Source of the DNA: Geobacteraceae bacterium
GTDB lineage: Bacteria; Desulfobacterota; Desulfuromonadia; Geobacterales; DSM-12255
Length of the DNA: 62,745 nucleotides
NCBI GenBank assembly: GCA_013377075.1
Contig: JACABD010000021.1
Span: forward strand, 1 to 62,745
Direction: 5' to 3'
Below are positions 1-62,745 of the stretch, one piece after another. A program made the position numbers and the translations under genes. Under the pieces are notes generated by a model. It was not told where the DNA came from. It saw only the letters and a program-made list of their open reading frames with translations, and did not search any database. The stretch's first letter is position 1; the number at the start of each line of letters is the position of its first letter.

Positions 1-55
1 TTGCAGATATCTGCAAACACGGAAGCGGCGTAGAACTTGGCGTTCAGCTTGCTCG
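1..55. repeat. Terminal 55-bp overlap (copy 1)
   Basis: These 55 bases are identical to the last 55 bases of the window (62691-62745). Joining the two copies gives a circle of about 62,690 bp in which the major capsid gene is uninterrupted. A short exact overlap of this kind is what a k-mer assembler leaves on a circular or circularly permuted molecule. It is probably not a biological terminal repeat. Confidence 0.9.
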
Positions 56-149
56 ACCAGATGGTCGGGATGAACGTGCCGGAGTACGACGGCGTGGTGT
101 TGTACGGCGCACCAACGGGGGTGACGGGGGAAAGGGTCAAAGTAGTCAT
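1..149 (-). CDS. Major capsid protein, N-terminal part (gene split by the window ends)
   Basis: This is the first part of the major capsid gene. Translation starts at the ATG at 149-147, with GAGGAAA a few bases upstream as ribosome binding site, and reads MTTLTLSPVTPVGAPYNTTP onward. Across the circular join the frame continues into 62690-61832. The full product is 335 residues (1,008 bp from the ATG to the TAA, counting the 55-bp overlap once). A TTACGTGTAA palindrome sits immediately upstream of the ribosome binding site. The scaffold gene lies directly upstream, the usual scaffold-then-capsid order. Confidence 0.9.
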   Translation of the reverse strand, partial: MTTLTLSPVTPVGAPYNTTPSYSGTFIPTIWSSKLNAKFYAASVFADIC

Positions 150-161
150 GGTTTCCTCTGT

Positions 162-171
162 TTACGTGTAA
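162..171. promoter_or_regulatory. TTACNNGTAA palindrome upstream of major capsid gene
   Basis: TTACGTGTAA lies between the scaffold stop and the capsid ribosome binding site, 12 bp before the capsid ATG. It is one of at least 15 copies of a palindrome with extended form GYTTACNNGTAARC. An operator role is inferred from the copies that overlap predicted promoters elsewhere in the genome. Confidence 0.5.
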
Positions 172-181
172 GCAGGTGGCT

Positions 182-1117
182 TTACCGAATACGGCCTTCG
201 CTCGCTGCTTCATTGATCTCTGCCTCGACACGTTGCATTTCCGCTTCCTTGCCCACGTACCGGCCCTTGGCAACGTCGTTGTAGAAACGCTCTACGAACT
301 TCGCAGCCAAAATGGGCTTCTGCACCTGGGCCTGACTTACGGGAGCTGGAGACGCTACGGTTGTCGGGGCCACTTGACTAGCCAGAGAATCTTGTTGCCG
401 GGGCTGATGAGCTGCTTTGAACGCGTTGAACACATTGGCTACACGTTGAACATCCAGGGCCTGACGGCCTGCGTCCAATGCTGCTTGACGGGGCGCCCCG
501 TAAACGGGGTCAACCTCTGCCAACCAACCCAGCCACGCATCGTTTGCATTGACTTGTTCCCAATCGGGTACCAGGCCCTTCAACGACGCATAGAACTGCT
601 GTTCCAATGTCACTTCGGTACGGGTGTTTACGCCCTGCACCGCTTTCTCCAACGCGCTAATTCGTCCGTCCATTGCAGCGAAGATTTCTCTTGCGTACTT
701 CTGGACCATCTCGATCATGTCAGCGCCAAAATTCTCAATATCTTTTGGGTCAATCGACACCTTCTTCTCGGTGGCTTCCTGGGAGCGGGATTGCATCAAT
801 GTGTCAATCTGGCGCTGCAGGTTTGTCATCTGGCTCTCGTAAACCTTGACTTGGCCTTGAAGTTCACTTGTCTTCTGGGCAAACATGCCTTGCAGAGATT
901 TGTACTTCTGTTGCCAGTCCTCGGACGGGGCCTGAGGTGCTGCCGGTACTGCGGGTGGCTGTGACGCCTGTACCACGGGCTCGTTCGCTGCTGGTGCAAT
1001 CAGTTGGCTTGGGTCGGTTACAAGGGTCTGGCTCTGTTGTGTGAGGGACGCTTGAATCGCTGCTTCTGCCGCTGTCGCTTCGTCTAGCTGACGCTGAACT
1101 TGCTTAGGTAATGCCAT
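182..1117 (-). CDS. Capsid scaffolding protein
   Basis: The 311-residue product is Ala/Gln-rich and lies directly upstream of the major capsid gene, where scaffolds are usually encoded. Residues about 80-125 are rich in Q, K, L and E with heptad character, consistent with a coiled coil. A second charged helix-rich segment lies at the C-terminus (EAEMQRVEAEINEAASEGR), which in scaffold proteins is usually the coat-binding end. I chose ATG 1117 over an in-frame GTG at 1141 because AAGGAG lies 10-11 bases before that ATG. A strong promoter at 1202-1230 probably drives this gene and the capsid gene. The function is inferred from position and composition, not from a recognised motif. Confidence 0.7.
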   Translation of the reverse strand: MALPKQVQRQLDEATAAEAAIQASLTQQSQTLVTDPSQLIAPAANEPVVQASQPPAVPAAPQAPSEDWQQKYKSLQGMFAQKTSELQGQVKVYESQMTNLQRQIDTLMQSRSQEATEKKVSIDPKDIENFGADMIEMVQKYAREIFAAMDGRISALEKAVQGVNTRTEVTLEQQFYASLKGLVPDWEQVNANDAWLGWLAEVDPVYGAPRQAALDAGRQALDVQRVANVFNAFKAAHQPRQQDSLASQVAPTTVASPAPVSQAQVQKPILAAKFVERFYNDVAKGRYVGKEAEMQRVEAEINEAASEGRIR

Positions 1118-1174
1118 AACTTCTTCGCTCCTTGTCCGCACCGCCTGGATATTCAGGTTTGGGTTTGGTTGGTT

Positions 1175-1192
1175 AGTGAGTGCTAACTCACT
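1175..1192. promoter_or_regulatory. Inverted repeat AGTGAGT-gcta-ACTCACT
   Basis: A perfect 7-bp inverted repeat with a 4-base gap lies just downstream of the predicted transcription start of the minus-strand promoter at 1202-1230. It could be an operator or a 5' leader hairpin for the scaffold/capsid transcript. Confidence 0.4.
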
Positions 1193-1201
1193 TATGGAGC
1201 G

Positions 1202-1230
1202 AAGATATTACTAACGTGCTTACGTGTCAA
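1202..1230 (-). promoter_or_regulatory. Sigma70-type promoter for scaffold/capsid genes
   Basis: On the minus strand there is a perfect -35 TTGACA (plus 1230-1225), a 17-base spacer and TATCTT as -10 (plus 1207-1202), in the intergenic gap before the scaffold gene. A degenerate copy of the genome-wide palindrome (TTACGTGTCA, plus strand) overlaps the -35 and spacer, so this promoter is a candidate target of the same regulator. Confidence 0.65.
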
Positions 1231-1425
1231 CTACTTTTTGGAAGCAGCCAACAACTTTTTCATTTCTTCGATAAACAGGGCCTTACCTTGGGCCCGGTAA
1301 ATCTGTAGTGGCTCAGTTGCCTGAGTCAGATACTTCGTGGTTGATACCAGTTCTTTGTCCAGGTACGCCTCAAACCGTTGCCCACCGATGCGCGCGAATA
1401 TCTCAAGTTCTTCCGCCCCGGTCAT
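1231..1425 (-). CDS. Small conserved-type head protein between portal and scaffold
   Basis: The 64-residue product (MTGAEELEIFARIGGQRFEA...) is acidic at the N-terminus and ends in a Lys-rich tail. Its ATG overlaps the portal stop codon (CAATGA), so it is probably translationally coupled to the portal gene. The position between portal and scaffold suggests a head-assembly role. I do not recognise the family. Confidence 0.7.
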   Translation of the reverse strand: MTGAEELEIFARIGGQRFEAYLDKELVSTTKYLTQATEPLQIYRAQGKALFIEEMKKLLAASKK

Positions 1426-3674
1426 TGCTTACCTGGCAGGAAGTGGTTGGTTTGTGGCTGGCCGTTCATCAGCGGGCTGGGGTTGTGGTTCACCTGCGGC
1501 TGTTGCTGCGGGCCTTGCGCCTGTGGCGCAGGCATAGCCTGAGGTGCGCCGCCTTGGTCGGGCGGTGTGTTGGCCTGCATGGCGTTGCCCTGCGCGGTCT
1601 GAAGTTCGGCTTGCTGCATGGCCTGCTGCTGCTGCTGTACTACTGCTTGGCGTTCTTTAAGAACCTCGATAGGTGGTATGACCTTATCTGTGTCCATATC
1701 GAGAGACTTCGCAGCAGCGCGCAGCACTTCCGCGCGTCCGTCCATGCCGATGATCTGCATGTCGATGGGGTTGGCCGTGGCCTGCAGGAACTGGTTGCGG
1801 AACTGCTGGGCTGCTTCACGGACCTGGAGCGAGATCGAACCACGGGCCACAACGCGAACGTCGCCCTTCAAGTCCTGATCGTCGCTGTACCGCATGTTGT
1901 AGTAATACTGGCGCTCCAGCAGCGGGGTGAAGATGTTGTTGTCGATGCCGCCCAACACCTGCTTGATGATCTTGCTGGCGTTGCCAATCATCATGGACAT
2001 GCCGCTGGCTGTGCGCCCTGCCCCACCAGAGTCACCACCGAACCCGGCCATGTAGCGCGGGATGCCGGTGTACTCGTCTGCGAGCTGGCTGAAGCGGTCG
2101 TAGACCTCCATCAGCTCTTTGGCGTTGGAAGTGGGCTGGAAGAACGTGATGGGGGCAGCCGTGGAGCCCATGGGGTCGGACTCAAACTGCCAAATCTTCC
2201 AGGGGTACATCTCGGTCACGTCTTCGCCCGGTGGCAGGCGGTTGGACAGGATGGCTACCTGGGGCCCAGAGGCAATACCCAAGTTGGCGGCAAGCGAGCG
2301 CGCGGCTGCGTTGCACATGTCCTGGCAGTCCTTCATCAGGTCGTACGGGCTGTTGCCCCACACGGTGCCGGGGATGGGCTGGAACGAGTAGCAGTAGTAC
2401 GGGCGGCGGGCCAGGGGGTCGGAGTTAAGCACGGCCTTGATGACGTAATCACCGATGAGCCAGGCTTCTATCTGGTATTCCTTCTCAGGGTCTGGAACCT
2501 GCTTCTTGTCCATGCCCCAGTCGATGAGCATGTGGCCAGAGGCAGAGCCCCAATACTGCAGGGCGTCGATCAGCTCGTTACCGGATGTGGCACCGATCTG
2601 GGTTTTTCCTTCAGCGGCAGCACGGCGTGTGTCGATGGCCAACCAGTCGTTAAGCCCAGAAGAACCGTACTGCTCAATGACCTTGCGGATGGCCGCTTCG
2701 CTGTAACCTTCCACACCGATCAACTGCGTGAGTTCTTCACGGGTCATCTTGTGCTTCTCGATCAGCGGGCCATCGCCTATGGTGCGTGCCCACGGGGCTG
2801 GGTAAATGTTGAACGGGTCGCAGCGCTCCCACTCCAGCGTAAGCGTATTGTTTACCTGTAAGCTGCCGTCCTTACCCCAAGACAACTGTGGCTTGTTGCG
2901 TACCACCGGGCCCTTGACGAATGCAGTTTTGAAGGTGGACAGGTCAGAGATAAAGCCATCGACTGCTGCACGGAAGCCGCCCTCCAGGAGCTGGTCCTCC
3001 ATCTTGTCTTCCATGCGCTCGCACTTGATGCGGGCTTCTTCTTTCATCTTCGCTGTCAGCTCGTCCTTGGCTGTGCGAAGGCGCTCACGCACCTGCTCCC
3101 GCGAGGGGTAGATGCCCATGTTCATGGCCTGCTCGATCTCGTCTTTCAAGGACAGGACCATCGAGTCCACATCTTGTGGGTTTAGGTCGGGGCTGGGTGT
3201 GGGGTTCAGGGTCCAGGGCTTTTCTTCGCCTGTACCCTGGAGAATGTCGCGTACCAGGGCGTCGATCTGGCGCATCTTGCTTGCGGCCAACATCATGTAG
3301 ATGGGCGGCTGCTTGCTGGCCATGACTTGGGTGAGCTTCTGCGGTGTGTACTCGCCCCTGCGGGCGTACACGGCTTCCAGCATGTCGTTCTCGATGTTGA
3401 TCTTGGAGTGCTTGGCCTTGGTCCAGAACGTGTGGATATGGCCAGAGAGTCCTGCGATTACCGGGGCCTGCTGCTGTGCGTCCAGCGTGTCGGCCAGTGA
3501 CTGGCGCTTCTGCTCCAGGACGGCTGCTGTATTGGCAAACGGAAGAACGCCCCCGAGGTTTCCCCCGGAAGGCGTACCGAATGACGGCGGCTTGAATTGT
3601 GGCATGGGCATGGCCGCAGGCGCGGCGAACTGCTGCGCAGGGACAGGTGGGGGTGCGAGTCCTAATGCGGCCAT
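1422..3674 (-). CDS. Portal protein (large, P22-like type)
   Basis: At 750 residues this is in the size range of the large portals of P22 (about 725) and N4-type phages. The portal is the dodecameric ring at the head vertex through which DNA is packaged and ejected. The N-terminus is Pro/Ala-rich (about residues 1-40). The central part is a mixed alpha/beta region with a conserved-looking tract (YSFQPIPGTVWGNSPYDLMK), and the C-terminal 110 residues are very Gln/Pro-rich, like the barrel tail of P22-type portals. Scaffold and capsid genes follow and packaging genes lie upstream, which fits. A weak ribosome binding site (AGTAGGT) precedes the ATG. Confidence 0.8.
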   Translation of the reverse strand: MAALGLAPPPVPAQQFAAPAAMPMPQFKPPSFGTPSGGNLGGVLPFANTAAVLEQKRQSLADTLDAQQQAPVIAGLSGHIHTFWTKAKHSKINIENDMLEAVYARRGEYTPQKLTQVMASKQPPIYMMLAASKMRQIDALVRDILQGTGEEKPWTLNPTPSPDLNPQDVDSMVLSLKDEIEQAMNMGIYPSREQVRERLRTAKDELTAKMKEEARIKCERMEDKMEDQLLEGGFRAAVDGFISDLSTFKTAFVKGPVVRNKPQLSWGKDGSLQVNNTLTLEWERCDPFNIYPAPWARTIGDGPLIEKHKMTREELTQLIGVEGYSEAAIRKVIEQYGSSGLNDWLAIDTRRAAAEGKTQIGATSGNELIDALQYWGSASGHMLIDWGMDKKQVPDPEKEYQIEAWLIGDYVIKAVLNSDPLARRPYYCYSFQPIPGTVWGNSPYDLMKDCQDMCNAAARSLAANLGIASGPQVAILSNRLPPGEDVTEMYPWKIWQFESDPMGSTAAPITFFQPTSNAKELMEVYDRFSQLADEYTGIPRYMAGFGGDSGGAGRTASGMSMMIGNASKIIKQVLGGIDNNIFTPLLERQYYYNMRYSDDQDLKGDVRVVARGSISLQVREAAQQFRNQFLQATANPIDMQIIGMDGRAEVLRAAAKSLDMDTDKVIPPIEVLKERQAVVQQQQQAMQQAELQTAQGNAMQANTPPDQGGAPQAMPAPQAQGPQQQPQVNHNPSPLMNGQPQTNHFLPGKQ

Positions 3675-3681
3675 GTTTTAC

Positions 3682-3834
3682 CTACTTTTTCTTACCGAAG
3701 GGAGAAGCCTTGAACTGCTTCTTGTCCATCTTCATGTCGGCCTTGGAGCCTTCCTTGACGCCCTTCTTTTCAACGTCAAAGCGGGACTTCTCAAAAGCCG
3801 CCATCTTGGCGGGCATGGGTTTCTTTGTAGCCAT
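3682..3834 (-). CDS. Small basic protein, unknown function
   Basis: This 50-residue frame (MATKKPMPAKMAAFEKSRFD...) is about one third lysine and ends KASPFGKKK. Its ATG overlaps the stop of the gene before it (TAATG), and the portal gene follows within 8 bases, so it sits in a compact coupled string of four small head genes. Lys-rich mini-proteins of this kind are common next to portals, but I cannot assign a role. Confidence 0.65.
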   Translation of the reverse strand: MATKKPMPAKMAAFEKSRFDVEKKGVKEGSKADMKMDKKQFKASPFGKKK

Positions 3835-4028
3835 TACTTTTTCCCCTTGGCGTAGTCAGCGGGCTTGCCGTTGTAGATGGATGCCTGCTTTGGCGTACGG
3901 TCGAAAGTAGACGGGCCGGACGGCTCGTTGGTGAGCTGCCCCTTGGTGGGGATAGTGGTTGTGCCCGAAGGACCATCAGAGATGGTCTTCTTGGCCAGGG
4001 CTTTGGCCAGGGATGCTGGCAACGGCAT
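3834..4028 (-). CDS. Small head-region protein, unknown function
   Basis: The 64-residue product (MPLPASLAKALAKKTISDGP...) is Pro/Thr/Lys-rich and probably flexible. TAATG overlaps link it to the gene on each side, which is strong evidence that it is translated. Its position directly before the portal cluster suggests a minor virion or head-assembly protein; this is inference. Confidence 0.65.
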   Translation of the reverse strand: MPLPASLAKALAKKTISDGPSGTTTIPTKGQLTNEPSGPSTFDRTPKQASIYNGKPADYAKGKK

Positions 4029-4237
4029 TACATCGTGCCCGTGGTACGCACTTTGGCGTTGGTTGCCAGGCCAGCCATACGGCCACCGGCTTTGCCGCCA
4101 TCGGTGCCGCCCTTTGCCAGCCAGGGATTGGCGGGGTTACCTTGGGTGACCGGCGAGACGTACACGCCGCCGACTTTTTGACCGCGATCACCGCCTTTGG
4201 CGAGGAAGCGGGAGGTGTTTACTTTCGAGGTTGCCAT
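4028..4237 (-). CDS. Small Gly-rich head-region protein, unknown function
   Basis: The 69-residue product (MATSKVNTSRFLAKGGDRGQ...) is Gly/Lys-rich, with repeated short blocks AKGGDRGQ and AKGGTDGGKAGG. It is first in a string of four coupled small genes leading to the portal. TGGAGT before the ATG is a usable ribosome binding site. A TTACACGTAA palindrome lies 35 bp upstream, suggesting transcription may restart here. Confidence 0.65.
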   Translation of the reverse strand: MATSKVNTSRFLAKGGDRGQKVGGVYVSPVTQGNPANPWLAKGGTDGGKAGGRMAGLATNAKVRTTGTM

Positions 4238-4272
4238 GTGTTACTCCATGTAGATCGGTTAAATACGTGCGT

Positions 4273-4282
4273 TTACACGTAA
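4273..4282. promoter_or_regulatory. TTACNNGTAA palindrome upstream of portal-cluster genes
   Basis: TTACACGTAA lies in the 57-bp gap after the spike gene. A weak minus-strand promoter candidate (TTGCAG, 17 bases, TAGTAT) ends just upstream, which would place the palindrome at the transcription start. Confidence 0.45.
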
Positions 4283-4294
4283 GCAGATACTAAC

Positions 4295-6424
4295 TTAAAG
4301 GGTCAAGGACTGCAAGGTGGCATCGGCCAGCCGCGTGTTGTAGTACGTGAGGCGGCGAATGTGGCCGTTGAGGGGTACGGCGCCCCCGCCTGGGGCGAGG
4401 CCGATTCCGAGTTGGGTAACCGTCGGCAGGCTGGCTACGGACGTAACCGGGAAAGCTGCAAGACCGTCCCGCGTTACCGCTCCCACGCCAACTTGGTACG
4501 CAAATGCGAACTTGTGAACCGCTCCGTTGGAGAAATCCGCAGTCGCGTAAGCGCTGTCGTTCGACAACACTGAACCGCCTGAGGCGATTGTTCCCTGCAC
4601 GGCAGCGGGGTTTGCGCGGGGCGTGGCGCGCAGACAAATGCGGTTGTTTGAAGTGTTATCGTCGGCCTGTATGAGCGCAACCGAACCCGCCACAGAGTCG
4701 ATGCCGAAGCGGTCGAACTCAACAACGAACGTACCCTGCGCGGGGTTGAACCACGAACTGAAGCCGGTGCCCGTCATCAAGGGGACTTCCGCTGCGCGTT
4801 GGATCGTGCTGGCTCCGGTGAAGATGATGGTCGAGGGGTTGACCGAGCCAACCGAGGCAACCTCAAGCTGGGCGGCGTCTACGATGTAGGTGCCTCCGCT
4901 CACTGAGCTACCGCTGCTGTTTGCACTTGACGAGTTGATACCTATCTTAGGTACCGTAAACACCCCGTTTGGCAGTACCGTCAGGGCACACCGATACCAC
5001 CCACCGCCCAAACTGGTCATGGTGCTTGTAATGGCGGAGCCTGCCCCAGTGGCAGCAGTTGCCCCCTTTGCGCCTGTGCCAAGGTTGAACCAAGCCGTAG
5101 CCCCGTCAACAAGACCCGTTTCTCCAACGGTTATGCGAATCCAGTCAGTATTGCCGCGCTTCAGCACATACGAACCTGTTACTGTGGAGCCTGCGGTAAC
5201 GGCAGCACCTGCCTGCCGAGAAAAGGACGCCAACGAAGCCCCATCTGTCATCAGTGTTGCTGCGTTTGCTGCGCCGTCGATACCGACTTGGGTGTGTGCT
5301 GGCGTTATATCCGTATTGCTCCAAGCCGCCTGCGTCATATCCCTGCTTTGCAGCAGCAAATTCGTCCGCGATTCCTCGATCAGCAGGCCACGGGGGGCGA
5401 AGGTGACTTCTTTGAGCGAGAAGAACGAAACGTGGGTGTCGGTGGCCGCGCCTGCACGTTTGAAGCCGGTATAAATGGTGGACGAACCTGCAACGACGTA
5501 GCCGGTAAACGTACCTACGGTAGTTAGCGCGGCGGTTTGCTGCCCCCCATTGCAGACAATGGCGATCCCACCCCCTGTTGTGGAACTGATCGTGATCGTG
5601 TACTGATAAGTCTTGCCTGTGGTCGCGATCTGAGTCGTGCAGTTGGCATCACAAAATGTTCCGTCAGAAAAAATACGGATGTCACCGGGAGCCACTGTGG
5701 CAGTCCCCGTCGATGTCCAACTAGACGCAAATGTCGGTTGCGGGTTCAGTTCCCCACCCGTCGTTCCCGCAGGCGTGGCAGGGTCGTAGTCGAAGCGGGG
5801 GCCGCTGGTGGCGGTGGCTTGGGTGGGGGAGTAGGTGGTGGCTACAGCACTGCGCTCAAACTGGGCGTTGCCGATAATCACTGTCGCAGGAGTACCCACA
5901 AGGATATTGAACACCTGTGCAAGCATTTGCGTTGCTGTGGCATCCGTTTGAGTTCGGGTTAACTGGTACAGCGTAGGCGTCGAAGTCAGCGTAATGTTGC
6001 TGCTTTGTGAGTTAGGGAATGCACCACCGAAATCCTGTATCAGCAATCGTACAGTTCCTGTTCCCGACAACATACAAGAGAATGTCCACACATATCCGGC
6101 GGCAGAAGTGGCGGCGGCTGTACTTTGCGCTACGCTGTCGGTCTGCGCAGGTAGGTTTACTTGGTTCGTCCCCGTCTTGCTTGCAGTCCCACCAAGACTC
6201 CACACTGCGTTACTAAAGTCGTTGCTCCACTTCAGGTAGTTCGCCCCCATTGTCTTCAGCAAGCCGTCGCTGTCGAAGTACGTGGCGCAGGATGTGGCGT
6301 CTGCGCGGGTGAACGTGATGCGGGGGTCGAGGGTGCTGGGCGAGCCGCCCAGGAAACTGAGCTGCATGGCCGACGCTATGCCGGTTGACAGGCGTGTCAG
6401 GGCGAGGTCGAAGCCGAGCTGCAT
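4295..6424 (-). CDS. Head-spike/tail-fibre protein with LamG-like repeats
   Basis: This 709-residue product begins MQLGFDLALTRLS and carries a short RITFTRADATSCATYFDSDG block followed by WSNDFSNAVWS. It then has two similar beta-rich units (second near LLLQSRDMTQAAWSNTDITP) and a C-terminal jelly-roll-like stretch (MTGTGFSSWFNPAQGTFVVE). This arrangement is typical of phage head-spike fibre proteins that bind surface glycans. The spike-base-like gene lies directly upstream, which supports a two-gene spike. The Ser/Thr/Gly/Ala-rich composition fits an extracellular fibre. Assignment is from family resemblance recalled by eye. Confidence 0.65.
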   Translation of the reverse strand: MQLGFDLALTRLSTGIASAMQLSFLGGSPSTLDPRITFTRADATSCATYFDSDGLLKTMGANYLKWSNDFSNAVWSLGGTASKTGTNQVNLPAQTDSVAQSTAAATSAAGYVWTFSCMLSGTGTVRLLIQDFGGAFPNSQSSNITLTSTPTLYQLTRTQTDATATQMLAQVFNILVGTPATVIIGNAQFERSAVATTYSPTQATATSGPRFDYDPATPAGTTGGELNPQPTFASSWTSTGTATVAPGDIRIFSDGTFCDANCTTQIATTGKTYQYTITISSTTGGGIAIVCNGGQQTAALTTVGTFTGYVVAGSSTIYTGFKRAGAATDTHVSFFSLKEVTFAPRGLLIEESRTNLLLQSRDMTQAAWSNTDITPAHTQVGIDGAANAATLMTDGASLASFSRQAGAAVTAGSTVTGSYVLKRGNTDWIRITVGETGLVDGATAWFNLGTGAKGATAATGAGSAITSTMTSLGGGWYRCALTVLPNGVFTVPKIGINSSSANSSGSSVSGGTYIVDAAQLEVASVGSVNPSTIIFTGASTIQRAAEVPLMTGTGFSSWFNPAQGTFVVEFDRFGIDSVAGSVALIQADDNTSNNRICLRATPRANPAAVQGTIASGGSVLSNDSAYATADFSNGAVHKFAFAYQVGVGAVTRDGLAAFPVTSVASLPTVTQLGIGLAPGGGAVPLNGHIRRLTYYNTRLADATLQSLTL

Positions 6425-6433
6425 GGTCAGCCT

Positions 6434-6679
6434 TTAGTAAAGTGCAATCACGCCCGTGCAGGTTGTGCCGGTGTTGAACAACCGGGCTGCTGCTGCGGGG
6501 ATAACCGAGCCGTTCTGCACGTTGGAGAATGTCACACCAGCGCCGCCGCCAGCGAAGCCGATCACCAGGGTGCCACCGGAGCCCACGTACAGCGCACGGC
6601 ACTGGCCGGTGGGAAGGTCCACCGTATCACTCTTATTGGCGTCGATGGAGACAAAGCGGGGGGAGGTTTCGTTTGACAT
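6434..6679 (-). CDS. Spike base protein (RcGTA Rcc01079-like family)
   Basis: The 81-residue product contains the pattern VDLPTGQCRALYVGSGGTL, then VTFSNVQNGSVIP and a terminal TGVIALY. This closely matches the spike base protein family known from the Rhodobacter gene transfer agent head spike. It would anchor the spike encoded by the next gene to the capsid. I chose the ATG at 6679 because GGGGAAC precedes it and the upstream in-frame codon is a non-standard ATT. The gene follows the large terminase stop by 17 bases. Confidence 0.7.
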   Translation of the reverse strand: MSNETSPRFVSIDANKSDTVDLPTGQCRALYVGSGGTLVIGFAGGGAGVTFSNVQNGSVIPAAAARLFNTGTTCTGVIALY

Positions 6680-6696
6680 GGGGTTCCCCAATGTGG

Positions 6697-6706
6697 TTAC
6701 ACGTAA
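6697..6706. promoter_or_regulatory. TTACNNGTAA palindrome at large terminase stop
   Basis: TTACACGTAA contains the terminase stop codon (minus strand TAA at 6699-6697) and ends upstream of the spike-base ribosome binding site. It is one of the copies that sit both at the 3' end of one gene and in the leader of the next. Confidence 0.45.
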
Positions 6707-8139
6707 GCGTATTGTACGGGTTTAATCTCTCGGCGGGAAGACATGCGTTTGGCACCGAACGTAGCCCCGTTATCGGCGTGCAGGCAGGCGTACTGCAAAC
6801 TATCTGCCAGGTCGGACCACGGGTGGGTTTTGTCGGGGGTTTCGTCCGTCTCGCCCTTGGTGTTGGTCTTGTAGCGGTACTTCGACCGCATGGCCATGAT
6901 GAGTTTGGTGCAGCCAGGGTCGAACAGGATGGAGGGTTTGCCGTCCACGGTCCTTGTGAGATATCCGTCCACCGCAGCTATCCGTGCAGTTATCGTATTG
7001 GTTAACGCGGGTTTGACCACGAACCCCTCGTTCTTAAAGATATCGGCAACGGTGCGCTCGTCCGTCTGTGCCCGCTGGAACGCTGCAGGGTCGATGATGA
7101 TTATCTGGGGGCGGCTTCCGTACTTGGATGCAAGTAAGGGCTTAAGCATTTCCCGGCAGAATCGTAAAGCTCCCATTGACTCGCCTGTGATGGAGTCGTG
7201 CACCAGGAGTCTCCCCTGGTAGTCGAGCTGACAGATTGTGGCTGTCGGGGTTAGACCGGCGTCTACCCCGATTATTAATGTTGATGCCTGGAGGATAAGG
7301 GGGGATTTGGCAACATGGATATCCTGCTTGAATGAGCTGAACACGGGTTTACCGGCCAGGGACTTGCCGAACTGGGCGTTGATATACACGTCGATCCACT
7401 CCTGGCTCTTGCCCTCTGCCAGGTTGGAGTAATACTCGGACGGGAGATACTGCAGCCAGTCCGCTTCCTGGGAGAGCCCGGAGGGCTGGAAGAACACGTC
7501 GCAGTTCTTGGGTGGGTCTGTGAGCAGGGTTTCCCAGAAAGTGTCCAGGTCCGGGGGGTTGGTCATTCCCCAGATGTGTCGGTTAGAGGTGCCGTCATCC
7601 GTGACACAGCCACCAATAGGTAGCCCATCGGCGTCATTTCCCCACTCTGGACGAGGCGGCACAAGTGATTTGTCTGGGTAACGACCCAAACGACCTTGGA
7701 GCGCTTCGAAGATTTGCTGGTTGATTTCACGGAACTCGTCAAGCACTGCGAAACTGATCTGCAGCGAGAGCAAACGTCGTACGTCATTCTGATCCTCCAG
7801 GCCACGGAATAGAACCTCGCACTCCACGTCTGAGAAGCGCATGATGAACCGTTTCTGCACCTTGGCGAAGTTGCCCGCCTGGCCGTCAGGGAACCACTTC
7901 AAGAAGTCGGGGATGCTGGTGTCCTCCAACATCTGGTTCGTGTTACGCACCCATACACAGCGGCTGCGGCGTATGCCGTCCCGGCTCTTGGCCATCTGCG
8001 CTGCGTGGTAGGCGATCTTCATAATCCCGGCGCTGGTCTTCGTAGAACCCACCGGGCCCACGATCAGGGAAATAAACGCCTCGCTGGCCAGGAACCCTGC
8101 GGCGGAAAGTGGGGGTTCGAATTTGGTCAGGTTATTCAT
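6697..8139 (-). CDS. terL: Terminase large subunit
   Basis: The 480-residue product is the packaging motor that pumps DNA through the portal and cuts concatemers. The N-terminal ATPase shows Walker A GPVGSTKTS at residues 28-36 and Walker B FAVLDEFRE near residue 134. The C-terminal RNase H-fold nuclease shows the three acidic sites: IIGVDAG, IIIDPA and HPWSDLADSLQYA. Length is normal for the family. The ATG overlaps the stop of the HExxH gene (ATGA). Spike genes lie between terminase and portal, a less common insertion between packaging genes. Confidence 0.92.
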   Translation of the reverse strand: MNNLTKFEPPLSAAGFLASEAFISLIVGPVGSTKTSAGIMKIAYHAAQMAKSRDGIRRSRCVWVRNTNQMLEDTSIPDFLKWFPDGQAGNFAKVQKRFIMRFSDVECEVLFRGLEDQNDVRRLLSLQISFAVLDEFREINQQIFEALQGRLGRYPDKSLVPPRPEWGNDADGLPIGGCVTDDGTSNRHIWGMTNPPDLDTFWETLLTDPPKNCDVFFQPSGLSQEADWLQYLPSEYYSNLAEGKSQEWIDVYINAQFGKSLAGKPVFSSFKQDIHVAKSPLILQASTLIIGVDAGLTPTATICQLDYQGRLLVHDSITGESMGALRFCREMLKPLLASKYGSRPQIIIIDPAAFQRAQTDERTVADIFKNEGFVVKPALTNTITARIAAVDGYLTRTVDGKPSILFDPGCTKLIMAMRSKYRYKTNTKGETDETPDKTHPWSDLADSLQYACLHADNGATFGAKRMSSRREIKPVQYAYV

Positions 8140-8525
8140 ACCGCTACCCTCCGGGCATACTCTTTCATCAGCTCCTGTGAGATAGCCTGGACTGCGTACG
8201 CCTCTTGCTCAGAGGCTGGGGTTGTCTCTCCGTAGTAGCTGCACCACTCCTGCCAAACATGCACGGACTCATGCACCAGCAGGCCAGCAATCTCAATACC
8301 TGTGCTGTTTTTGAGGGGGTTGATACAAACCACTGCACAAAGCCCAGAGGGCGCGGTTAGGAAGTGCGCGGTAGCGTTGGCTTGCGGGGTTGTTATCCAC
8401 GGACCAACAGGGGCTTCCTTGCAGTGCTTGAACGCTCGCTTGTACTCTGCTTCAGACAGACAAAGACACAGATACGGGCCTGGAGCAGCAATGTTTCGAC
8501 CAAGCCATTTGAAGGTGGTTTTCAT
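8136..8525 (-). CDS. Small HExxH (metallopeptidase-like) protein
   Basis: The 129-residue product carries HESVH at residues 85-89 (in LLVHESVHVWQEW), followed 20 residues later by the acidic stretch SEQEAYAVQ. This is the usual arrangement of a gluzincin-type zinc site. Such small proteins occur next to terminases in several podophages, but their substrate is unknown to me. Overlaps of ATGA on both sides (with the gene before and with terL) show a coupled packaging operon. Confidence 0.7.
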   Translation of the reverse strand: MKTTFKWLGRNIAAPGPYLCLCLSEAEYKRAFKHCKEAPVGPWITTPQANATAHFLTAPSGLCAVVCINPLKNSTGIEIAGLLVHESVHVWQEWCSYYGETTPASEQEAYAVQAISQELMKEYARRVAV

Positions 8526-8950
8526 TCAGGCAGGGCCTCTCTTGGTTCCGCGAACTCGGGGATATTGATCATCATCTTGTTGGTGGCTGCCTCAACTGCT
8601 TTCACGTAAGCAGGTGTCTCTGGGACTTCGGTAGCCTCAACGTCCACTACCTTGCGCGGCTTGCCCATGCCCTCTGGGAACACGATCTGGACCTGGAAGC
8701 CTGGGCCCTGTGCCACCGGGGCTGCTGCGGCTGTTACTACCCCGGAGAGTTTTGTCAGTAGGTCCAGGTACGTCAGACGCTGCCCCATGGGTACCTGGGG
8801 GTTTTTGAACAAGTCCCCGGTGATGGCCAGCTCTACCAGCAGTAACTTGCGCGCCTGCTCACTAATTACCTTCGGGTCTTTAGCTGCCGCTGCCAGGAGA
8901 GTGGGCGGAACTATAAGCTGGTCAGATATTGCTGGGTTTTCTTGGTCCAT
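8522..8950 (-). CDS. Candidate terminase small subunit / packaging operon protein
   Basis: The 142-residue product has a helical N-terminal half (ISEQARKLLLVELAITGDL, then GQRLTYLDLLTKLSGVV) and a C-terminal half with the beta-like stretch FQVQIVFPEGM followed by an acidic tail. It is two genes upstream of terL in the same overlapping operon, the usual place for a DNA-recognising small terminase. I see no clear helix-turn-helix, so this is a position-based suggestion. It could equally be an unrelated conserved protein. Confidence 0.5.
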   Translation of the reverse strand: MDQENPAISDQLIVPPTLLAAAAKDPKVISEQARKLLLVELAITGDLFKNPQVPMGQRLTYLDLLTKLSGVVTAAAAPVAQGPGFQVQIVFPEGMGKPRKVVDVEATEVPETPAYVKAVEAATNKMMINIPEFAEPREALPE

Positions 8951-8964
8951 AGTGCCGGATGTTA

Positions 8965-9165
8965 TTACACAAGCGGCTTAGTGTATAGAACTGCGTAGGC
9001 TTCCAGTTGTTTCTCTAATACGGTGACACAAAGCTGCTCCTGCTTATTAAGTGGTTCTTTGGCCTTTAATAAGGCCGTCGCTGCGGACAGGGTTAGCGGG
9101 TCGTCAGTCAGCCGCCACAGTAATAAGCCCTTTTGCGCCAGGTCGTGTATAGCTTGTAGATGCAT
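8965..9165 (-). CDS. Small hypothetical protein at head of the late unit
   Basis: The 66-residue product (MHLQAIHDLAQKGLLLWRLT...) is mostly helical and Leu-rich. It would be the first gene of the minus-strand late unit. An upstream in-frame GTG at 9210 would add 15 residues. Neither start has a good ribosome binding site, so the start is uncertain. No family recognised. Confidence 0.5.
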   Translation of the reverse strand: MHLQAIHDLAQKGLLLWRLTDDPLTLSAATALLKAKEPLNKQEQLCVTVLEKQLEAYAVLYTKPLV

Positions 9166-9274
9166 ATAGAAAGTGTATACGCCAAAACCTGGAAAATTTT
9201 TGAAAAACACTTAATATAATAGTTGACTAAAGTGTAGGGGTATCGTTTTGGGGGTGTTGTTGTGAGCGAGATAG

Positions 9275-9321
9275 CCCCCCTACCCCCCACGCGCCGCGCC
9301 GTGGTCCATCCCCCCTCCCCC
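9275..9321 (-). other. Potential G-quadruplex (four G-runs of 5-6 on minus strand)
   Basis: The plus strand reads C6-TA-C6, a 21-base GC-rich insert, then C6-T-C5. On the minus strand this is four runs of 5-6 G with short 1-2 base loops and one long loop that is itself partly self-complementary. It lies in the divergent promoter region. Confidence 0.4.
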
Positions 9322-9356
9322 TCGCGCGTGCCTGCGCCTGTACGCGTGGCACATGC

Positions 9357-9366
9357 TTACCCGTAA
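9357..9366. promoter_or_regulatory. TTACNNGTAA palindrome upstream of first early gene
   Basis: TTACCCGTAA within ACATGCTTACCCGTAAACAC, 67 bp before the ATG of the first plus-strand gene. The flanks match the ACATGCTTAC context seen at 15838 and 23136. Confidence 0.5.
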
Positions 9367-9433
9367 ACACAAGATACATGCAAGCGCCCCTTGTATGGCG
9401 CCTTTGCCATGCTTTTTTATTGGAGATTGAATC

Positions 9434-9916
9434 ATGGAACTTGCAGTTAACGAAACCATCATCGCCCCCTTGACTGCCAAGGGTGAGGAATCCACCGGCA
9501 ACATGAAAGCCGCAGTAGTGCTCCGTGAAGCCAGCACAATGGCCCTGATAAGCGCCGCAGTGAACGGCAAGGGCGCCGTGCGGAAAGTTGCCATAGCTAA
9601 CCTGTCCGGCTTGCAGTCCGTCGATAAGTTCACCTCTTGCGATGCGCTGGATGGCGCCGAATGGGGGGATTTTCTCGCCGCGCTGGTTGGTGAGTTCGGC
9701 GTGGCTGATTTCAACCGCGCGACCATGCGCGGCAAGCACGGCGCGGGTTCGTACATGGCGACGGTCCGTAGTGCGCTGGTTGTCAAGTTCAATCGGGCAG
9801 AGACTGTCAAGGCGCAGGAAACCGCCCAGAAAAAATTGTCCCGTGCGCAGGATGTTGCCGCGCATGTCACTCGCTTGCAAACCGCCCGTCTGGAATCGGA
9901 AAGCGAAGCCAGCTAA
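9434..9916 (+). CDS. Hypothetical early protein
   Basis: The 160-residue product (MELAVNETIIAPLTAKGEES...) has an Ala/Val-rich helical N-terminal half and a C-terminal stretch, about residues 120-160, rich in K, A, Q, E and R with coiled-coil character (FNRAETVKAQETAQKKLSRA). GGAG lies 8 bases before the ATG. It is the only gene between the divergent promoter region and the large non-coding block, and a strong hairpin terminator follows. I do not recognise the family. The isolated position with its own terminator suggests an immediate-early regulator, which is inference. Confidence 0.7.
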   Translation: MELAVNETIIAPLTAKGEESTGNMKAAVVLREASTMALISAAVNGKGAVRKVAIANLSGLQSVDKFTSCDALDGAEWGDFLAALVGEFGVADFNRATMRGKHGAGSYMATVRSALVVKFNRAETVKAQETAQKKLSRAQDVAAHVTRLQTARLESESEAS

Positions 9917-9935
9917 GCCCCCGCGCTAAGCCCCC

Positions 9936-9958
9936 GTAAGCCCCCTAGGGGGCTTTAC
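9936..9958. terminator. Bidirectional hairpin terminator
   Basis: GTAAAGCCCCC and its near-perfect complement form a palindromic hairpin (GTAAGCCCCCTAGGGGGCTTTAC region) with TTTA on the 3' side, 20 bases after the preceding stop codon. It should end transcription of the first early gene. The same CCCC-rich element is preceded by two partial copies (TAAGCCCCCGCGC, TAAGCCCCCGTAA). Confidence 0.6.
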
Positions 9959-9960
9959 CT

Positions 9961-10704
9961 ATGGCTCCGAGCCATTGGTAAGGCTAACCCCTTAACCCCC
10001 GCGCTGTGATCTCACGCGCAAACCCTTGATGGTGCTGTAGTGGCACCGCTAGGCGCATGTAGTGTGCGCCCTGCTAGTGGGAACCCTCATTAACAATTTA
10101 TCCCTTTGCCCATGCTCCAATTTACAAGGCGGTGCATGGTAGGTGACGCAAGTCACCCAGTCTTGAAAGCCGCAGGTGTAACCCTGCGGGATGTTAGACG
10201 CATATCACAGTGCCATTGCCGCGCATAACGTAAGCGCGGTTTAACGGGTATAAGTAGGACGACGGCAATTACAGCATGACGCGTGACAGGCGAACCATGC
10301 TTATCGAATTGACTTATCTTTCTCTACCGTGGATAACGCTGTAACCCTTTGGTTGTTCTTAGGGCGCAGATATGACGTGACGTAGTAAAGACACCGGTAT
10401 GACCGGATAGGCCGCATGGTGGTATTCCATGCGCAGGTATAGCGTTCACCTCAAAGCTACGTTAACGACAACCCCACAAGCCTAAGCACATTACATGTGT
10501 ATGGCTTACCTGCGACTGGCGCATCGCAGGGGGTTGCGATAGGTTTTCCCGTAATAAGAACGTGAGAGCCTATCGGAACTTATATTAATATTGTACTGTG
10601 GTTCTACACAGTGCTTTGGGACGACTCTGCCTGCCCCGAAGGGGCCATTCTTATTAAGTGTGGTGAAAAAACATCATAATAAAACTCACTAATAAGAGGT
10701 CGTC
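9961..10704 (+). ncRNA. Large highly structured RNA candidate (GOLLD/ROOL-like style)
   Basis: About 745 bases without any sizeable reading frame hold a dense set of perfect helices: ATGGC/GCCAT 9961-9975; GGTGC/GCACC 10031-10047; GGCGCA/TGCGCC 10052-10070; CCATGC/GCATGG 10110-10139 with GGTGAC-GCAA-GTCACC 10142-10157 (a GNRA tetraloop); CCGCAGG/CCTGCGG 10170-10189; CCGCGC/GCGCGG 10219-10239; AGCATG/CATGCT 10273-10301; AACGCT/AGCGTT 10335-10446 enclosing CGCATGG/CCATGCG 10413-10433. A three-way junction is closed by CAACCCC 10469/GGGGTTG 10530, with CGATAGG/CCTATCG 10537-10575, ACTGTG/CACAGT 10595-10612, GCCCC/GGGGC 10633-10645 and GACGAC/GTCGTC 10620-10704 after it. The GNRA loop sets the plus strand as sense. 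The density of nested, coaxially stackable helices far exceeds chance. Giant phage RNAs of the GOLLD and ROOL classes look like this, but class membership is unverified. Confidence 0.75.
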
Positions 10705-10738
10705 AACTCTGCTCTATAAGCATCTACAGGGCTCTTCT

Positions 10739-10784
10739 ACTATATATATATCTTTATATTAATGATATTATTATATTAAGAGGC
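10739..10784. other. AT-rich tract (possible DNA-unwinding element)
   Basis: A 46-bp stretch is almost entirely A/T, with (TA)n and repeated ATATTA units, in a genome that is otherwise GC-rich. It lies between the structured RNA and the cluster of TGTAGTGC repeats. Together these resemble a replication origin (AT-rich element next to repeats), though it could also be a promoter or the RNA's 3' end. Confidence 0.4.
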
Positions 10785-10812
10785 AAATCCACAGCCAAAC
10801 CTGCCGAGCAGC

Positions 10813-10856
10813 GTGCACTACAAATCCGCGCGCGTTTTCCACGCGTTGTAGTGCAC
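10813..10856. repeat. 11-bp inverted repeat GTGCACTACAA/TTGTAGTGCAC
   Basis: Perfect 11-bp arms at 10813-10823 and 10846-10856 flank a GC-rich centre that can itself pair (CGCG/CGCG). Each arm carries half of the TGTAGTGC-type palindrome found intact at 11029, 11072 and 11151, so it may be a split binding site for the same protein or a cruciform. Confidence 0.55.
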
Positions 10857-10902
10857 ACGCTCCTGGCAAACCTCTGCTTGGATGACTTTAATATCATAAT
10901 AA

Positions 10903-10962
10903 CGTAATAACCCTCTTGTAGACGCTTGTAGATGTTTATCGACAGTCTTATTACGGTTTTTT
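10903..10962 (+). terminator. Terminator-like hairpin CGTAATAA/TTATTACG + T-run
   Basis: CGTAATAA (10903-10910) pairs with TTATTACG (10948-10955), followed by GTTTTTTA. The stem is AT-rich and the loop long (37 bases), so termination may be weak. The loop contains two GTAGA units 10 bp apart (10918 and 10928). Confidence 0.35.
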
Positions 10963-11004
10963 ATTATCGACCCCGCTCTTTTTATTGCGGGAAACAGCGT
11001 TTTT

Positions 11005-11027
11005 GGGCCGTTTTTGGCCCTGTTTTT
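11005..11027 (+). terminator. Rho-independent terminator before the RHH regulator
   Basis: GGGCC (11005-11009), a GTTTTT loop, GGCCC (11016-11020), then TGTTTTT. It would end plus-strand transcription from the structured RNA before the regulator gene. Confidence 0.5.
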
Positions 11028-11028
11028 C

Positions 11029-11044
11029 TGTAGTGCGCGCTACA
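11029..11044. promoter_or_regulatory. Operator-like palindrome TGTAGTGCGCGCTACA
   Basis: Near-perfect 16-bp palindrome (one mismatched pair), first of three copies upstream of the ribbon-helix-helix gene. Confidence 0.5.
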
Positions 11045-11071
11045 TATTTTGCCTGTTTTTTAGGCACTGCG

Positions 11072-11087
11072 TGTAGTGCGCACTACA
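11072..11087. promoter_or_regulatory. Operator-like palindrome TGTAGTGCGCACTACA
   Basis: Perfect 16-bp palindrome, second copy; 43 bp after the first. Confidence 0.55.
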
Positions 11088-11150
11088 GAAAGATAAGTAG
11101 AAAACAGCCTCGTTCGTTTATCTTTTCGTGCGTGTTTGTTGCCTACATTC

Positions 11151-11166
11151 TGTAGTGCGCACTACA
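11151..11166. promoter_or_regulatory. Operator-like palindrome TGTAGTGCGCACTACA
   Basis: Perfect 16-bp palindrome, third copy, 45 bp before the ATG of the ribbon-helix-helix gene and overlapping the place where its -35 region should be. Autoregulation by that protein is the simplest reading. Confidence 0.55.
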
Positions 11167-11185
11167 CGCTTGAGGTATCATTTGT

Positions 11186-11195
11186 TTACCTGTAA
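11186..11195. promoter_or_regulatory. TTACNNGTAA palindrome upstream of RHH gene
   Basis: TTACCTGTAA, 16 bp before the ATG and directly before the ribosome binding site AAAGGA. The regulator's leader therefore carries two different palindromic site types. Confidence 0.5.
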
Positions 11196-11211
11196 CCACG
11201 AAAGGAAAGCA

Positions 11212-11547
11212 ATGAAACCCACATCTGTGCGACTCACTGACTCTGAGCGCGAAGCCCTTGAACTTCTGGCTGCGAAGCAGGGGACAACCGTGTCTGCGCT
11301 GGTGCGTATGGCAGCAATGAAGCTGGCGCAAGCCTCTGGTGCGCAGCGTAGACAGGCCGGTACCACGCTCACCACAATAACGCTGTGGCCCTTTGACCGC
11401 GAAGCACTGGTCAGCTACATGCAGCGCAACGACTTCGACACGATGGCAGAAGCTGCGGGGGCAGCGATGCGCGTGGGCCTGCAGCACCGTGGGTATCTGC
11501 AACCTGAGACAGATACGACCTACGACCAAGAGTGGGCTATCAAGTAA
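11212..11547 (+). CDS. Ribbon-helix-helix DNA-binding regulator
   Basis: The 111-residue product starts KPTSVRLTDSEREALELLAA, the beta strand and first helix of an Arc/CopG-type fold, followed by GTTVSALVRMAAMKLAQ as the second helix. The fold dimerises and inserts a beta ribbon in the major groove. A 60-residue C-terminal extension probably oligomerises. I chose ATG 11212 because AAAGGAAAG precedes it; a longer frame back to 11128 would cover the operator region. Three 16-bp palindromes upstream suggest autoregulation, and perhaps control of the early unit. Confidence 0.75.
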   Translation: MKPTSVRLTDSEREALELLAAKQGTTVSALVRMAAMKLAQASGAQRRQAGTTLTTITLWPFDREALVSYMQRNDFDTMAEAAGAAMRVGLQHRGYLQPETDTTYDQEWAIK

Positions 11548-11606
11548 AGAACTGTGGGAGCCTGACCCATCAACAGGCATTCCCTTTAACCCAACCGGAG
11601 ATAACC

Positions 11607-11819
11607 ATGGATGATCTTTACTACTTGATCTCGCTGCTCACAACCGACGATTGTCTGCAGTGCGGCCACGACCACACGAACACCACGCCTGCTGGCTGCA
11701 TCACTACTGTCCTGGAGCCAGAGGACACCAACCACGGCGATGAGGCTTTCTGCCACTTGTTCTTGGACGAGGACTTTGTGGAGACTGTCTCCCCCGAAGA
11801 CTACTTCGCTTACGTGTAA
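11607..11819 (+). CDS. Small acidic protein, unknown function
   Basis: The 70-residue product (MDDLYYLISLLTTDDCLQCG...) is strongly acidic and has four Cys, including CLQCGHDH, so a small metal site is possible. CCGGAG precedes the ATG. The last codons (GCT TAC GTG TAA) form the genome-wide palindrome TTACGTGTAA, which also serves as leader of the next gene. No family recognised. Confidence 0.6.
   Translation: MDDLYYLISLLTTDDCLQCGHDHTNTTPAGCITTVLEPEDTNHGDEAFCHLFLDEDFVETVSPEDYFAYV
11810..11819. promoter_or_regulatory. TTACNNGTAA palindrome spanning a gene end
   Basis: TTACGTGTAA contains the stop codon of the preceding gene and lies 13 bp before the next ATG. Confidence 0.4.
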
Positions 11820-11832
11820 CCAGGGGCAGCAT

Positions 11833-11967
11833 ATGTTGTTGAATAAATCAGCACTGGTCAAACTCATGGGTGCGGGCGGGCCACCGCCTGCGGGCCGCAT
11901 CCTGGCTGCAGCGTATATCGCTGCGCTTATCGTCGTCCTGCTGGACGTGTTTCTGTGGAGGCCCTGA
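11833..11967 (+). CDS. Small single-span membrane protein
   Basis: This 44-residue frame has a hydrophobic helix (ILAAAYIAALIVVLLDVFLW) near the C-terminus. CAGGGGC precedes the ATG. Its coding sequence contains one CACTGGTCA 9-mer (11852) and one GCCA-loop hairpin (11872-11891), both recurring elements of the early region. The role is unknown. Small early membrane proteins often act on host functions or exclusion. Confidence 0.55.
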   Translation: MLLNKSALVKLMGAGGPPPAGRILAAAYIAALIVVLLDVFLWRP

Positions 11968-11968
11968 C

Positions 11969-12220
11969 ATGACAACCATACGCAAGCTGCGCCGTAAACA
12001 AGTCAGGCGCTGGGACAGTGTGCACGGTAGCTGGAACGCTGTGTTGGACCACAACTACATGTGGCCGCTGCGCAAAGTCCGTGGGTGCAAGACCTACTCT
12101 GCATGGTGCAGTGACTGCAACGCGGCGCTGTTCTACAAAGAGAAGCAGCGGTTCCCTGCCAACTGCATGGAGTTCTATGGCTTTGAGCAGGATATGCAAG
12201 ACCAGGAGGGCCAGCCATGA
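11969..12220 (+). CDS. Small basic protein with Cys pair
   Basis: The 83-residue product (MTTIRKLRRKQVRRWDSVHG...) is very basic at the N-terminus and carries CKTYSAWCSDC, a possible zinc knuckle, followed by a helical C-terminus. Its stop overlaps the next ATG (ATGA). No family recognised; the composition would suit nucleic-acid binding. Confidence 0.6.
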   Translation: MTTIRKLRRKQVRRWDSVHGSWNAVLDHNYMWPLRKVRGCKTYSAWCSDCNAALFYKEKQRFPANCMEFYGFEQDMQDQEGQP

Positions 12221-12465
12221 CCGAAACCACGCTCCGCGACGACGTGGCCGAGGCAGCCCGTATCGTATCTGCACAAGAAGTGCTGCGGATAAACGCCAAG
12301 GCAAAGGTGGCCAGGTACACCCTGCACCAATGTATCCACGGCATTGCCGACGCGCACGACACGCTCCAAGTCGGCCAGTACGAGTACAGCCACCCGTACG
12401 CACAGAAGCTGTGGGCAGAGATAGACGCCATGCGGGACCGGCAGCGGTTCCTTGCAAAATGTTGA
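12217..12465 (+). CDS. Small helical hypothetical protein
   Basis: The 82-residue product (MTETTLRDDVAEAARIVSAQ...) is predicted mostly helical. ATGA overlap with the gene before and a 7-base overlap with the gene after show tight coupling. Unknown family. Confidence 0.6.
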   Translation: MTETTLRDDVAEAARIVSAQEVLRINAKAKVARYTLHQCIHGIADAHDTLQVGQYEYSHPYAQKLWAEIDAMRDRQRFLAKC

Positions 12466-12695
12466 AGGGATACAAGCGTGTGCCCAGGTTTGTACCTGTA
12501 GGTGAGCGCCGCGCTTGCGATGCCTGCGCGTTCAACGTGCCTGGACGTGTGGCCTCTGAAGAATGCAGAGAGATGCAGCGGCTAGGCCCCGACAACCACC
12601 AGCATCCAGAGTATTGGTGCCCAACAACCATCTGGATTAAAGACACACCAGAAGCCATCGCAGAGTACATGGCACTGCGGCTGACAAATTCCTGA
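12459..12695 (+). CDS. Cys-rich DTPEA-family protein (paralogue 1 of 5)
   Basis: The 78-residue product has CDACAFN near residue 20, further Cys at EECREM and YWCP, then WIKDTPEAIAEYMALRL at the C-terminus. The same plan (CxxC, two more Cys, then WIxDTPEAxxxYxAxRL) recurs in genes at 14523, 15066, 15331 and 15603, so this is a locally expanded family. Four conserved Cys suggest a small zinc-binding fold. The function is unknown. The gene ends the first early block; a leader with palindrome and hairpin follows. Confidence 0.65.
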   Translation: MLKGYKRVPRFVPVGERRACDACAFNVPGRVASEECREMQRLGPDNHQHPEYWCPTTIWIKDTPEAIAEYMALRLTNS

Positions 12696-12797
12696 CGTTA
12701 GGGTTTCTACTAGCGTCTACCTACGTGCTTACACGTACACTAGCGACACAGGAGAAGGCGGGCCACCGCCTTCGGACAACAAAAACGAGGTGCTTAC
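12696..12797 (+). promoter_or_regulatory. Leader: phased TCTAC repeats, palindrome and GCCA hairpin
   Basis: Two TCTAC units 10 bp apart (12706, 12716) precede a degenerate palindrome (TTACACGTAC, 12730-12739). An 8-bp hairpin GAAGGCGG-GCCA-CCGCCTTC follows at 12754-12773. The gene start is GAGGTGCTTACATG. The same order of palindrome, GCCA hairpin and GTGCTTAC(C)ATG recurs at 15841-15937. Confidence 0.5.
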
Positions 12798-13448
12798 ATG
12801 AAATCAAATCTGCATCGCAGGGTGGTGGGTACTACCTACCAAGCCAATGACCGGAGCCTGCTGCCCCCGTGGAAGCTGAAGTACAAGGCGCAGGGTAACG
12901 CGCGTGTCCGTATTGCTGACTGCATGTTGGCAGCGGACGAGCTGGTGGCCCACGTAGAGGGCGATGATGTAGGTAAGTGGCGCGATAGCGTCTGGTTGTC
13001 TTTCGGTGCGCCTGACACTGACCGCGACGAGCAGGAGATGCTGGACATTGAGCAGCAACGCTACCGCGCCTGGGCAGAGGGTACGGCTTATCCCAACGAG
13101 AACCGTGGCCGTTACTACGACAGCACGTACGACGACAGCCGCTACGAGTACCAGGACTCCATCGGTTACCAAGACCAGTCTTGGCCCTGTGATGTGGTGC
13201 ACAGCGTCAATGGGTATGACGTAACCCTCTACCACACCAACCGCTACCACGTAGAGCATCGCTACTCTTTCATTGGCTGCATCGAGCTGTTGCCAGAAGC
13301 TATGCAGTGGCAGATCACGTACCTGCCTGTCCGTGGAGAGCAGGAGTTCTACCAATTCGATTACCTTGATACGTCTATCGAGGCAGCAACGCAACTGCTG
13401 ATGATGTTGCACAAACTGGATACGTCCAACCTGGAGAATGACCAATGA
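12798..13448 (+). CDS. Hypothetical protein
   Basis: The 216-residue product (MKSNLHRRVVGTTYQANDRS...) has a basic N-terminus and a central segment exceptionally rich in Tyr and Asp (RYYDSTYDDSRYEYQDS). The C-terminal half looks beta-rich. The start sits inside GTGCTTACATG, with GAGG 8 bases before it. Its stop overlaps the next ATG. No family recognised. Confidence 0.65.
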   Translation: MKSNLHRRVVGTTYQANDRSLLPPWKLKYKAQGNARVRIADCMLAADELVAHVEGDDVGKWRDSVWLSFGAPDTDRDEQEMLDIEQQRYRAWAEGTAYPNENRGRYYDSTYDDSRYEYQDSIGYQDQSWPCDVVHSVNGYDVTLYHTNRYHVEHRYSFIGCIELLPEAMQWQITYLPVRGEQEFYQFDYLDTSIEAATQLLMMLHKLDTSNLENDQ

Positions 13449-14521
13449 GCTTCTATTTTCCCCCCTCCCCCGCAGGGACCGGTAAGTCAATCATCATTGC
13501 AGAAGAAGTAAGCAACACCGGCCCCGAGTACGCTGCTATGCAGCTTGCTGTAAACAAGATTATTCTGGGCGCAACACCACTGGTCAACACCGCGCCCGTG
13601 GCCGCGCCCAAACCCAAGGCCCTGGCCCAGAAGGTTATGACCGTGCAGCTCAAGTCCAGCAAGCCCACCACGCGCTTCAACGACGAGCAGGCAGCGAAGG
13701 TGGCACGCGCATCCCTTGGGGATGAAGGCGTAGGTGCTTACGTGAAACTGTTTAGCGACCCGATGAACCCTGCACGCCAACTGCTGGCCAAGTCCGGTGC
13801 GCCGTACCAGTACCACAAGAAGCACACCATGCCGTACATCGACCGTGGCCCACGCTTCCTGCCGGTAGGGCTGTACGAGGAATACCGCGACGAGATGCGC
13901 GCACTGCGCAGCGAACTGGCTGCAGACAAGGCAGCGGTTATCCCTAAGTACGACACATACGTCGCGCTTGATGTTGCTTACAGGAATGCAAAAGCAGCCG
14001 CGCTTGGTAATGTTGGACGGGCAACCGCTGCCGACTACCCCACGGCTGAACAGTTTGAGAAGGCCATCGACTTCCAGGTGACATTCATGCCCCTGCCTGA
14101 CCGGACCCACGCTGTGTTCGATGTGGACGAGGAAGATCAGAAAGCACTGGACACGTTCATGGAAGACGCGCTCAAGCGCGCGGTGGACGACCTGCGTGAA
14201 CGGATTACCACGCCGCTGCATGACCTGATCGACAAGCTCAACGAGACGCCCAAGAAGAAGGGCAGCGGGGACGAGGACGGTAAGGGCACAGGTATCTTCA
14301 GGGATACCAAGATCACCAACGTGACGGATGCCGTGGCCATCGTCAGGAAACTGGCGATGGAAGACAGCGAGGTGCTGGCCGCATGTGACATGGTTGAGAG
14401 TGCCATGAAGCCGGTGGTTGACTACCCCGAGGCAGTGCGCCAGTCCCCCGTAGTGCGTGAGGCAGCAGCCAAACGCTTGGCAGATGTTGCGTCCAAGATG
14501 GGCGCGTTCTTTGGGGGATAA
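13445..14521 (+). CDS. Hypothetical protein, early region
   Basis: The 358-residue product has a Pro/Ala/Lys-rich N-terminal 75 residues and a middle domain with HTMPYIDRGPRFLPVGLYEE. Long helices follow around residues 230-275 (acidic, Lys/Asp), and the C-terminal part is also helical. An N-terminal AGTGKS resembles part of a P-loop, but the required first Gly is missing and no ATPase follows. It lies 1.4 kb before the MoxR/VWA pair and may belong to that module; this is only neighbourhood inference. Confidence 0.65.
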   Translation: MSFYFPPSPAGTGKSIIIAEEVSNTGPEYAAMQLAVNKIILGATPLVNTAPVAAPKPKALAQKVMTVQLKSSKPTTRFNDEQAAKVARASLGDEGVGAYVKLFSDPMNPARQLLAKSGAPYQYHKKHTMPYIDRGPRFLPVGLYEEYRDEMRALRSELAADKAAVIPKYDTYVALDVAYRNAKAAALGNVGRATAADYPTAEQFEKAIDFQVTFMPLPDRTHAVFDVDEEDQKALDTFMEDALKRAVDDLRERITTPLHDLIDKLNETPKKKGSGDEDGKGTGIFRDTKITNVTDAVAIVRKLAMEDSEVLAACDMVESAMKPVVDYPEAVRQSPVVREAAAKRLADVASKMGAFFGG

Positions 14522-14522
14522 C

Positions 14523-14735
14523 GTGGCCGTAGCAATAAGGGTAAAGACACTGCCTGGTGGAGGCGACTGGTGCGATGGCTGCGTGCATCACAACGAGGAA
14601 CTCCAAACCAAAGCGTGCAGAACTATCTGCAGCCAGACTTCTACCGACGCGCACCCTTGCGCTGGACACATCTGGATAGCAGACACACCCGAGGCGAAAG
14701 CCGAGTACATAGCCAAGAGATTGGAAGGAGGTTGA
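14523..14735 (+). CDS. Cys-rich DTPEA-family protein (paralogue 2 of 5)
   Basis: The 70-residue product starts at GTG 14523, with GGGGGA five bases upstream, and follows the previous stop directly. It has CDGCVHH, CRTIC and PCAGHIWIADTPEAKAEY, matching the family plan at 12459. The C-terminus is EYIAKRLEGG. Function unknown; a small zinc-binding fold is likely. Confidence 0.65.
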   Translation: MAVAIRVKTLPGGGDWCDGCVHHNEELQTKACRTICSQTSTDAHPCAGHIWIADTPEAKAEYIAKRLEGG

Positions 14736-14736
14736 T

Positions 14737-14931
14737 ATGGTCAACACATACATAGCCCATGGAGACAGATGTGGGCAGACAGGGTTCGTGCCCTACGAGG
14801 ATGCACACAACCCGACGCAGTACCCGCAGTTTGCAGAGGAATGGCTAACCCCCGAGTCGGCCATGACCGCCGCCAAAGATATCGGCTACACCAATGTGAT
14901 GGTGTTCCTTATCGCAGTGAAAGGAGATTGA
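14737..14931 (+). CDS. Small hypothetical protein
   Basis: The 64-residue product (MVNTYIAHGDRCGQTGFVPY...) starts after a strong AAGGAGG ribosome binding site. It has one Cys and a C-terminal hydrophobic strand (YTNVMVFLIAV). Similar short proteins are common in phage early regions. No function assigned. Confidence 0.6.
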   Translation: MVNTYIAHGDRCGQTGFVPYEDAHNPTQYPQFAEEWLTPESAMTAAKDIGYTNVMVFLIAVKGD

Positions 14932-14932
14932 T

Positions 14933-15085
14933 ATGCCCGACACACCCTACGACCCGCGAGCAGCGGAGTACATCAAGTTCCTGAACGCTATGTGCGAACT
15001 GCTTGCACAGGCCCTGCCCAACATGACAACGGAAGAAATCTACGCAGCTATGAAGGAGATGGACCGTGGCAAGAAAGAAACCTAA
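14933..15085 (+). CDS. Small helical hypothetical protein
   Basis: This 50-residue frame (MPDTPYDPRAAEYIKFLNAM...) starts after AAAGGAG and overlaps the next gene by 20 bases. It is predicted to be two helices (AAEYIKFLNAMCELLAQAL and TEEIYAAMKEMD). No family recognised. Confidence 0.55.
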   Translation: MPDTPYDPRAAEYIKFLNAMCELLAQALPNMTTEEIYAAMKEMDRGKKET

Positions 15086-15347
15086 GCTCCCGCCCCAGCC
15101 TAAGTTGGAAGACTGTGTGCTGGTTGTGCTTACGGGTAGCCGCCCCGAGGGACAGGACTGTGATGCTTGTGTGCGCGTACATGCGCGCTCCGGGCTGTAC
15201 GGCCCTGAATGCAGAGACGACGGGTTCGACTGTGGATACACGGGCGGTTATGACAGTGAGTGGGAAGACTACCCCCGCGTGTGGGTGACAAAGGTAGACG
15301 CTGTTGTTTACAGGTTAACAGGTGTAGCCAATGTTGCAGAAACCTGA
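15066..15347 (+). CDS. Cys-rich DTPEA-family protein (paralogue 3 of 5, divergent)
   Basis: The 93-residue product starts at GTG 15066, with GGAG seven bases before it. It carries CDACVRVH, PECRD and DCGYTGG, and the C-terminal block has drifted to PRVWVTKVDAVVYRLTG, so the DTPEA signature is lost while the Trp and Tyr-x-Leu positions remain. It overlaps the next paralogue by 17 bases. Confidence 0.6.
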   Translation: MARKKPKLPPQPKLEDCVLVVLTGSRPEGQDCDACVRVHARSGLYGPECRDDGFDCGYTGGYDSEWEDYPRVWVTKVDAVVYRLTGVANVAET

Positions 15348-15606
15348 GCCAGCACTGGTCAACCGCGTGGGCCGCTACATCCGTGTGCGTGAGCTGGAGC
15401 AGTTCAACGCTGCAGGCGAGGCATCGTGCCGTGGATGCGCCCATGACCACAACTACAACGACCCTACACAGGAAGACGCCCAGAAGCGCTGCCGTAGGCT
15501 TAAAGAAAGAGCAGGCGGCGCTTTCCCCTGCAAGGGTTCTGTCTGGATAGAAGACACCCCCGAGGCGAGAGTCGCATACGTGGCCGCAAGGCTGGAGGTT
15601 GCATGA
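15331..15606 (+). CDS. Cys-rich DTPEA-family protein (paralogue 4 of 5)
   Basis: The 91-residue product has CRGCAHDHN, RCRRLKE and PCKGSVWIEDTPEARVAY, with C-terminal YVAARLEVA, an excellent match to the family plan. One CACTGGTCA 9-mer lies at 15353. The stop overlaps the next ATG. Function unknown. Confidence 0.65.
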   Translation: MLQKPEPALVNRVGRYIRVRELEQFNAAGEASCRGCAHDHNYNDPTQEDAQKRCRRLKERAGGAFPCKGSVWIEDTPEARVAYVAARLEVA

Positions 15607-15857
15607 AATTTACATACGAAGGGAGGGTATTACTTGCTGTACCAGAGATTGGCGACAGCAGCAAGGATACGCAGTGCCAAGGATGCGTTGCAGATAAGAG
15701 CGAGCTGGAGACGGACAGTAAAGAGTGGAGAGCCCGTCGAAAGATGTGCCTTGATCTTCCGCCCTGCGGGAATGAGGACGAACAGGGTGCCGTTATATAC
15801 GTGGACGACACCCCAGACAACCGTGTGATTTACATCGCACACATGCTTACACGTTAG
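15603..15857 (+). CDS. Cys-rich DTPEA-family protein (paralogue 5 of 5)
   Basis: The 84-residue product has CQGCVADK, MCLDLPPC and GAVIYVDDTPDNRVIY followed by IAHMLTR. The WI of the signature is replaced by IYV, but the plan is clear. The last codons lie in a degenerate TTACACGTTA palindrome that begins the leader of the MoxR gene. Confidence 0.65.
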   Translation: MKFTYEGRVLLAVPEIGDSSKDTQCQGCVADKSELETDSKEWRARRKMCLDLPPCGNEDEQGAVIYVDDTPDNRVIYIAHMLTR

Positions 15858-15934
15858 TGAGTTAGGAGATGGCGGGCCACCGCCATCGGAAGTTAGTAGT
15901 TAGTTTTTTCAACCAAACCATAGAGGTGCTTACC
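15858..15934 (+). promoter_or_regulatory. Leader of MoxR gene: palindrome and GCCA hairpin
   Basis: After the degenerate palindrome TTACACGTTA (15847-15856) comes the 8-bp hairpin GATGGCGG-GCCA-CCGCCATC at 15868-15887, then an AT-rich stretch and GAGGTGCTTACC before the ATG. Compared with 12754-12773 the loop is identical and a stem pair has changed on both sides, which argues for selection on the RNA structure. Confidence 0.55.
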
Positions 15935-16939
15935 ATGAAATTCTCCGATATCAAAACCATCGTCAAGGCCCACATCGACGCCAACGACTTCAAGACCATG
16001 CCCCTGATCAGCGGCTCCCCTGGCTGCGGTAAGTCTGCGCTGGGCTACGAGCTGGCCCAAGAGATTGCGTTCGATAACGTGGCAGAAATCAATCTGTCCA
16101 TGCTGGACACCCCTGATGTTGGCGGTCTGGCCCTGATCGGTGACGCTGGCAGCGATGTGCTGAAGTTCAAGAAGTCCCCGCTGATGGCCCCGCTGCAGAC
16201 TGGCCGCAACCTGCTGATCATGGACGAGTTCGGTGACGCCAGCATCGCCATGCAGAACGTGGGCCGTCGCGTTCTCTGGACCCGTGAGATCAACGGGCTG
16301 AAGCTGTCCCCCGAGACGTTCATCATCGGCATGACCAACCGCAGCGTTGACAAGTCTGGTGCCGGTAAGTTGTCCGGTAAGGTGCGCAACGCTGTGTCGC
16401 AGTTCTCCATGGAATCCAACCTGGACGACTGGACCGACTGGGCACTGTCCAAGGGCAACATCGACCCTGTGTTGATTCAGTTCCTGCGCTTCAAGCCCAA
16501 CCTGCTGGACCAATACTCTGCCGACGCAGAGACTTCCCCGACACCGCGCCAGTGGGAGTTGGTCAACCGCGTGCCCGAGTCCCTGCCCATGCACCTGTTC
16601 TTCGAAGATGTGAAGTCCAAGGTGGGCGAAGGCCCTGCCGCTGAGTACGCAGCGTTCCGCAAGATTTACGCAGCACTGGTCAGCTTCGAAGAGGTCGTGA
16701 TGAACCCGACAACCGTGGCGATTCCCAAGGACTTGAGCGCGCAGTACGCCATCGTAGGCTCTGTGGCACACAACGTCAGCCCGACCAACATCGAGCGCGT
16801 TAGCAAGTTCGTTGAGCGCCTGCCTTCGGACTTCGGTGTGATGTTCTGGCAAGACTCTGTGAAGAAGACCCCGCAGCTCAAGACCACCAAGAGCTTCATC
16901 CAGTGGGCAACTTCTGCAGGCAATGTCGTCCTCAACTAA
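15935..16939 (+). CDS. MoxR-type AAA+ ATPase
   Basis: The 334-residue product shows Walker A GSPGCGKS at residues 27-34, Walker B NLLIMDEFG and a sensor-1 Asn in IIGMTNRS, all typical of MoxR ATPases. These act as chaperone-like remodellers together with von Willebrand A-domain partners. Such a partner is encoded at 17810. I chose ATG 15935 in GTGCTTACCATG over an upstream in-frame start. The substrate in the phage cycle is unknown. Confidence 0.8.
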   Translation: MKFSDIKTIVKAHIDANDFKTMPLISGSPGCGKSALGYELAQEIAFDNVAEINLSMLDTPDVGGLALIGDAGSDVLKFKKSPLMAPLQTGRNLLIMDEFGDASIAMQNVGRRVLWTREINGLKLSPETFIIGMTNRSVDKSGAGKLSGKVRNAVSQFSMESNLDDWTDWALSKGNIDPVLIQFLRFKPNLLDQYSADAETSPTPRQWELVNRVPESLPMHLFFEDVKSKVGEGPAAEYAAFRKIYAALVSFEEVVMNPTTVAIPKDLSAQYAIVGSVAHNVSPTNIERVSKFVERLPSDFGVMFWQDSVKKTPQLKTTKSFIQWATSAGNVVLN

Positions 16940-17174
16940 AGCTGAGTTGGTGTGGGACTCGGAAGGAAACATGTACGTGTTTAACGGCGTACGTGCCCGA
17001 GTCCCAGTCGCTAGGTTGAACTCGTCCATGAGTTACCCAACAGCATCGTTCTGGTGCACCGTCAATAGCGCGTTCGGCAATGCGTTGCAGGTGTTCGACA
17101 CCGGGCTGCATGACTACACGGACGCCAAGCGATATGTTGAAACCCTTTACCGGATAGGAGGATTGAGCCAATGA
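16923..17174 (+). CDS. Small hypothetical protein
   Basis: The 83-residue product (MSSSTKAELVWDSEGNMYVF...) overlaps the MoxR gene by 17 bases and the next gene by ATGA. It has a beta-rich N-terminus and a helical C-terminus (YTDAKRYVETLYRIGG). Unknown family; it lies inside the MoxR-VWA interval. Confidence 0.6.
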   Translation: MSSSTKAELVWDSEGNMYVFNGVRARVPVARLNSSMSYPTASFWCTVNSAFGNALQVFDTGLHDYTDAKRYVETLYRIGGLSQ

Positions 17175-17398
17175 CCAAAACATGGTGGGAGGGGGCGCTA
17201 CTTGTAGCTGAACCCCCACCCCCCAAGCGGGGGGAAACCCCGAAGGGTAACCACATCTTGCTTGCCCTCTGGCGTAAAGAACACCACGGTACATGGTTGG
17301 TTGTGCAAAGCAACCACAAGCCCTCGATAGACACCGGCCAGACCGACCTAGTTATGGCCCAACGTATAGCGCAAGTAGTTGCGCGACTGGAGAGTTAA
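17171..17398 (+). CDS. Small hypothetical protein
   Basis: The 75-residue product (MTKTWWEGALLVAEPPPPKR...) has a Pro-rich turn after the first strand. It is coupled by ATGA to the gene before and ends directly before the next frame. No family recognised. Confidence 0.55.
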   Translation: MTKTWWEGALLVAEPPPPKRGETPKGNHILLALWRKEHHGTWLVVQSNHKPSIDTGQTDLVMAQRIAQVVARLES

Positions 17399-17425
17399 AT
17401 GATTTACGCAATCGAAGGAGAAGCA

Positions 17426-17683
17426 ATGGACCTTGTTAAGTCCGCTATCCCGTACGCACTGCTCTATGTGGCAGATGCGAACTACATGCACATGGAGCTT
17501 GGCCCCTACCTGCTGGTCACTGCCGTCGTGCTGTTTACACAAGTCACGCGGTACTTCGCTGGATATAAGCGCGGGTTCCATGTGGCTGAACGTATCGGCC
17601 AGCGCATCTTTGTCCACTTGCACGAAGAACTTGGCGCAGAAACCGTGATGACTGCAATGGAAAAACTCAACAAGGAGAAATGA
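17426..17683 (+). CDS. Small membrane protein
   Basis: The 85-residue product starts at ATG 17426, preceded by AAGGAG; a weaker in-frame ATG at 17399 lacks such a site. Residues about 5-45 contain two hydrophobic stretches (SAIPYALLYVADA and YLLVTAVVLFTQVT), followed by a charged amphipathic C-terminus. It is probably an inner-membrane protein of unknown role. Confidence 0.55.
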   Translation: MDLVKSAIPYALLYVADANYMHMELGPYLLVTAVVLFTQVTRYFAGYKRGFHVAERIGQRIFVHLHEELGAETVMTAMEKLNKEK

Positions 17684-17684
17684 T

Positions 17685-17807
17685 ATGAAAGCAATCGGCT
17701 GGGTCTTTGTGGTTCTGGTCGTGCTTGGTTGGTGCAACTTGATCGACTTCCATGTATGCGCAGGGCCTACCGGCTACTGCAACCCCCAACTTACGAGAGG
17801 AAAATAA
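17685..17807 (+). CDS. Short membrane or exported peptide
   Basis: This 40-residue frame (MKAIGWVFVVLVVLGWCNLI...) has a hydrophobic N-terminal helix, then CAGPTGYCNP. AAGGAG precedes the ATG. Three Cys follow or end the helix, but there is no standard lipobox. It fits exactly between its neighbours with 1-2 base gaps, which supports translation. Confidence 0.5.
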   Translation: MKAIGWVFVVLVVLGWCNLIDFHVCAGPTGYCNPQLTRGK

Positions 17808-17809
17808 CC

Positions 17810-19033
17810 ATGGCTACACAACAACGCCAGCTTCCAACTGAGCAAGAGATTGCCGCTGCTATCGCAGCAGCAGAGGCTTCCCGCCCCGCTGCCAAGAAAG
17901 TGATCGAGAAGGCCCGCGCATTCATTGTGCTGGACCATCCGTTCTTTGCCACCATCATGTTGAAGCGCCCGTTCGTGGAACGCTTTGATATCCCCACGCT
18001 TGCTGTTACCGATAGCGGCACGATCTTCTACAACCCGCAGTTCATTGCGTCCAAGACCACGGACGAGATTGTCTGGGCTATCTGCCACGAAATCCTGCAC
18101 TACGCCTCTGGCCACGGCCTGCGCCGCCAGCACCGCGACCCCAAGAAGTTCAACTACGCAGGGGATATGTGGATTAACGACACCCTGAACCGCGCCAATG
18201 TGGGCAAGAAGATCGACGGCTGCATCGACGTGCCTGGTTCCGCTGACCGTACGGTGGAGGATATCTACGCTGCATTCCCGCCCGATGATGACAACGGTGG
18301 CGGCGGTGACAACAACACTGGTCAAGGCGGCGGGCAAGGCGACGACCCCATGGAAGGTGACATGGAGCCCGACGAAGGCATGACCGACAGCGAGAAGGCA
18401 GAGGCTGATGCCAACCGCAAGATCGAGGTGGCCGAGGCCGCAGGCAACGCCAAGATTCGCGGCAAGCTGCCTGGTGTGCTGGCCAAGTTCGCAGAGGAAA
18501 CCATCGAGTCCCGCACTCCCTGGTTCGATATCCTGGAGCGCTTTATGACCGAGCGCGTCAAGCAGGAATCTAGCTGGAAGGTTCCCAACCGCCGCTACGC
18601 CCCCGACTACTACATGCCCACACAGGACAGCGAAGGCAGCATGGGCGAGATCGTGATTCAGGTGGACATATCTGGCTCGGTGTCACGCCAGGAGATCAAG
18701 CACTACAACGGGCACATGAAGCGCATCGTTGAGCAATGCAAGCCCAGCAAGGTGCACGTTATCTACACCGATACCCAGGTGCAGAAGCACGACGAGTTCA
18801 CCAAGCCAGAGGACATGGAGATTCAGTACCACAGCGGTGGCGGCACCCACATGCCTGCCGGGTTCGACTACATCCAAGAGAAGGGCATAACCCCTGAGGT
18901 TGTTGTCACGTTGACGGATGGATACACGGGCTGGGACTCTGAGCCACCCTTCCCCACTGTCCACTGCATCAGCAGCCCGAACCAGCAGGCACCGTATGGC
19001 CACAACGTCCACTTCGACCTCAACGACGAATAA
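17810..19033 (+). CDS. VWA-domain protein with HExxH domain (MoxR partner, DUF2201-like)
   Basis: The 407-residue product has HEILH at residues 93-97 in a predicted metallopeptidase-like N-terminal domain. An acidic Gly/Asp-rich linker follows (about 160-200). The C-terminal von Willebrand A domain has the MIDAS sequence VDISGSVS near residue 286 and a later LTDGYTGWD. Fused metallopeptidase-VWA proteins encoded beside MoxR ATPases are a known pairing. In phages the target is not established. The gene starts directly after the preceding stop (TAACCATGG). Confidence 0.75.
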   Translation: MATQQRQLPTEQEIAAAIAAAEASRPAAKKVIEKARAFIVLDHPFFATIMLKRPFVERFDIPTLAVTDSGTIFYNPQFIASKTTDEIVWAICHEILHYASGHGLRRQHRDPKKFNYAGDMWINDTLNRANVGKKIDGCIDVPGSADRTVEDIYAAFPPDDDNGGGGDNNTGQGGGQGDDPMEGDMEPDEGMTDSEKAEADANRKIEVAEAAGNAKIRGKLPGVLAKFAEETIESRTPWFDILERFMTERVKQESSWKVPNRRYAPDYYMPTQDSEGSMGEIVIQVDISGSVSRQEIKHYNGHMKRIVEQCKPSKVHVIYTDTQVQKHDEFTKPEDMEIQYHSGGGTHMPAGFDYIQEKGITPEVVVTLTDGYTGWDSEPPFPTVHCISSPNQQAPYGHNVHFDLNDE

Positions 19034-19043
19034 GGAGAACGAT

Positions 19044-19466
19044 ATGGGATGCGATATTCACATGGTGCTTGAGCGCAAGCACGGCAATAAATGGGTAGGT
19101 CTGGGGGAAGTTGACCGCCCTGTATCTGCCCGTAACTACGCGCTGTTCACTGAGCTGGCTGGGGTGCGTGGAGAGTCTTCCACTGAACTACCTGCGCGCG
19201 GTATCCCCGCTGACGCCTCTGACCTTGCAGCCATGCTGTACGAGGATTGGGATGGTGACGCGCACACACCCTCTTACGTGTCGATGGACGAGTTCCTGTC
19301 TGCATGGATAAGGGTTGCGGCCCCAGAGAAGAAAGCGAAGTGGGTGGCTGACAAGCTGGAAGGGCAGAGCGACACTAAGTACACGCTGCTGCTGGAGTTG
19401 TTCAGCATCTACATGGACGATCACAAGGAAGCAGAGTACCGCCTTGTGTTCTGGTTCGACAACTAG
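19044..19466 (+). CDS. Conserved-type phage protein (MGCDIH start)
   Basis: The 140-residue product begins MGCDIHMVLERKHGNKWVGL, a start I associate with a widespread phage/bacterial family of unknown function. The rest is acidic and helical. AAGGAG lies 7 bases before the ATG. Confidence 0.65.
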   Translation: MGCDIHMVLERKHGNKWVGLGEVDRPVSARNYALFTELAGVRGESSTELPARGIPADASDLAAMLYEDWDGDAHTPSYVSMDEFLSAWIRVAAPEKKAKWVADKLEGQSDTKYTLLLELFSIYMDDHKEAEYRLVFWFDN

Positions 19467-19474
19467 GAGCACAT

Positions 19475-19831
19475 ATGCACAAGTACGTGTTCACCCTGCG
19501 TTCCGAGCCTGATGGGGAGCTGTACCTTGATGGCTGGGCAGACGCGACACCACTGGTCAATTTCAAGTCGCAGGCCGAGTACAAGAAGGCTCTGGTTGTG
19601 ATGCAGCGTATGGGTATGGAGACAGACGAAGTTGCCGCTGCCCTTATCAACGTCAACGGGCTCTTGGGGTTTGCTGGCGACATTCGCCGCAGGTTGAACA
19701 TGACCATAACCGGCCCGTACGCTGTGGAGTGGCAGGAAGAAGAACCGCTATCCCCCGACGATCTGGCTAAGTACATCAACAAGCTACCGCTTGACCAGCG
19801 GAAAGCATTCTTACAAGGAGCAGAGATATGA
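19475..19831 (+). CDS. Hypothetical protein
   Basis: The 118-residue product (MHKYVFTLRSEPDGELYLDG...) has an N-terminal beta hairpin and a helical C-terminus ending QRKAFLQGAEI. A CACTGGTCA 9-mer is at 19551. ATGA overlap with the next gene. Confidence 0.6.
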   Translation: MHKYVFTLRSEPDGELYLDGWADATPLVNFKSQAEYKKALVVMQRMGMETDEVAAALINVNGLLGFAGDIRRRLNMTITGPYAVEWQEEEPLSPDDLAKYINKLPLDQRKAFLQGAEI

Positions 19832-20148
19832 CGGATTTGGAAATATCAAAGGCACTGGCACTGGCGATTGGGTGGCCCGAAGACCAAGTACGCACCATCG
19901 GAATCGAATGCTACGTCGTTACCGGCAGTGCCATCGACCGCTTTAAGCCCAAAGAGGGTTGGCCGTGGTGGGTGAAGGGCCGCGTCTTCGACTACCGCGA
20001 CTGGGCTGTCATCGGCCCGATTGCGAAGAAGTACAAGCTCACCGTCAACTTCAAGAACAGCGTGGCATGGGGCGATGGAGTCAGAGGGGCCATCTCCGAC
20101 ACCCCACAAAAGGCGATTGCCCTCGCCGTGATCGGGAGTGTGAAATGA
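19828..20148 (+). CDS. Small alpha/beta phage protein (ABA-sandwich-like)
   Basis: The 106-residue product has a helical N-terminus (LEISKALALAIGWP), a Trp/Lys-rich centre (GWPWWVKGRVFDYRDW) and a C-terminal SDTPQKAIALAVIGS helix. This order resembles the small phage ABA-sandwich proteins that often occur in early regions. It is linked by ATGA to both neighbours. Function unknown. Confidence 0.55.
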   Translation: MTDLEISKALALAIGWPEDQVRTIGIECYVVTGSAIDRFKPKEGWPWWVKGRVFDYRDWAVIGPIAKKYKLTVNFKNSVAWGDGVRGAISDTPQKAIALAVIGSVK

Positions 20149-20483
20149 CCCGCCTCCTTCATGCCGCAGCACGCGGCGCGCGGTTGGACTACCAACCGCT
20201 CATTGAAGACGCTCCGGAATGGATGCCACTTACACAAATACCGCTCCTACCAAACACTGACTGGGACCGCTACCGCATCCACCTCGCTGACGAGTATCTG
20301 GCCTACGGGCCGATCAGCACGGCGTTGCGTGAAGGTGCTACGGGTGTTGTACACGCGGGCCAAGCAATCACCTACATAAATTGGGAGGCAGAAGGTGAAG
20401 TTGCAGCGTATGAAGTTAGCGAACTTCACCGCAGCCTGTTTCTTTTAATCTTGGCCGAAGCACTGGCCGACGAAGGGATGTAG
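20145..20483 (+). CDS. Hypothetical protein
   Basis: The 112-residue product (MTRLLHAAARGARLDYQPLI...) starts in the stop of the gene before (ATGA). Acidic, mixed alpha/beta; no motif recognised. Confidence 0.55.
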   Translation: MTRLLHAAARGARLDYQPLIEDAPEWMPLTQIPLLPNTDWDRYRIHLADEYLAYGPISTALREGATGVVHAGQAITYINWEAEGEVAAYEVSELHRSLFLLILAEALADEGM

Positions 20484-20512
20484 ACCATGCCGTGCGAACA
20501 CAAGGAGAAGCC

Positions 20513-20755
20513 ATGAGACAGGAAGTTAACGTGTCCCTTATCACCAACGCCAGAGGTTCCTCTGTGGTTGTGCAGTACGTCGGTACCACCATCGAGCAGG
20601 TGTTCAACTACCCCAGCAACCTTAACCTGGCAGAAGCCTTGGCGCTTGCTGCTGTGGACATGAGACTTAACGGGCTCCCGCAGGGTGTGGTGGACACACG
20701 TAAACCGCTAGGCGACCTTGGTATAGAGGGGACTCTTTATGAGCAAATTACCTGA
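20513..20755 (+). CDS. Small hypothetical protein
   Basis: The 80-residue product (MRQEVNVSLITNARGSSVVV...) starts after CAAGGAG at a good distance; an upstream GTG at 20492 is less likely. It overlaps the next gene by 17 bases. Beta-rich N-terminus, helical centre. No family recognised. Confidence 0.55.
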   Translation: MRQEVNVSLITNARGSSVVVQYVGTTIEQVFNYPSNLNLAEALALAAVDMRLNGLPQGVVDTRKPLGDLGIEGTLYEQIT

Positions 20756-21068
20756 CAAGACTTTCGTGGAGCATTCCAAGTGGCTGGCGTTCCAGGAGAA
20801 CAGCTTCACATGGCCGAAGTATTGGCGCGCTGTGATCTTCAAGCTGCAGAAGGTAGAGAACGTCTTGGATGGAACAACCAAGTACCTTGTGCTGCCACGC
20901 AACCCTGAGTACCAGAAGTACGTGGATGACGCGGAGCAAGGCAGCTTTGTTGCAACGATACAGAACGGCGCGTTTATAACGCTGCCCCCAATGCACCTCG
21001 ACGTTGCCGAGTTCGACACCCTGGAAGATATTGATCAATGGGCCCAAGTGGCATGGAGAATTAAATGA
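20739..21068 (+). CDS. Hypothetical protein
   Basis: The 109-residue product (MSKLPDKTFVEHSKWLAFQE...) is aromatic-rich. ATGA overlap with the gene after. Function unknown. Confidence 0.55.
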   Translation: MSKLPDKTFVEHSKWLAFQENSFTWPKYWRAVIFKLQKVENVLDGTTKYLVLPRNPEYQKYVDDAEQGSFVATIQNGAFITLPPMHLDVAEFDTLEDIDQWAQVAWRIK

Positions 21069-21949
21069 ACTACGCAGATTTTGAAAAAGCATGGACCAAG
21101 CGCCGTGGCGCAGCCTCTACAACCAAGGCCATGTTCAACTCAGCACTGGTCATGCGCAAGAACGCGGCCAATGGGGACTTCGAGTTCCTCCGCAAGGAGG
21201 TCAAGTACGAGAAAGACCCTGTGACGCACCACTGGAAGAAGCTGCCGGTTGTGGAGAAGCATTGGGCTACGGTCACACCCGAGAGCATCGTCACGTTCCA
21301 CTACACGGACGGCACGGGCGATAACCAAGCGAAGAACTTGGTAAACAAGTTGGCGGGTATATCCCTGTACAGCAACAGCAGCCGCTTCGCCATGTACGAA
21401 CATAAGCTGCGCGTTAGCGTGCGCTGGAGAAGCGGAGAACCGCCCGTCACTTACCCTTTCGGTCCTGGGTTCAAGTTCGATATCAACAACCGTAAGGTTC
21501 TCTGGTGCCCGGATGATGTGAAGAAGGTGACCAACAAGGAAGCCAGCAAGCCCATTATCAAGTACGTGCAGGATGTGATGAAAGTCATGGAGGTTATGAA
21601 CCGCATCGGCGCGTTTGATGCGGACCCCAAAGCCCCCAAGGAAAGCTGGTACAACCGCAGGAAGAAGCTGGATACAGCCAACGTGTTCGACATGACAGAA
21701 GACACCATGGCCCTGCTGGCAGAGTACGCGTACATCGAGGCCAAGGCAATCACCAATAAGGTGAGTACATACAACGGGACTTGGGTAAAGAATGCACAAG
21801 GGCAAGACCACTACGTACGCATTGACCGCAGCGAAGCAGAGTGCGCGGCCCTGTACTGGACCAAGCTGAAGAAGAACGCTGCCGAGCGCCTACGTGCTTA
21901 CCTGAAAACAACGCACGGTGGATACGATGTGGTGAAAGTAAATGAGTAA
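21065..21949 (+). CDS. Hypothetical protein
   Basis: The 294-residue product (MNYADFEKAWTKRRGAASTT...) is basic, with a central HYTDGTGDNQAKNLVNKLAG and a C-terminal Lys-rich helix ending near RLRAYLKTTHGG. It contains one CACTGGTCA 9-mer (21144) and a TTACCTGAAA half palindrome near its end. Basic charge and helices would allow nucleic-acid binding, but no known fold is visible. Confidence 0.6.
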   Translation: MNYADFEKAWTKRRGAASTTKAMFNSALVMRKNAANGDFEFLRKEVKYEKDPVTHHWKKLPVVEKHWATVTPESIVTFHYTDGTGDNQAKNLVNKLAGISLYSNSSRFAMYEHKLRVSVRWRSGEPPVTYPFGPGFKFDINNRKVLWCPDDVKKVTNKEASKPIIKYVQDVMKVMEVMNRIGAFDADPKAPKESWYNRRKKLDTANVFDMTEDTMALLAEYAYIEAKAITNKVSTYNGTWVKNAQGQDHYVRIDRSEAECAALYWTKLKKNAAERLRAYLKTTHGGYDVVKVNE

Positions 21950-22274
21950 CCGGGGGTCATGGGCGCGCAGGGAAGAACGGCGAAAGCGTGACCGGGAATG
22001 GTGCGAAGTCAGGTTCGTACTGCTGCGGATTGCCTATGGGTATACCACTGACCAAATCAACCGTATGCGGCAGAGGTTCCCTACCAAGGGCATGTTCAGA
22101 TCGTGGCTTAGCGGGCAACCCGCCCTTCGACATTTACTAAAGGACAGACTCTATGAGTTCAGCGAGCAGACGCAAGAAGCGCAGCAAGCGCAAGGCCAAG
22201 CAGTCACAGAAGCTGGCTTGGATGGTGGAACTACGCCTTATGGGGCACAGCAAGGAGGATTGCCTACGACTTAA
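21942..22274 (+). CDS. Basic protein, possible helix-turn-helix
   Basis: The 110-residue product begins MSNRGSWARREERRKRDREW and has a segment RIAYGYTTDQINRMRQRFP that could form a helix-turn-helix. The C-terminal 40 residues are Gln/Gly-rich and overlap the next gene by 122 bases. It overlaps the gene before by 8 bases. The next gene has a similar basic start and a similar helix-turn-helix-like segment, so the two may be diverged duplicates. Confidence 0.5.
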   Translation: MSNRGSWARREERRKRDREWCEVRFVLLRIAYGYTTDQINRMRQRFPTKGMFRSWLSGQPALRHLLKDRLYEFSEQTQEAQQAQGQAVTEAGLDGGTTPYGAQQGGLPTT

Positions 22275-22422
22275 AGAGTGCGGGAACTTTACCCTGGCCC
22301 GCAGGTACTACGAGATGCTGTGTGGGCAGTCTCCAGAGACAAGAAAACGCTGGTACCAAACCAGCACAGCAACGGGTAGGGCCACTGTTCCCTACATCCC
22401 CCAATTTCAACCATTACCTTAA
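22153..22422 (+). CDS. Basic protein, possible helix-turn-helix (diverged duplicate)
   Basis: The 89-residue product starts MSSASRRKKRSKRKAKQSQK and has ELRLMGHSKEDCLRLKECG as a potential helix-turn-helix. AAAGGAC lies 7 bases before the ATG. It overlaps the 3' part of the gene before by 122 bases in another frame, which is unusually long for this genome; one of the two C- or N-terminal extents may be wrong. Confidence 0.5.
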   Translation: MSSASRRKKRSKRKAKQSQKLAWMVELRLMGHSKEDCLRLKECGNFTLARRYYEMLCGQSPETRKRWYQTSTATGRATVPYIPQFQPLP

Positions 22423-22432
22423 AGGAAACAAC

Positions 22433-23101
22433 ATGGCATACGCAGCAATAACCAAGACGCTCATCAACGACGTTGAGTACAAAATCCGGCAACTGAAAGA
22501 AGCCGAACTCAAGCCCCTGCCCACACCGGACAGCATCGAGGCAGAGATGAAGGGGGACAAGGAGTTCCTGTCGTTGGTTATCGAGAAGTCATGGGCGCCG
22601 GTGGCCGATCTGCGGGACCGCCTGAGCCAGTACAACACAGAGGTCAAGCTGCGGGTAAAGTTCACTCAGCCAGACGAAGACGGTCTGCTGGCAGTCATGG
22701 TTGTGTCCATGGGCAATCACCGTGTTGCGTGCATTTACAACAAGGGCGACACCTACTACGGGCACCCAGACGTAATGGTGGACATGCCGATGGAGTCCCA
22801 CCCCCGCGCAGTGGAGATGTTCACCTGCAAGCAGGCCATCAAGGAGTGCACCGACCGCTGGGACGCTGTGAACAAGCAGGTCGTCAACTTCCTGAATAAC
22901 TGCAAGTCGGTCAACGAGGCGATCAAGCTCTGGCCTGATGTGGTGCGCTACCTGCCCAAGGAAGCTATCGACAAGGTGAACACGAAGTCTGAGAAGGCAG
23001 TGAAGAACGAGTCCAACGCACTGGAAGCCCTCAAGGCTCTGGACATGGACAGCATCAACGCCAGCACGGTCTTGGCCCGTATGGCAGGGGCGACCATCTA
23101 A
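22433..23101 (+). CDS. Hypothetical protein (Nmad5-like appearance)
   Basis: The 222-residue product (MAYAAITKTLINDVEYKIRQ...) begins with long helices and has SWAPVADLRDRLSQYNTEVK. It then has a beta-rich centre and a helical C-terminal part ending in ALKALDMDSINASTVLARMA. The overall pattern reminds me of the phage Nmad5-type proteins associated with nucleotide modification, but I cannot confirm this without a search. AAAGGAAAC precedes the ATG. A promoter and new transcription block follow. Confidence 0.55.
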   Translation: MAYAAITKTLINDVEYKIRQLKEAELKPLPTPDSIEAEMKGDKEFLSLVIEKSWAPVADLRDRLSQYNTEVKLRVKFTQPDEDGLLAVMVVSMGNHRVACIYNKGDTYYGHPDVMVDMPMESHPRAVEMFTCKQAIKECTDRWDAVNKQVVNFLNNCKSVNEAIKLWPDVVRYLPKEAIDKVNTKSEKAVKNESNALEALKALDMDSINASTVLARMAGATI

Positions 23102-23124
23102 GGGTTTCCCCTCGGTGGTTTTAC

Positions 23125-23153
23125 TTGAATACACACATGCTTACACGTACACT
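23125..23153 (+). promoter_or_regulatory. Sigma70-type promoter with palindrome in spacer
   Basis: TTGAAT (23125-23130), 17-base spacer, TACACT (23148-23153). The degenerate palindrome TTACACGTAC (23141-23150) covers the end of the spacer and the start of the -10. The next gene starts 23 bases downstream. Confidence 0.55.
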
Positions 23154-23175
23154 AGTAGAAAGAAAGGTAGCTTAC

Positions 23176-23622
23176 ATGAAATCCATCAAAGAACAAGTTT
23201 GGGATGCCTTGAAACAAGGCGGCGGGTACTACTCATCCGTGGAGATTGCCAAACACACCGGGCTTCTTATGCCCAACGTATCTTCTGCGCTTACCCAGTT
23301 AGCGCGCACCGGCCTGGCCGAGCTGCGCCGTGACACCGAGTACAGCGCCGATACCGCCCGCAGGAAAACCGTGCGCCGCTACAAGGCAGTGGGTGAGAAG
23401 TACGCCCACCACTCACAGGTTGTGCTGCTGCCACGGGCAGCGGTGAAGATGACTGCCTACGGACCGGCAACACCACTGGTCAGCGTACCCATGCAGTTCA
23501 CACCGCCCCCGGCGCACGAACCCCAGCCGCAGGCAGAGGGCACAGCCAATGATTACGCCGAGTTTCTGGAGTACCAAGCGTTCCAGAAATTCCTGCAGAT
23601 GAAGCGCCAGATTACCGGCTAG
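23176..23622 (+). CDS. Winged-helix transcriptional regulator
   Basis: The 148-residue product starts MKSIKEQVWDALKQGGGYYS and continues SVEIAKHTGLLMPNVSSALT then QLARTGLAELRRD, a clear winged-helix DNA-binding domain of MarR/replication-initiator style. The C-terminal half is Pro/Ala/Gln-rich and ends in a short helix that may oligomerise. Its promoter contains the genome-wide palindrome, so it is either a target or the source of that control. One CACTGGTCA at 23474. Confidence 0.7.
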   Translation: MKSIKEQVWDALKQGGGYYSSVEIAKHTGLLMPNVSSALTQLARTGLAELRRDTEYSADTARRKTVRRYKAVGEKYAHHSQVVLLPRAAVKMTAYGPATPLVSVPMQFTPPPAHEPQPQAEGTANDYAEFLEYQAFQKFLQMKRQITG

Positions 23623-23642
23623 GGGGTTGGACAAACCGGACA

Positions 23643-23736
23643 GACGATGGTGCGTCGTGACTCTGTACGGGAATAGCTGGGCCCCTGATGCCTAGACGCC
23701 TTCCCCGCTATTCATCCGATACCTTGCCAGGGGGCC
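23643..23736 (+). promoter_or_regulatory. Structured leader with potential H-type pseudoknot
   Basis: In the 160-base gene-free gap after the winged-helix gene, GACG/CGTC (23643-23656) forms a small hairpin. GAATAG (23671-23676) pairs with CTATTC (23708-23713), and GGCCCC (23680-23685) pairs with GGGGCC (23731-23736). The last two helices interleave, which is a pseudoknot order. The next gene starts 46 bases later after AAGGACA. Confidence 0.4.
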
Positions 23737-23782
23737 AAGGAACGCATAAGCCCCCACCTAACACCAAGACTAAGGACACCCG

Positions 23783-24088
23783 ATGCAATTCAACCCAAAC
23801 AACATGACGGCAAAGCCGCAGGCCAAAGCCAACAAAGAGCGCGCCATGAAGAACCTGACCGCCAAGCCGAGGGGCAGCGAGTTCAACCACAAGAGCGATG
23901 TGGCACATGAGGCCGTGAAGGGCAAGAGCAAGTTTGTGGCCCGTGTCCGTGACTACACAGAAGCCCTGCCACGCGAGACAGATATCTGGACCAAGGAACT
24001 CTACGACGGCGCAGAGTTGCGCCCCTTCGACGGACGGAAGGGTGCCATGGACTTCAAGGCGCTGCCGAGCAAGGGACTGAGCGTATGA
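23783..24088 (+). CDS. Small basic hypothetical protein
   Basis: The 101-residue product (MQFNPNNMTAKPQAKANKER...) is Lys-rich and probably unstructured in the first half. AAGGACAC precedes the ATG; ATGA overlap with the next gene. It is first in a new cluster after a structured leader. Unknown family. Confidence 0.6.
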   Translation: MQFNPNNMTAKPQAKANKERAMKNLTAKPRGSEFNHKSDVAHEAVKGKSKFVARVRDYTEALPRETDIWTKELYDGAELRPFDGRKGAMDFKALPSKGLSV

Positions 24089-24213
24089 CCGAAGACGAAT
24101 CGCCCTACCCAGAGTTAATCCGGCAGCTTGCGTACAGCATAGGCGTTGTCATAGGAGCAGGCGCCCTTGGCGCTGCAGCAGCTTACGCTTACTTCGGGTT
24201 GTGGGGTGTATGA
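24085..24213 (+). CDS. Small single-span membrane protein
   Basis: This 42-residue frame (MTEDESPYPELIRQLAYSIG...) has an acidic N-terminus and a Gly/Ala-rich transmembrane helix (IGVVIGAGALGAAAAYAYFG). ATGA overlaps on both sides strongly support translation. Role unknown. Confidence 0.6.
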   Translation: MTEDESPYPELIRQLAYSIGVVIGAGALGAAAAYAYFGLWGV

Positions 24214-24491
24214 ACCCTCACGGTGGAGTTAAGAAGCTGCGGGTCTGCAACTGCTGCGGGGAGTCCAAGAAAACTTCAGACTACTCATGGAACCAGCACC
24301 GCCGCGACTACATAAAGAACTGCAAGGAGTGCGGCCAGTGGCTTTTCTTGTTGCGCAAAGTCTTTGGCCCTACCCGCGACTGGTCTAAGAACCGCGCCAA
24401 TCAGCGCCAGAGAGAGAACGAAAAACGCATTGTTGCAAGGCACAGTGCCACAACCCCATTGGCGGAAACGCTACGCACTACATGGAGATAA
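24210..24491 (+). CDS. Small zinc-ribbon protein
   Basis: The 93-residue product has CNCCGESK and, about 23 residues later, CKECG, a standard four-Cys zinc ribbon. A long basic helix follows (RDWSKNRANQRQRENEKR). It probably binds nucleic acid. It is coupled by ATGA to the membrane protein before it. Confidence 0.65.
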   Translation: MNPHGGVKKLRVCNCCGESKKTSDYSWNQHRRDYIKNCKECGQWLFLLRKVFGPTRDWSKNRANQRQRENEKRIVARHSATTPLAETLRTTWR

Positions 24492-24493
24492 AC

Positions 24494-24658
24494 ATGAAAC
24501 GCATCACGATCCCCGTGCAGGGGAACATCGACGCCATCAAGCGCGAGTTGGAACAGAAGATGGGCATCGACCTTAGTTATTCACAAGTAGTGGACTACCT
24601 TATCAAGCACTACAGAGACACCGTGAAGCCCTCCACAACGTGGCGGACCGTAGCATGA
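24494..24658 (+). CDS. Small ribbon-helix-helix protein
   Basis: This 54-residue frame reads MKRITIPVQGNIDAIKRELE, then MGIDLSYSQVVDYLIKHYRD: a beta strand and two helices with the usual Arc/CopG spacing. GGAGATAAAC precedes the ATG. It is the second ribbon-helix-helix protein in the phage and may be a transcriptional regulator. Confidence 0.6.
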   Translation: MKRITIPVQGNIDAIKRELEQKMGIDLSYSQVVDYLIKHYRDTVKPSTTWRTVA

Positions 24659-24671
24659 GCAAGGGGCCCTA

Positions 24672-25283
24672 ATGCCAGCAAGCAAGAAACCAAGAAAGAA
24701 GTACGTGCCAAAGTACGAAAAAGTTAACCCAGTTGAGTACGTGCTGTCGGGTATGCAGCGTATGTACGGCAGCGCCCTGACCAAGCTGCAGATCATCAAC
24801 CACGGGGCCATGAACGCAATGGTCACCGGCAAGGCAACCAAGCAGGACTGGGATGTGGTGTGCACCGCGCTAAACATGGCTGCAGTGCTTGCGGACGGTG
24901 GGTTGGGCTCCGAGTACCTGGAAGCCATCAAGGCGGCTATGAAGGCCCATGCAGAGAGCGGTAGACGCTACCTGGCAATCGGCAAGTTCGGGTTCTCCGG
25001 GCAGGAGCTTAACGCCGTCAACATCGGTATGGATATCCATGACGCGCAGCTTGAGCTGGCCACGGTAGAGATGCTGGAGAAGGCACACATCGAGGTCGCT
25101 GCCCGCATACGGCGCGGCCAGACACATTACTTTGTAGAAGGGAAAAATCATGGCAGTGCAAGGGTACACAAAGCCACATTTTCAGACGTGGAATCACACG
25201 ATTCTGGCGGAGCTGGCCCACGAACTGTGGGACGACAACATGAGGCTGCGGGACGAGAACGAGAAGCTACGGCTGCAGATTAA
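24672..25283 (+). CDS. Conserved-type phage early protein, C-terminus uncertain
   Basis: The product has a basic start (MPASKKPRKKYVPKYEKVNP) and then a helical domain with LQIINHGAMNAMVTGKATKQ and GFSGQELNAVNIGMDIHDAQ. I associate this with a family of small phage proteins that usually ends near residue 160. The last 45 residues here overlap the next gene in another frame and have odd composition (Gly/Arg/Glu/Ala), so they may be a recent extension. AAGGGGC lies before the ATG. Confidence 0.6.
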   Translation: MPASKKPRKKYVPKYEKVNPVEYVLSGMQRMYGSALTKLQIINHGAMNAMVTGKATKQDWDVVCTALNMAAVLADGGLGSEYLEAIKAAMKAHAESGRRYLAIGKFGFSGQELNAVNIGMDIHDAQLELATVEMLEKAHIEVAARIRRGQTHYFVEGKNHGSARVHKATFSDVESHDSGGAGPRTVGRQHEAAGREREATAAD

Positions 25284-25329
25284 GCAGCTTACATGTAACC
25301 AAATTAAACGAGAGGATGACTGGAAATGA
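25150..25329 (+). CDS. Small coiled-coil protein
   Basis: This 59-residue frame (MAVQGYTKPHFQTWNHTILA...) ends in a heptad-like helix (NMRLRDENEKLRLQIKQL). GAAGGG precedes the ATG and the stop overlaps the next ATG (ATGA), which supports it as the real frame here despite lying inside the 3' part of the gene before. A TTACATGTAA palindrome lies in its codons at 25289-25298. Confidence 0.55.
   Translation: MAVQGYTKPHFQTWNHTILAELAHELWDDNMRLRDENEKLRLQIKQLTCNQIKREDDWK
25289..25298. promoter_or_regulatory. TTACNNGTAA palindrome
   Basis: TTACATGTAA within GCAGCTTACATGTAACC, 28 bp before the next ATG and inside the small coiled-coil gene. Confidence 0.35.
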
Positions 25330-25823
25330 GCGAATACAACATCAAGATCATCAAGGCCATGAACGGCTACATGGTGATCAACAACCAGAACCACGACGAG
25401 ATATTTATCGTGGGCGAAGAAGAACACCTTGGCAACGCCATCATGGGCGCGCTTGTGTCGCAGAAGCTGGCAGGGGTTAAGTCCAAAGAGACAGCACGGA
25501 TGACCACCTCCGAGATTGACGATCTGCTGTACGAGAAGTCCAAGTGGGAAGTGGAGCGCGCCAAGCTGCGGGAAGAACGCGAACGCTACGCGGAAGAAGT
25601 GCGGCGCATGGCGTACAGGAACACAACTACAAGCGCCATTGGCGCAGGCATAGCCTGGGGTGCGCAGGGAACTTCGCAAATTGCCCAAGACAACCAATAC
25701 GATGCGCAACGCTACGCCCTGATGGCGCAGAACGCCGGGATGAACATGAACAGCTCGATCTTGGATGCGATCAAGAGCATCAACTCCCAGTCTGATGTTG
25801 CTAAGAAAAAGGGCATCGTATGA
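25326..25823 (+). CDS. Phage protein with NGYxV-type domain and coiled coil
   Basis: The 165-residue product has an N-terminal 50-residue domain (IKIIKAMNGYMVIN, then GEEEHLGNAIMGALVSQKLA) shared with the genes at 25820 and 30691. A charged coiled coil follows (about residues 60-95), and the C-terminal part is Gln/Ala/Asn-rich. ATGA overlaps on both sides. Function unknown. Confidence 0.6.
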   Translation: MSEYNIKIIKAMNGYMVINNQNHDEIFIVGEEEHLGNAIMGALVSQKLAGVKSKETARMTTSEIDDLLYEKSKWEVERAKLREERERYAEEVRRMAYRNTTTSAIGAGIAWGAQGTSQIAQDNQYDAQRYALMAQNAGMNMNSSILDAIKSINSQSDVAKKKGIV

Positions 25824-26056
25824 CCACCGAATACACCCTGCGCATCATCAAGGCCAACAACGGCTGGATTGTCAGCAGCTTCGATATCCGTAACCCTGGC
25901 TCCATCGCTCTGGACACTATGGTTGTTCAAGACGACAACGATCTGGCTGGAGTTATTGCCGCATCTCTTGTGGCACAGAAGTTGGAGGGAGTCAGTAACG
26001 ACACCCCAAAAAAGCCACGAAGCAAGGGCCCGTTCGCGGACTCAGTTCCGTTCTGA
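25820..26056 (+). CDS. Small NGWxV-domain protein (paralogue)
   Basis: The 78-residue product (MTTEYTLRIIKANNGWIVSS...) repeats the domain of its neighbour: xxIIKAxNGxxV, a variable loop, then VxxDxDLAGVIAASLVAQKLEGV. It lacks the coiled coil. A tandem duplication of the N-terminal domain is the simplest origin. Confidence 0.6.
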   Translation: MTTEYTLRIIKANNGWIVSSFDIRNPGSIALDTMVVQDDNDLAGVIAASLVAQKLEGVSNDTPKKPRSKGPFADSVPF

Positions 26057-26181
26057 AGCCCTACCCATACAAGGGAACTCGCGGCCCCTATCCGACAGTA
26101 GTCCAAGTGTCTGACACAACGGACTTGGTTATGGATATAGACCAGATGCTCAACGAACTCGACCTGGAAGAACCTTTATGA
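26053..26181 (+). CDS. Possible short protein (non-ATG start, low confidence)
   Basis: The gap between the NGWxV gene and the HNH gene is open in one frame that reads [20 protein letters not shown] and ends [13 protein letters not shown]. Its stop overlaps the HNH gene start. Only CTG (26053) or GTG codons could start it and no good ribosome binding site is seen, so it may not be translated. Confidence 0.25.
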
Positions 26182-26654
26182 AATCGCACGGCGAAACCCG
26201 CATGGAAGGTAAGCGGCAGATAGTTTCCCCAGAGTACCAAGCATGGTGCCAGATGCGAAAACGCTGTCTAAACCCAAGCCACAGAGCGTACAAGCGATAT
26301 GGCGGCAGAGGAATATCCATCGCTAGCGAGTGGGGTGCATTCGAGAACTTCCTGGCGGATATGGGCCGTAGGCCGTCTGGAGTCCATACCTTGGAGCGAA
26401 TTGATAACGATGGCCCCTACAGCAAAGACAACTGTAAGTGGGCTACATACGACGAGCAAAACAAGAACCGCTCTTGCTGCACTGCTAAGTCGTGGCTTGT
26501 AGCAGAGATTCTCGGCGTAAAGGTTGGTACAGCCCGAACCATGATGCAGAAGGTTCGCTACAAGGACAGAGGCGTTGCGCACCTAGCAACTTTATCCCCA
26601 GCGCGAGAAGCGCGAACAAGAGCCGCAATGGCAGAAGCAGGAGTTAGCGCATGA
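26178..26654 (+). CDS. HNH-type endonuclease-like protein
   Basis: The 158-residue product has [52 protein letters not shown] and a C-terminal helix-turn-helix-like region. This is the pattern of a large family of free-standing phage HNH-like proteins related to homing endonucleases. It lies directly upstream of, and overlaps, the DNA polymerase gene, a classic place for such elements. Confidence 0.75.
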
Positions 26655-28597
26655 AAGCAGTAACGATTGACGTAGAAACATACTGGGACTCTGAATATTC
26701 TTTGTCAAAAATGAGTTTCATGGAGTACATACACGACCACAGATTCGAAGTTATATCTATAGCCATAAAGGTAGACGACGAACCTACTAGCGTGTATTTT
26801 GGCGAAGAAGTGGCCCCAGCAGTTAAGGCAATAGATTGGCCTAATTGCATAATGATCGGGCATAACCTTAACGAGTTTGATGGTCCGCTGCTGGTGTGGA
26901 AGTATGACGTTCACCCCAAGATATTCGCAGACACCCTGTGCATGTCGCGTCCGTTCCACCAGTCGCAAGTGGGCGGCAGCCTGGCTAAATTGTCGAAGCA
27001 CTACTGCCTTAAGGACAAAGACAACACGGTGCTTATGCAGACCAAGGGGCGGCGGTTGAAAGACTTCACGGCCCAAGAGATTGCAGACATGCGCATCTAC
27101 AACAAGGGGGACACTGACAACACCTACGAGCTGTTCCGACGCTTCCGCACCAAGTACGTGGAGCATGTGGATGATCTGCGCGATATTGCCAAGTGCCTTG
27201 TGTCCTGGAAGAAAGAGCTGCTGCTCTCCGACATTACCGCCCGCGCCATCGTGTACCCGCAGTTCGTGGCAGATACAGCCTTGTTGACGGATACCTTACA
27301 GCAGGCTGAAGTCATAAAGGAAAAGCAACTGCTGGCGTTAACGGACACGCTGGGGGTGCTGACGACCGAGGAAGTTCGCGCAGAGCTGGCATCCAACAAG
27401 AAGTTCGCAGAGTTGCTTACGTGTAATGGCGTTACACCCCCCACCAAGATCAGCAAGACCACCGGCAAAGAAGCGCTGGCCCTGGCCAAGACCGACGAGG
27501 AATTTACCGCGCTGCTAGAACACCCGGACGAGAATGTGCAGATGCTGGTGGCCGCGCGCCTTGGGGTGAAGTCCACGCTTCTGGAAACGCGCATCGCTAC
27601 CATGCTCAAGTGCGCAGAGGTCATGGGCGGCTGGATGCCGGTTCCGCTGGCGTACCACTCTGCCACCACTGGTCGCTGGGGCGGTCGTATCTGGAACCCG
27701 CAGAACCTGCCGCGCATCCCGCGAGACAAGCAGGGCAACATCATCCCCAAACTGACCAACGCGCTGCGCATGAGCCTGTGCGCGCCTGAAGGGTACTGCG
27801 TGGTGGTGTCTGACCTTAGCGGTATCGAGTTACGTGTAAACCACTACCTGTGGGATGTTGCCAGCACCCGTGAGCTGTACGCCGGGGACGCGGAAGCCGA
27901 CCTGTATAAGGAGTTCGCTGCTGCGCTGTTTGGGGTGGAGAAGTCCCAGGTCACCAAGGAGCAACGCCAACTGGCTAAGGTGGCCCAGCTCGGGTTGGGC
28001 TTCGGGGCTGGCTGGCGCACGTTCAAGAAGGTTGCCAAGATCATGGGTGGTATCGACCTGGATGACATGGAAGCCGAACGGGTCACGCTGGCGTGGCGCT
28101 CCAAGTACATCGACATTGTGGCTGGCTGGGGTAAGTGCCAGAAGGCTGTGGACGCTATGTACAAGGGCGCTACGTTCTCCCCCGACCCCAGAGGGCTGTG
28201 CCGCACGTTCAAAGACGGCATCATGCTGCCATCGGGCCGCAGCCTGTACTACCCCAACCTGCACCAAGAGGCAGACCCCGACAACGGGAAGCTGCAGTAT
28301 TGGTACGGCGAAGGCAAGAACCGAAGCAAGGTGTACTCCGGGCTTATGGACGAAAACCTTGTCCAAGCCATTGCACGGGATGTGATCGCAGAGCAGGCGC
28401 TGGCCATCAAGGCAAAGACTGGGCGCTCCCCCGCCCTCATGGTCCACGACGAACTTGTTTACGTGGTTCCTACTGCCCAAGCCAATGCCCACTTGGTTGC
28501 CATCGACAAGGTGCTGCGCACGCCCCCACGGTGGTTGCCGGGGATAGTTCTGCATTCTGAGGGGGACATTGCCCTCGATTACGGGAGCGCGAAATAG
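26651..28597 (+). CDS. polA: Family A DNA polymerase with 3'-5' exonuclease
   Basis: The 648-residue product replicates the phage genome. The exonuclease domain shows IDVET near the N-terminus, GHNLNEFD and [11 protein letters not shown]. The polymerase domain shows motif [11 protein letters not shown] (Asp388), motif [17 protein letters not shown] and motif [11 protein letters not shown] (His599-Asp600-Glu601). In motif B the residue aligned with E. coli Phe762 is Leu447, and the Tyr766 position is Phe. There is no 5'-3' exonuclease domain. Two TTACNNGTAA palindromes lie inside the gene (27417, 27830). The first about 200 bp are AT-richer than the rest. Confidence 0.92.
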
Positions 28598-28702
28598 TGT
28601 TGGTGCCCCACCTTGTATTGTGCGGTTGTGTACTTATGTGGTCTAATGAAGACGCACATGCTAACATGTAGACAACAAATCCAACCGCCTGAAAGGTGAA
28701 CT
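28598..28702 (+). promoter_or_regulatory. Intergenic leader with degenerate palindrome
   Basis: Gene-free gap after the polymerase. TTGTGC, an 18-base spacer and TCTAAT form a candidate promoter, with the degenerate palindrome CTAACATGTAG (about 28656-28666) near the expected start site. GAAAGGTGAA precedes the next ATG. Confidence 0.4.
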
Positions 28703-29287
28703 ATGGACCTGAGAGAGACAACGACGACGTTGCTACGAAGCCACGACATTGGTACCTGGATAGAGATGGCAGATAACTACATCCAGATGTACAACAAGAA
28801 TCCCGCCCAGTTCGTCCTGCCATCGGTGCACAAAAAACTGCTGCCCATCATAGAGGCTTTTGCCAGCGATGTAGGGAAGTTCGCAGACTACATCCGGGCC
28901 TTGCGGGACTCCTGTGAGGGGGCTGCCTATGACGAGCTGCACGACCTCTACCGCAAGGTAAGTCTCAGGGCACTGCAGGTGGTTCGTAGGCAGCGTATGC
29001 GCAAGGCGGTCATGGTGATAAACCCAGAAGTTTGTAAGCGCCTTGGCCGACCTACTACCTACGACGAGCAGATGGATATTGCTACGTGCATCGGGTCTGC
29101 CTGGGAAGAAATGCGAACGGATATGTTGAATAAAGAACGTGCTAGTCTTAGAACCAAGCGCATCCCCACAGAGGAACGCGAAGTCATTCTCAAAGCCTTC
29201 TGGACCAACATCGAGAAGAAGCTGGACAAGGGTGAGGTGCTTCTGGGGGAACACGATATTGACGAAATTGTTGAAAGACTTAAATGA
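28703..29287 (+). CDS. Hypothetical helical protein
   Basis: The 194-residue product (MDLRETTTTLLRSHDIGTWI...) is predicted almost entirely helical and contains a basic cluster (VVRRQRMRKAVMV). It is coupled by ATGA to the RecB-like nuclease after it, so a role in DNA processing is possible. No family recognised. Confidence 0.6.
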   Translation: MDLRETTTTLLRSHDIGTWIEMADNYIQMYNKNPAQFVLPSVHKKLLPIIEAFASDVGKFADYIRALRDSCEGAAYDELHDLYRKVSLRALQVVRRQRMRKAVMVINPEVCKRLGRPTTYDEQMDIATCIGSAWEEMRTDMLNKERASLRTKRIPTEEREVILKAFWTNIEKKLDKGEVLLGEHDIDEIVERLK

Positions 29288-29967
29288 CTACCCCGCTGCA
29301 AATGCCCCCCTGGTCGTACTCAGGGCTTACGTCCTTTGAGACTTGCCCCAAACGCTACTACCACATCAAGGTCGCCAAGGACGCGATTGACAATCCCGGA
29401 GAAGCTGCCAAGTGGGGCAGCACGGTGCACAAATATCTTGAAGACCGCTTGCGGGATGGAACACGCTTACCTGTAAGCGTACGCGGGTATGAAGGTTTAG
29501 TTGCGCCCATCGCTAACGCTCCAGGTGAAAAGCTTGTCGAACATCAAATGGCTGTGAATAGTTCCCTAAAACCAACGGAATGGACTTCACAAGATGCGTG
29601 GTGCCGTGGCATAGTAGACGCAGGTGTTTTGTCAAGAAGCCTTAATAAAGCTGTGCTACTTGACTGGAAAACTGGAAAAAGAAAAGCTGACAATGATCAG
29701 CTAATGTTGTTCGCTGGACTGGCCTTCTCTCACTACCCTGAATTGCAGATAGTGCAGACCGGATTCGTCTGGTTAAAAGAGAACAAGATCGACAAGCAAA
29801 CTTTCAAGAGGGAGGACATATCGACGATATGGATGACGTTTTTGCCGCGAGTGCAACGGATGGAGCGTGCTTACGAGAAAGCAGAGTTCCCACCAAACCC
29901 TTCAGGGCTGTGCAGAAATTATTGCCCTGTTCCAAAACATAAATGTGAGTTCTCAGGTAAACAATGA
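29284..29967 (+). CDS. RecB/Cas4-like PD-(D/E)XK exonuclease with Fe-S cluster site
   Basis: The 227-residue product begins with SYSGLTSFETCPKRYY, typical of RecB-family nucleases. His49 (GSTVH), Glu86, Asp112 (GIVDAG) and LLDWKTGK (Asp127, Lys129) give the PD-(D/E)XK site. Cys21 with Cys210, Cys214 and Cys221 matches the four-Cys iron-sulfur cluster of Cas4/AddB-type nucleases. It probably trims DNA ends in recombination. A TTACCTGTAA palindrome lies at 29467. The middle of the gene is AT-richer than its surroundings. Confidence 0.85.
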   Translation: MTTPLQMPPWSYSGLTSFETCPKRYYHIKVAKDAIDNPGEAAKWGSTVHKYLEDRLRDGTRLPVSVRGYEGLVAPIANAPGEKLVEHQMAVNSSLKPTEWTSQDAWCRGIVDAGVLSRSLNKAVLLDWKTGKRKADNDQLMLFAGLAFSHYPELQIVQTGFVWLKENKIDKQTFKREDISTIWMTFLPRVQRMERAYEKAEFPPNPSGLCRNYCPVPKHKCEFSGKQ

Positions 29968-30158
29968 CTACCAACTTTTTACCCCTTTCTACCCTGACAG
30001 ACGAAGAACTGCTCGGGAGGGTCTATATCTCCAACCCAGTGGACCCTATGATCCTGGAGCTGGCTGCACGGCTCCAACACGCACTGGACGAACTGCATAA
30101 GCCGCCGCCGAAGCTGACGGACTTTTGGGTGGAGGGTCGTGATGGCAATGGGCCCTGA
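29964..30158 (+). CDS. Small hypothetical protein
   Basis: The 64-residue product (MTTNFLPLSTLTDEELLGRV...) is helical, with a Pro/Lys-rich C-terminal part. It overlaps the gene before by ATGA and the VRR-NUC gene by 17 bases. Unknown family; it sits between two nucleases. Confidence 0.55.
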   Translation: MTTNFLPLSTLTDEELLGRVYISNPVDPMILELAARLQHALDELHKPPPKLTDFWVEGRDGNGP

Positions 30159-30477
30159 AGCAAAGGTCAAAGCAGACGTTAAGCGGCTGCTTAAGTCGAT
30201 GAATATCTGGTACTACATGCCGGTTCAAAACGGCATGGGCGTAGTCGGCATACCCGACTTCATCTGCTGCTGGAAGGGCGAGTTCGTGGCCATAGAAACC
30301 AAGGCCCCCGGCAAGATCAAGAACGTGTCGGCCAACCAGCAAGCCCGCATGGCAGAGATCAAGCGTTCGGGCGGGTACACGCTCGTCGTGGACTCTGCAG
30401 AAATGCTCGGTATGCAGTTAGCAGTGATGCGCGTAGTTAAACGTATTGATGGAGCGTGTTTACATGAAAGCAAGTGA
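30142..30477 (+). CDS. VRR-NUC domain nuclease
   Basis: The 111-residue product has an N-terminal helix (GPEAKVKADVKRLLKSMNIW), then GIPDFICCWKGEFVAIETKA with the catalytic D...ExK and a Gln-rich helix (SANQQARMAEIKRSGG). This is a stand-alone VRR-NUC nuclease, probably a Holliday-junction or structure-specific enzyme. GGAGG lies six bases before ATG 30142. Confidence 0.85.
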   Translation: MAMGPEAKVKADVKRLLKSMNIWYYMPVQNGMGVVGIPDFICCWKGEFVAIETKAPGKIKNVSANQQARMAEIKRSGGYTLVVDSAEMLGMQLAVMRVVKRIDGACLHESK

Positions 30478-30691
30478 AAGACAAGTGGGTGGCACCCACT
30501 ACAAAGACATGGGTGTGCAGACCTGGGACGTTGTGGACACCTGGCCCTACGAGCAGAAGGTTGGCTACTACCGGGGCGGCGCGCTCAAGTACCTGATGCG
30601 TATGGGCAGCAAGGACGAGTCCCCACAAGAGATTGCCAAGGGGCAGCACTACATGGAAAAACTACTGGAAATTTTGAAGGAAGGTGAATGA
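30464..30691 (+). CDS. DUF3310-family protein
   Basis: The 75-residue product has VGGTHYKDMGVQTWDVV, YYRGGALKYLMRMGSKDE and KGQHYMEKLLEIL, the clear signature of DUF3310, a small phage protein family often found with replication genes and sometimes labelled nucleotide kinase. I chose the ATG in GTGTTTACATGAAAG at 30464. It overlaps the VRR-NUC gene by 14 bases. Confidence 0.8.
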   Translation: MKASERQVGGTHYKDMGVQTWDVVDTWPYEQKVGYYRGGALKYLMRMGSKDESPQEIAKGQHYMEKLLEILKEGE

Positions 30692-30972
30692 TGAAAAATT
30701 GGATTTTGCGTTGGCTGGGTATCGCTACAGAGCCCAACCATTCCACTCCGAACGTTATATCCCGCGACGGCGATAGCCTTATCTACGGCCTCAAGCACCG
30801 CAACATGTTCGAAGTTATCGACGCTGTTAATGGCAAGGTTGTTGTATTCAACCGCCGCTTCGATAACCCCTCTGGCCCTGACAAGAACGACATGGAGGTC
30901 TACCTTGTGCCGAACGGCGCGGACCTGATGGAAACCATAACCGTGGCCCTGGTGTCCGCCAAACTCAAGTAA
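30691..30972 (+). CDS. Small NGxxV-domain protein (third paralogue)
   Basis: The 93-residue product has a 30-residue basic/Trp-containing start, then MFEVIDAVNGKVVVFNRRF and VYLVPNGADLMETITVALVS followed by AKLK. This matches the domain of the genes at 25326 and 25820 despite 5 kb separation. AAGG six bases before favours ATG 30691 over 30688. Confidence 0.55.
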   Translation: MKNWILRWLGIATEPNHSTPNVISRDGDSLIYGLKHRNMFEVIDAVNGKVVVFNRRFDNPSGPDKNDMEVYLVPNGADLMETITVALVSAKLK

Positions 30973-30980
30973 GGGCAGCT

Positions 30981-31214
30981 ATGGACCTACCCATAACCAT
31001 GGAAGAAGAATCCACGTTAGACGACTGCGCGCTGACCTTGCGCGATGTGCTTGCGCATTACAAGGACGAAATCTACCGGCAGTTTAATACCGGGAAACTG
31101 TTGCCCCTTGATGGAATCAACGTCCTGCACCATGCAGGCGTAGAGCTGCATATCTCGCAGCGTCTTGTGAACCAATTTATTGTCGAAGACAGAATGGGAA
31201 TATCAAATGCCTAA
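30981..31214 (+). CDS. Small hypothetical protein
   Basis: The 77-residue product (MDLPITMEEESTLDDCALTL...) is acidic and helical, ending in FIVEDRMGISNA. It overlaps the next gene by 8 bases. No family recognised. Confidence 0.55.
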   Translation: MDLPITMEEESTLDDCALTLRDVLAHYKDEIYRQFNTGKLLPLDGINVLHHAGVELHISQRLVNQFIVEDRMGISNA

Positions 31215-31479
31215 ATCATCCAAGACCAAACTTGCTTACCAAAAAGCATATAACGCCAGCCCCGAGCAGAAAGCCTTGGGCGTGGAGCGCCGCCGCGAAC
31301 GCCGCCATGAGATTGCCGCAGGCAAAGTCGCCATAGGCGACGGCAAGGACATTGCCCACAAGGTGCCCGCCTCTGCCGGTGGGAAGACCGTGGCCAGCAA
31401 CCTCAAGGTGGAGGACGCCAAGACGAACCGAGACTGGCGCAAGGGGCGCAGCGGGTACAAGGTAGGGGTGGATAAGTAG
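31207..31479 (+). CDS. Small HNH-fold-like protein
   Basis: The 90-residue product has YNASPEQKALGVERRRERRH, then GDGKDIAHKVPASAGGKTVA and SNLKVEDAKTNRDW. The DIAHKxPxSxGGxxxxSNL pattern is that of the small phage HNH-like family (commonly GKDVDHIxPLxxGG). Here the first Asp-His pair is Ala-His, so activity is doubtful. Direct junction to the helicase gene. Confidence 0.6.
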   Translation: MPKSSKTKLAYQKAYNASPEQKALGVERRRERRHEIAAGKVAIGDGKDIAHKVPASAGGKTVASNLKVEDAKTNRDWRKGRSGYKVGVDK

Positions 31480-33105
31480 ATGCTAGTCTACCCAAACAAA
31501 CGCGCCCTGGTCGTAAGGCCGCGTGACCCGATTGCCCTGCAGACGCTGATACCCACGGCCAAACGCTTACAGGTAAACGGCAAAGAGTTTCTGGCTATCC
31601 CGCACAAGCTGGACGAGACAAGAGTGCTGCGCAACCTGGGCATGAACCCGCCCTCGCCTATCCGGTACCACTACAAGTGGTCTGGGCAGTACACACCGTT
31701 CAAGGCGCAGATGGAAACTGCAGAGTTTCTTACGCTTAACCCCCGCGCTTATGTACTGAATGAGATGGGTACTGGGAAAACTCTGGCGGCGCTGTGGGCC
31801 TACGACTACCTTCGCTCTCTCGGTCATGTGCACAAGATGCTTGTCATTTGCCCGTTGTCTACGATGGAGCGCACCTGGGCTGACGAGATATTCAGGCACT
31901 TCCCGCACCTGGACTTCCGTGTTATCTACGGTGACCGCAAGCGCAGGCTCAAGCTGCTGGAGCAGGAAGCAGATATCTACATCGTCAACCATGACGGGCT
32001 GAGCATCATCGCAGCGGACTTGGCCAAGCGGCCCGACATTGACATTATTGTCCCTGACGAGATAGCGCAGGCCGCGCGCAACGCATCCACTGACCGCTGG
32101 AAGCTGATCAACGCTGTGGTCAACAAACAGCAGGACGGCACCCGCTGGTGCTGGGGTGTGACAGGAACCCCTACCCCTAACGCCCCCACGGACGCCTGGG
32201 CACAGTGCCGCATCGTCACCCCCAGTACGGTGCCCCCGTACTTCAACAAGTTCAAAGACTTGGTGATGCGTCAGGTAAACCAGTTCCTGTGGATGCCCCG
32301 GCCAGACGCTACCGAGAAGGTGTTTGAAGTCATGCAGCCCAGCATCCGGTTCAGCCGCGCAGAGTGTATGGACTTGCCGCCCTGTGTGTTCCAGACCCGC
32401 CACGTTGACCTGACCAAAGAGCAGCGTGACGCCTACAAGGACATGTTTACCAAGCTGAAGTTCGAAGCAGCCAACGGTGAGGTGCTGGCAGTGAACGAAG
32501 CCGTCAAGGCTTCCAAGCTGGTCCAGATCGCCTGCGGCGCTGCCTACGACAGCAACAAGAGTACGGTGCAGCTAGACGCTACCCCAAGGCTTACGGTGGT
32601 CAAAGAAATCGTGGACGAAGCAGAGGGCAAGGTGATCATCTTTGTGCCATTCGTATCCGCGATTGAAACGGTATCTGCTGCAGTGTCGTTGCACTTGGAT
32701 GGCGTGGTCAACGCTGTAGCCCAGAGGTTGGCTGGGGATTCATCCCCCAGCGTTGGTTGTATCCACGGCCAGGTTACCAAGGCCGAGCGGGACCGCATAT
32801 TCAAGGAGTTCCAAAAGGGCTCCCAGATGCGCGTGATCGTTGCCCAGCCTGCGGCCATGAGCCATGGACTGACGCTGACCGCTGCCAACACCATCATCTG
32901 GTACGCACCGATATTCAGCAACGATATCTACGACCAAGCCTGCGCACGTATCACCCGCCCCGGCCAAACCAAGGCCCAGTTAATCGTCAACATTGAAGGG
33001 AGTCCTATCGAACTAAAAGCCTACGAACGCCTACGCAACAAACAAAAGATGCAAGGGTTGTTGTTGTCTATGGTTGAAGACGAAAGAGTGTCTACAGCCT
33101 CTTGA
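31480..33105 (+). CDS. SNF2/SF2-type helicase
   Basis: The 541-residue product shows a Q-like entry (YTPFKAQMETAEFL), Walker A EMGTGKT at residues 95-101, motif Ia ICPLSTMERTW and a DExx box VPDEIAQA. Motif III GVTGTPTPN and the C-terminal helicase domain follow, with HGQVTKAERDRIF, GLTLTAANTIIWY and QACARITRPGQ (motif VI). This is the usual phage SNF2-like helicase associated with replication or recombination. A TTACAGGTAA palindrome is at 31567. Promoter elements of the next gene overlap its stop. Confidence 0.88.
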   Translation: MLVYPNKRALVVRPRDPIALQTLIPTAKRLQVNGKEFLAIPHKLDETRVLRNLGMNPPSPIRYHYKWSGQYTPFKAQMETAEFLTLNPRAYVLNEMGTGKTLAALWAYDYLRSLGHVHKMLVICPLSTMERTWADEIFRHFPHLDFRVIYGDRKRRLKLLEQEADIYIVNHDGLSIIAADLAKRPDIDIIVPDEIAQAARNASTDRWKLINAVVNKQQDGTRWCWGVTGTPTPNAPTDAWAQCRIVTPSTVPPYFNKFKDLVMRQVNQFLWMPRPDATEKVFEVMQPSIRFSRAECMDLPPCVFQTRHVDLTKEQRDAYKDMFTKLKFEAANGEVLAVNEAVKASKLVQIACGAAYDSNKSTVQLDATPRLTVVKEIVDEAEGKVIIFVPFVSAIETVSAAVSLHLDGVVNAVAQRLAGDSSPSVGCIHGQVTKAERDRIFKEFQKGSQMRVIVAQPAAMSHGLTLTAANTIIWYAPIFSNDIYDQACARITRPGQTKAQLIVNIEGSPIELKAYERLRNKQKMQGLLLSMVEDERVSTAS

Positions 33106-33129
33106 CTTTGTGCAAACAATAACTACAGT
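33102..33129 (+). promoter_or_regulatory. Sigma70-type promoter for AlpA-like gene (possibly leaderless)
   Basis: TTGACT (33102-33107), 16-base spacer, TACAGT (33124-33129). The expected start of transcription, about 7 bases after the -10, coincides with the ATG at 33136, and there is no ribosome binding site before that ATG. Confidence 0.55.
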
Positions 33130-33135
33130 ACATCC

Positions 33136-33402
33136 ATGAACCTGCTTACAGTTAAACAAGTTGCGGCTAAACTAGCCTGCTCAGTCAGCTACATCTACGT
33201 GCTGCAAAAACGTGACCCCACCTTCCCGACCACAGTGTCATTTGGGTTGGGCGGAGACGTTCCGCGCGGCATCCGGTGGCTGGATTCTGATATCAACCAA
33301 TGGTTGCTTACAAAGAAACAAGTGAACGAGGTGACCCCCAATGAAAATGGACGAGATAGTCAAGACGTACATCCAAGTACGGGAGAAGAAGTCGCAGCTT
33401 AA
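33136..33402 (+). CDS. AlpA/excisionase-type helix-turn-helix protein
   Basis: The 88-residue product reads LTVKQVAAKLACSVSYIYVL, then DPTFPTTVSFG and GIRWLDSDINQWLL, the standard AlpA/MerR-like winged helix of excisionases and prophage regulators. It could be the recombination directionality factor for the integrase 4.6 kb downstream. The C-terminal 25 residues overlap the next gene. Its promoter would give a leaderless message. Confidence 0.75.
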   Translation: MNLLTVKQVAAKLACSVSYIYVLQKRDPTFPTTVSFGLGGDVPRGIRWLDSDINQWLLTKKQVNEVTPNENGRDSQDVHPSTGEEVAA

Positions 33403-33736
33403 AGCTGCCTTCGAAGAAGAACAGGCCAAGTACACAGCCTTACAGGACAAACTGGAAGCGCTGATTCTGGCCAAGTTTCAGGAAATGGGGATTGAATCGA
33501 CAAGGACGGACTATGGGACAGCTACTGCCACAACACGCAGTTCTGTCAGCTTGGCCGACCCCGATGCTTTCTTCCAGTTCGTGAAAGAGAACGATGCTTT
33601 TGACATGATAGAGCGTCGTCCAGCAAAGGCTGCCGTTGAGCAGTACAAGCAAGCCACGGGTGATCTGCCCCCAGGACTCAACTGGTCAGAAACCCGTGTG
33701 GTAAGTATCCGTAGACCGACAGCAACACACTCATAA
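33341..33736 (+). CDS. Conserved-type phage protein with N-terminal coiled coil
   Basis: The 131-residue product starts MKMDEIVKTYIQVREKKSQL with a helical coiled coil to about residue 50. ESTRTDYGTATATTRSSVSL, DPDAFFQFVKEND and LPPGLNWSETRVVSIRRP follow. I recognise this as a widespread phage early protein of unknown function usually found near SSB-like genes. GAGGTGA lies before the ATG. It overlaps the AlpA-like gene by 62 bases. Confidence 0.65.
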   Translation: MKMDEIVKTYIQVREKKSQLKAAFEEEQAKYTALQDKLEALILAKFQEMGIESTRTDYGTATATTRSSVSLADPDAFFQFVKENDAFDMIERRPAKAAVEQYKQATGDLPPGLNWSETRVVSIRRPTATHS

Positions 33737-33747
33737 TAGGTGCTTAT

Positions 33748-34725
33748 ATGACCGCAATCATCCCCTTCGACTCTGGCAATCTGCCTGCCCACATCCGCCG
33801 CTCCACCACCAACAAGATGGTTGGTAGCTCCCCCACAGGGTTCCCTGTTATCTCCATCAAGGGCAAGGTGTTCCACCAAGTCCGTGGCGGCGAACGCACC
33901 CTGATCACCAAGCCCGGTGAAGACGACCCTGCAGCATCGCTGGAAGTGGTTGTCCTGGACCTCAACGCCCACAACTCCAAGGTGTTCTACGCCAACGGCT
34001 TTGTGGAAGGTGAGAACGGCAAGCCCACTTGCTACAGCAACAACGGCAAGGCCCCTGAGACAGACGCTGCCGAGCCGCAATCCAAGAGCTGCGCAACGTG
34101 CCCACACAACCAGTGGGGTGCCCGTATCTCCAACGAGGGAAAGAAGCTCAAAGCCTGTGCCGACTCCCGTCGCTTGGCCATCGCTACTCCCGACACTCCT
34201 GCTGACCCCCTGCTGCTGCGCGTACCTGCTGCGTCGTTGAAGGCTATGGGTGAGTACGGCAAGATCGTCGCTGCGCGCGGCCTGGACCTGCATCAGGTCA
34301 TCACCAAGATCGGCTTTGACTACTCGGTGGCGCACCCGGCCCTGACGTTCAAGCCCGTTGGTGTTATCGCAGATGCTGCTATGGCTGCTGAGATTGACGC
34401 TGCCCGTGCGTTGGAAGTTGTGGCGCAGATCACAGGCGAGAAGCCCACTCCCCCCTCTGACGTTCCCGCTGAAGAATCGCCCGCCGCGTTGGTCGCAGCC
34501 CCGCAGGTAGTTGCTACCCCCAAGCCCGCAGCCCAGGCAGCACCCAAGCCCGCGAAGGCAACCTCGGCGGCAGCAGCCGTTGAAGCAGCAGTGGCCGCAG
34601 CAGCCACTACCAAGAAAGCCGTTGTGCAAGTTGAAGCGCCCACTGTGGTTACCGAAGTCAAGGAGTCCAGCTCTCTGGAAGCCCAGATCGGTGATCTCAT
34701 GGACGGCATGGACTTCGACAACTAA
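33748..34725 (+). CDS. Candidate single-stranded DNA-binding protein
   Basis: The 325-residue product has a beta-rich N-terminal domain with a Cys cluster (SCATCPHNQWG, then KACADSRR). A long Ala/Pro/Lys linker (about 225-300) leads to an acidic tip LMDGMDFDN, which resembles the C-terminal tip of bacterial SSB that recruits replication partners. Its position between the helicase and the primase-helicase supports a replication role. The OB-like fold itself cannot be proved by eye. Confidence 0.5.
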   Translation: MTAIIPFDSGNLPAHIRRSTTNKMVGSSPTGFPVISIKGKVFHQVRGGERTLITKPGEDDPAASLEVVVLDLNAHNSKVFYANGFVEGENGKPTCYSNNGKAPETDAAEPQSKSCATCPHNQWGARISNEGKKLKACADSRRLAIATPDTPADPLLLRVPAASLKAMGEYGKIVAARGLDLHQVITKIGFDYSVAHPALTFKPVGVIADAAMAAEIDAARALEVVAQITGEKPTPPSDVPAEESPAALVAAPQVVATPKPAAQAAPKPAKATSAAAAVEAAVAAAATTKKAVVQVEAPTVVTEVKESSSLEAQIGDLMDGMDFDN

Positions 34726-34761
34726 GACCCCCCTGACACGGTTGGATGTTGTCGATTCGCA

Positions 34762-34790
34762 TTGACAACCGCTGCAACGCCGGATAACGT
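34762..34790 (+). promoter_or_regulatory. Promoter of primase-helicase with flanking inverted repeats
   Basis: Perfect -35 TTGACA (34762-34767), 17-base spacer, TAACGT (34785-34790). GTTGTC (34748-34753)/GACAAC (34764-34769) overlaps the -35, and GCCGG (34779-34783)/CCGGC (34793-34797) flanks the -10. Both are potential operators. Confidence 0.5.
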
Positions 34791-34805
34791 AACCGGCTAT
34801 TTTGC

Positions 34806-34815
34806 TTACACGTAA
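34806..34815. promoter_or_regulatory. TTACNNGTAA palindrome before primase-helicase gene
   Basis: TTACACGTAA, just downstream of the expected transcription start and 16 bp before the GTG start codon. Confidence 0.5.
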
Positions 34816-34831
34816 ACATGTCGGGGGACTT

Positions 34832-37800
34832 GTGATATCAGATTTTTATAACAGCATCTTCCCGCCCATTGGACTCCGCGCACTGGCAGTATTCAAGGAC
34901 GGACTGAAGAAAGCTCCCACCCACAGCTTCTACGACAACAACGAAGACTTGATCGAAGCTGCAGGGGCATACAACTCAACCGGAAAGAACGTCTACCACG
35001 GGTGCGCCGTGTACAAGACTTCAGACAACAGAAAGGGAGAAAATGTTCTCGCTTGCAAATCTTTGTGGCTCGATCTGGATGTGGGTCCGACGAAACCGTA
35101 CGCTACCCAACGTGAAGCCGTCACAGACTACGAAGCCTTCAGAGTATCGCTCGGACTACCCAAGTCACATATCGTTTCCTCAGGCAATGGTATCCACCAG
35201 TACCACGCCTTCACCAAGCCCATCAGCCCAGATAACTGGGACCGTGTTGCCGCACTCTATGCAGCCTGTATGGACCATTACGGCGTCAAGCACGACACGT
35301 CCCGTACGCAAGATAAGGCCAGCATCCTCCGCATTCCGGGGACAAGCAATTACAAAGCGGACCCCGCCAAGGCGGTAACCCTTAAGCGTCTCGGTGAAGA
35401 AGTCCCTGCTGGCGAGTTCTACAAGAAGCTCAAGGACTACGCCGACGCCAACGGTGTCTTGGTTGGCAGCACTGCCCCGAAGGGCAAGCCACTCAAAGAA
35501 AACAAGATGATGAACCGGGACTTCCCACCGTCCCACGGAGACAAGATTGGTTCTGTCTGCGCCGTCATTGCAGAGGTGGATATCTCTGGTGGGGATGTGC
35601 CCTACGAAATCTGGTGGCGGGCTCTCGGTATTGCCAAGCACACCACGGAGCCAGACGTTGTAGCCGCACACTGGACCCGTAACCGGTCAGCTTCTGGCCG
35701 CGATAAATCGGACTGGAAGGGCCTCATGGATGCGTGGGCTACTGGCCCCACCACCTGCAACGACTTCAACAAGCACAGCGACAAGTGCGCTTCGTGCCCA
35801 ATGTTCGGCAAGTTGTCTACACCCCTGCACCTTGGGGTCGATGAGCAGCCGCCCATTGTGGTGGACGACACAGAAGACGCTGACGAATCCACCGACGAAG
35901 AAGCAGTTGAAGCCTCTCTGGTCATGCAGGGCCCTTGGGAGTTCAAAGCCCCATGGGTCGTACGTGCGCGCCACACTGCCACCAAGACCGGATGGAACAA
36001 CGGCGAGATGTACATGGGCGTGCGACAGAAGGGCAACACCGGCTACAAGCAGGTACCGTTCTGCAACCGCTACTGGCAGGTTATGCGCCGCATCCGTGAC
36101 ACGGACGGCATCTGGAAGCTGGAGATTGGGTACGAGCTGTACCCAGGAACCCCGTACAAAAAGTTCTTGATGGAGAGTTCTACATTGGCAGCAAGGGACA
36201 CATTTTGCAAAGAGTTTGCAGCAAGAGAAATTCACTTCTATGGAGATGCGGGTGCCGCATTCAAAGGTATGGAACTAGCACGATGGGACCAGAAGATAAA
36301 CACACGATACCGCGCTGAGACAACCGTCTACCCAACGATGGGCTGGGCCAGCGAGAACAACTCCCTGCGTGGCGCCCTGACCGGCGAGTTCATTCTTGGG
36401 GACACAGTGTTCCGGGCCAAGGCCCCAACCCAGCAGGTTATTCTTGGCGATACGGTGGATGTATCACTGCGCTCAGACTTCAAGACGGCAGGGACTACCA
36501 AGGAGTGGGTCGAGCTGATTGACTTCATCTACAACCGCCCAGGCGCAGAGGCTTACCAGTTCGTTATCAGCGCAATGTTCGGGGCCCCGCTGGTCAGGCT
36601 CATGCCGGGTGAAGGCGAGTGGCACGGCATCCCCGTCGTCCTCGGAGGTGATAGCGGCGCAGCAAAAACTTCTACTGCGCTGGCTGCGTTATCCATATAC
36701 GCTCCGCCCCAGTTACTTCGCTTCTCTGCCCAAGGCGACAAGAACGGCCAGGGCGACACCATCAACGCGCTGTCCCTGAAGATTGGTTCTCTGCGCAACG
36801 TCCCCTTCCTTATGGACGAGCTGACCGGCGCGGACGCAGACAAGATCAGCAACATTGCCTACATGGTGTCCAACGGCAAGTCCAAGGACCGCATGGGGCC
36901 CAATGGGCGAATGATACCCAACCCCTACCGCTGGGATGTGCTGTCCATCGCTACCTCAAACGACTCGCTCCACGATGTTCTGGACGGTGTACGCAGCGCC
37001 AACACCAAAGAAGCCAGCCAGATTCGTCTGTTCCAGATCGACTTGAAGCGCTCCGACTTGGGCAGGGTGTTCCACAATGTCAGCCGGAACATGATCGAAC
37101 ACACCCTGCTGGAGAAGCAGTACGGTAAGGTGGGCCATGAGTGGCTGCAGTTCATCGTGAACAACCGCATCGCAATCCAGGACATGCTTGGTGTAGAGCG
37201 GGAGAAGTACATGGTCAACCCCACGGACACCTCCGAGATTCGGTTCTACAAGGACTTGATCATCACCACCAAGGTAGCCGCCACCTTGGCCAAGCGCAAA
37301 GGGTTCATTAGCTGGGACGTTGCCCCCATGATCAAGTGGGCAGAGAGCCGGTTGATGACTCTGCGGGACTCCGTGGCCACCAAGGACTGGGAGGGCAGAA
37401 TCTCCGACTTCATCGGTAGTCTGCATGGCCGCATCATCGTAACCCACCACATGAAGATGGGCCCCGGCAAACGCGCCACCTCCGAGATTCCCATGGAAGC
37501 CCTGTCCACCTCAGTGGGCCCTGAGGCCCGTAAGGCGATCACTGACCGGCGCTTTGTGGTCACTGTGGCTGCGCTGAAGAACTGGTGCCGCAACAACCGG
37601 CTGCTGCCAAAGAACCTGCTGGAAGAAATGATTGCCCGTGGGTACATGGTGGGCGTGGCGGGCACAACGGTCACTCCGAAGCTGATCAACATCGGCAGCG
37701 GCACCACAGTGATTAAGTCACAAGCGCCCTGCTACGAACTGGACTATGACAAGGTTACCGAGTTCGACGCCGACTCTGCCCCGGTAGACATGAGCAATGT

Positions 37801-37876
37801 GGTCCAGCTCCAACCGGTCACTGAAGTGGTCACTGTAGCCCCCCAAGAACCGGAATCTTCCTCTGGAGCAGTATGA
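34832..37876 (+). CDS. Primase-polymerase / helicase fusion protein
   Basis: The 1,014-residue product starts at GTG 34832 after GGGGGA. The N-terminal part is an archaeo-eukaryotic-type primase: LWLDLDVG (residues near 80), IVSSGNGIHQYH and KASILRIPGTSNYK. A middle region has a Cys cluster (CNDFNKHSDKCASC) and an acidic linker. The C-terminal part is a DUF927-like helicase with Walker A GGDSGAAKTS (about 604) and Walker B PFLMDELTG (about 660), then SIATSNDS. It should start and unwind replication forks. A short AT-rich stretch (36171-36310) has different codon use. Confidence 0.85.
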   Translation: MISDFYNSIFPPIGLRALAVFKDGLKKAPTHSFYDNNEDLIEAAGAYNSTGKNVYHGCAVYKTSDNRKGENVLACKSLWLDLDVGPTKPYATQREAVTDYEAFRVSLGLPKSHIVSSGNGIHQYHAFTKPISPDNWDRVAALYAACMDHYGVKHDTSRTQDKASILRIPGTSNYKADPAKAVTLKRLGEEVPAGEFYKKLKDYADANGVLVGSTAPKGKPLKENKMMNRDFPPSHGDKIGSVCAVIAEVDISGGDVPYEIWWRALGIAKHTTEPDVVAAHWTRNRSASGRDKSDWKGLMDAWATGPTTCNDFNKHSDKCASCPMFGKLSTPLHLGVDEQPPIVVDDTEDADESTDEEAVEASLVMQGPWEFKAPWVVRARHTATKTGWNNGEMYMGVRQKGNTGYKQVPFCNRYWQVMRRIRDTDGIWKLEIGYELYPGTPYKKFLMESSTLAARDTFCKEFAAREIHFYGDAGAAFKGMELARWDQKINTRYRAETTVYPTMGWASENNSLRGALTGEFILGDTVFRAKAPTQQVILGDTVDVSLRSDFKTAGTTKEWVELIDFIYNRPGAEAYQFVISAMFGAPLVRLMPGEGEWHGIPVVLGGDSGAAKTSTALAALSIYAPPQLLRFSAQGDKNGQGDTINALSLKIGSLRNVPFLMDELTGADADKISNIAYMVSNGKSKDRMGPNGRMIPNPYRWDVLSIATSNDSLHDVLDGVRSANTKEASQIRLFQIDLKRSDLGRVFHNVSRNMIEHTLLEKQYGKVGHEWLQFIVNNRIAIQDMLGVEREKYMVNPTDTSEIRFYKDLIITTKVAATLAKRKGFISWDVAPMIKWAESRLMTLRDSVATKDWEGRISDFIGSLHGRIIVTHHMKMGPGKRATSEIPMEALSTSVGPEARKAITDRRFVVTVAALKNWCRNNRLLPKNLLEEMIARGYMVGVAGTTVTPKLINIGSGTTVIKSQAPCYELDYDKVTEFDADSAPVDMSNVVQLQPVTEVVTVAPQEPESSSGAV

Positions 37877-37901
37877 ATGTGCGCTGTCAGTAAAGCAAAT
37901 T

Positions 37902-37924
37902 GGGGCCCTTCGGGGCCCTTTTTT
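37902..37924 (+). terminator. Rho-independent terminator after primase-helicase
   Basis: GGGCCC (37903-37908), TTCG loop, GGGCCC (37913-37918), then TTTTTT (37919-37924). A textbook UUCG-loop terminator, so the integrase is transcribed separately from the early unit. Confidence 0.85.
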
Positions 37925-37951
37925 GTTGCCCTGTTTTCATTGGGAAAAGGC

Positions 37952-37986
37952 TCTACAGGCGTCTACTACCATCTACTAGAATCTAA
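37952..37986. repeat. Four TCTAC repeats at exact 10-bp spacing (integrase arm-site candidates)
   Basis: TCTAC at 37952, 37962 and 37972, and TCTAA at 37982, all on one face of the helix, lie between the early terminator and the integrase gene. Phased short repeats beside an integrase gene are typical of arm-type or excisionase sites, so attP is probably close by. A pair with the same phasing occurs at 12706/12716, and an inverted pair at 10918/10928. Confidence 0.5.
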
Positions 37987-38004
37987 GCCTATTTGGTCAC
38001 TGTA

Positions 38005-39120
38005 ATGGTCACTCCAATGGCGCTTACCAACACGCAAATCAAGAACTTCAAACCTGCCGACAAGGCAGTCGATCACGCCGACACAGGCGGATTGTATCTA
38101 CGGGTCTACCCCACGGGAACCAAGACCTTCATGTATCGGAGCAGAGTCGGCGGCAAAGCCCGTTGGATGGCCCTGGACACCTACCCTACCCTATCCCTTG
38201 CAGACGCACGGACCAAAGCCACAGAACTGGCTACAGGCAAGATGCCAGCCAACAAGACAGTGCAGGACGCCTACGACGAGTGGGTCACTCGGGTAGTGGA
38301 TAAGACCCCCAAGCCAGCGTACACCAAGTGGACGCAAGAGACATACATCCTCCCAGTGTTTGGCAACCGCAAGCTGACCAGCTTAACCCGCGCAGAGCTA
38401 TCAGAGGAACTCAACAAGGTGGCTGACCGGGCCCCTGTAGCAGCGAACAGGACGCTGACTCACCTGCGATTGTTCCTGGCCTACTGCGAAGAACGCGGCT
38501 GGCTTAACTCGTCCCCTGCCGAGAAGATCACCAAGAAGACAGTCGGGGGCAGAGAAGAATCCCGCACCCGCGCGCTAGATAACGCAGAGATTTCCAAGCT
38601 GCTTGAGTTCATCCGTACGGACAAGGTGCACGACGCTACCCGCTGGGCGCTGCTGTGGCTGATCGCCACGGGGCAAAGGTCCGGCGAAGTTCGTGGCCTG
38701 GTGCGCAGCGAGATCGTGAACGGGGTCTGGATAATTCCCAAGGAGCGCACCAAGAACAAAAAAGAGATGTGCGTGCGGATGCCCACTGCCTTCATGCGGC
38801 TGGCCGACAAAATGTTCGCTCACTTGGGGGAGGCCCCGTTTGCTGGAATGTCGGGCGAGACGCTGGCCAGGAAGATGCGCAGGTTGGAGTTCGCCCCGCC
38901 AGCCACTGCCCACGATCTACGCAGAACAATGGCAACAGGAATGGCAAACCTTGGGGTGCACCCATACGTCATCGAGAAGTGCCTCAATCACACCATGCAG
39001 GGCGTCATGGCCGTCTATAACCGCGCAGAGTACGCGCCCGAGAAACGGGCTGCATGGCGGCTGTGGGTGCGCCACCTTCTCAGACAAAGAAAAAGCCCCA
39101 GGCTTGTGGCCGGGGGCTAA
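38005..39120 (+). CDS. int: Tyrosine integrase (P4-like)
   Basis: The 371-residue product has the N-terminal arm-binding domain of P4-type integrases (LTNTQIKNFKPADKAVDHAD, then GGLYLRVYPTGTKTF). The core-binding region follows, and the catalytic domain carries TGQRSGEVRGL (Arg), AHDLRR (His-Arg) and CLNHTMQGVMAVYNR (His, nucleophilic Tyr). Enzymes of this class usually integrate at tRNA genes with attP just upstream of int. ATG 38005 and ATG 38017 are both possible; neither has a good ribosome binding site. Its 3' end contains the terminator of the opposing late unit. Confidence 0.9.
   Translation: MVTPMALTNTQIKNFKPADKAVDHADTGGLYLRVYPTGTKTFMYRSRVGGKARWMALDTYPTLSLADARTKATELATGKMPANKTVQDAYDEWVTRVVDKTPKPAYTKWTQETYILPVFGNRKLTSLTRAELSEELNKVADRAPVAANRTLTHLRLFLAYCEERGWLNSSPAEKITKKTVGGREESRTRALDNAEISKLLEFIRTDKVHDATRWALLWLIATGQRSGEVRGLVRSEIVNGVWIIPKERTKNKKEMCVRMPTAFMRLADKMFAHLGEAPFAGMSGETLARKMRRLEFAPPATAHDLRRTMATGMANLGVHPYVIEKCLNHTMQGVMAVYNRAEYAPEKRAAWRLWVRHLLRQRKSPRLVAGG
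39086..39118 (-). terminator. Late-unit terminator inside the 3' end of int
   Basis: On the minus strand AGCCCC (plus 39118-39113) pairs with GGGGCT (plus 39099-39094), with an inner GGC/GCC helix, followed by TTTTTCTTT. It lies 50 bp after the stop of the giant virion gene and is encoded within the last integrase codons. Confidence 0.7.
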
Positions 39121-39168
39121 CCCGCGTGGCGGGAGGGAGGTGCTTACAGTACGTGAGTGTACACTAAC

Positions 39169-42100
39169 TTATTGCCGCTCGGCAAACGCTGCCAGATGGT
39201 TGTATGCAGCTTGCTTCTTGGTGCCCAGCTTGACACCACTTCCGTCTTGGCGGTTCTTGCCTTCTTCGCGTACAGCCTTGCGCCACTCTTGCTCTTTCTT
39301 CCCTGTGATGGGGTTCTCAGGGTGATCAGCGTTGAACTTGGCAATCGCATTACGGGCCGCAGACATATCCCCTCCACGTAGCCCTTCTTCAAACTGCTTG
39401 GCAACGGATGCCTCACGGGCGTTGATGGCGGCTTCGGTGTTCTTCACCGCCTTGGTACCCTCGTAGTAGTCCGACTCGGCCATCGTCGTCATGCCCATGG
39501 CGCGGGATGCAATGTCCAGCGCGTCGAGCTTGGTGCCGGTAGGCACGCCCTTACCGTCAGTCATACCTTCTACAGCGTAGCGCCCGGACTTGATAAGGTC
39601 GGCTCCAGCCTTGGGCAGCATCTTCTCTGCGCCCTTGGCCCAGTCACCTTCGTTGAACCGCACGATACCGTCGTACATGTTTGCAGCCATGCCGCCCACC
39701 GGCCCCGCCAGCGCGCCTGCGATCTTGTTCACTTGGTCCTGGCCGGTCTTGCCGTCGAACTTGGTGTACTGGCCGAACGGAGAGGCAACGTCGCCCAGAC
39801 CGATACGGGCCGATACGTCCCAGCCCCAGGCGGCAGGTATGCCTTTGGTGAACACGTCTGCAATTTTCTTGTCGCCGGTTATGCGTACCAGACCGTTGCG
39901 GAATGCTGTCTCTGCATCGCCCTCAGGATCGTCCGGGTCACGGAAGGCGTTGGCCAGGGCAAACGCTACTCCAGCCAGCGGCATCCCAGTGATACCGGCA
40001 GCCAGCCCAGAGGTAGTGAACAGGTAGCCCACAGCGGCCATGGCCTCTTTGTCCCCGGCAAACGCCTTCTTGGCGTTGGTGGCCAGCAGGTAGAGCATGG
40101 CTTGTTGGTACTTGCGGAACTGGAATACCAGCTTGGCCAGCGGTACGCCGCCACCTTCGCGCATGATGCGGGCTGTACCTTCCGTAGAGTAGTCGAACTG
40201 TGTGGATACAACGGTGTTGTATGCGTGTTCGGTTGCTTCTTCGTGGGTCATGCCGTCAGCAATTCCAAGGCGGTACGCTGCCAGAGCAGTGGATGCCCGG
40301 TTCACCAGCTCAACTTGCTGGTTCGCCCAACCCATAACGCGGTTGAACTTGGCCATCTTGCGGTTGCTGTCCTCTGCAATCATGGCGTTGTCGTGCTGCA
40401 GACCTTCGTCCACAATACCGCGCTCCATCAGGTTGCGCATCATCAGCCGCTCGCTCTGCTTGGGCAGGGAGGTCTCGTTGATACCGCTCCACATATCGAA
40501 CTTGTCGCCCTTCATACGGGCGTCTTTGACCATGCCGATGGCGTCCGCAGAGGCGGCAGTCAGCGCGGAGGTGGCTTTCATCAGGCCGTGTTTTGCAGCA
40601 AGGATAGGGCCGGTAACCATCCAAGGCTGGGTGGCGTTAATCAGCACGTTAGAAGGCGACATACCGAGGTGGTAGACCCACGATGCGCCGCTCAGTGCGT
40701 CCTGTACCGGCGTGTCCGTGAACTTCATGTCCAGGGCCATACGCTGCTCCATCTCGCGGTGGATGTGCTGCAGGTCGATGTTGCCCTTGGCTTCCTGCTT
40801 CATGCGGAACATGGTGTCGGCCAGATCGGTGGCGTACTGCAGGCGCGAATTGTAGAAGGCACTGCTTTGACCAGTGCTGGCAAAGGCGCGGAGCATGTCG
40901 GGGTTGGCCCCCTCGATACCCTTGCGTGCAGCCTCGCGGCGCAGAGCGTGCATCTCTGGCAGGGAGCGCAGGAAGATATTGGCCAGGGCCTCGTTCAGCT
41001 TCTTGGTCACGTCGCTGTCCGCACCGAACTGGGTTTCCATAACGTGGCCGATAGCAGACAGCGTATCCTGCGAGGTGCCCCGCATACCGTCAATGTGCTG
41101 GTCGGTCATATCGAAGCGCGACTCAAGTCCGGCAGCGTCGTACTCACGTTTGGCAGCGTTGGCTTCGCCCTTGTTCTCATGGGCGGACACCCGGTAGTGC
41201 TGGCCAGACTTGCGCAGTTCTTCCAGCTCGTCTTCCAACTTACCGCGTTCTTCGCCCGTGGCGTCCTTGATCTTGTCTTTCAAGTCTTTGAGCTTCTGCG
41301 ACTCACCGATAACCAAGTAGCTACCGAAACGCACAAGCGGGAAGTACGGGCCCTTCATCTTCTCAAGCTGCTTCTTGTACTCTGCCACAGCGTCGTCGCG
41401 GTCCTTTTGGATTTTGGCAATGCGCTCCAAGGCTGCTTCTTTCTCGGCTTGCGTCTTGGCTTCCTCGGCCTGCTCGTTGGCCTTTTCAAACATCTTGCGG
41501 TAGGTGTTATCCACCAGCGCGTTGTACGCTGCCCCCCGGTCCGCCCACGACTTGGCCAACTGAGCCTTGGCTTCCTGGTACACAGTTTTGGCTTCGGGCG
41601 TCATGGCATCGTACTTGGCCTTGAGCGTGTCGTACTTGGCTTTATCGGCTGCTTCCAGGTGGCTGTTGGGCGTACCGTGTACGCCTGGAGTGAACTTCTC
41701 GTCAGGGTGAATCTGCTGCATGGTGGCGTCCATCATCACAGCGTCAAGGCCCTTCTTGATTGCTTTGGGCAGCTTGTCCCACTTAACTGAGACGTTGTGG
41801 TACTCCATGGCAGCAGCCATGCGGGCTTTGCGCATCATCTGCTGGAAGCCAATGTACTGCCCGAGGGTCTTGAGCTTGTCGCCAAACTGCTCTTTAAGCT
41901 GCTCGTTGGTCAGCATCTTGGGGGACAGGCGTGTAATGAAGTCGGTGACCGTGGCCCAGTTGTCTTTCACCTTGGGCGGCAGCATTGCGCGAACGTGGTC
42001 GTACGCGGCTGTAACAGTGTCTGACGCCTCAACGGCTGCAGGAACAGCCTTAGAGAACTTGGTAGCCAGTACATCCGGGGAGAAGCTGCCGTCCTTGCCG

Positions 42101-45100
42101 GGGTTAGCCCCTGTCTCCCGCACCGAATTAATGTGGGGTACAACTCCGCCCAGCGCGCGGGTAAGACGGCGGCGTACTTCGGACAGCAAACGGTTCGTGG
42201 CTGCTGCTGGAATGCCTTCAAGGCGTGTGTAGCGGTTGAAGCGGGAGCTGGTAGGCGCTTCCGAAGCCATCCCTTCCTTCTTCAGGTACTGGAACGCAGT
42301 GCTTCCGTATCGTGGGCCGTCAATGGCGACCCCCCAGTTTCCATCTTTGTTCTGCCAAGCAGTTACCGTCTGGATTGCCTGTCCGATTCCGTCGCTGTAA
42401 AGACCCACCGTAATTGCGTTGAGTCCTTCTCCGATTCCGTTGTTGCCGTCGTCGTACCGGCTATCGGCGCGGGTAGTGATCCCGAGGAAGTTACCGTATG
42501 TCTCGTCGGGGCCCCAGGTAAGGGTTTCTGTTCCTGGCTTGGAGTCATCGCGGTTTGATATCTTTGCGCCCACTTGGCCAGTTCGCTTTTCAGACTTGGC
42601 ATAGTAATCTGCGATCTCCTTGTCGGTAGCGTTCAACTTCGTTCCGAGTTCCCGCGCGCCATTCGTCACTTCGATATTGGCAGCACCGTACGCCAAATTT
42701 ACCAGATGCTGCGCAGTCATGGCAGGCAGCTTCACTCCGCCGAAGCGGGACCGTACGATATCGGAGAAGACTTTGGCCAGCTTGGACAGCCAATATTGCA
42801 CCGTACCATGCGCCGCCCGGTCATCAGGCTCAACGCCTTCTTCTGCGGCAACCTCTGCTGCGTAGGCCAACAGTTCTTCGTCTGCGTGGGCAGAGATCGT
42901 GCCAGCAGCTTCCATGCGCCGCTTGGCTTCGTCAAACACCCGGCGCTCCAGGGAACCCTTGGGGGCGTTGGCCCACGCCTTAACCGTGCCGATAAGCACA
43001 GGGAGGTTGGCCCCGAACTGATTGGCCAAGCCAATGTGCACACCCAATTCGTGCAGGAACACTGCCAGCTCTTTGCCCTTGGGGATGTTGTCCGCAATCA
43101 GGTGCATGACACGGGGGTTCTTGGGGTCAACAAACCCCTTGGCCCCTGCAATATCCGCAGCGGATATGTGCGGGTTAGCTGCCAACGCATCTGCCTCAGA
43201 CTGGTAAAAGCGCGCGACACCGCGCAAGGGCCCACGGGCCACCACAGGGAACCAGTTGTTGAATACGGCCTTTACTGCAGCAACCGTGTTGCCGGTTACT
43301 CCGCCAGAGGCTTTGGAAAACTTGGCGCTGCCAGGCGCTGTGTCTTCTTGCTTACCAACCATATCCCGGTCAGTACCGTCATTGATGTTCCCGCTTCGGG
43401 TTGTTGTGGCTTCCGTGGTTTGTGTCTCAGTTGCTTCTTTGAACAGCTCGCCTGTCTTGGAAACTTCGTCTGGTAGCACAAACATCATGCCGCCGTTGAA
43501 CTTGTCGATCTCAGGAATCACATTGTTAACAAAGGCGTCTTCGGTGGTGTTGATACAGCCAAAGCTGATTTTGTTATCTGCTGCAGTATCAGATTTGAGC
43601 CGATCCGAACGATGCTCCGATTGGTCGCCAAGCCACACAGAGTGCACGGCAATGTTTGCAGTGCCGCGTGCCGTTTTCTGAGTAGTCTCTACCAAGTGGA
43701 GAATCTTTCCCCCGGTGTACTCATGGTCCTCGACAGCGCGCAAGTGAAAAGTACCTGCTGGTGTTATCTTGGCCCCTCCTTCAAGAGACGCCTTGCTGCT
43801 GAGTGTGTCGCCTTTGTCTTTGCCAAACAAGGCGGCAGACTGTACCCGTACAGTTCCGTCTGCGTTAAAAACGTGCAGCATCCCGTTGGGCTTATCGGCA
43901 ATCATAAAGCCCTTGCCTGTCTTCATAGCAGCGGGAGCAACTGCTTCATACACCTGCACAGCAGCGTCAGACATTTTGGCACGGGCTTCAGCAGGAACCT
44001 CTGCCCGCAAGGCGCGGGTCTGGGTAGTGATTGTGGTCACTGCCTGCGGCACGTTAAAGTCAAAGTGTGCCTTGTACTGCATGGGGTTCATAATCACCCC
44101 CACCGCAAGAACCCCGTTTGCTACAGCCTTGATTGCCTCGCGGATCGCGGCACTTACTGCCTGCGCGCCCTTGTTTACAAACGCAATTACATCTTGTGTA
44201 ACACGGTCTATAAACCGTGGGTCGCTCCGTTCCGCACCGTAATGGGCCTCAAGCGCTTCTACCTGCTCATCGGGTAGCTCGCTTACAACGCTCTGTACCG
44301 CTTCGGCGGCAGGCGTTACTTGGGTTTCGGTTGCCCCTCCGGTAGCAGTTCCCCCGCCCGGGGTATCGCCGCCAGCGCTTCGCTGCTCGGCTCCGCTCCG
44401 TCCGCTATCTTCCACATTAGCTTTAGAAGCGCTTCCAGTTCCGCCTTCTGTGACTGCTTTTGCGGCTGCTGCTTTTGCTTCTGCATCTTGGGCCTTTTTG
44501 CGTTCTACTATTTCCGCCCTATCGTACGCCTGCTGGGATTCTTTGGCAAAAGTACGGATAGCAGCCCGTGTCTCAGGGGTAGCGTCGGGCCCGGCATCCA
44601 TATGGTAACGAACCGCTTCCATAATCTTGCCAACAGCGTTATCGTTGTGCGCGAGCCCGTTATAGGCAGCCGCCAAATACCCTAGATAGCCTAGTTCGTG
44701 CGCGGTTGCCTTTCTGAAATCCCCCTTGTACTTGCCGGATATCCCTTTGTAGATGGGGTGGTCTTCAAGGCGCTGGGGTTTGGGCGCGGCCACATCGGCG
44801 TTGCTACCACCAACGGAGTTGACCAGCTTACGGTTTTCAGAAAACTCGTTGTTGGCCGCATTTTCATGGTCAATATCATCGCTGCTCAATGCAGCTTCAT
44901 CTTCCGGCACGCCTTCGGTGGGCTCGGCGTTGTGGGCTTCTACGTTGTCTTCGGGGGCAACGCGATCATGGCCAATGTCGCCTTCGGCCAAATCCTCTAC
45001 GGTTACATCAGGGGATGCCAGGAAGCGGTTCTTGACCTCACGGGAAATACCAATGGCGTTACGGACCCGGCTGACTTCGGTGTTCGATTTACCAGGTTTG

Positions 45101-47634
45101 GCAAGGCCCACCTTCTCGGCAGCAGCTTGATCAGATAGCGGTGGGATGCGGTTACCCTGCTCGTCCACGCCCAAGGTCAGGCGAATGGCGTGGTGCATAC
45201 GGGCGTCCAGCGGCTCCAGCAGGAGCTTCAACGCCTTGAAGTCAATCGACTTACCAAGAACAGCAGTCTTGCCCTGCAGCTTGTTCACAAGGGTTGATAC
45301 CTTGGGCTTTGGCGCGGACTCGGTTGTGCTTGCCTTTTCCTTCTTGGGCTTGGTCGTAACTACTGGCGCAGCGGCGGGCTTAGTCTCGGCAGCGGGCTTC
45401 GCAGGTACGGCATCTGTTCCAGTCTTTGCTGCCACAGGAGCTGCTGCGGGCTTAGATTCAGTTCCTTTGCCAGCAGTCTCTGATCCAGCGTCAGCCTTGG
45501 TGGTCGCGGTTGGGGCGGCTGCGGGGGCAGCGGCAGCGGGCTTTGTTTCAACGACTTTGGCTGTGACGGGCTTTGGTGGGTCATTCTTGGTAGTCTCCGC
45601 TTCGGCAGCTTTGGCCTCTGCCAGTTTCTTGGCGTCTTTGATCGTGACGTTGACGTTCTTTACTGCGCCAGAAATGCGCTCCTTATCGTTGGAAGCAAGT
45701 GCAGAACGAAGCTCCCCCACAAGAGAGGTGTGTTGGGTTTCGGTAATCAGGCCAGAGGCTTTCGCCTCGTTCATTTCGACAGTGGCGCGAAGCACAGGGT
45801 GCGACACTTTCGGCTGGCTAACGGTAGCCAGCTCGTCCTGCGTGAACAGGGTTTCGTGGGTGGACTTAACCAGCGCGTCGTGCTTGGCTTGTGCCTCACG
45901 CTTCTCTTGGTCTTTCTTCTGCTGCTCGGCCTGAACAGTCTTAGCGCGCTCCATAGCCAACTGAAGGCCAAGGTCAGGTTGAGCAAGCTCTCCGTTCGTA
46001 GCTACGTTACCGCCACCGGCAGGGGCAAAGGCTGGACCGTTGGGCCCACCAGGGCCAGTCTTACCAACATCGGCAGCAGGACCAACCTGCATAACATCGT
46101 CCAGGCCAGGACGGCCAGGGACAACAGGCATCTGCAAACCGCGACCACGCGGGTTCACCCCCGTATTTGGTTGCTGCTCTCCAAGCGCCTGATGGTCGAA
46201 GTCAACGCCAGACTCGCCCGAGCCATTAGCCCCGGCAGAAGTTGACCAGTTAGGTGCAGTGTCCTGCAACGGGGCTACGTACCCCGGCTGCTGCGGCTTG
46301 GTCAAATCTTCAAAGCCCTGCGAAGTGCTGAACGCGGGGTTGGTAACGTACCCGTACTTAACCGCTTCTTCTGGTGTGATTTCCTTGCGGTCAATCATCC
46401 CCTGCAGTGCTGCCTGCCGCTTCATGTCCGCAACATTGCTCGGTCCGGCTCCGCCTTGGGCCTTGTCTCCAAACGTGGCCTCGTACTCAGACCGCAGCAT
46501 AGAACTTCCATCCGGGAAGGTAACAATGTCGTTGGGCCGGTGGTTGGACAGACCGAGCTGCAACAAGTTAGCGGGGGGCGCAGACGGAGCGACAGGAAGA
46601 CTCTGCTTACGGAAATTGAACGCGCCGCCCATAGCTGCACCGGCAAGCCCGCCTTCGATACCAGCGCGGAGTACGCCATCACCAATGTCTTTGCCGTCAG
46701 CGTAGTTCTGCCACGCTTGTTCTTGCATGGACTGCGGGAACTCTTGCACGCCACCTTCCACTGCCATACCGCCCAATACACGCCGTGCGCGAGAGGCTTG
46801 GCTCTCCACGCCTGTGGGCTTTCCCCCGGCCATAGCTGTCTCAGGGGTTTCCAGGCCGAACTTGTGGGCCAAGCGACCACCGCCTGCAGCAATCAACATG
46901 TCTACAGTGCCGGAGCCAAGAGCTGCAATAGCGCCCTTACGTGCGTCATCGCCCTGGTAGTCGTCCATGGCCTGGCCAGCCTGGGTCAACCCTTCTCCCA
47001 TACCACCAAGTACCGGAGACGCCCAGTTCTCGCCTACTGTGCGGGCAATAACTCCGGGGCGAGCTATGGCAGCAGCAACATCCCCGGCTCCACCGGCTAC
47101 ACCAGCAGCACGTCCAATAAGTCCAAGACCCTTAGAGATAGCACCGCCCGCCAACATTGCAGGCGCAGACTCAATCGTCTGGTTGACCGTGTACATCGGG
47201 TTGCGCAAGTACGCCTTAGCAACATCCAGCCCGCTGGTGTTGGGGTCTTGCCATGCCTGCTGCACGTCAGCTTGGCTGCGGTTGTACTGGTCAGAGTAGC
47301 CCGTATCCTTAGCCCACTTCCCTGGCTGAAACCCGGTAGCCTCGCCTAGAGCGTCGGCAGCAGCACTGAACGGGCGATACCCGGTAGCAAGGGCAACCGG
47401 AATGTCTGCAAGCCCTGTAGCGATGCCAGGAAGCTGCTGGATACCAGCCTTGAGGGAACGCCCCATATCCCCCATCGTTCCCTTACCAGCACCATACCCA
47501 ACCTTGTGTGCCACCTCCAATGGGTCCATCCCTACAGAAGCGGCGTAGTGGTGCAGCAGCTCGTTATCGGACAAGCCCTTCAGCTCCGCAGGGGCGGAGT
47601 CACGAATATCAGAGAGTGTGTAAATTCCGCCCAT
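39169..47634 (-). CDS. Giant polyvalent internal virion protein (PLxRFG family) with L,D-transpeptidase-like domain
   Basis: At 2,821 residues this gene takes 13% of the genome. The N-terminal 400 residues are Gly/Ala-rich with hydrophobic segments. Residues about 650-800 are Ala/Lys/Thr/Pro linkers. Near 1240-1400 is a YkuD-like domain (ITPAGTFHL, His1331 in AVHSVW, Cys1360 in ISFGCINTTEDAF), which acts on peptidoglycan cross-links. HELGVH (His1528, Glu1529, His1532) marks a zinc-peptidase-like domain. YFPLVRFGSY at about 2097-2106 is the PLxRFG motif of huge podophage virion proteins. Such proteins are packaged and ejected to help DNA cross the cell envelope. AAAGGC precedes the ATG. Confidence 0.85.
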   Translation of the reverse strand: MGGIYTLSDIRDSAPAELKGLSDNELLHHYAASVGMDPLEVAHKVGYGAGKGTMGDMGRSLKAGIQQLPGIATGLADIPVALATGYRPFSAAADALGEATGFQPGKWAKDTGYSDQYNRSQADVQQAWQDPNTSGLDVAKAYLRNPMYTVNQTIESAPAMLAGGAISKGLGLIGRAAGVAGGAGDVAAAIARPGVIARTVGENWASPVLGGMGEGLTQAGQAMDDYQGDDARKGAIAALGSGTVDMLIAAGGGRLAHKFGLETPETAMAGGKPTGVESQASRARRVLGGMAVEGGVQEFPQSMQEQAWQNYADGKDIGDGVLRAGIEGGLAGAAMGGAFNFRKQSLPVAPSAPPANLLQLGLSNHRPNDIVTFPDGSSMLRSEYEATFGDKAQGGAGPSNVADMKRQAALQGMIDRKEITPEEAVKYGYVTNPAFSTSQGFEDLTKPQQPGYVAPLQDTAPNWSTSAGANGSGESGVDFDHQALGEQQPNTGVNPRGRGLQMPVVPGRPGLDDVMQVGPAADVGKTGPGGPNGPAFAPAGGGNVATNGELAQPDLGLQLAMERAKTVQAEQQKKDQEKREAQAKHDALVKSTHETLFTQDELATVSQPKVSHPVLRATVEMNEAKASGLITETQHTSLVGELRSALASNDKERISGAVKNVNVTIKDAKKLAEAKAAEAETTKNDPPKPVTAKVVETKPAAAAPAAAPTATTKADAGSETAGKGTESKPAAAPVAAKTGTDAVPAKPAAETKPAAAPVVTTKPKKEKASTTESAPKPKVSTLVNKLQGKTAVLGKSIDFKALKLLLEPLDARMHHAIRLTLGVDEQGNRIPPLSDQAAAEKVGLAKPGKSNTEVSRVRNAIGISREVKNRFLASPDVTVEDLAEGDIGHDRVAPEDNVEAHNAEPTEGVPEDEAALSSDDIDHENAANNEFSENRKLVNSVGGSNADVAAPKPQRLEDHPIYKGISGKYKGDFRKATAHELGYLGYLAAAYNGLAHNDNAVGKIMEAVRYHMDAGPDATPETRAAIRTFAKESQQAYDRAEIVERKKAQDAEAKAAAAKAVTEGGTGSASKANVEDSGRSGAEQRSAGGDTPGGGTATGGATETQVTPAAEAVQSVVSELPDEQVEALEAHYGAERSDPRFIDRVTQDVIAFVNKGAQAVSAAIREAIKAVANGVLAVGVIMNPMQYKAHFDFNVPQAVTTITTQTRALRAEVPAEARAKMSDAAVQVYEAVAPAAMKTGKGFMIADKPNGMLHVFNADGTVRVQSAALFGKDKGDTLSSKASLEGGAKITPAGTFHLRAVEDHEYTGGKILHLVETTQKTARGTANIAVHSVWLGDQSEHRSDRLKSDTAADNKISFGCINTTEDAFVNNVIPEIDKFNGGMMFVLPDEVSKTGELFKEATETQTTEATTTRSGNINDGTDRDMVGKQEDTAPGSAKFSKASGGVTGNTVAAVKAVFNNWFPVVARGPLRGVARFYQSEADALAANPHISAADIAGAKGFVDPKNPRVMHLIADNIPKGKELAVFLHELGVHIGLANQFGANLPVLIGTVKAWANAPKGSLERRVFDEAKRRMEAAGTISAHADEELLAYAAEVAAEEGVEPDDRAAHGTVQYWLSKLAKVFSDIVRSRFGGVKLPAMTAQHLVNLAYGAANIEVTNGARELGTKLNATDKEIADYYAKSEKRTGQVGAKISNRDDSKPGTETLTWGPDETYGNFLGITTRADSRYDDGNNGIGEGLNAITVGLYSDGIGQAIQTVTAWQNKDGNWGVAIDGPRYGSTAFQYLKKEGMASEAPTSSRFNRYTRLEGIPAAATNRLLSEVRRRLTRALGGVVPHINSVRETGANPGKDGSFSPDVLATKFSKAVPAAVEASDTVTAAYDHVRAMLPPKVKDNWATVTDFITRLSPKMLTNEQLKEQFGDKLKTLGQYIGFQQMMRKARMAAAMEYHNVSVKWDKLPKAIKKGLDAVMMDATMQQIHPDEKFTPGVHGTPNSHLEAADKAKYDTLKAKYDAMTPEAKTVYQEAKAQLAKSWADRGAAYNALVDNTYRKMFEKANEQAEEAKTQAEKEAALERIAKIQKDRDDAVAEYKKQLEKMKGPYFPLVRFGSYLVIGESQKLKDLKDKIKDATGEERGKLEDELEELRKSGQHYRVSAHENKGEANAAKREYDAAGLESRFDMTDQHIDGMRGTSQDTLSAIGHVMETQFGADSDVTKKLNEALANIFLRSLPEMHALRREAARKGIEGANPDMLRAFASTGQSSAFYNSRLQYATDLADTMFRMKQEAKGNIDLQHIHREMEQRMALDMKFTDTPVQDALSGASWVYHLGMSPSNVLINATQPWMVTGPILAAKHGLMKATSALTAASADAIGMVKDARMKGDKFDMWSGINETSLPKQSERLMMRNLMERGIVDEGLQHDNAMIAEDSNRKMAKFNRVMGWANQQVELVNRASTALAAYRLGIADGMTHEEATEHAYNTVVSTQFDYSTEGTARIMREGGGVPLAKLVFQFRKYQQAMLYLLATNAKKAFAGDKEAMAAVGYLFTTSGLAAGITGMPLAGVAFALANAFRDPDDPEGDAETAFRNGLVRITGDKKIADVFTKGIPAAWGWDVSARIGLGDVASPFGQYTKFDGKTGQDQVNKIAGALAGPVGGMAANMYDGIVRFNEGDWAKGAEKMLPKAGADLIKSGRYAVEGMTDGKGVPTGTKLDALDIASRAMGMTTMAESDYYEGTKAVKNTEAAINAREASVAKQFEEGLRGGDMSAARNAIAKFNADHPENPITGKKEQEWRKAVREEGKNRQDGSGVKLGTKKQAAYNHLAAFAERQ

Positions 47635-47644
47635 ATTTGCCTTT

Positions 47645-49168
47645 TTACTTTACGTTGGGGGTCATACCTAGCGGCGTCTGCAACCCTAACTGAGAGGGCT
47701 CTGTGAGTGCGTTCTTTTCCAGAAGCGCGCCCAGCTTGTTGGTGTCCGTGATGTATGGAGAACGAAGTCGTGTCTCAACTTCTGCCAGCTTGGGGTCGGG
47801 TTTCTTCATCAACCCTCTCGGGGCGTCAATGGTTGGGTGGCTGCCGGAAGTACCGCTGCTGGGGGATGTAGCTTTGGTGGCAGCCGCAGCCGTTGTACCG
47901 CCGCCCCAACTTGGCAGCGCCCCGGCGTTCCCGCCTTGCAGAATGCTTATGGCTTTGGCCCGCTGCTGCTCATAAGGCACGCCCTTGAACGCAGGGTCGG
48001 AACTCAGCTTTGAAACCACGGAGTCGATATCTGCTTCTGGGATAGCCTTTGGCGCCTTGTCGTCCATATTTGCAACGACCTTGCCCATCCGTCCCATAAC
48101 CACGCCGTATTCCCGTTTGAAGTCGCCAGTAAGTTTGGCGCGTTTCTTCTCGTCTGTTTCAGCCTCAATGTTCGCTTGCATCTCGTTGAGGCGTGTAGCG
48201 TCTTTCGGGTCCATTTCTTTTCCGCTTCGCGCGTAGGCCAGCTTGGCGTAGGCCAGCTCCGCCCGCATACCGGCTATCTCCAACTTCGTGGCGTTGGTGT
48301 CGTCCTTATAGCGGGCGTCGTTGTTTACAGTGGCCATCTCCTTCTGAGTCAGGTTCCACTTATCTACGCGCTCACCGATCTCTTTGTGTGCAGCGGCGGC
48401 AGTGTTCAGCGCTACGTCGCCATAGCCTTCTTTGCTGTACTCCCCTGCCAGGACCAACTGCTGGAGCTGGGACTTGTTCAACTTGAACTTACCGCCATCA
48501 GGTACGTTGTGGTCGTCTGTGGTGAGGATCGTGTAGTTGTTGCCTTCCTTGCCGCCGTACAGGATAGGAACCCCAGCAGCATTTGCACCGGCTGCAGCGC
48601 GCTCCAAATCGGAGTCAGACATGCTGGTCACGCGATTGGCGATCTTCCGCTGGTGCGCGCCTTCGTACGCCTTCTGGAACGGTGCGGCGTCTTGCCCTTG
48701 AAGCACTGCGATCTTGCCCAGAATCTGGTTGCGGCTCATCACCGAGTCGGGGTCGAAGTAACTTGTGGGTGGGGTGGCCGGGGCCATCCCGCGAGCGGGA
48801 ACAGGTGTAGCGGGGTTCGTTGCCCCGCCAGTAGGTAGGCCCGCGCCAGTATAGAAATCGGCGTCCTGCATGGCGTTGTTCGCGGCGTTGCCCATGGCTG
48901 CAGGGCTCGGTGCGGCGTTGCCACCTTGCGCGCTATCCAGTTGGGCCAACTGCTTGCGGTACCCCTCTACCTGGCCAGCCAGGTTTTCTGCACGCTGGGC
49001 TGCGCTGACTTGCAAACCACCTAACTGCATTTGCTGGCCGTGGGCCTCTGCGGCGCGCTGGTCTGCTGCCTGTTGTAGTTCTAGTGCGGATTGCGCGCGT
49101 TGGTTGGCAAGCCCGGAGTTCCAGATGTTGGACCCAAGGCTCATGCCTTCTTGAAATGCACCCATCAT
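47645..49168 (-). CDS. Internal virion protein candidate
   Basis: The 507-residue product is Ala/Gln-rich, with an N-terminal coiled coil (about residues 20-80), a Pro/Ala linker, a charged helical middle and a Ser/Thr/Ala-rich C-terminal stretch. It lies between another Ala/Gly-rich protein and the giant PLxRFG protein, the arrangement of the three internal core proteins in short-tailed phages. Function is inferred from position. Confidence 0.6.
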   Translation of the reverse strand: MMGAFQEGMSLGSNIWNSGLANQRAQSALELQQAADQRAAEAHGQQMQLGGLQVSAAQRAENLAGQVEGYRKQLAQLDSAQGGNAAPSPAAMGNAANNAMQDADFYTGAGLPTGGATNPATPVPARGMAPATPPTSYFDPDSVMSRNQILGKIAVLQGQDAAPFQKAYEGAHQRKIANRVTSMSDSDLERAAAGANAAGVPILYGGKEGNNYTILTTDDHNVPDGGKFKLNKSQLQQLVLAGEYSKEGYGDVALNTAAAAHKEIGERVDKWNLTQKEMATVNNDARYKDDTNATKLEIAGMRAELAYAKLAYARSGKEMDPKDATRLNEMQANIEAETDEKKRAKLTGDFKREYGVVMGRMGKVVANMDDKAPKAIPEADIDSVVSKLSSDPAFKGVPYEQQRAKAISILQGGNAGALPSWGGGTTAAAATKATSPSSGTSGSHPTIDAPRGLMKKPDPKLAEVETRLRSPYITDTNKLGALLEKNALTEPSQLGLQTPLGMTPNVK

Positions 49169-49175
49169 CTACTCC

Positions 49176-50096
49176 TTAATTTCGGGTTTTCGGGGATACG
49201 CCGCCGTACCCAATCCCAGAAAACGATTGCGGTTGAAGCCCGCCCATCGCATAGGACATGCCCACACCAGTGGCCGCGCCCAGAACAGAGTTGAATGGGT
49301 TGTTGTTTGCTGCAATCTGGTCTTGGCTGTTCTTGTAGCTGGCCTGCGCGCCGTACATGCTTGTAGCGTTCTGCCCCATATTTCCAGCCATCCCACCAGC
49401 AGCGGTCTGCCCGCTGTTCAAGCCGGTCAACGCACTGTTCGCGTAGCCGAGGCCCGCACCACCATAAGTAGCGCCAGAGCCGGTAGCAGACATGCCCATC
49501 GACGGGTACCCGGACAGTGCGTTGCTGGCGCGATCAGTGAGTTGGTAGCCTTCTTGCCGTGCGGCGTCACGGGCCATGTTGGCCGCAGCCGCAGAGTTCA
49601 TTGACTGGTTCAGGCCGTTGCCGTTAAGCGCTGCGATAGCTGCGCCAGAGTTGGCGGAGATACCACGGGCAGCCAGGGCCCGGTTCGTCATACCCTGCCC
49701 TTGGGCATAGGAGTTGGCCACGCCTTCGCGGGCTTGGTTCGTCAGGGTGCTGGCTCGGTCGCCTTCGTTGAAGTCCTTGGCCTGCTGCACCACGGTGTCT
49801 TGGAGCCCAGACAACTGATCTCGTTTGCCAAGGGCGTAAGTGCGGTCTTGCTGGCTTTGATCGTATGCCGTCTTGGCAGAGTCCAGGCCGAACTGCATCT
49901 GCTGCTTCTGCAGTGGGGCCATGTCAGCATTGTTGTCCATCATCTGCTGGATGGCTTTGTTCTGGTAGCCCATGGACTCTACCTGGGCCTGGACTAGCCG
50001 AGGATCGGGCGCGGGAGCCGAGCTTCCACCTTTACCGCCACCGGGGTAGATTCGAATACCGGCCTGGTAGCCTGAGTGTTTACTTGGTAGGAACAT
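49176..50096 (-). CDS. Internal virion protein candidate (Gly/Ala/Gln-rich)
   Basis: The 306-residue product starts MFLPSKHSGYQAGIRIYPGG, has a Gln/Met/Asp-rich helical part (residues 35-130), and then a Gly/Ala/Ser/Asn-rich C-terminal half with a small hydrophobic segment near the end. Such proteins precede large internal virion proteins in many podophages. It overlaps the GNAT-like gene by 17 bases. Confidence 0.6.
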   Translation of the reverse strand: MFLPSKHSGYQAGIRIYPGGGKGGSSAPAPDPRLVQAQVESMGYQNKAIQQMMDNNADMAPLQKQQMQFGLDSAKTAYDQSQQDRTYALGKRDQLSGLQDTVVQQAKDFNEGDRASTLTNQAREGVANSYAQGQGMTNRALAARGISANSGAAIAALNGNGLNQSMNSAAAANMARDAARQEGYQLTDRASNALSGYPSMGMSATGSGATYGGAGLGYANSALTGLNSGQTAAGGMAGNMGQNATSMYGAQASYKNSQDQIAANNNPFNSVLGAATGVGMSYAMGGLQPQSFSGIGYGGVSPKTRN

Positions 50097-50499
50097 ATCT
50101 ACATCCTTCGCGCGGCATCACGTACAAAATAACGTCACCACCGTCAGAGGCAGCGCCTTTCAAAATGGCTTCTTGCTTGAAGCCCAAATGCTCATCGAAC
50201 CGTTTGGCGTCTTCGTTCCAGGCTTCCACATACCCGCTTACCCGATTGCAATTAAGCTGAACGAAGGGGTACAGAAACGCAGCACCCAAAAAATCTCTGG
50301 TCAGCCAGTGCCTACCGGGTTCTGCCGCAACGTGCATCCACACATTGAAGCCGTTGAATCCTTCGTAGATAACCCCGGCAACTAGCTTCCCGTCTTTCTC
50401 TAAACCAATCGCCTGTGACCCGGACACCATGTTTATGGGGGTACGTGCTTTCACGAAAGCGTGTATGCGCTCCAGGTCAAAGACGAGTTGGGAAGCCAC
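50080..50499 (-). CDS. GNAT-type acetyltransferase-like protein
   Basis: The 139-residue product has the order of strands and helices of the GNAT fold: SQAIGLEKDGKLVAGVIYEG, WMHVAAEPG, LGAAFLYPFVQLNCNRVSGY, and the final AWNEDAKRFDEHLGFKQEAI. The usual Q/RxxGxG/A acetyl-CoA loop is not clear. Small GNAT-like genes are common among podophage structural genes, where the target is unknown. Confidence 0.65.
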   Translation of the reverse strand: MASQLVFDLERIHAFVKARTPINMVSGSQAIGLEKDGKLVAGVIYEGFNGFNVWMHVAAEPGRHWLTRDFLGAAFLYPFVQLNCNRVSGYVEAWNEDAKRFDEHLGFKQEAILKGAASDGGDVILYVMPREGCRYVPTK

Positions 50500-50717
50500 T
50501 ACACGGCAGGGTCAACAGGAGGGTCTTCTGCAGGCACGTCTTCCACCGGGGCTGCCTTCTTACCCTTTTTGGGGGCGGGAGTAGAGAGTGCCTTGACGAG
50601 TTCTTCGCCGTCCGGGGTAAGTACCGGGCCATCGGGGGTTAGGAAACCGTAGTTAACACCCTCACGGTCAATTTGGCCTGCAACACAAATGAAACCGAGT
50701 GCTTCTAGCTTGTCCAT
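50499..50717 (-). CDS. Small structural-region protein, unknown function
   Basis: The 72-residue product has a compact N-terminal part (MDKLEALGFICVAGQIDREG, then GFLTPDGPVLTPDGEELVKA) and a Lys/Pro/Asp tail. It is the first gene after a strong palindrome-containing promoter. Function unknown. Confidence 0.6.
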   Translation of the reverse strand: MDKLEALGFICVAGQIDREGVNYGFLTPDGPVLTPDGEELVKALSTPAPKKGKKAAPVEDVPAEDPPVDPAV

Positions 50718-50740
50718 ACATTACTCCTGTAGATACCTGT

Positions 50741-50770
50741 ATTATGCACTTACATGTAAGCAAGTGCCAA
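50741..50770 (-). promoter_or_regulatory. Sigma70-type promoter with TTACATGTAA in the spacer
   Basis: Minus strand: TTGGCA (plus 50770-50765), 18-base spacer, CATAAT (plus 50746-50741), upstream of the gene at 50717. A perfect TTACATGTAA palindrome (50750-50759) lies wholly within the spacer, the clearest case of the motif placed as an operator. Confidence 0.65.
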
Positions 50771-50971
50771 CTACTGTGTGCCCTGAAGGCGGGCAATGAT
50801 TTCGTTCACCTTGGCAATAATCTGCGCTGTGGTGGCAGTGGTATCCAAGGCGGATATGGCGGGTTGCTGCTGCGCAGTGATAAACCCTACCACCCCAGCT
50901 AAAGCCGCTATGACGTTTTTGTCATTCTGGCCTGTAAACGGAGGTACATTCGCAAACTTACGTGTAGCCAT
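50771..50971 (-). CDS. Small structural-region protein
   Basis: The 66-residue product (MATRKFANVPPFTGQNDKNV...) is helical, with an Ile/Ala-rich C-terminal helix (TTAQIIAKVNEIIARLQGTQ) suited to trimerisation. Its ATG overlaps the stop of the nozzle gene (TGATG). Possibly a small tail-fibre or tail-assembly protein. Confidence 0.6.
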   Translation of the reverse strand: MATRKFANVPPFTGQNDKNVIAALAGVVGFITAQQQPAISALDTTATTAQIIAKVNEIIARLQGTQ

Positions 50972-52833
50972 CAAGAGCCCCGCAGTTCTTCGGACGAGTT
51001 GGCCATCTCTACGGACGTGACCGTCTTTTGCCCGACCAGTTGCACTTCCCATCCCTGGCTGGTAAAGCCAGACGGCAGGCGATAAACCTGATTGGTACGT
51101 AGGTTTGCAGAAAACCGAAGTTCGCTTCCAGACCACACACTTGTCGCTACTGTCACAGCCGGGGACGGCAGCAGCGGGGCCATTGCATTCCCGTTCAAGG
51201 TCATCTCATTCAGCGCCGAGTACGTGTTCAACGCGTCATACAGCGCCCCACTGGCGAAGATACTGGCGTTGGCTGCAGTTATGGCTGCGTTGGCTGCGTC
51301 GATGGCCGCTTGTGCTGCCAGGTCTGCCGCGCTGTCTTCCCGCCCGTTCAGCTTGATGAACCCGAAGTTCGTAGGGTACGGGGTGTTGAACAGCTTTGAC
51401 TTCCAGGTGTAGATCAGCGGGTACCCGTCAGTCGGGTCCACGGAGTACAAGCTGCTGTTGGAGGGGTTCACAAAGTACAACTGCGCAGAGTACGGCTCCA
51501 CCATCACGGCAGAAGCGATTGCGTCCAAAGCCCGGAGCCCGGTCTGCTCGGCTGCAGAAAACACGAACGCACCAGAAGCTGTGGTGGTTGTGTAGAACCC
51601 ATAGTACCGGCCTTCAAACACAGCGCCGAGTATCGAACTCGGGTTGTACGCTGCGAACTCCTGGCGGGTCATCACTGAAGCCGTGGCTACGCCGTCCCCG
51701 TTGAGGCCGATACTGACAAGCCCGTTCTGGCTGGCATACATCGCGCCGCTCTCGTCAGAGGCCATAGACCGCTTTGCCACGCAAGGCTCCAGGCGCGCGA
51801 CCTTGGTAAACGTAAAAGAGTCGGGGTACACACCGGAGCCAACGTACGGGTGCGCCTGTGTGCCCACTGCCAGGTTATTACCGAATGCCTTGATAGCCAC
51901 AATCGGCGCGTCCAGCGCCTGCATGTACTTCGGGGGCCACGCGTGCGGGAAGCCAGGTTCGCTGAACCAGATTTCGTTGTTACGAAACGCCGCCATGGTA
52001 CCGGACGGCATGGCCACGATGCCCTTTAGATCATCCATCGGCGGGGCCCAGTCGGCAGTGTCCAAGGTACCGCCAGCTATGGCGGTGTCAGCATACGTGT
52101 CGCTGAACGTGGTTGTTCCGATTGCCACGGTGATATACGAGGTCGGCATGATCGCCAACGACCCAGCGGTGATTGTCTGGACTAGCTGGAATGCGGTACC
52201 GGTAGTGCGGTAGATGCGCTTGCCAACATAGTTGTAGCCAAGAGTCACTGCAGGGTCTGCGATGCCAGCCAGTTGCACCGTCTGGTTGCCGGGAGATGTA
52301 TGTACAGTAAGCGGCGGCGAAGGCGCAGATTCCTCAACCAGAGAAGTTCCAAACTGGGTGATGTACGTGTAAACGTAAACCCAGTCGGTGCCAAGCGTCG
52401 GGTCAGTGGGAACACTTCCGCCAGCCGCCAGGGTGTACGACATTGCAGTGGTTGGGGCGGGTACGCCCATGTTGTACTCAGTGCCTGTAGCAGGCCATGG
52501 CCCAGCGCCACCCGTGGCATCCACAAGCCGCGTCTTTTTTGGAGCCACCCCGTTCGTGTAGTACACCCGGTACTCGGAGTCGGACACGGGGCTGCGCGCT
52601 ACGTCGGTATCCACTGCCCAGGACAGGTATGCGTTGCTCCCTGAGGGGCCGATGCTGTGTACGGACTTGGCCCCGGCCACAATGATCGTGGACGCGAGGC
52701 TTGGGCTGTTCAACGGGCGCAGAGCGCCAGATGTGAGCCGTGTGTTGGACGCTACCTGTGCAGCAGAGTCAGGCAGCAGGTGCGAGGCTATCTTCGGGGC
52801 CATGCCCTGAAACTCTGTGATGGATAACTTCAT
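50971..52833 (-). CDS. Tail nozzle / packaged-DNA stabilisation-type protein
   Basis: The 620-residue product begins MKLSITEFQGMAPKIASHLL, then DSAAQVASNTRLTSGALRPL, a start shared by many podophage tail proteins. The rest is beta-rich with propeller-like repeats (IWFSEPGFPHAWPPKYMQAL; NNLAVGTQAHPYVGSG; YYGFYTTTTASGAFVF). P22 gp10-type stabilisation proteins have this character and extend the portal to form the nozzle. It follows the lysis cassette and precedes small tail genes. Confidence 0.65.
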   Translation of the reverse strand: MKLSITEFQGMAPKIASHLLPDSAAQVASNTRLTSGALRPLNSPSLASTIIVAGAKSVHSIGPSGSNAYLSWAVDTDVARSPVSDSEYRVYYTNGVAPKKTRLVDATGGAGPWPATGTEYNMGVPAPTTAMSYTLAAGGSVPTDPTLGTDWVYVYTYITQFGTSLVEESAPSPPLTVHTSPGNQTVQLAGIADPAVTLGYNYVGKRIYRTTGTAFQLVQTITAGSLAIMPTSYITVAIGTTTFSDTYADTAIAGGTLDTADWAPPMDDLKGIVAMPSGTMAAFRNNEIWFSEPGFPHAWPPKYMQALDAPIVAIKAFGNNLAVGTQAHPYVGSGVYPDSFTFTKVARLEPCVAKRSMASDESGAMYASQNGLVSIGLNGDGVATASVMTRQEFAAYNPSSILGAVFEGRYYGFYTTTTASGAFVFSAAEQTGLRALDAIASAVMVEPYSAQLYFVNPSNSSLYSVDPTDGYPLIYTWKSKLFNTPYPTNFGFIKLNGREDSAADLAAQAAIDAANAAITAANASIFASGALYDALNTYSALNEMTLNGNAMAPLLPSPAVTVATSVWSGSELRFSANLRTNQVYRLPSGFTSQGWEVQLVGQKTVTSVEMANSSEELRGS

Positions 52834-53297
52834 GGCTTCAGTACCTTGGTAACGTACTCTTGCAGTCCTACAAGTTGGTCTTCGGTTGCATCAGCAGCCC
52901 CTGCCAGCTTTTGAAGAGCTGTTGCACAAGCTCTGACCACCGTCCTTGTTCGGGCGGCGTCATCAGCGCAGGCTCGGGCGCTGGGATTTGCGGTGGGGTC
53001 ACTGGAGGTAAGGGCTTCTTGCAAGCGCAGGCGGTCAGCGTCAACAGCACCAACAGCAGTGGCAGTAGCGGTTTTGAGGCTTTCATAATTTGCCTTTACG
53101 CGGTCATTGGCTGCACGCATGGCCGTTTCTTTGGCGCGGGCATCGGCTTCTGCTTTGAGGGCGTCTTGGGCTTGTTGCTCTTTGTACTGAGCCAGTTCTG
53201 TGCGTGCATGTTCACCTCCGAGTTCGTAGGACTTCCAACCAACCCCTGCGATAAGGGCGGCGGTAATGAGTAGCTCAAGCAGTAGGGTTTGGGGCAT
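52830..53297 (-). CDS. Rz: i-spanin (Rz-like)
   Basis: The 155-residue product has one N-terminal transmembrane helix (TLLLELLITAALIAGVGW) followed by a long Ala/Glu/Lys/Asp coiled coil, the architecture of inner-membrane spanins that fuse inner and outer membranes at lysis. The Rz1 partner is nested inside it in another frame. ATGA overlap with the nozzle gene. Confidence 0.8.
   Translation of the reverse strand: MPQTLLLELLITAALIAGVGWKSYELGGEHARTELAQYKEQQAQDALKAEADARAKETAMRAANDRVKANYESLKTATATAVGAVDADRLRLQEALTSSDPTANPSARACADDAARTRTVVRACATALQKLAGAADATEDQLVGLQEYVTKVLKP
52868..53086 (-). CDS. Rz1: o-spanin lipoprotein (Rz1-like), nested in Rz
   Basis: The 72-residue product has a lipoprotein signal ending LTAC with the lipidated Cys at position 20. 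A proline-rich segment follows (KKPLPPVTPPQIPAPEP), the hallmark of Rz1. The whole gene lies inside Rz in a different frame, as in lambda. The C-terminus is hydrophobic/aromatic (ELVQQLFKSWQGLL). Confidence 0.8.
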   Translation of the reverse strand: MKASKPLLPLLLVLLTLTACACKKPLPPVTPPQIPAPEPALMTPPEQGRWSELVQQLFKSWQGLLMQPKTNL

Positions 53298-53535
53298 TTT
53301 GTTTGTCCAGTACCTGTTGCTTTTGATTGAAGTAGCGGGCCGTCAGTTCGTGGGCTACGACGATGGACCCGTACGCTACCCACAGCAACTCGTTGAAGTT
53401 GGCCTTTTGCTGCCATACCGTATAAATGAACCCCCACGTCATGGCGCACTTACCGATGTTGGACCAGAGCGCAGTTTCCCGCAGCTTCCCAGTCTGGTGG
53501 TCGGTAACCAAATCCATAACGCACCACTTACGCAT
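53275..53535 (-). CDS. Holin candidate
   Basis: The 86-residue product has two hydrophobic stretches (ALWSNIGKCAMTWGFIYTVW and ELLWVAYGSIVVAHELTARY), a charged start and a polar tail. It lies between endolysin and spanin genes, where holins usually sit. I chose ATG 53535, which overlaps the endolysin stop (TGATG). Confidence 0.6.
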   Translation of the reverse strand: MRKWCVMDLVTDHQTGKLRETALWSNIGKCAMTWGFIYTVWQQKANFNELLWVAYGSIVVAHELTARYFNQKQQVLDKQNAPNPTA

Positions 53536-53948
53536 CAGGCATCTCCCGACTTGTAGGTGATGGTGATCGTTTCGCCACGGCGGAAGGCATCCCCAATTTT
53601 GGCGAATAGGGCATTGAATGCCAGTCGTGATTCCGTAACGGAGGTTGCGGTTCGTCCGGTTCCGACAAGCAAACATCCGTGGGTGTCAGCGGCGGTGTTA
53701 CCGGGGTGGATACGGATTCCGTCGAAACCGGGCACATTCTGAACCAGCGGCAGATCGCGCTGGAAACGGTTACTGAAAGTAACGACCACAGGATAAGTGC
53801 CAAAGGGAATAGCAGTTTCTCCATAGACCTTCACTCCGTCTGGGCGAACCACATCCTCCAGGGTCCAACATTCGTGTTCGCCATCTACCATCAGTTCACC
53901 GATGGTGCAGGTGGCCCCGCATTGGAATCGGACGACTTCAAGTTTCAT
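53535..53948 (-). CDS. DUF5675-family endolysin
   Basis: The 137-residue product has GELMVDGEHECWTLEDVVRP, IPFGTYPVVVTFSNRFQRDL and GIRIHPGNTAADTHGCLLVG, the signature of DUF5675, a family found in phage lysis cassettes. His81 and THGC (Cys92) resemble the His/Cys active site of YkuD-type L,D-transpeptidase folds, so peptidoglycan cleavage or exchange is likely. No signal peptide; the neighbouring holin would release it. Confidence 0.75.
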   Translation of the reverse strand: MKLEVVRFQCGATCTIGELMVDGEHECWTLEDVVRPDGVKVYGETAIPFGTYPVVVTFSNRFQRDLPLVQNVPGFDGIRIHPGNTAADTHGCLLVGTGRTATSVTESRLAFNALFAKIGDAFRRGETITITYKSGDA

Positions 53949-54244
53949 TTGCCGTTCCTCTCCACAAGACGATCCAGCTTGGCGTCTATGCGGTCCATCT
54001 GGGCGTGTATCTGCTGGAGGGCTTCGCTGTACACCTTGTCCTGGGCAGAGTCCTTTTCCTTCTGGGCGGTGACCTGCGTCTCAATGATGGCAATGCGCTG
54101 ATCCATCTTGGTCACATAGAACAAGCCAGTCAGTGCAAAGATCACGGTGGAAATGATGTGCCCGAGTTGGAGTTCTTTCTTGAACGTCCAGTGAACATCG
54201 CTGGAGATAGTGCGCCGGTCAGGGCCTGTGTATTGGTCAGTCAT
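53945..54244 (-). CDS. Lysis-cassette membrane protein with coiled coil
   Basis: The 99-residue product has a polar start (MTDQYTGPDRRTISSDVHWT), one transmembrane helix (IISTVIFALTGLFYV) and a C-terminal coiled coil (EALQQIHAQMDRIDAKLDRL). This resembles XhlA-like or other holin-associated proteins. The ATGA overlap with the endolysin gene places it in the lysis cassette; it could be holin or antiholin. Confidence 0.6.
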   Translation of the reverse strand: MTDQYTGPDRRTISSDVHWTFKKELQLGHIISTVIFALTGLFYVTKMDQRIAIIETQVTAQKEKDSAQDKVYSEALQQIHAQMDRIDAKLDRLVERNGK

Positions 54245-54246
54245 GG

Positions 54247-55590
54247 TTACCACTCAAAAATAACAATACCGTTGGCGCCAATGCCACCACCTGCGCCTGA
54301 GGGCGCTGCAGCATTCCCGTTACCACCGCCGCCACCGCCGCCGTAGCCAGCACCAGGGCCACTAGCAGCTCCTTGGTAACCGGCGCCAGCCCCGCCAGCT
54401 CCAAAAACAGAAGCTCCACCGTAGGTGCCGGAACCGGACGTACTAGGGCCGGGGCCCATCGCACTGCCACCAGATAGGTTGATAGTCCCGCCAGTCCCGG
54501 TCCCGCCCACTGCTCCGCCTGTGTTAAGGCCCGCCGTTCCACCGCCGCCTCCAGTGCATGTAAGGGTCGTGATAGTCTGCGTTCCAGAAGACACAGTAGT
54601 TGTGCCCCCAGCCAAACCAGCGCCGCCGCTAGGAAGTCCGGCAGTACCCCCAGCGCCAATGGCTGCGACTGAAATCGTCCCCCCTGGCGTAACGCCTGTG
54701 AGAAACGCGATAGCCGCTCCGCCACCACCGCCACCGCCACCGCACCCAGTCCCGCCGCCTAGCCCGCCAGAACCACCGCCACCGCCGCCTACTGCCGTGA
54801 TCTTCAAGCGGGTAACACCAGCGGGGATGGTGAACGTACCGGGGGAAGTGAATGCCTGGCCGTTAACGCCAGCTACGTTGCCTGCGGTCCAAGTCGGAGC
54901 GCCTGCACCACCCGAGGTCAGGACTTGGCCTGCGGTACCCGCTGCGGTAATGGCAGAAGCACCAGCGCCAGTCTGGTAGTGGATTCCGCCTGCTACGCCG
55001 CCAGCCAAGTTGGTAGCTGTGCCAACGGCCAGAGCGCTCTGCGCGGTCCAGGTAGGAGCGCCAGTTCCTGCAGATGTATACACCTGCCCGGAGGTGCCTG
55101 CAGCAGAGAAGCCCGTTGTGCCTGCGCCGGTCTGATATGGGACGCGGCCCGCTGCTCCGCCAGCTAAGTTGGTTGCGGTCGTGGCAGTTGTCGCAGATGT
55201 TGCCGTGCCTGCCGAAGTGGCTGATGTAGCGGTAGCTGCAGAGCCAGTGATATTGATACCCCAGGAACCAGTGGCGCCAGAGCCGTCCAGCGGGGCAAGC
55301 TCATTGATAACTGCAGCGGTAAGGTTCAGGGAGACGCGAGCGGAGATCGCAAAGGTGCGGGCGGAAGTTCCGTCCTGCGCGCGGGTAACTGTGAAAGTAT
55401 CCCCAGAGCGACTTGTGCACTTGACGATTTCTGGTATGTTGGCCGCGTCCAGCAGCGTGACGTAGAAGTACCCAGACGAGGGGAACAGTGCACCGCCACC
55501 TGAAGCCACAGTGAATGAGGTGGCCCCTGTGGAGGTTATCGCTGCGGCCAGCGTGGTAGCGGCGTTGTTGGTAAGTTGAGCGCGTGCCAT
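54247..55590 (-). CDS. Tail-fibre adhesin with glycine-rich C-terminal domain
   Basis: The 447-residue product has a beta-structured N-terminal attachment part (to about residue 110) and Ala/Thr/Ser repeats. Two 43-residue repeats follow (ATNLAGG...PTWTA, twice), and a C-terminal 200-residue region contains long poly-Gly tracts (GGGGGGSGGLGGG; GYGGGGGGG) and ends NGIVIFEW. Glycine-rich adhesin tips of this type are the receptor-binding parts of several phage fibres. The repeats are visible in the DNA at about 54880-55180. Confidence 0.75.
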   Translation of the reverse strand: MARAQLTNNAATTLAAAITSTGATSFTVASGGGALFPSSGYFYVTLLDAANIPEIVKCTSRSGDTFTVTRAQDGTSARTFAISARVSLNLTAAVINELAPLDGSGATGSWGINITGSAATATSATSAGTATSATTATTATNLAGGAAGRVPYQTGAGTTGFSAAGTSGQVYTSAGTGAPTWTAQSALAVGTATNLAGGVAGGIHYQTGAGASAITAAGTAGQVLTSGGAGAPTWTAGNVAGVNGQAFTSPGTFTIPAGVTRLKITAVGGGGGGSGGLGGGTGCGGGGGGGGAAIAFLTGVTPGGTISVAAIGAGGTAGLPSGGAGLAGGTTTVSSGTQTITTLTCTGGGGGTAGLNTGGAVGGTGTGGTINLSGGSAMGPGPSTSGSGTYGGASVFGAGGAGAGYQGAASGPGAGYGGGGGGGNGNAAAPSGAGGGIGANGIVIFEW

Positions 55591-55612
55591 TGGCGGTCCT
55601 CAGAGTTGCGTG

Positions 55613-55641
55613 AGTTTAACGTGTTTACCTGTAAGCATCAA
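55613..55641 (-). promoter_or_regulatory. Sigma70-type promoter with TTACCTGTAA in the spacer
   Basis: Minus strand: TTGATG (plus 55641-55636), 17-base spacer, TAAACT (plus 55618-55613), upstream of the glycine-rich fibre gene. The palindrome TTACCTGTAA (55625-55634) lies inside the spacer. Confidence 0.55.
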
Positions 55642-58600
55642 CGGGCGAGGGCATACTTGAACGGGTTTTCTGCGAACGTGGCGTACATGTAAGTTCCTCC
55701 GGTTGCGTTCTTTGGAGCTTGCGACGACGTGCGCAGTTTGAACCCGTTGGATAGCAAATCAATAGTTGCGCCACCATCAGTTTCAGAAGCCGCAACGTCG
55801 GTGTAAAGCTCCAGATTCATCACGTTGTAGTTCTGACGGGCAGTATCGTAGATATACCAGTTTCCAGTGGTGTCAATGCGTTTGAACAGTATCCAGTACG
55901 GGCGGAAACCAGTGTAGATAAATGGACCGTCGGCACTGCTGTTGCCGGAGTAAGAACCGAATGCAGAAAAACCAGAAACTGATGCGAACACGTATGCCAC
56001 GTACTGTTCTCCGTTGGCATTTACGTTACCCGTAGAGCCGACAAAGAACTGGGTTGCGCTCGGAGCAGACGCGAACACCCCTGCGTCATTTGCTTGGCCA
56101 GCAGCGTCATCCAGCCACACACGATAGGTCGCCCCTGCCAAGTTCTGGTGCCATACGGCACGGCTGGCTACTCCGTTTTTGCGGAATACGATGATCATTG
56201 CCGGGGTTACCCCCAGACTGTGGCCTACCGCAAGGGATGTTCCGTTACCTGTATATTGGACAATATCGAACCCCGAAAGCGCGGATTTACGCCAAGCCCA
56301 GTCAATGTAGTATTGCGCAGACGTGTTGTAGTTCGAGTCAGACCCTAGTGTGTATCCGTTGCTACTAATAGCCGTCACCCCACCCGCATCAGTTGTTTGC
56401 GCTGCGGTCGAATTGGTTATCAGTGCCTTGGTTACCCCGCGCACTGAGTCAGTTAGTTTGTTGTCTGCGCCAGTGTTTATGTCTTTGATCCACACCAGAT
56501 CAGGCTGGTACGACAAGGATGATACGGTTTGTGGGGCACCCGTACCCAGTCGAACAATCTGGGAAAAGTATGAGCTTGGCGTTTGAATCACTGGTGTTGG
56601 CAGGTTACCCGTGTGCAGCGCCAGATACCCGGTTGGTGGGGTGTAGGTGAAGGGTTGCTGGCCATAATTGTGGTCAGCGATTGACGCATTTTGGATTCCA
56701 ATATAGGAATAGACGATCCCTGCAACCGTAGAAAATGCGGGGTTTGCCAACGTGACGGGATTGCCCGAAGCCCCCCACACTCCGTTTTTACCAAACCACA
56801 CCATGCCATTGGTATTGTAGGCCACAGAGATAATGTCGCCCGTTGTATAGGACGCGCTAAACGCAACGTACCCTCCTGCCGTACTGTACTTTGTCCCAGC
56901 TTGGTCGTACAAAAATAGGTTTGTCCCCCCAGATATTCCTACCTGAAAATCAGAGGACATATTGGCGACGGTAACTTCAAAATATATGTTTGTTTTGAAG
57001 TCCTGTGTACTCGCATTGGCATAGTACGCTAATGATCCGGGTCCAGTGCCGCGCAGGTTGCCATTTGTAATATTGGGAACTTGGACGATTGGATTTGCTA
57101 CCGCATAATTCCCCAGCCCGTTCCCCACGCTACCGCCAGAACCCAAAGGTACGTCATACATGGAATCGTAGGTAGACCCCGAGGTCAAGGAGATATTGTT
57201 ATTACCCCAGTTGTTTTGCGGTATATACCGAGCTACGCCTTTGGTTACACGAACGTCGTCCATGTACCCGCCAAAGTAGGCGAAATTGCCCGAGTAACTG
57301 CTTGCCCCCACCCTAGGGTTTGACCCATAAGAAAGCGAAGTAGCATACGTGACTGGAGTTGTTTCGGAGGTCCACCCATTTATGTATATACGCACTACCC
57401 CACTGGCGCGGGTTACAGCGACGTGGGTCCACACCCCAGCGGAAATCGTTCCCTGTAAAGAGGCCACTATTCCAGTGATAGCCCAAGAGCCAACCTCAAT
57501 GCACCCTGCGTTTGTGTAAACAGAAAACTCACCCAGACCTCCACCGAATATCATTTGATATCCTGAAGCGGCGGTTAGGTTAATCCACGCTTCGATTGTG
57601 AAGTCCCCTGTGCCAAAATTGAACGATGAGCCGGACGGGGTTAGATAGCCCGAAGTCCCATTAAACTGGAAGGAACCCGACCCAAACTTAACCGTGCTTG
57701 AGCTAATAGACACACCGCCGCTCGGGGTTATGCTATTTCCCGCAGGGCTTGCGTCCGCATAGCCACCATTCCCATGCAGCAGCAGGGCCACGCTGGCAAA
57801 ACTTGGGTCAGCGGGTGCAGAGTCGGGGAACTGCGCAGATACTACGTTCTGGTTGCCTATGCTGTAGTCGTATCCGACGGTAGAAACATTGGCAGTATTG
57901 CTAAACGGCAGGTAGCAGCCATTTGGCCCGTAGTATGTGTACGTCGGGCTGTAAGTCACGCTGCCTGTCGGTACTACGGAATTTACGACGTTGCGCTGGA
58001 ACGTAAACTCATCAATGTACCCAGTCATTATTTCAGTAGCACCAGAGCAACCCAGATACGCAACGATGCCGGTCATGTCAATGGAGCCTGCTTGCGTTAA
58101 CGACGCAATGGGGCTGCCGTCTCGGTACAACGTGAACACGTCTCCGTTACGAGTAAGGCACAGATATTGCCACGTGTTTATTACCGGGGCTACTGCACTT
58201 GGGATGTTGTATACGGTCCCGCTTCCCATGCGCAGGAAGGCTTTTATTACGTTGGCTTCTTCCCGAATAACTATTGCGTTTGTTGCGCCTTCCAGTGAAA
58301 AATACCGGCGTATGGCTCCTGAACCAACGGCAGTGGGGTATACCCACATACCCACAGTGAAGTTTGACGTGCCCAAGTTGTAAGAACTTGGACCGTACAA
58401 CGCCGGAGAGTCTGTGGCTACCCCAGATATGGCTAAGGACGCTCCACCAAATTTGACTATAGAACTACTGGTGTGCGTCGTGGACCCTGGTATCACTGCC
58501 GGTATACCGGACCCATAGGCTGTGGCCAAATCAACCACACCTGCGTTGAAACTCATTGCGCAAATGGAATTGCCCAAAGAATCCCACTGGATTGGAGATA

Positions 58601-59558
58601 CTGCAACGGCTGTCCATGCCCCCCACACGGGATCAGTTACTCCGAACGTGCTTATAGGCAGGCCGTTGGTCCCGTCAATAAACACGACTTCTGCCAAATA
58701 GCCGTCAAAATAGTTTGAGCCGTCTGTTCCGATAGACACATTGGTCAGTGTTGTAAATAGCGGCTGTCCCGGCTGCGGGATTCCATTTACCCAACATGCC
58801 CCATATATAACGTAAATGTGATACCACGCGCTCGGGTCACGAAACACTGCGGTTGTTGTGATTATTGAGCCTGGCCAATTTCCAACAACCAACTGGTCGG
58901 ACGAATTGAAGTAAATGCAATCCCCGAGGATTGGGGATATAACGCCCAACTTCCCACGTTTTACCCAGCACGAAAAACTCCACACCCGGCTATTGCTGGT
59001 GTAAGTTCTGCCAAGACTTGCATTCGCGCTACTGCGGAACCGCAGGCTGCGGGGAATTTGGTACGTCGGCCCACCCGGAGCGGCAGTGATGTACGAAGTC
59101 TGGGTGATAGAGTTGCTTCCAGCCGAGTTGGTGGCTGTGAGGGTGACGTTGTATGTGCCAGCGACCGCGTAGACGTGCGTTGGGTTCTGGGAGGTGGACG
59201 TGCCACCATCCCCAAAATTCCAGGACCAGGACGTTGGGTGGTTGGCAGAGGTATCTGTGAACGTGACCGAGAACGGCACAATGCCTGTTACCGGCGACCC
59301 GGTGAAGTTGGCAACAGGGGCGATTACAACCGCCACGCTCAAGTAGGTGGCAACGCGGTCGATGATCTGGGCGGTGATGGTGCCCATACCATTACCTAGC
59401 ACGAACGAGCTTTGGCGCAACACATCCAAGGCGTTGATGACGCTCACCGGGTTCTGGACAGACGGGCTGTACGCCACCAAGGACAGGGTGGCTACGTCGG
59501 GCAGGCTTTGGAGCGTGGCAACCTTGTAGCCTGAGCTAGCTACGATGGTTGTGGTCAA
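55638..59558 (-). CDS. Large tail protein with PKD and LamG-like domains
   Basis: The 1,306-residue product has an N-terminal tail-type domain (to about 75). A PKD domain follows (ANFTGSPVTGIVPFSVTFTD, then WSWNFGDGGTSTSQNPTHVY). Then come three concanavalin/LamG-like domains (recurring FSCWVKRG, TVGMWVYPT and FTIEAWINLT strands), an SPRY-like part (FKTNIYFEVTVANMSSDFQV) and a C-terminal domain (LVWIKDINTGADNKLTDSVR, then IVQYTGNG) common in tail proteins of aquatic phages. It probably binds surface glycans. The part at about 57-58.8 kb is AT-richer than the flanks. Confidence 0.75.
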   Translation of the reverse strand: MTTTIVASSGYKVATLQSLPDVATLSLVAYSPSVQNPVSVINALDVLRQSSFVLGNGMGTITAQIIDRVATYLSVAVVIAPVANFTGSPVTGIVPFSVTFTDTSANHPTSWSWNFGDGGTSTSQNPTHVYAVAGTYNVTLTATNSAGSNSITQTSYITAAPGGPTYQIPRSLRFRSSANASLGRTYTSNSRVWSFSCWVKRGKLGVISPILGDCIYFNSSDQLVVGNWPGSIITTTAVFRDPSAWYHIYVIYGACWVNGIPQPGQPLFTTLTNVSIGTDGSNYFDGYLAEVVFIDGTNGLPISTFGVTDPVWGAWTAVAVSPIQWDSLGNSICAMSFNAGVVDLATAYGSGIPAVIPGSTTHTSSSIVKFGGASLAISGVATDSPALYGPSSYNLGTSNFTVGMWVYPTAVGSGAIRRYFSLEGATNAIVIREEANVIKAFLRMGSGTVYNIPSAVAPVINTWQYLCLTRNGDVFTLYRDGSPIASLTQAGSIDMTGIVAYLGCSGATEIMTGYIDEFTFQRNVVNSVVPTGSVTYSPTYTYYGPNGCYLPFSNTANVSTVGYDYSIGNQNVVSAQFPDSAPADPSFASVALLLHGNGGYADASPAGNSITPSGGVSISSSTVKFGSGSFQFNGTSGYLTPSGSSFNFGTGDFTIEAWINLTAASGYQMIFGGGLGEFSVYTNAGCIEVGSWAITGIVASLQGTISAGVWTHVAVTRASGVVRIYINGWTSETTPVTYATSLSYGSNPRVGASSYSGNFAYFGGYMDDVRVTKGVARYIPQNNWGNNNISLTSGSTYDSMYDVPLGSGGSVGNGLGNYAVANPIVQVPNITNGNLRGTGPGSLAYYANASTQDFKTNIYFEVTVANMSSDFQVGISGGTNLFLYDQAGTKYSTAGGYVAFSASYTTGDIISVAYNTNGMVWFGKNGVWGASGNPVTLANPAFSTVAGIVYSYIGIQNASIADHNYGQQPFTYTPPTGYLALHTGNLPTPVIQTPSSYFSQIVRLGTGAPQTVSSLSYQPDLVWIKDINTGADNKLTDSVRGVTKALITNSTAAQTTDAGGVTAISSNGYTLGSDSNYNTSAQYYIDWAWRKSALSGFDIVQYTGNGTSLAVGHSLGVTPAMIIVFRKNGVASRAVWHQNLAGATYRVWLDDAAGQANDAGVFASAPSATQFFVGSTGNVNANGEQYVAYVFASVSGFSAFGSYSGNSSADGPFIYTGFRPYWILFKRIDTTGNWYIYDTARQNYNVMNLELYTDVAASETDGGATIDLLSNGFKLRTSSQAPKNATGGTYMYATFAENPFKYALAR

Positions 59559-59911
59559 CGGGTCACCTCTTTGCTAAGGAACACGTTCCCCTGCACCAGA
59601 CGTGTCACCACGCCACCAGCAGAAGTCAACTCCAGGTCATATATGGCCTTGGTGAACGTCAATGCCTGCGTTGTGGCCGGTGGCACCAGGAGGTCAATCT
59701 TGCCTGTCCCTGCCGTCAGTACGATGGTCCCGCCAGCAGACGTAAGCGTAAGCAGCGCCACAGCGCCAGAGTCCGCATAGTTGGCTTTAACCATCATCTG
59801 CGCGGTGTACCCGGTCAGGTTGACCGCTGCGCCTGCGGAGTCCGTCCAATAGAACGTCTGCTGGAGGGTCGCGCCCTGCTCAATGATGAGATCGTATGTT
59901 GCAGCGGTCAT
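59555..59911 (-). CDS. Small tail/baseplate-type beta protein
   Basis: The 118-residue product has LIIEQGATLQQTFYWTDSAG, VNLTGYTAQMMVKANY and a final YDLELTSAGGVVTRLVQG, the recurring pattern of small phage structural proteins with an Ig-like domain. ATGA overlap with the large tail gene suggests assembly together. Confidence 0.7.
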   Translation of the reverse strand: MTAATYDLIIEQGATLQQTFYWTDSAGAAVNLTGYTAQMMVKANYADSGAVALLTLTSAGGTIVLTAGTGKIDLLVPPATTQALTFTKAIYDLELTSAGGVVTRLVQGNVFLSKEVTR

Positions 59912-59916
59912 GGTGT

Positions 59917-60570
59917 TTACGCAAAGAAGTTGGTTTGGACACGCAGGCTGCCTTGCACGCGACCGTGCATAGCCAGATTCGCGGCTTTGGTTGCATAGCG
60001 CTGGAACTCGCGCGAAGCCTCTGCGGCTTTCACATCGGAGCTGAACGACTGGTCAGGGATGGCGTGCAGGCGCTTACGGGCCCCCACGACGAGGGCGTCA
60101 ACCCAGTCGGTGTACAGCGCGTCATCCAGCACAGGCGCGTCCCGCATGGGCTTGGTAACTACCTTGGCTGTGATGTAGTCGATATTCGTGGCATCCGGGA
60201 TCGGGTAGATACCGATAACGCCGGGAGAGGCTTCATAGAACTCTTTGGGCAGCCCTGCGGTCTGGGTGTGCGTGCCAACAGACGACACATACGCGTACAC
60301 GTTCTCCAGGGCCTCAGTCTGTACGGGGGTCAGAGTGTCCACGCCATACCACACGGTCTTGGTTGACACTGCATCGGTATAGGCAGGCAGCGTGATCGTG
60401 TAGGTGCCAAGGTTGGTCACTGCCGTCTGCGGCGCACTTATGGTCTGGATGACCCCAGTCAGCTCGCAGAACTCAATAGCTGCGTCCACCAGGGCCTGGC
60501 GGATAAGGGGATCAGGGCACCCGATAACCCAAGGCAACAGGCGCGGCAGAAACAGGTCAAGAGATTTCAT
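59917..60570 (-). CDS. Head-tail adaptor candidate
   Basis: The 217-residue product has a helical start (LPWVIGCPDPLIRQALVDAA), a beta-rich centre with YTITLPAYTDAV and GIYPIPDATNIDYITAKVV, and a helical C-terminus. Such proteins follow the capsid genes and form rings between portal and tail. The order capsid, decoration, adaptor, adaptor fits. Assignment from position and composition. Confidence 0.6.
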   Translation of the reverse strand: MKSLDLFLPRLLPWVIGCPDPLIRQALVDAAIEFCELTGVIQTISAPQTAVTNLGTYTITLPAYTDAVSTKTVWYGVDTLTPVQTEALENVYAYVSSVGTHTQTAGLPKEFYEASPGVIGIYPIPDATNIDYITAKVVTKPMRDAPVLDDALYTDWVDALVVGARKRLHAIPDQSFSSDVKAAEASREFQRYATKAANLAMHGRVQGSLRVQTNFFA

Positions 60571-60572
60571 AT

Positions 60573-61307
60573 TTACCCCGCCAAGGCTCGGTCGGCCACA
60601 CTATGTAGACCCTTCTGCGTCGGGCCGACAGCCACAGTGGTCTTGATTTCTAAGCCAATAGCGTTGGCAAAGGCTCCGTAATACGCGGACGCGCGCGCTG
60701 CGTTACCAGCAAAATCAGAATCTTTCGCGTACACGCGGTACAGCACATAGTCCACCAGCGCATTGGCGTAAATATCCGGCACAGAAATTGCCCCAACCAC
60801 AACCGTGGGCGCGGTGTTGTCCGTGCTGGAGTCCGTAGGGAGACTTACCCCGTCAGCCGGGACAGCAATATCGGTGGGGGTGGCCGAGTAGATAATGTCC
60901 AGCTTGGCCGCTGTGGTAGCGGGCGGGTACACGTAGAACGTCTTCGGGTCGCGCGGGTCGTAGAGGTAATGCCGCACTTCGGCGGACCCCGTACTCAGGT
61001 GCCAAGAGGGCTCAGTGGCGTCCAGAATTTCACGTTGGACCAAACGCACAGAGCGCCCGCCAGAGCCAGCGGGGTTATTGCGCACAACTTCAATGAGTTT
61101 GTTACCGCCAGCAGGGAGAGTTTGTTTGGTGCCCGCTACACAGGTTACCAGGGCGTTTGTCACGGTGGCGTCTGGGCGGTAAATACCAATCTCGCGTTGC
61201 CCGTCATTCAAATACCGCACAAGCTCGCGCAAAGACCAGCGTACGGAAGAAGTATCCAGAGATAAGTCCGTTACGCGGCGGAGTATCGACTGCGCATAAA
61301 TTGTCAT
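60573..61307 (-). CDS. Adaptor-type protein (DUF6682-like)
   Basis: The 244-residue product has RRVTDLSLDTSSVRWSLREL, VRYLNDGQREIGIYRPDA and a later YVYPPATTAAKLDIIYSATP. I associate this pattern with the DUF6682 family of phage head-to-tail connector proteins. The gene directly precedes the second adaptor candidate. Confidence 0.65.
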   Translation of the reverse strand: MTIYAQSILRRVTDLSLDTSSVRWSLRELVRYLNDGQREIGIYRPDATVTNALVTCVAGTKQTLPAGGNKLIEVVRNNPAGSGGRSVRLVQREILDATEPSWHLSTGSAEVRHYLYDPRDPKTFYVYPPATTAAKLDIIYSATPTDIAVPADGVSLPTDSSTDNTAPTVVVGAISVPDIYANALVDYVLYRVYAKDSDFAGNAARASAYYGAFANAIGLEIKTTVAVGPTQKGLHSVADRALAG

Positions 61308-61325
61308 GTGTGGGCTCCAAATACG

Positions 61326-61352
61326 ACTAGACCCGGACGAACCGGGTCTAGT
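61326..61352. terminator. 11-bp hairpin in gap between decoration and adaptor genes
   Basis: ACTAGACCCGG (61326-61336), ACGAA loop, CCGGGTCTAGT (61342-61352): a perfect 11-bp stem. On the plus strand TTTA follows; on the transcribed minus strand there is no good T-run, so it may be an RNA-processing or attenuating hairpin rather than a true terminator for the late genes. Confidence 0.5.
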
Positions 61353-61361
61353 TTATCACGC

Positions 61362-61371
61362 TTACCTGTAA
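61362..61371. promoter_or_regulatory. TTACNNGTAA palindrome after decoration gene
   Basis: TTACCTGTAA, partly repeated as TTTACAGG on the other strand, lies 10 bp from the 11-bp hairpin and upstream of the adaptor genes. Confidence 0.45.
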
Positions 61372-61384
61372 ACAGGTAGTACGT

Positions 61385-61807
61385 TTAGGCTACGGCAGAC
61401 CAGATGGCTGTGTAGTCAATACCGTTGGCGTGGGGCCACAGCGCAACGCTACGGCCTTGGGCTACGGTAATCGAAGCGTTGGCAGACGGCAGCGCTGCAG
61501 CAGCGCCGTAAATCTTGCCACCGGCAACAGCGCCAGTCACGTTGTTCCAGGGAGGGAACACCAACAGGGACACTGCGGTAGCAGCGGTGTTGGTGATCAC
61601 AATGGGCGAGCCCACCTGGGAGTTCATGGGCAGAGCCAGCGCAGTCGAACCAGTGATGGGGGTCGCAACCGCGATACCGCTTTGGACGGTCGTGGTAGCA
61701 GCCACCAGGGTGGTCTGAGCAGCGATGGTGATCTGGCCAGCGGTAGCGGTACCGTTGTAGAGGTCCGCGCCGCCATCGAAGCGGCCAAGTTGAATGGATT
61801 GAGTCAT
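61385..61807 (-). CDS. Head decoration / capsid-stabilising protein candidate
   Basis: The 140-residue product (MTQSIQLGRFDGGADLYNGT...) is Ala/Thr/Val-rich and almost wholly beta in character, with SPIVITNTAATAVSLLVFPP. It directly follows the capsid gene with a strong AAGGAG ribosome binding site, the usual place and type for a trimeric capsid cement protein. Confidence 0.6.
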   Translation of the reverse strand: MTQSIQLGRFDGGADLYNGTATAGQITIAAQTTLVAATTTVQSGIAVATPITGSTALALPMNSQVGSPIVITNTAATAVSLLVFPPWNNVTGAVAGGKIYGAAAALPSANASITVAQGRSVALWPHANGIDYTAIWSAVA

Positions 61808-61831
61808 GTTGTTTACTCCTTAATCGTCGGT

Positions 61832-62745
61832 TTAGTACACCACGGCCAGAGCCAGGGCTTCGGGCTTGGTGACCTTGTGGCCGAACACTTGCAGGCCGCG
61901 AACCAGATCACCGAAGTCGGTGGGGTTACGCAGTTGCTCAGTCTTCGTCAGTTGGCTGGCGAAGCTGATGGCGCTGGTGTGACCAGCGATGATGGCACGA
62001 CGCTTGGAAGCGAAGGTGGTGCCGGTGGTGCTGGTTTCCGAACCGTCGCCGGAAATCCAGTTGGTGCCAGAAGCTGCCATGTAAGGCAGTTGGTTGGACA
62101 CGTAGATGCTGAAGCGGTCGATCTTGCCGATCAGGCCGTTGCGCACCGGGGACACGCCATCGCCAGTGATCTGAGCTTGTTGCAAGTTCGATTGCATCAG
62201 CAGAGTACGGGTCAGGGGGTCGATCACCAACCAGCGGTCGCTATCGGGCACGTTCTGCTCGTCCAGCACACCAGCCAGGCCCAGGATCGTGTTCAGCACG
62301 GTAGCGGGGGTACCAGTGAACAGCAGAGGGGCAGCGTCCGAACCCAGGTTGATCGCGCCGGATTTCACGCCAGCGGTGGTACCACGGTTTGCAGCAGCGC
62401 CACCGATGAAGGTGCGGTATGTGCAGGTGGAGTCGATCACGATACGCATCTGCTCGGCAGCGTCATTGCTGAACGCGTCCATCAGGTCGGGCTTGCTCTG
62501 GTAGTCCAGCACGTCGGAGACGTTGAAGCCGAAATACTTGGCGCGGTCGATCTGCAGCTCGATGGTGTTGGGAGTCGGGGTCTGGTAGTTCAGATTGCCG
62601 CCAACAACGTAGTCCTGGATGGTCAGGGACGGGATGTTGTTGATGACGATCTTGTCGCCCAGGTTCTGAATGTCGCCTTCCCAGTTGCGGTTGCAGATAT
62701 CTGCAAACACGGAAGCGGCGTAGAACTTGGCGTTCAGCTTGCTCG
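61832..62745 (-). CDS. Major capsid protein, main part (gene split by the window ends)
   Basis: This is the C-terminal part of the 335-residue coat protein; the start lies at 149 across the circular join. The product has NNIPSLTIQDYVVGGNLNYQ, IDRAKYFGFNVSDVLDYQSK, FSNDAAEQMRIVIDSTCTYR, a central GDGVSPVRNGLIGKIDRFSI and a C-terminal FASQLTKTEQLRNPTDFGDL. This is the HK97-fold coat type found in podophages with P22-like portals. The preceding scaffold and following decoration genes agree. Confidence 0.88.
   Translation of the reverse strand, partial: SKLNAKFYAASVFADICNRNWEGDIQNLGDKIVINNIPSLTIQDYVVGGNLNYQTPTPNTIELQIDRAKYFGFNVSDVLDYQSKPDLMDAFSNDAAEQMRIVIDSTCTYRTFIGGAAANRGTTAGVKSGAINLGSDAAPLLFTGTPATVLNTILGLAGVLDEQNVPDSDRWLVIDPLTRTLLMQSNLQQAQITGDGVSPVRNGLIGKIDRFSIYVSNQLPYMAASGTNWISGDGSETSTTGTTFASKRRAIIAGHTSAISFASQLTKTEQLRNPTDFGDLVRGLQVFGHKVTKPEALALAVVY
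62691..62745. repeat. Terminal 55-bp overlap (copy 2)
   Basis: Identical to bases 1-55. See copy 1; the overlap closes the genome into a circle. Confidence 0.9.

Follow-up and report, generated by a model that had tools for sequence, protein, structure and literature searches.

Genomic Setting of the Candidate RNA

The window analyzed here, i.e., the whole stretch of DNA under study, is a complete contig of 62,745 bases (G000:C41), one of 126 in the assembly. The contig is a phage genome, which encodes a terminase large subunit, a DNA polymerase, a helicase, a primase-like protein, and tail proteins. The largest phage ORF comprises 2821 codons (39169-47634, minus strand), and the whole window contains no tRNA genes. 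The features around the terminase gene and the first early genes are collected in Table 1.

Table 1. Features of the terminase-side and early region of the window, in order of position.
Feature	Positions	Strand	Remarks
Terminase large subunit gene	6697-8139	-	Divergent from the RNA; anchor for finding relatives
Terminator-like hairpin with TTTTTTATTG tail	9393-9412	+	Just 5' of the small ORF; consensus match only
Small early ORF, 160 aa	9434-9916	+	Directly 5' of the RNA
Large structured RNA candidate	9961-10704	+	Folding against shuffles; no frame above 56 codons
boxA-like CCTCATTAACAA	10085-10096	+	Inside the RNA, on the RNA strand
Hairpin GGTGAC-GCAA-GTCACC, GNRA loop	10142-10157	+	
Long-range helix AACGCT (10335-10340) / AGCGTT (10441-10446)	10335-10446	+	Minimum-energy fold, by eye
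Three-way junction: AACCC/GGGTT around AAGCC/GGCTT and CCTGCGA/TCGCAGG	10470-10535	+	Same junction, with compensatory changes, in L002
3' stem CGATAGG/CCTATCG	10537-10575	+	Directly after the junction; GCATGGG/CCCATGC at the same place in L002
Hairpin GCCCC-GAA-GGGGC, weak T-rich tail	10633-10645	+	Possible terminator; consensus match only
Palindromic TGTAGTGCGCACTACA repeats	11021-11170		Between the RNA and the next gene; seen by eye
Arc/CopG-like repressor-type protein gene	11212-11544	+	After the repeats

The small ORF has neither a PHROG hit nor a relative among viral contigs, and its product shows no BLASTP similarity to the small protein of L002, the locus with the nearest terminase relative (83%). 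A consensus scan detected no promoter-like site just upstream of the RNA on the plus strand. The next gene starts about 500 bases beyond the RNA; its product matches phrog_4113 (E 1.2e-6, no function) and the Arc-like phrog_3431 (E 1.9e-4). For the ORF at 13445-14521, a search of viral contigs gave no relative; a similar ORF, seen by eye, is encoded in L002. The palindromic repeats lie in a region (10801-11200) that folds well on both strands, with z scores of -5.6 on the plus and -11.0 on the minus strand in a 400-base window. Relatives carry other repeats at a like place, e.g., words of the TTGCAAAGCGCTTTGCAA type in L101 and GGATAATAG in L138; these and the repeats of the window are possible origin or repressor sites.

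Noncoding Character and Folding

It had been predicted that the early region of the phage holds a large structured RNA, with no sizeable reading frame on either strand, and this is borne out: none of the six frames holds a stop-to-stop frame of more than 56 codons within 9961-10704. This stretch coincides with 9927-10682, the only long ORF-free region of the 62.7-kb contig and the sole stretch of at least 120 bases that lies outside stop-free frames of at least 70 codons. On the plus strand, the predicted fold has an energy of -278.3 kcal/mol, compared to -235.1 (sd 8.5) for shuffled sequences (z -5.1), and is more stable than all 100 shuffles; the minus strand reaches z -2.5, with 1 of 100 shuffles as stable. 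With slightly wider borders (9917-10760), the plus strand scores -6.1 and the minus strand -2.3 and -2.8 in two runs. Good folding of both strands, as seen at 10801-11200, is what a DNA palindrome should show, and the stretch is unlike one in this respect.

Among 158 windows of 400 bases, the lowest plus-strand z score belongs to 10401-10800 (-6.3), which extends 96 bases beyond the stretch, followed by the palindrome region. The 400-base segment starting at 9961 is not among the lowest ten and the one from 10301 has z -2.3, so that neither is extreme alone. The helices that had been named, i.e., the GNRA hairpin, the three-way junction, and the long-range closing helices, are all present at the given words: CAACCCC (10469) faces GGGGTTG (10530), AAGCC (10478) faces GGCTT (10503), CTGCGA (10510) faces TCGCAG (10524), and GACGAC, which occurs at both 10258 and 10620, faces GTCGTC (10699). 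The evidence for structure is the shuffle test together with the strand difference; a list of perfect helices of 5-7 bp is not evidence in itself. In the 5' half, GTCACCCAGTC starts at 10152 and CACAGTG at 10206, and L002 carries both motifs in this order as well. If L002 is taken as a guide, the end of the 3' domain may lie near 10579. The scan behind the possible terminator at 10633-10645 found 6 such sites, compared to 3.1 expected.

Comparison With Catalogued RNA Families

The RNA had been proposed to be either of the GOLLD/ROOL type or a new class. The first half of this proposal is not supported as regards family membership, since the whole window has no match at gathering thresholds to any Rfam model, GOLLD and ROOL included. 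Nor does either of the two appear among the 12 matches up to E 10 that a relaxed search returned for 9850-11210: nine of these lie at 10985-11169 and are mostly miRNA models on the palindromes, the sole match inside the stretch is an Enterococcus sRNA (E 9.7), and all 12 are far below their gathering scores. Likewise, 19 relative loci yielded no match at gathering thresholds (10 loci, 143 kb; 9 loci, 108 kb, namely L002, L100, L101, L103, L006, L104, L183, L190, and L193), and the L138 and L002 leaders produced 2 and 1 matches, respectively, which is the chance level. Membership in GOLLD, ROOL, or another Rfam family was therefore rejected. The second half, a new class, gains support from the covarying leader RNAs that lie near the same place in relatives, as described below.

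At the DNA level, no homologues of 9917-11200, the L188 leader, or the L002 leader were found in isolated phages, and among 13 genomes of the family, its own included, the window sequence matches only itself. A literature search, which was not exhaustive, brought up no paper recognized as describing this RNA.

Structured Leaders in Terminase Relatives

Relatives were collected through the terminase from viral contigs, which are metagenomic contigs only: initially 10 loci, then 80 kept of 326. From the 80, 25 were chosen by hand and folded together with the window, and 18 were read; many of the others lack upstream sequence. Isolated phages are distant, the best being Pseudomonas phage Rollin with 40% terminase identity, and a terminase alignment over genome contigs gave 81 stretches, none of them a relative.

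In several relatives, a long leader that is structured and noncoding immediately precedes a small gene, both reading divergently from the terminase. Fifteen leaders, chosen and delimited by hand, were folded, with z scores of -6.0 (L002), -4.7 (L100 and L103), -4.0 (L006), -3.5 (L101, L161, and L119), -3.3 (L104 and L118), -2.9 (L117), -2.6 (L098 and L102), -1.9 (L147), -1.8 (L114), and -1.1 (L111). The z score is lower on the leader strand in 13 of the 15, the other strand folding better in L102 (-2.9) and L006 (-5.1), and folding is modest in L114, L147, and L111. In L008, L128, and L145, the stretches before the small gene fold unremarkably. In L132, L139, L145, and L162, the small gene is preceded by a sigma-70-like promoter (consensus matches to 9 to 11 of 12 positions) and, by eye, by no comparable leader, which implies that the RNA can be dispensed with. 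Upstream of the L188 and L183 leaders, the leader strand showed no promoter-like site. By eye, L102 displays a short version of the arrangement, consisting of boxA, a hairpin with a T-run, a stem, and the gene.

The small proteins behind the leaders belong to phrog_1448 (function not known) in five of nine tested cases, while those of the window and of L002 fall outside it; a tblastn search with the small protein of L172 matches 299 isolated phage records. Two other regions with high z were considered as the RNA and discarded, L101 6560-7300 and L138 6180-6920, which are repeat-rich and lie downstream of the small gene, with the leaders located elsewhere. In L132, L139, L145, L162, and L134, regions free of ORFs that follow the small gene were also rejected as this RNA, since by eye they consist of terminators and repeats. 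On the other side of the small gene, upstream of it, L162, L132, L139, L145, L104, and L138 share a stretch of the form TATA..AAAAATAGG..ACGTAA followed by a C-rich tract; it also occurs in relatives without the RNA and is possibly a cos/pac site or a phage promoter. In L010, the terminase ORF (9020-11338, 772 codons) has an insertion after GPVG that looks intein-like by eye, and repetitive ORFs of the ARAVAHDN / ANLSGANL type lie near it.

A Covarying Leader Family

Starting from the small protein of five loci, 15 loci were collected, of which 11 distinct 3' domains form the alignment A4; L179 was left out, its stretch being identical to that of L181. The rows of A4 have in common a terminator-like helix, an inner hairpin, a 3' stem of 13 bp, and, with variants in some rows, the words GCAAAG and CCCATAAC. 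In 10 of the 11, the terminator-like helix is followed by a U-run of at least five. A terminator scan of L188 and L183 did not call the U-run helix, which its loop limit of 8 excludes.

The structure of A4 (11 sequences, 32 pairs) was drawn by hand from L191 and includes a GTTATG/CATAAC pseudoknot. Within it, 97.1% of 349 cells are paired, 36 cells have changed on both sides, and double changes occur in 11 of the 32 pairs. None of 500 shuffles reaches any of these measures, and structures slid along the alignment attain at most 45.6% paired cells. The pseudoknot is paired in 100% of cells, four of its six pairs being invariant and two varying on one side, with no double change, so that its putative pairing is backed by conservation, not by covariation. 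For the longer RNA of about 480 nt (9 sequences), a structure of 83 pairs in 17 helices contains 33 pairs with double changes, a result reached by 0 of 500 shuffles and favored by the fact that RNAalifold derived the structure from the same alignment.

A covariance model built from A4 (R1) was searched against 74 sources and identified seven more loci at E of at most 0.0015 (L118, L104, L114, L161, L117, L111, and L119). Its training rows represent one protein neighborhood and match by construction. L006 served as a held-out test: R2, built with the new loci, finds it outside the training set with E 1.6e-9, in the leader just before the small gene. Over 92 sources, R2 has 13 matches with E below 1e-3, each lying on the strand that diverges from the terminase; besides L006, these are 11 training sequences and L172, whose sequence here duplicates a training one. 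Members lie between 0.9 kb (L104) and 7.3 kb (L111) from the terminase, which means that "the same site" is to be taken loosely, and in L114, L117, and L111 the RNA lies 5.4-7.3 kb away rather than adjoining the terminase. The pattern GTTATG..GCAAAG..CCCATAAC occurs in 29 stretches, 7 of them in contigs already in the set; of the 22 tested with R2, two match (L229 and L254). Judged from these alignments, one family of putative leader RNAs covaries convincingly. For the copy in the window, covariation is limited to a single relative, L002.

The Window RNA and Its Closest Relative

The window and L002 share the 3' three-way junction and the following stem. Across helices chosen by eye, 24 pairs were compared, of which 6 have changed on both sides and none is broken. 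The junction has the form AACCC-arm-CCTGCG..CGCAGGGGGTT followed by the stem, shows compensatory changes, and is represented by these two sequences; upstream of it, both have GTCACCCAGTC..CACAGTG. Scans of viral contigs for the two shared motifs gave 81 and 19 stretches, and only the contig of L002 appears in both. The other 80 junction matches were rejected, as the context is missing by eye. Chance accounts for 18 of the 19 GTCACCCAGTC..CACAGTG stretches: 16 lie in long frames, and L194 and L205, which are the same sequence, lie at a gene boundary. In 141 genomes of the order, the junction pattern hits the window and one other locus, L093, which was judged unrelated by eye.

The covariance models do not recover the window (best scores of 7.8 bits with R1 and 7.7 with R2, E about 0.2, in each case away from the expected place). 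For L002, R1 gives a weak match (18 bits; E 4e-4 in 1.9 kb, 0.19 in 874 kb) and R2 none. Accordingly, the window RNA is not filed in the R1/R2 family. It lies on the same strand as the leaders and between the terminase side and the early genes, but behind the small ORF, whereas in relatives with a leader the RNA is directly 5' of the small gene. We claim a looser kinship of strand, neighborhood, and similar build: the window RNA would be a two-sequence type of its own, apparently tied to the leaders by position, a degenerate boxA, and the L002 junction. The evidence that belongs to the window copy itself is its folding, its position, and one relative.

BoxA Words on the Leader Strand

A published gamma-proteobacterial boxA consensus is GYTCTTTAANA (PMC5725501). 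NusB/S10 are recruited by boxA; the Nus complex is able to prevent Rho-dependent termination, but RNA folding is now regarded as its main task at rRNA (PMC4807359 and PMC5725501). The exact word GCTCWTTAACAA, a pattern whose W was set after seeing the window and L100/L102, is present at 8 sites in 7 terminase loci; every site is on the leader strand, at a distance of 866-1406 bases from where the terminase match starts. Five sites in four loci read GCTCTTTAACAA (L101, twice, L103, L104, and L161), which fits GYTCTTTAANA exactly, and in three loci (L100, L102, and L147) the boxA form is GCTCATTAACAA. In 1.98 Mb of loci, with overlaps counted twice, one other exact GCTCWTTAACAA occurs, in the early region of Yersinia phage fHe-Yen3-01. 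In this isolated autographivirus (L175 936-947), the word is an exact GCTCTTTAACAA upstream of gp1, and gp2 is similar to the small protein that the leader phages encode, as represented by L172.

In the window, CCTCATTAACAA at 10085 is the sole site on both strands with at most one mismatch to GCTCWTTAACAA. It differs at two positions from the published gamma-proteobacterial consensus, and at two mismatches to GCTCTTTAACAA the window holds 2 hits, compared to 3.3 expected. The counterpart in L002 is GCTCATTAAAAA at 5893, one mismatch away from GCTCWTTAACAA. With one mismatch, 15 hits occur in the 1.98 Mb, including those of the window, L002, L005, L127, and L171; the words at L005 951, L127 4715, and L171 411 (minus strand) lie on the leader strand, about 0.7-1.5 kb from the terminase. 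From these 15 hits, the chance of such a word in 744 bases on the given strand is roughly estimated at 0.003. The window copy of boxA is suggestive only.

In 3.2 kb around the 16S gene of the assembly, with a leader of 222 bases, no boxA match within two mismatches was found. In one genome of the same order, GTTCTTTGACAA occurs in the 16S-23S spacer, at 357 bases from the end of 16S. The lack of a boxA near the assembly's own 16S suggests either that the host given by binning is not the true host or that the boxA of the window is inactive there; the host assignment of the contig may be a binning artefact.

A Model for the RNA and Its Alternatives

The plus-strand folding beyond chance, the covarying leaders, the boxA words in seven relative loci, and the junction shared with L002 can be combined in one model, to which we assign a probability of roughly 0.5: the stretch would encode a new type of large phage RNA, untranslated and made in the early region by the host polymerase with the help of Nus factors, whose 3' domain either ends the RNA or lets the polymerase pass. 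In this model, 9961-10704 would be read from the plus strand in early transcription and would belong to a loose class of long structured RNAs of this phage lineage, whose place is between the early genes and the control region on the terminase side. The RNA would be synthesized by host RNA polymerase, and the boxA near the 5' part would recruit NusB/S10, as in rRNA leaders. Nus recruitment could then keep the polymerase going through the long untranslated stretch and allow the RNA to fold properly; either of the roles described for boxA, termination block or RNA folding, would suit a long folded RNA. Finally, the 3' domain, i.e., the three-way junction and stem in the window and the terminator-like helix and stem in relatives, might mark the end of the RNA and gate read-through. 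Transcription, Nus recruitment, antitermination or folding help, and gating are steps that we infer from these sequence features, and the RNA would function either in cis antitermination or as a trans-acting RNA. As it is found directly before the small gene in relatives, a cis role in early transcription would be the ancestral one in this model.

Two alternatives overlap with this explanation. The RNA might be the product itself, accumulating and perhaps forming multimers in the manner of GOLLD and ROOL, with boxA and terminator serving its own synthesis. Its size and fold, its position away from any start codon in the window, and the helix with U-run that could end the RNA before the gene in relatives are in line with such a trans-acting RNA, and GOLLD and ROOL are phage RNAs of comparable size that assemble into cages made of RNA alone (PMC12286853). 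As the RNA adjoins the gene start in relatives, is absent from some of them, and has no Rfam match to GOLLD or ROOL, we regard this as a possibility worth keeping, though not the one to be expected. We are somewhat more doubtful about a pure cis leader, in which the first early gene would be attenuated by a choice between the terminator-like helix and the GTTATG/CATAAC pseudoknot, as a riboswitch or put-like element, the window copy being displaced or decaying. The conserved words, paired in all cells, would indeed form a pseudoknot with the terminator-like helix, and in relatives the start codon follows closely on the 3' stem; the short version in L102 also has a stem ahead of the gene. Yet the pseudoknot pairs hardly vary and show no double change, about 450-700 nt is long for attenuation, and the window copy is strongly folded without standing ahead of the small ORF.

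The remaining explanations do without a functional RNA. A DNA-level element, such as a replication origin or packaging site whose inverted repeats mimic an RNA, would agree with the palindromic repeats at 11021-11170, which fold well on both strands, and with the proximity of the terminase; it is improbable given that the stretch scores -5.1 on the plus and -2.5 on the minus strand, unlike 10801-11200 (-5.6 and -11.0), and that the leaders of the relatives keep their pairs through double changes and G-U. Even less credible is functionless intergenic filler folding by chance: the covariation of the window copy is limited to one relative and its parts alone are not extreme in folding, but none of 100 shuffles is as stable, the junction is shared with L002, and this is the only long noncoding stretch in the window.

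Beyond the model of a Nus-assisted early RNA, a bolder generalization may be ventured tentatively, and we would not yet lean toward it: uncultured phages might possess a fast-evolving class of giant structured RNAs, for whose synthesis and folding the ribosomal boxA/Nus system of the host is borrowed, and which, as movable modules before or behind the first early gene, would be RNA machines of early infection and not simple leaders.

Relation to Known Systems

Few large structured RNAs of bacteria and phages are known, such as GOLLD, ROOL, and OLE, and their roles are poorly understood (PMC12286853). Since no catalogued RNA family was matched, the window RNA may be a new kind of large phage RNA. 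A covarying family near the terminase, combined with an rRNA-type boxA in several relatives, leads to the hypothesis that phages use the rRNA transcription and folding apparatus for long structured RNAs. Moreover, it tells where in phage genomes further RNAs of this kind can be gathered, making covariation, structure, and function testable.

Like GOLLD, the RNA described here is phage-borne, large, untranslated, and rich in helices. The 3' region of GOLLD is conserved and the 5' region less so (PMC12286853), which resembles the conserved 3' domain of the leaders; both GOLLD and ROOL are often found close to tRNA islands (PMC12286853). Many GOLLD RNAs exceed 800 nt, and ROOL measures 659 nt in the solved example. 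By contrast to GOLLD, the RNA here has no Rfam match and no nearby tRNA, lies near the terminase and the early genes, is associated with boxA-type words, and adjoins a small gene in relatives. With ROOL it shares size and phage origin, and differs in the missing Rfam match and in a window devoid of tRNA.

The put RNA antiterminators of phage HK022 are likewise structured phage leader RNAs at the start of early transcription, but put sites are far shorter than the RNA here. A further parallel is the boxA of rRNA leaders and of lambda nut sites (NusB/S10 antitermination): here, too, a boxA stands ahead of a long untranslated structured RNA, and the GCTCTTTAACAA of L101, L103, L104, and L161 fits the consensus exactly, whereas the window copy is off at two positions and the RNA that follows is not rRNA.
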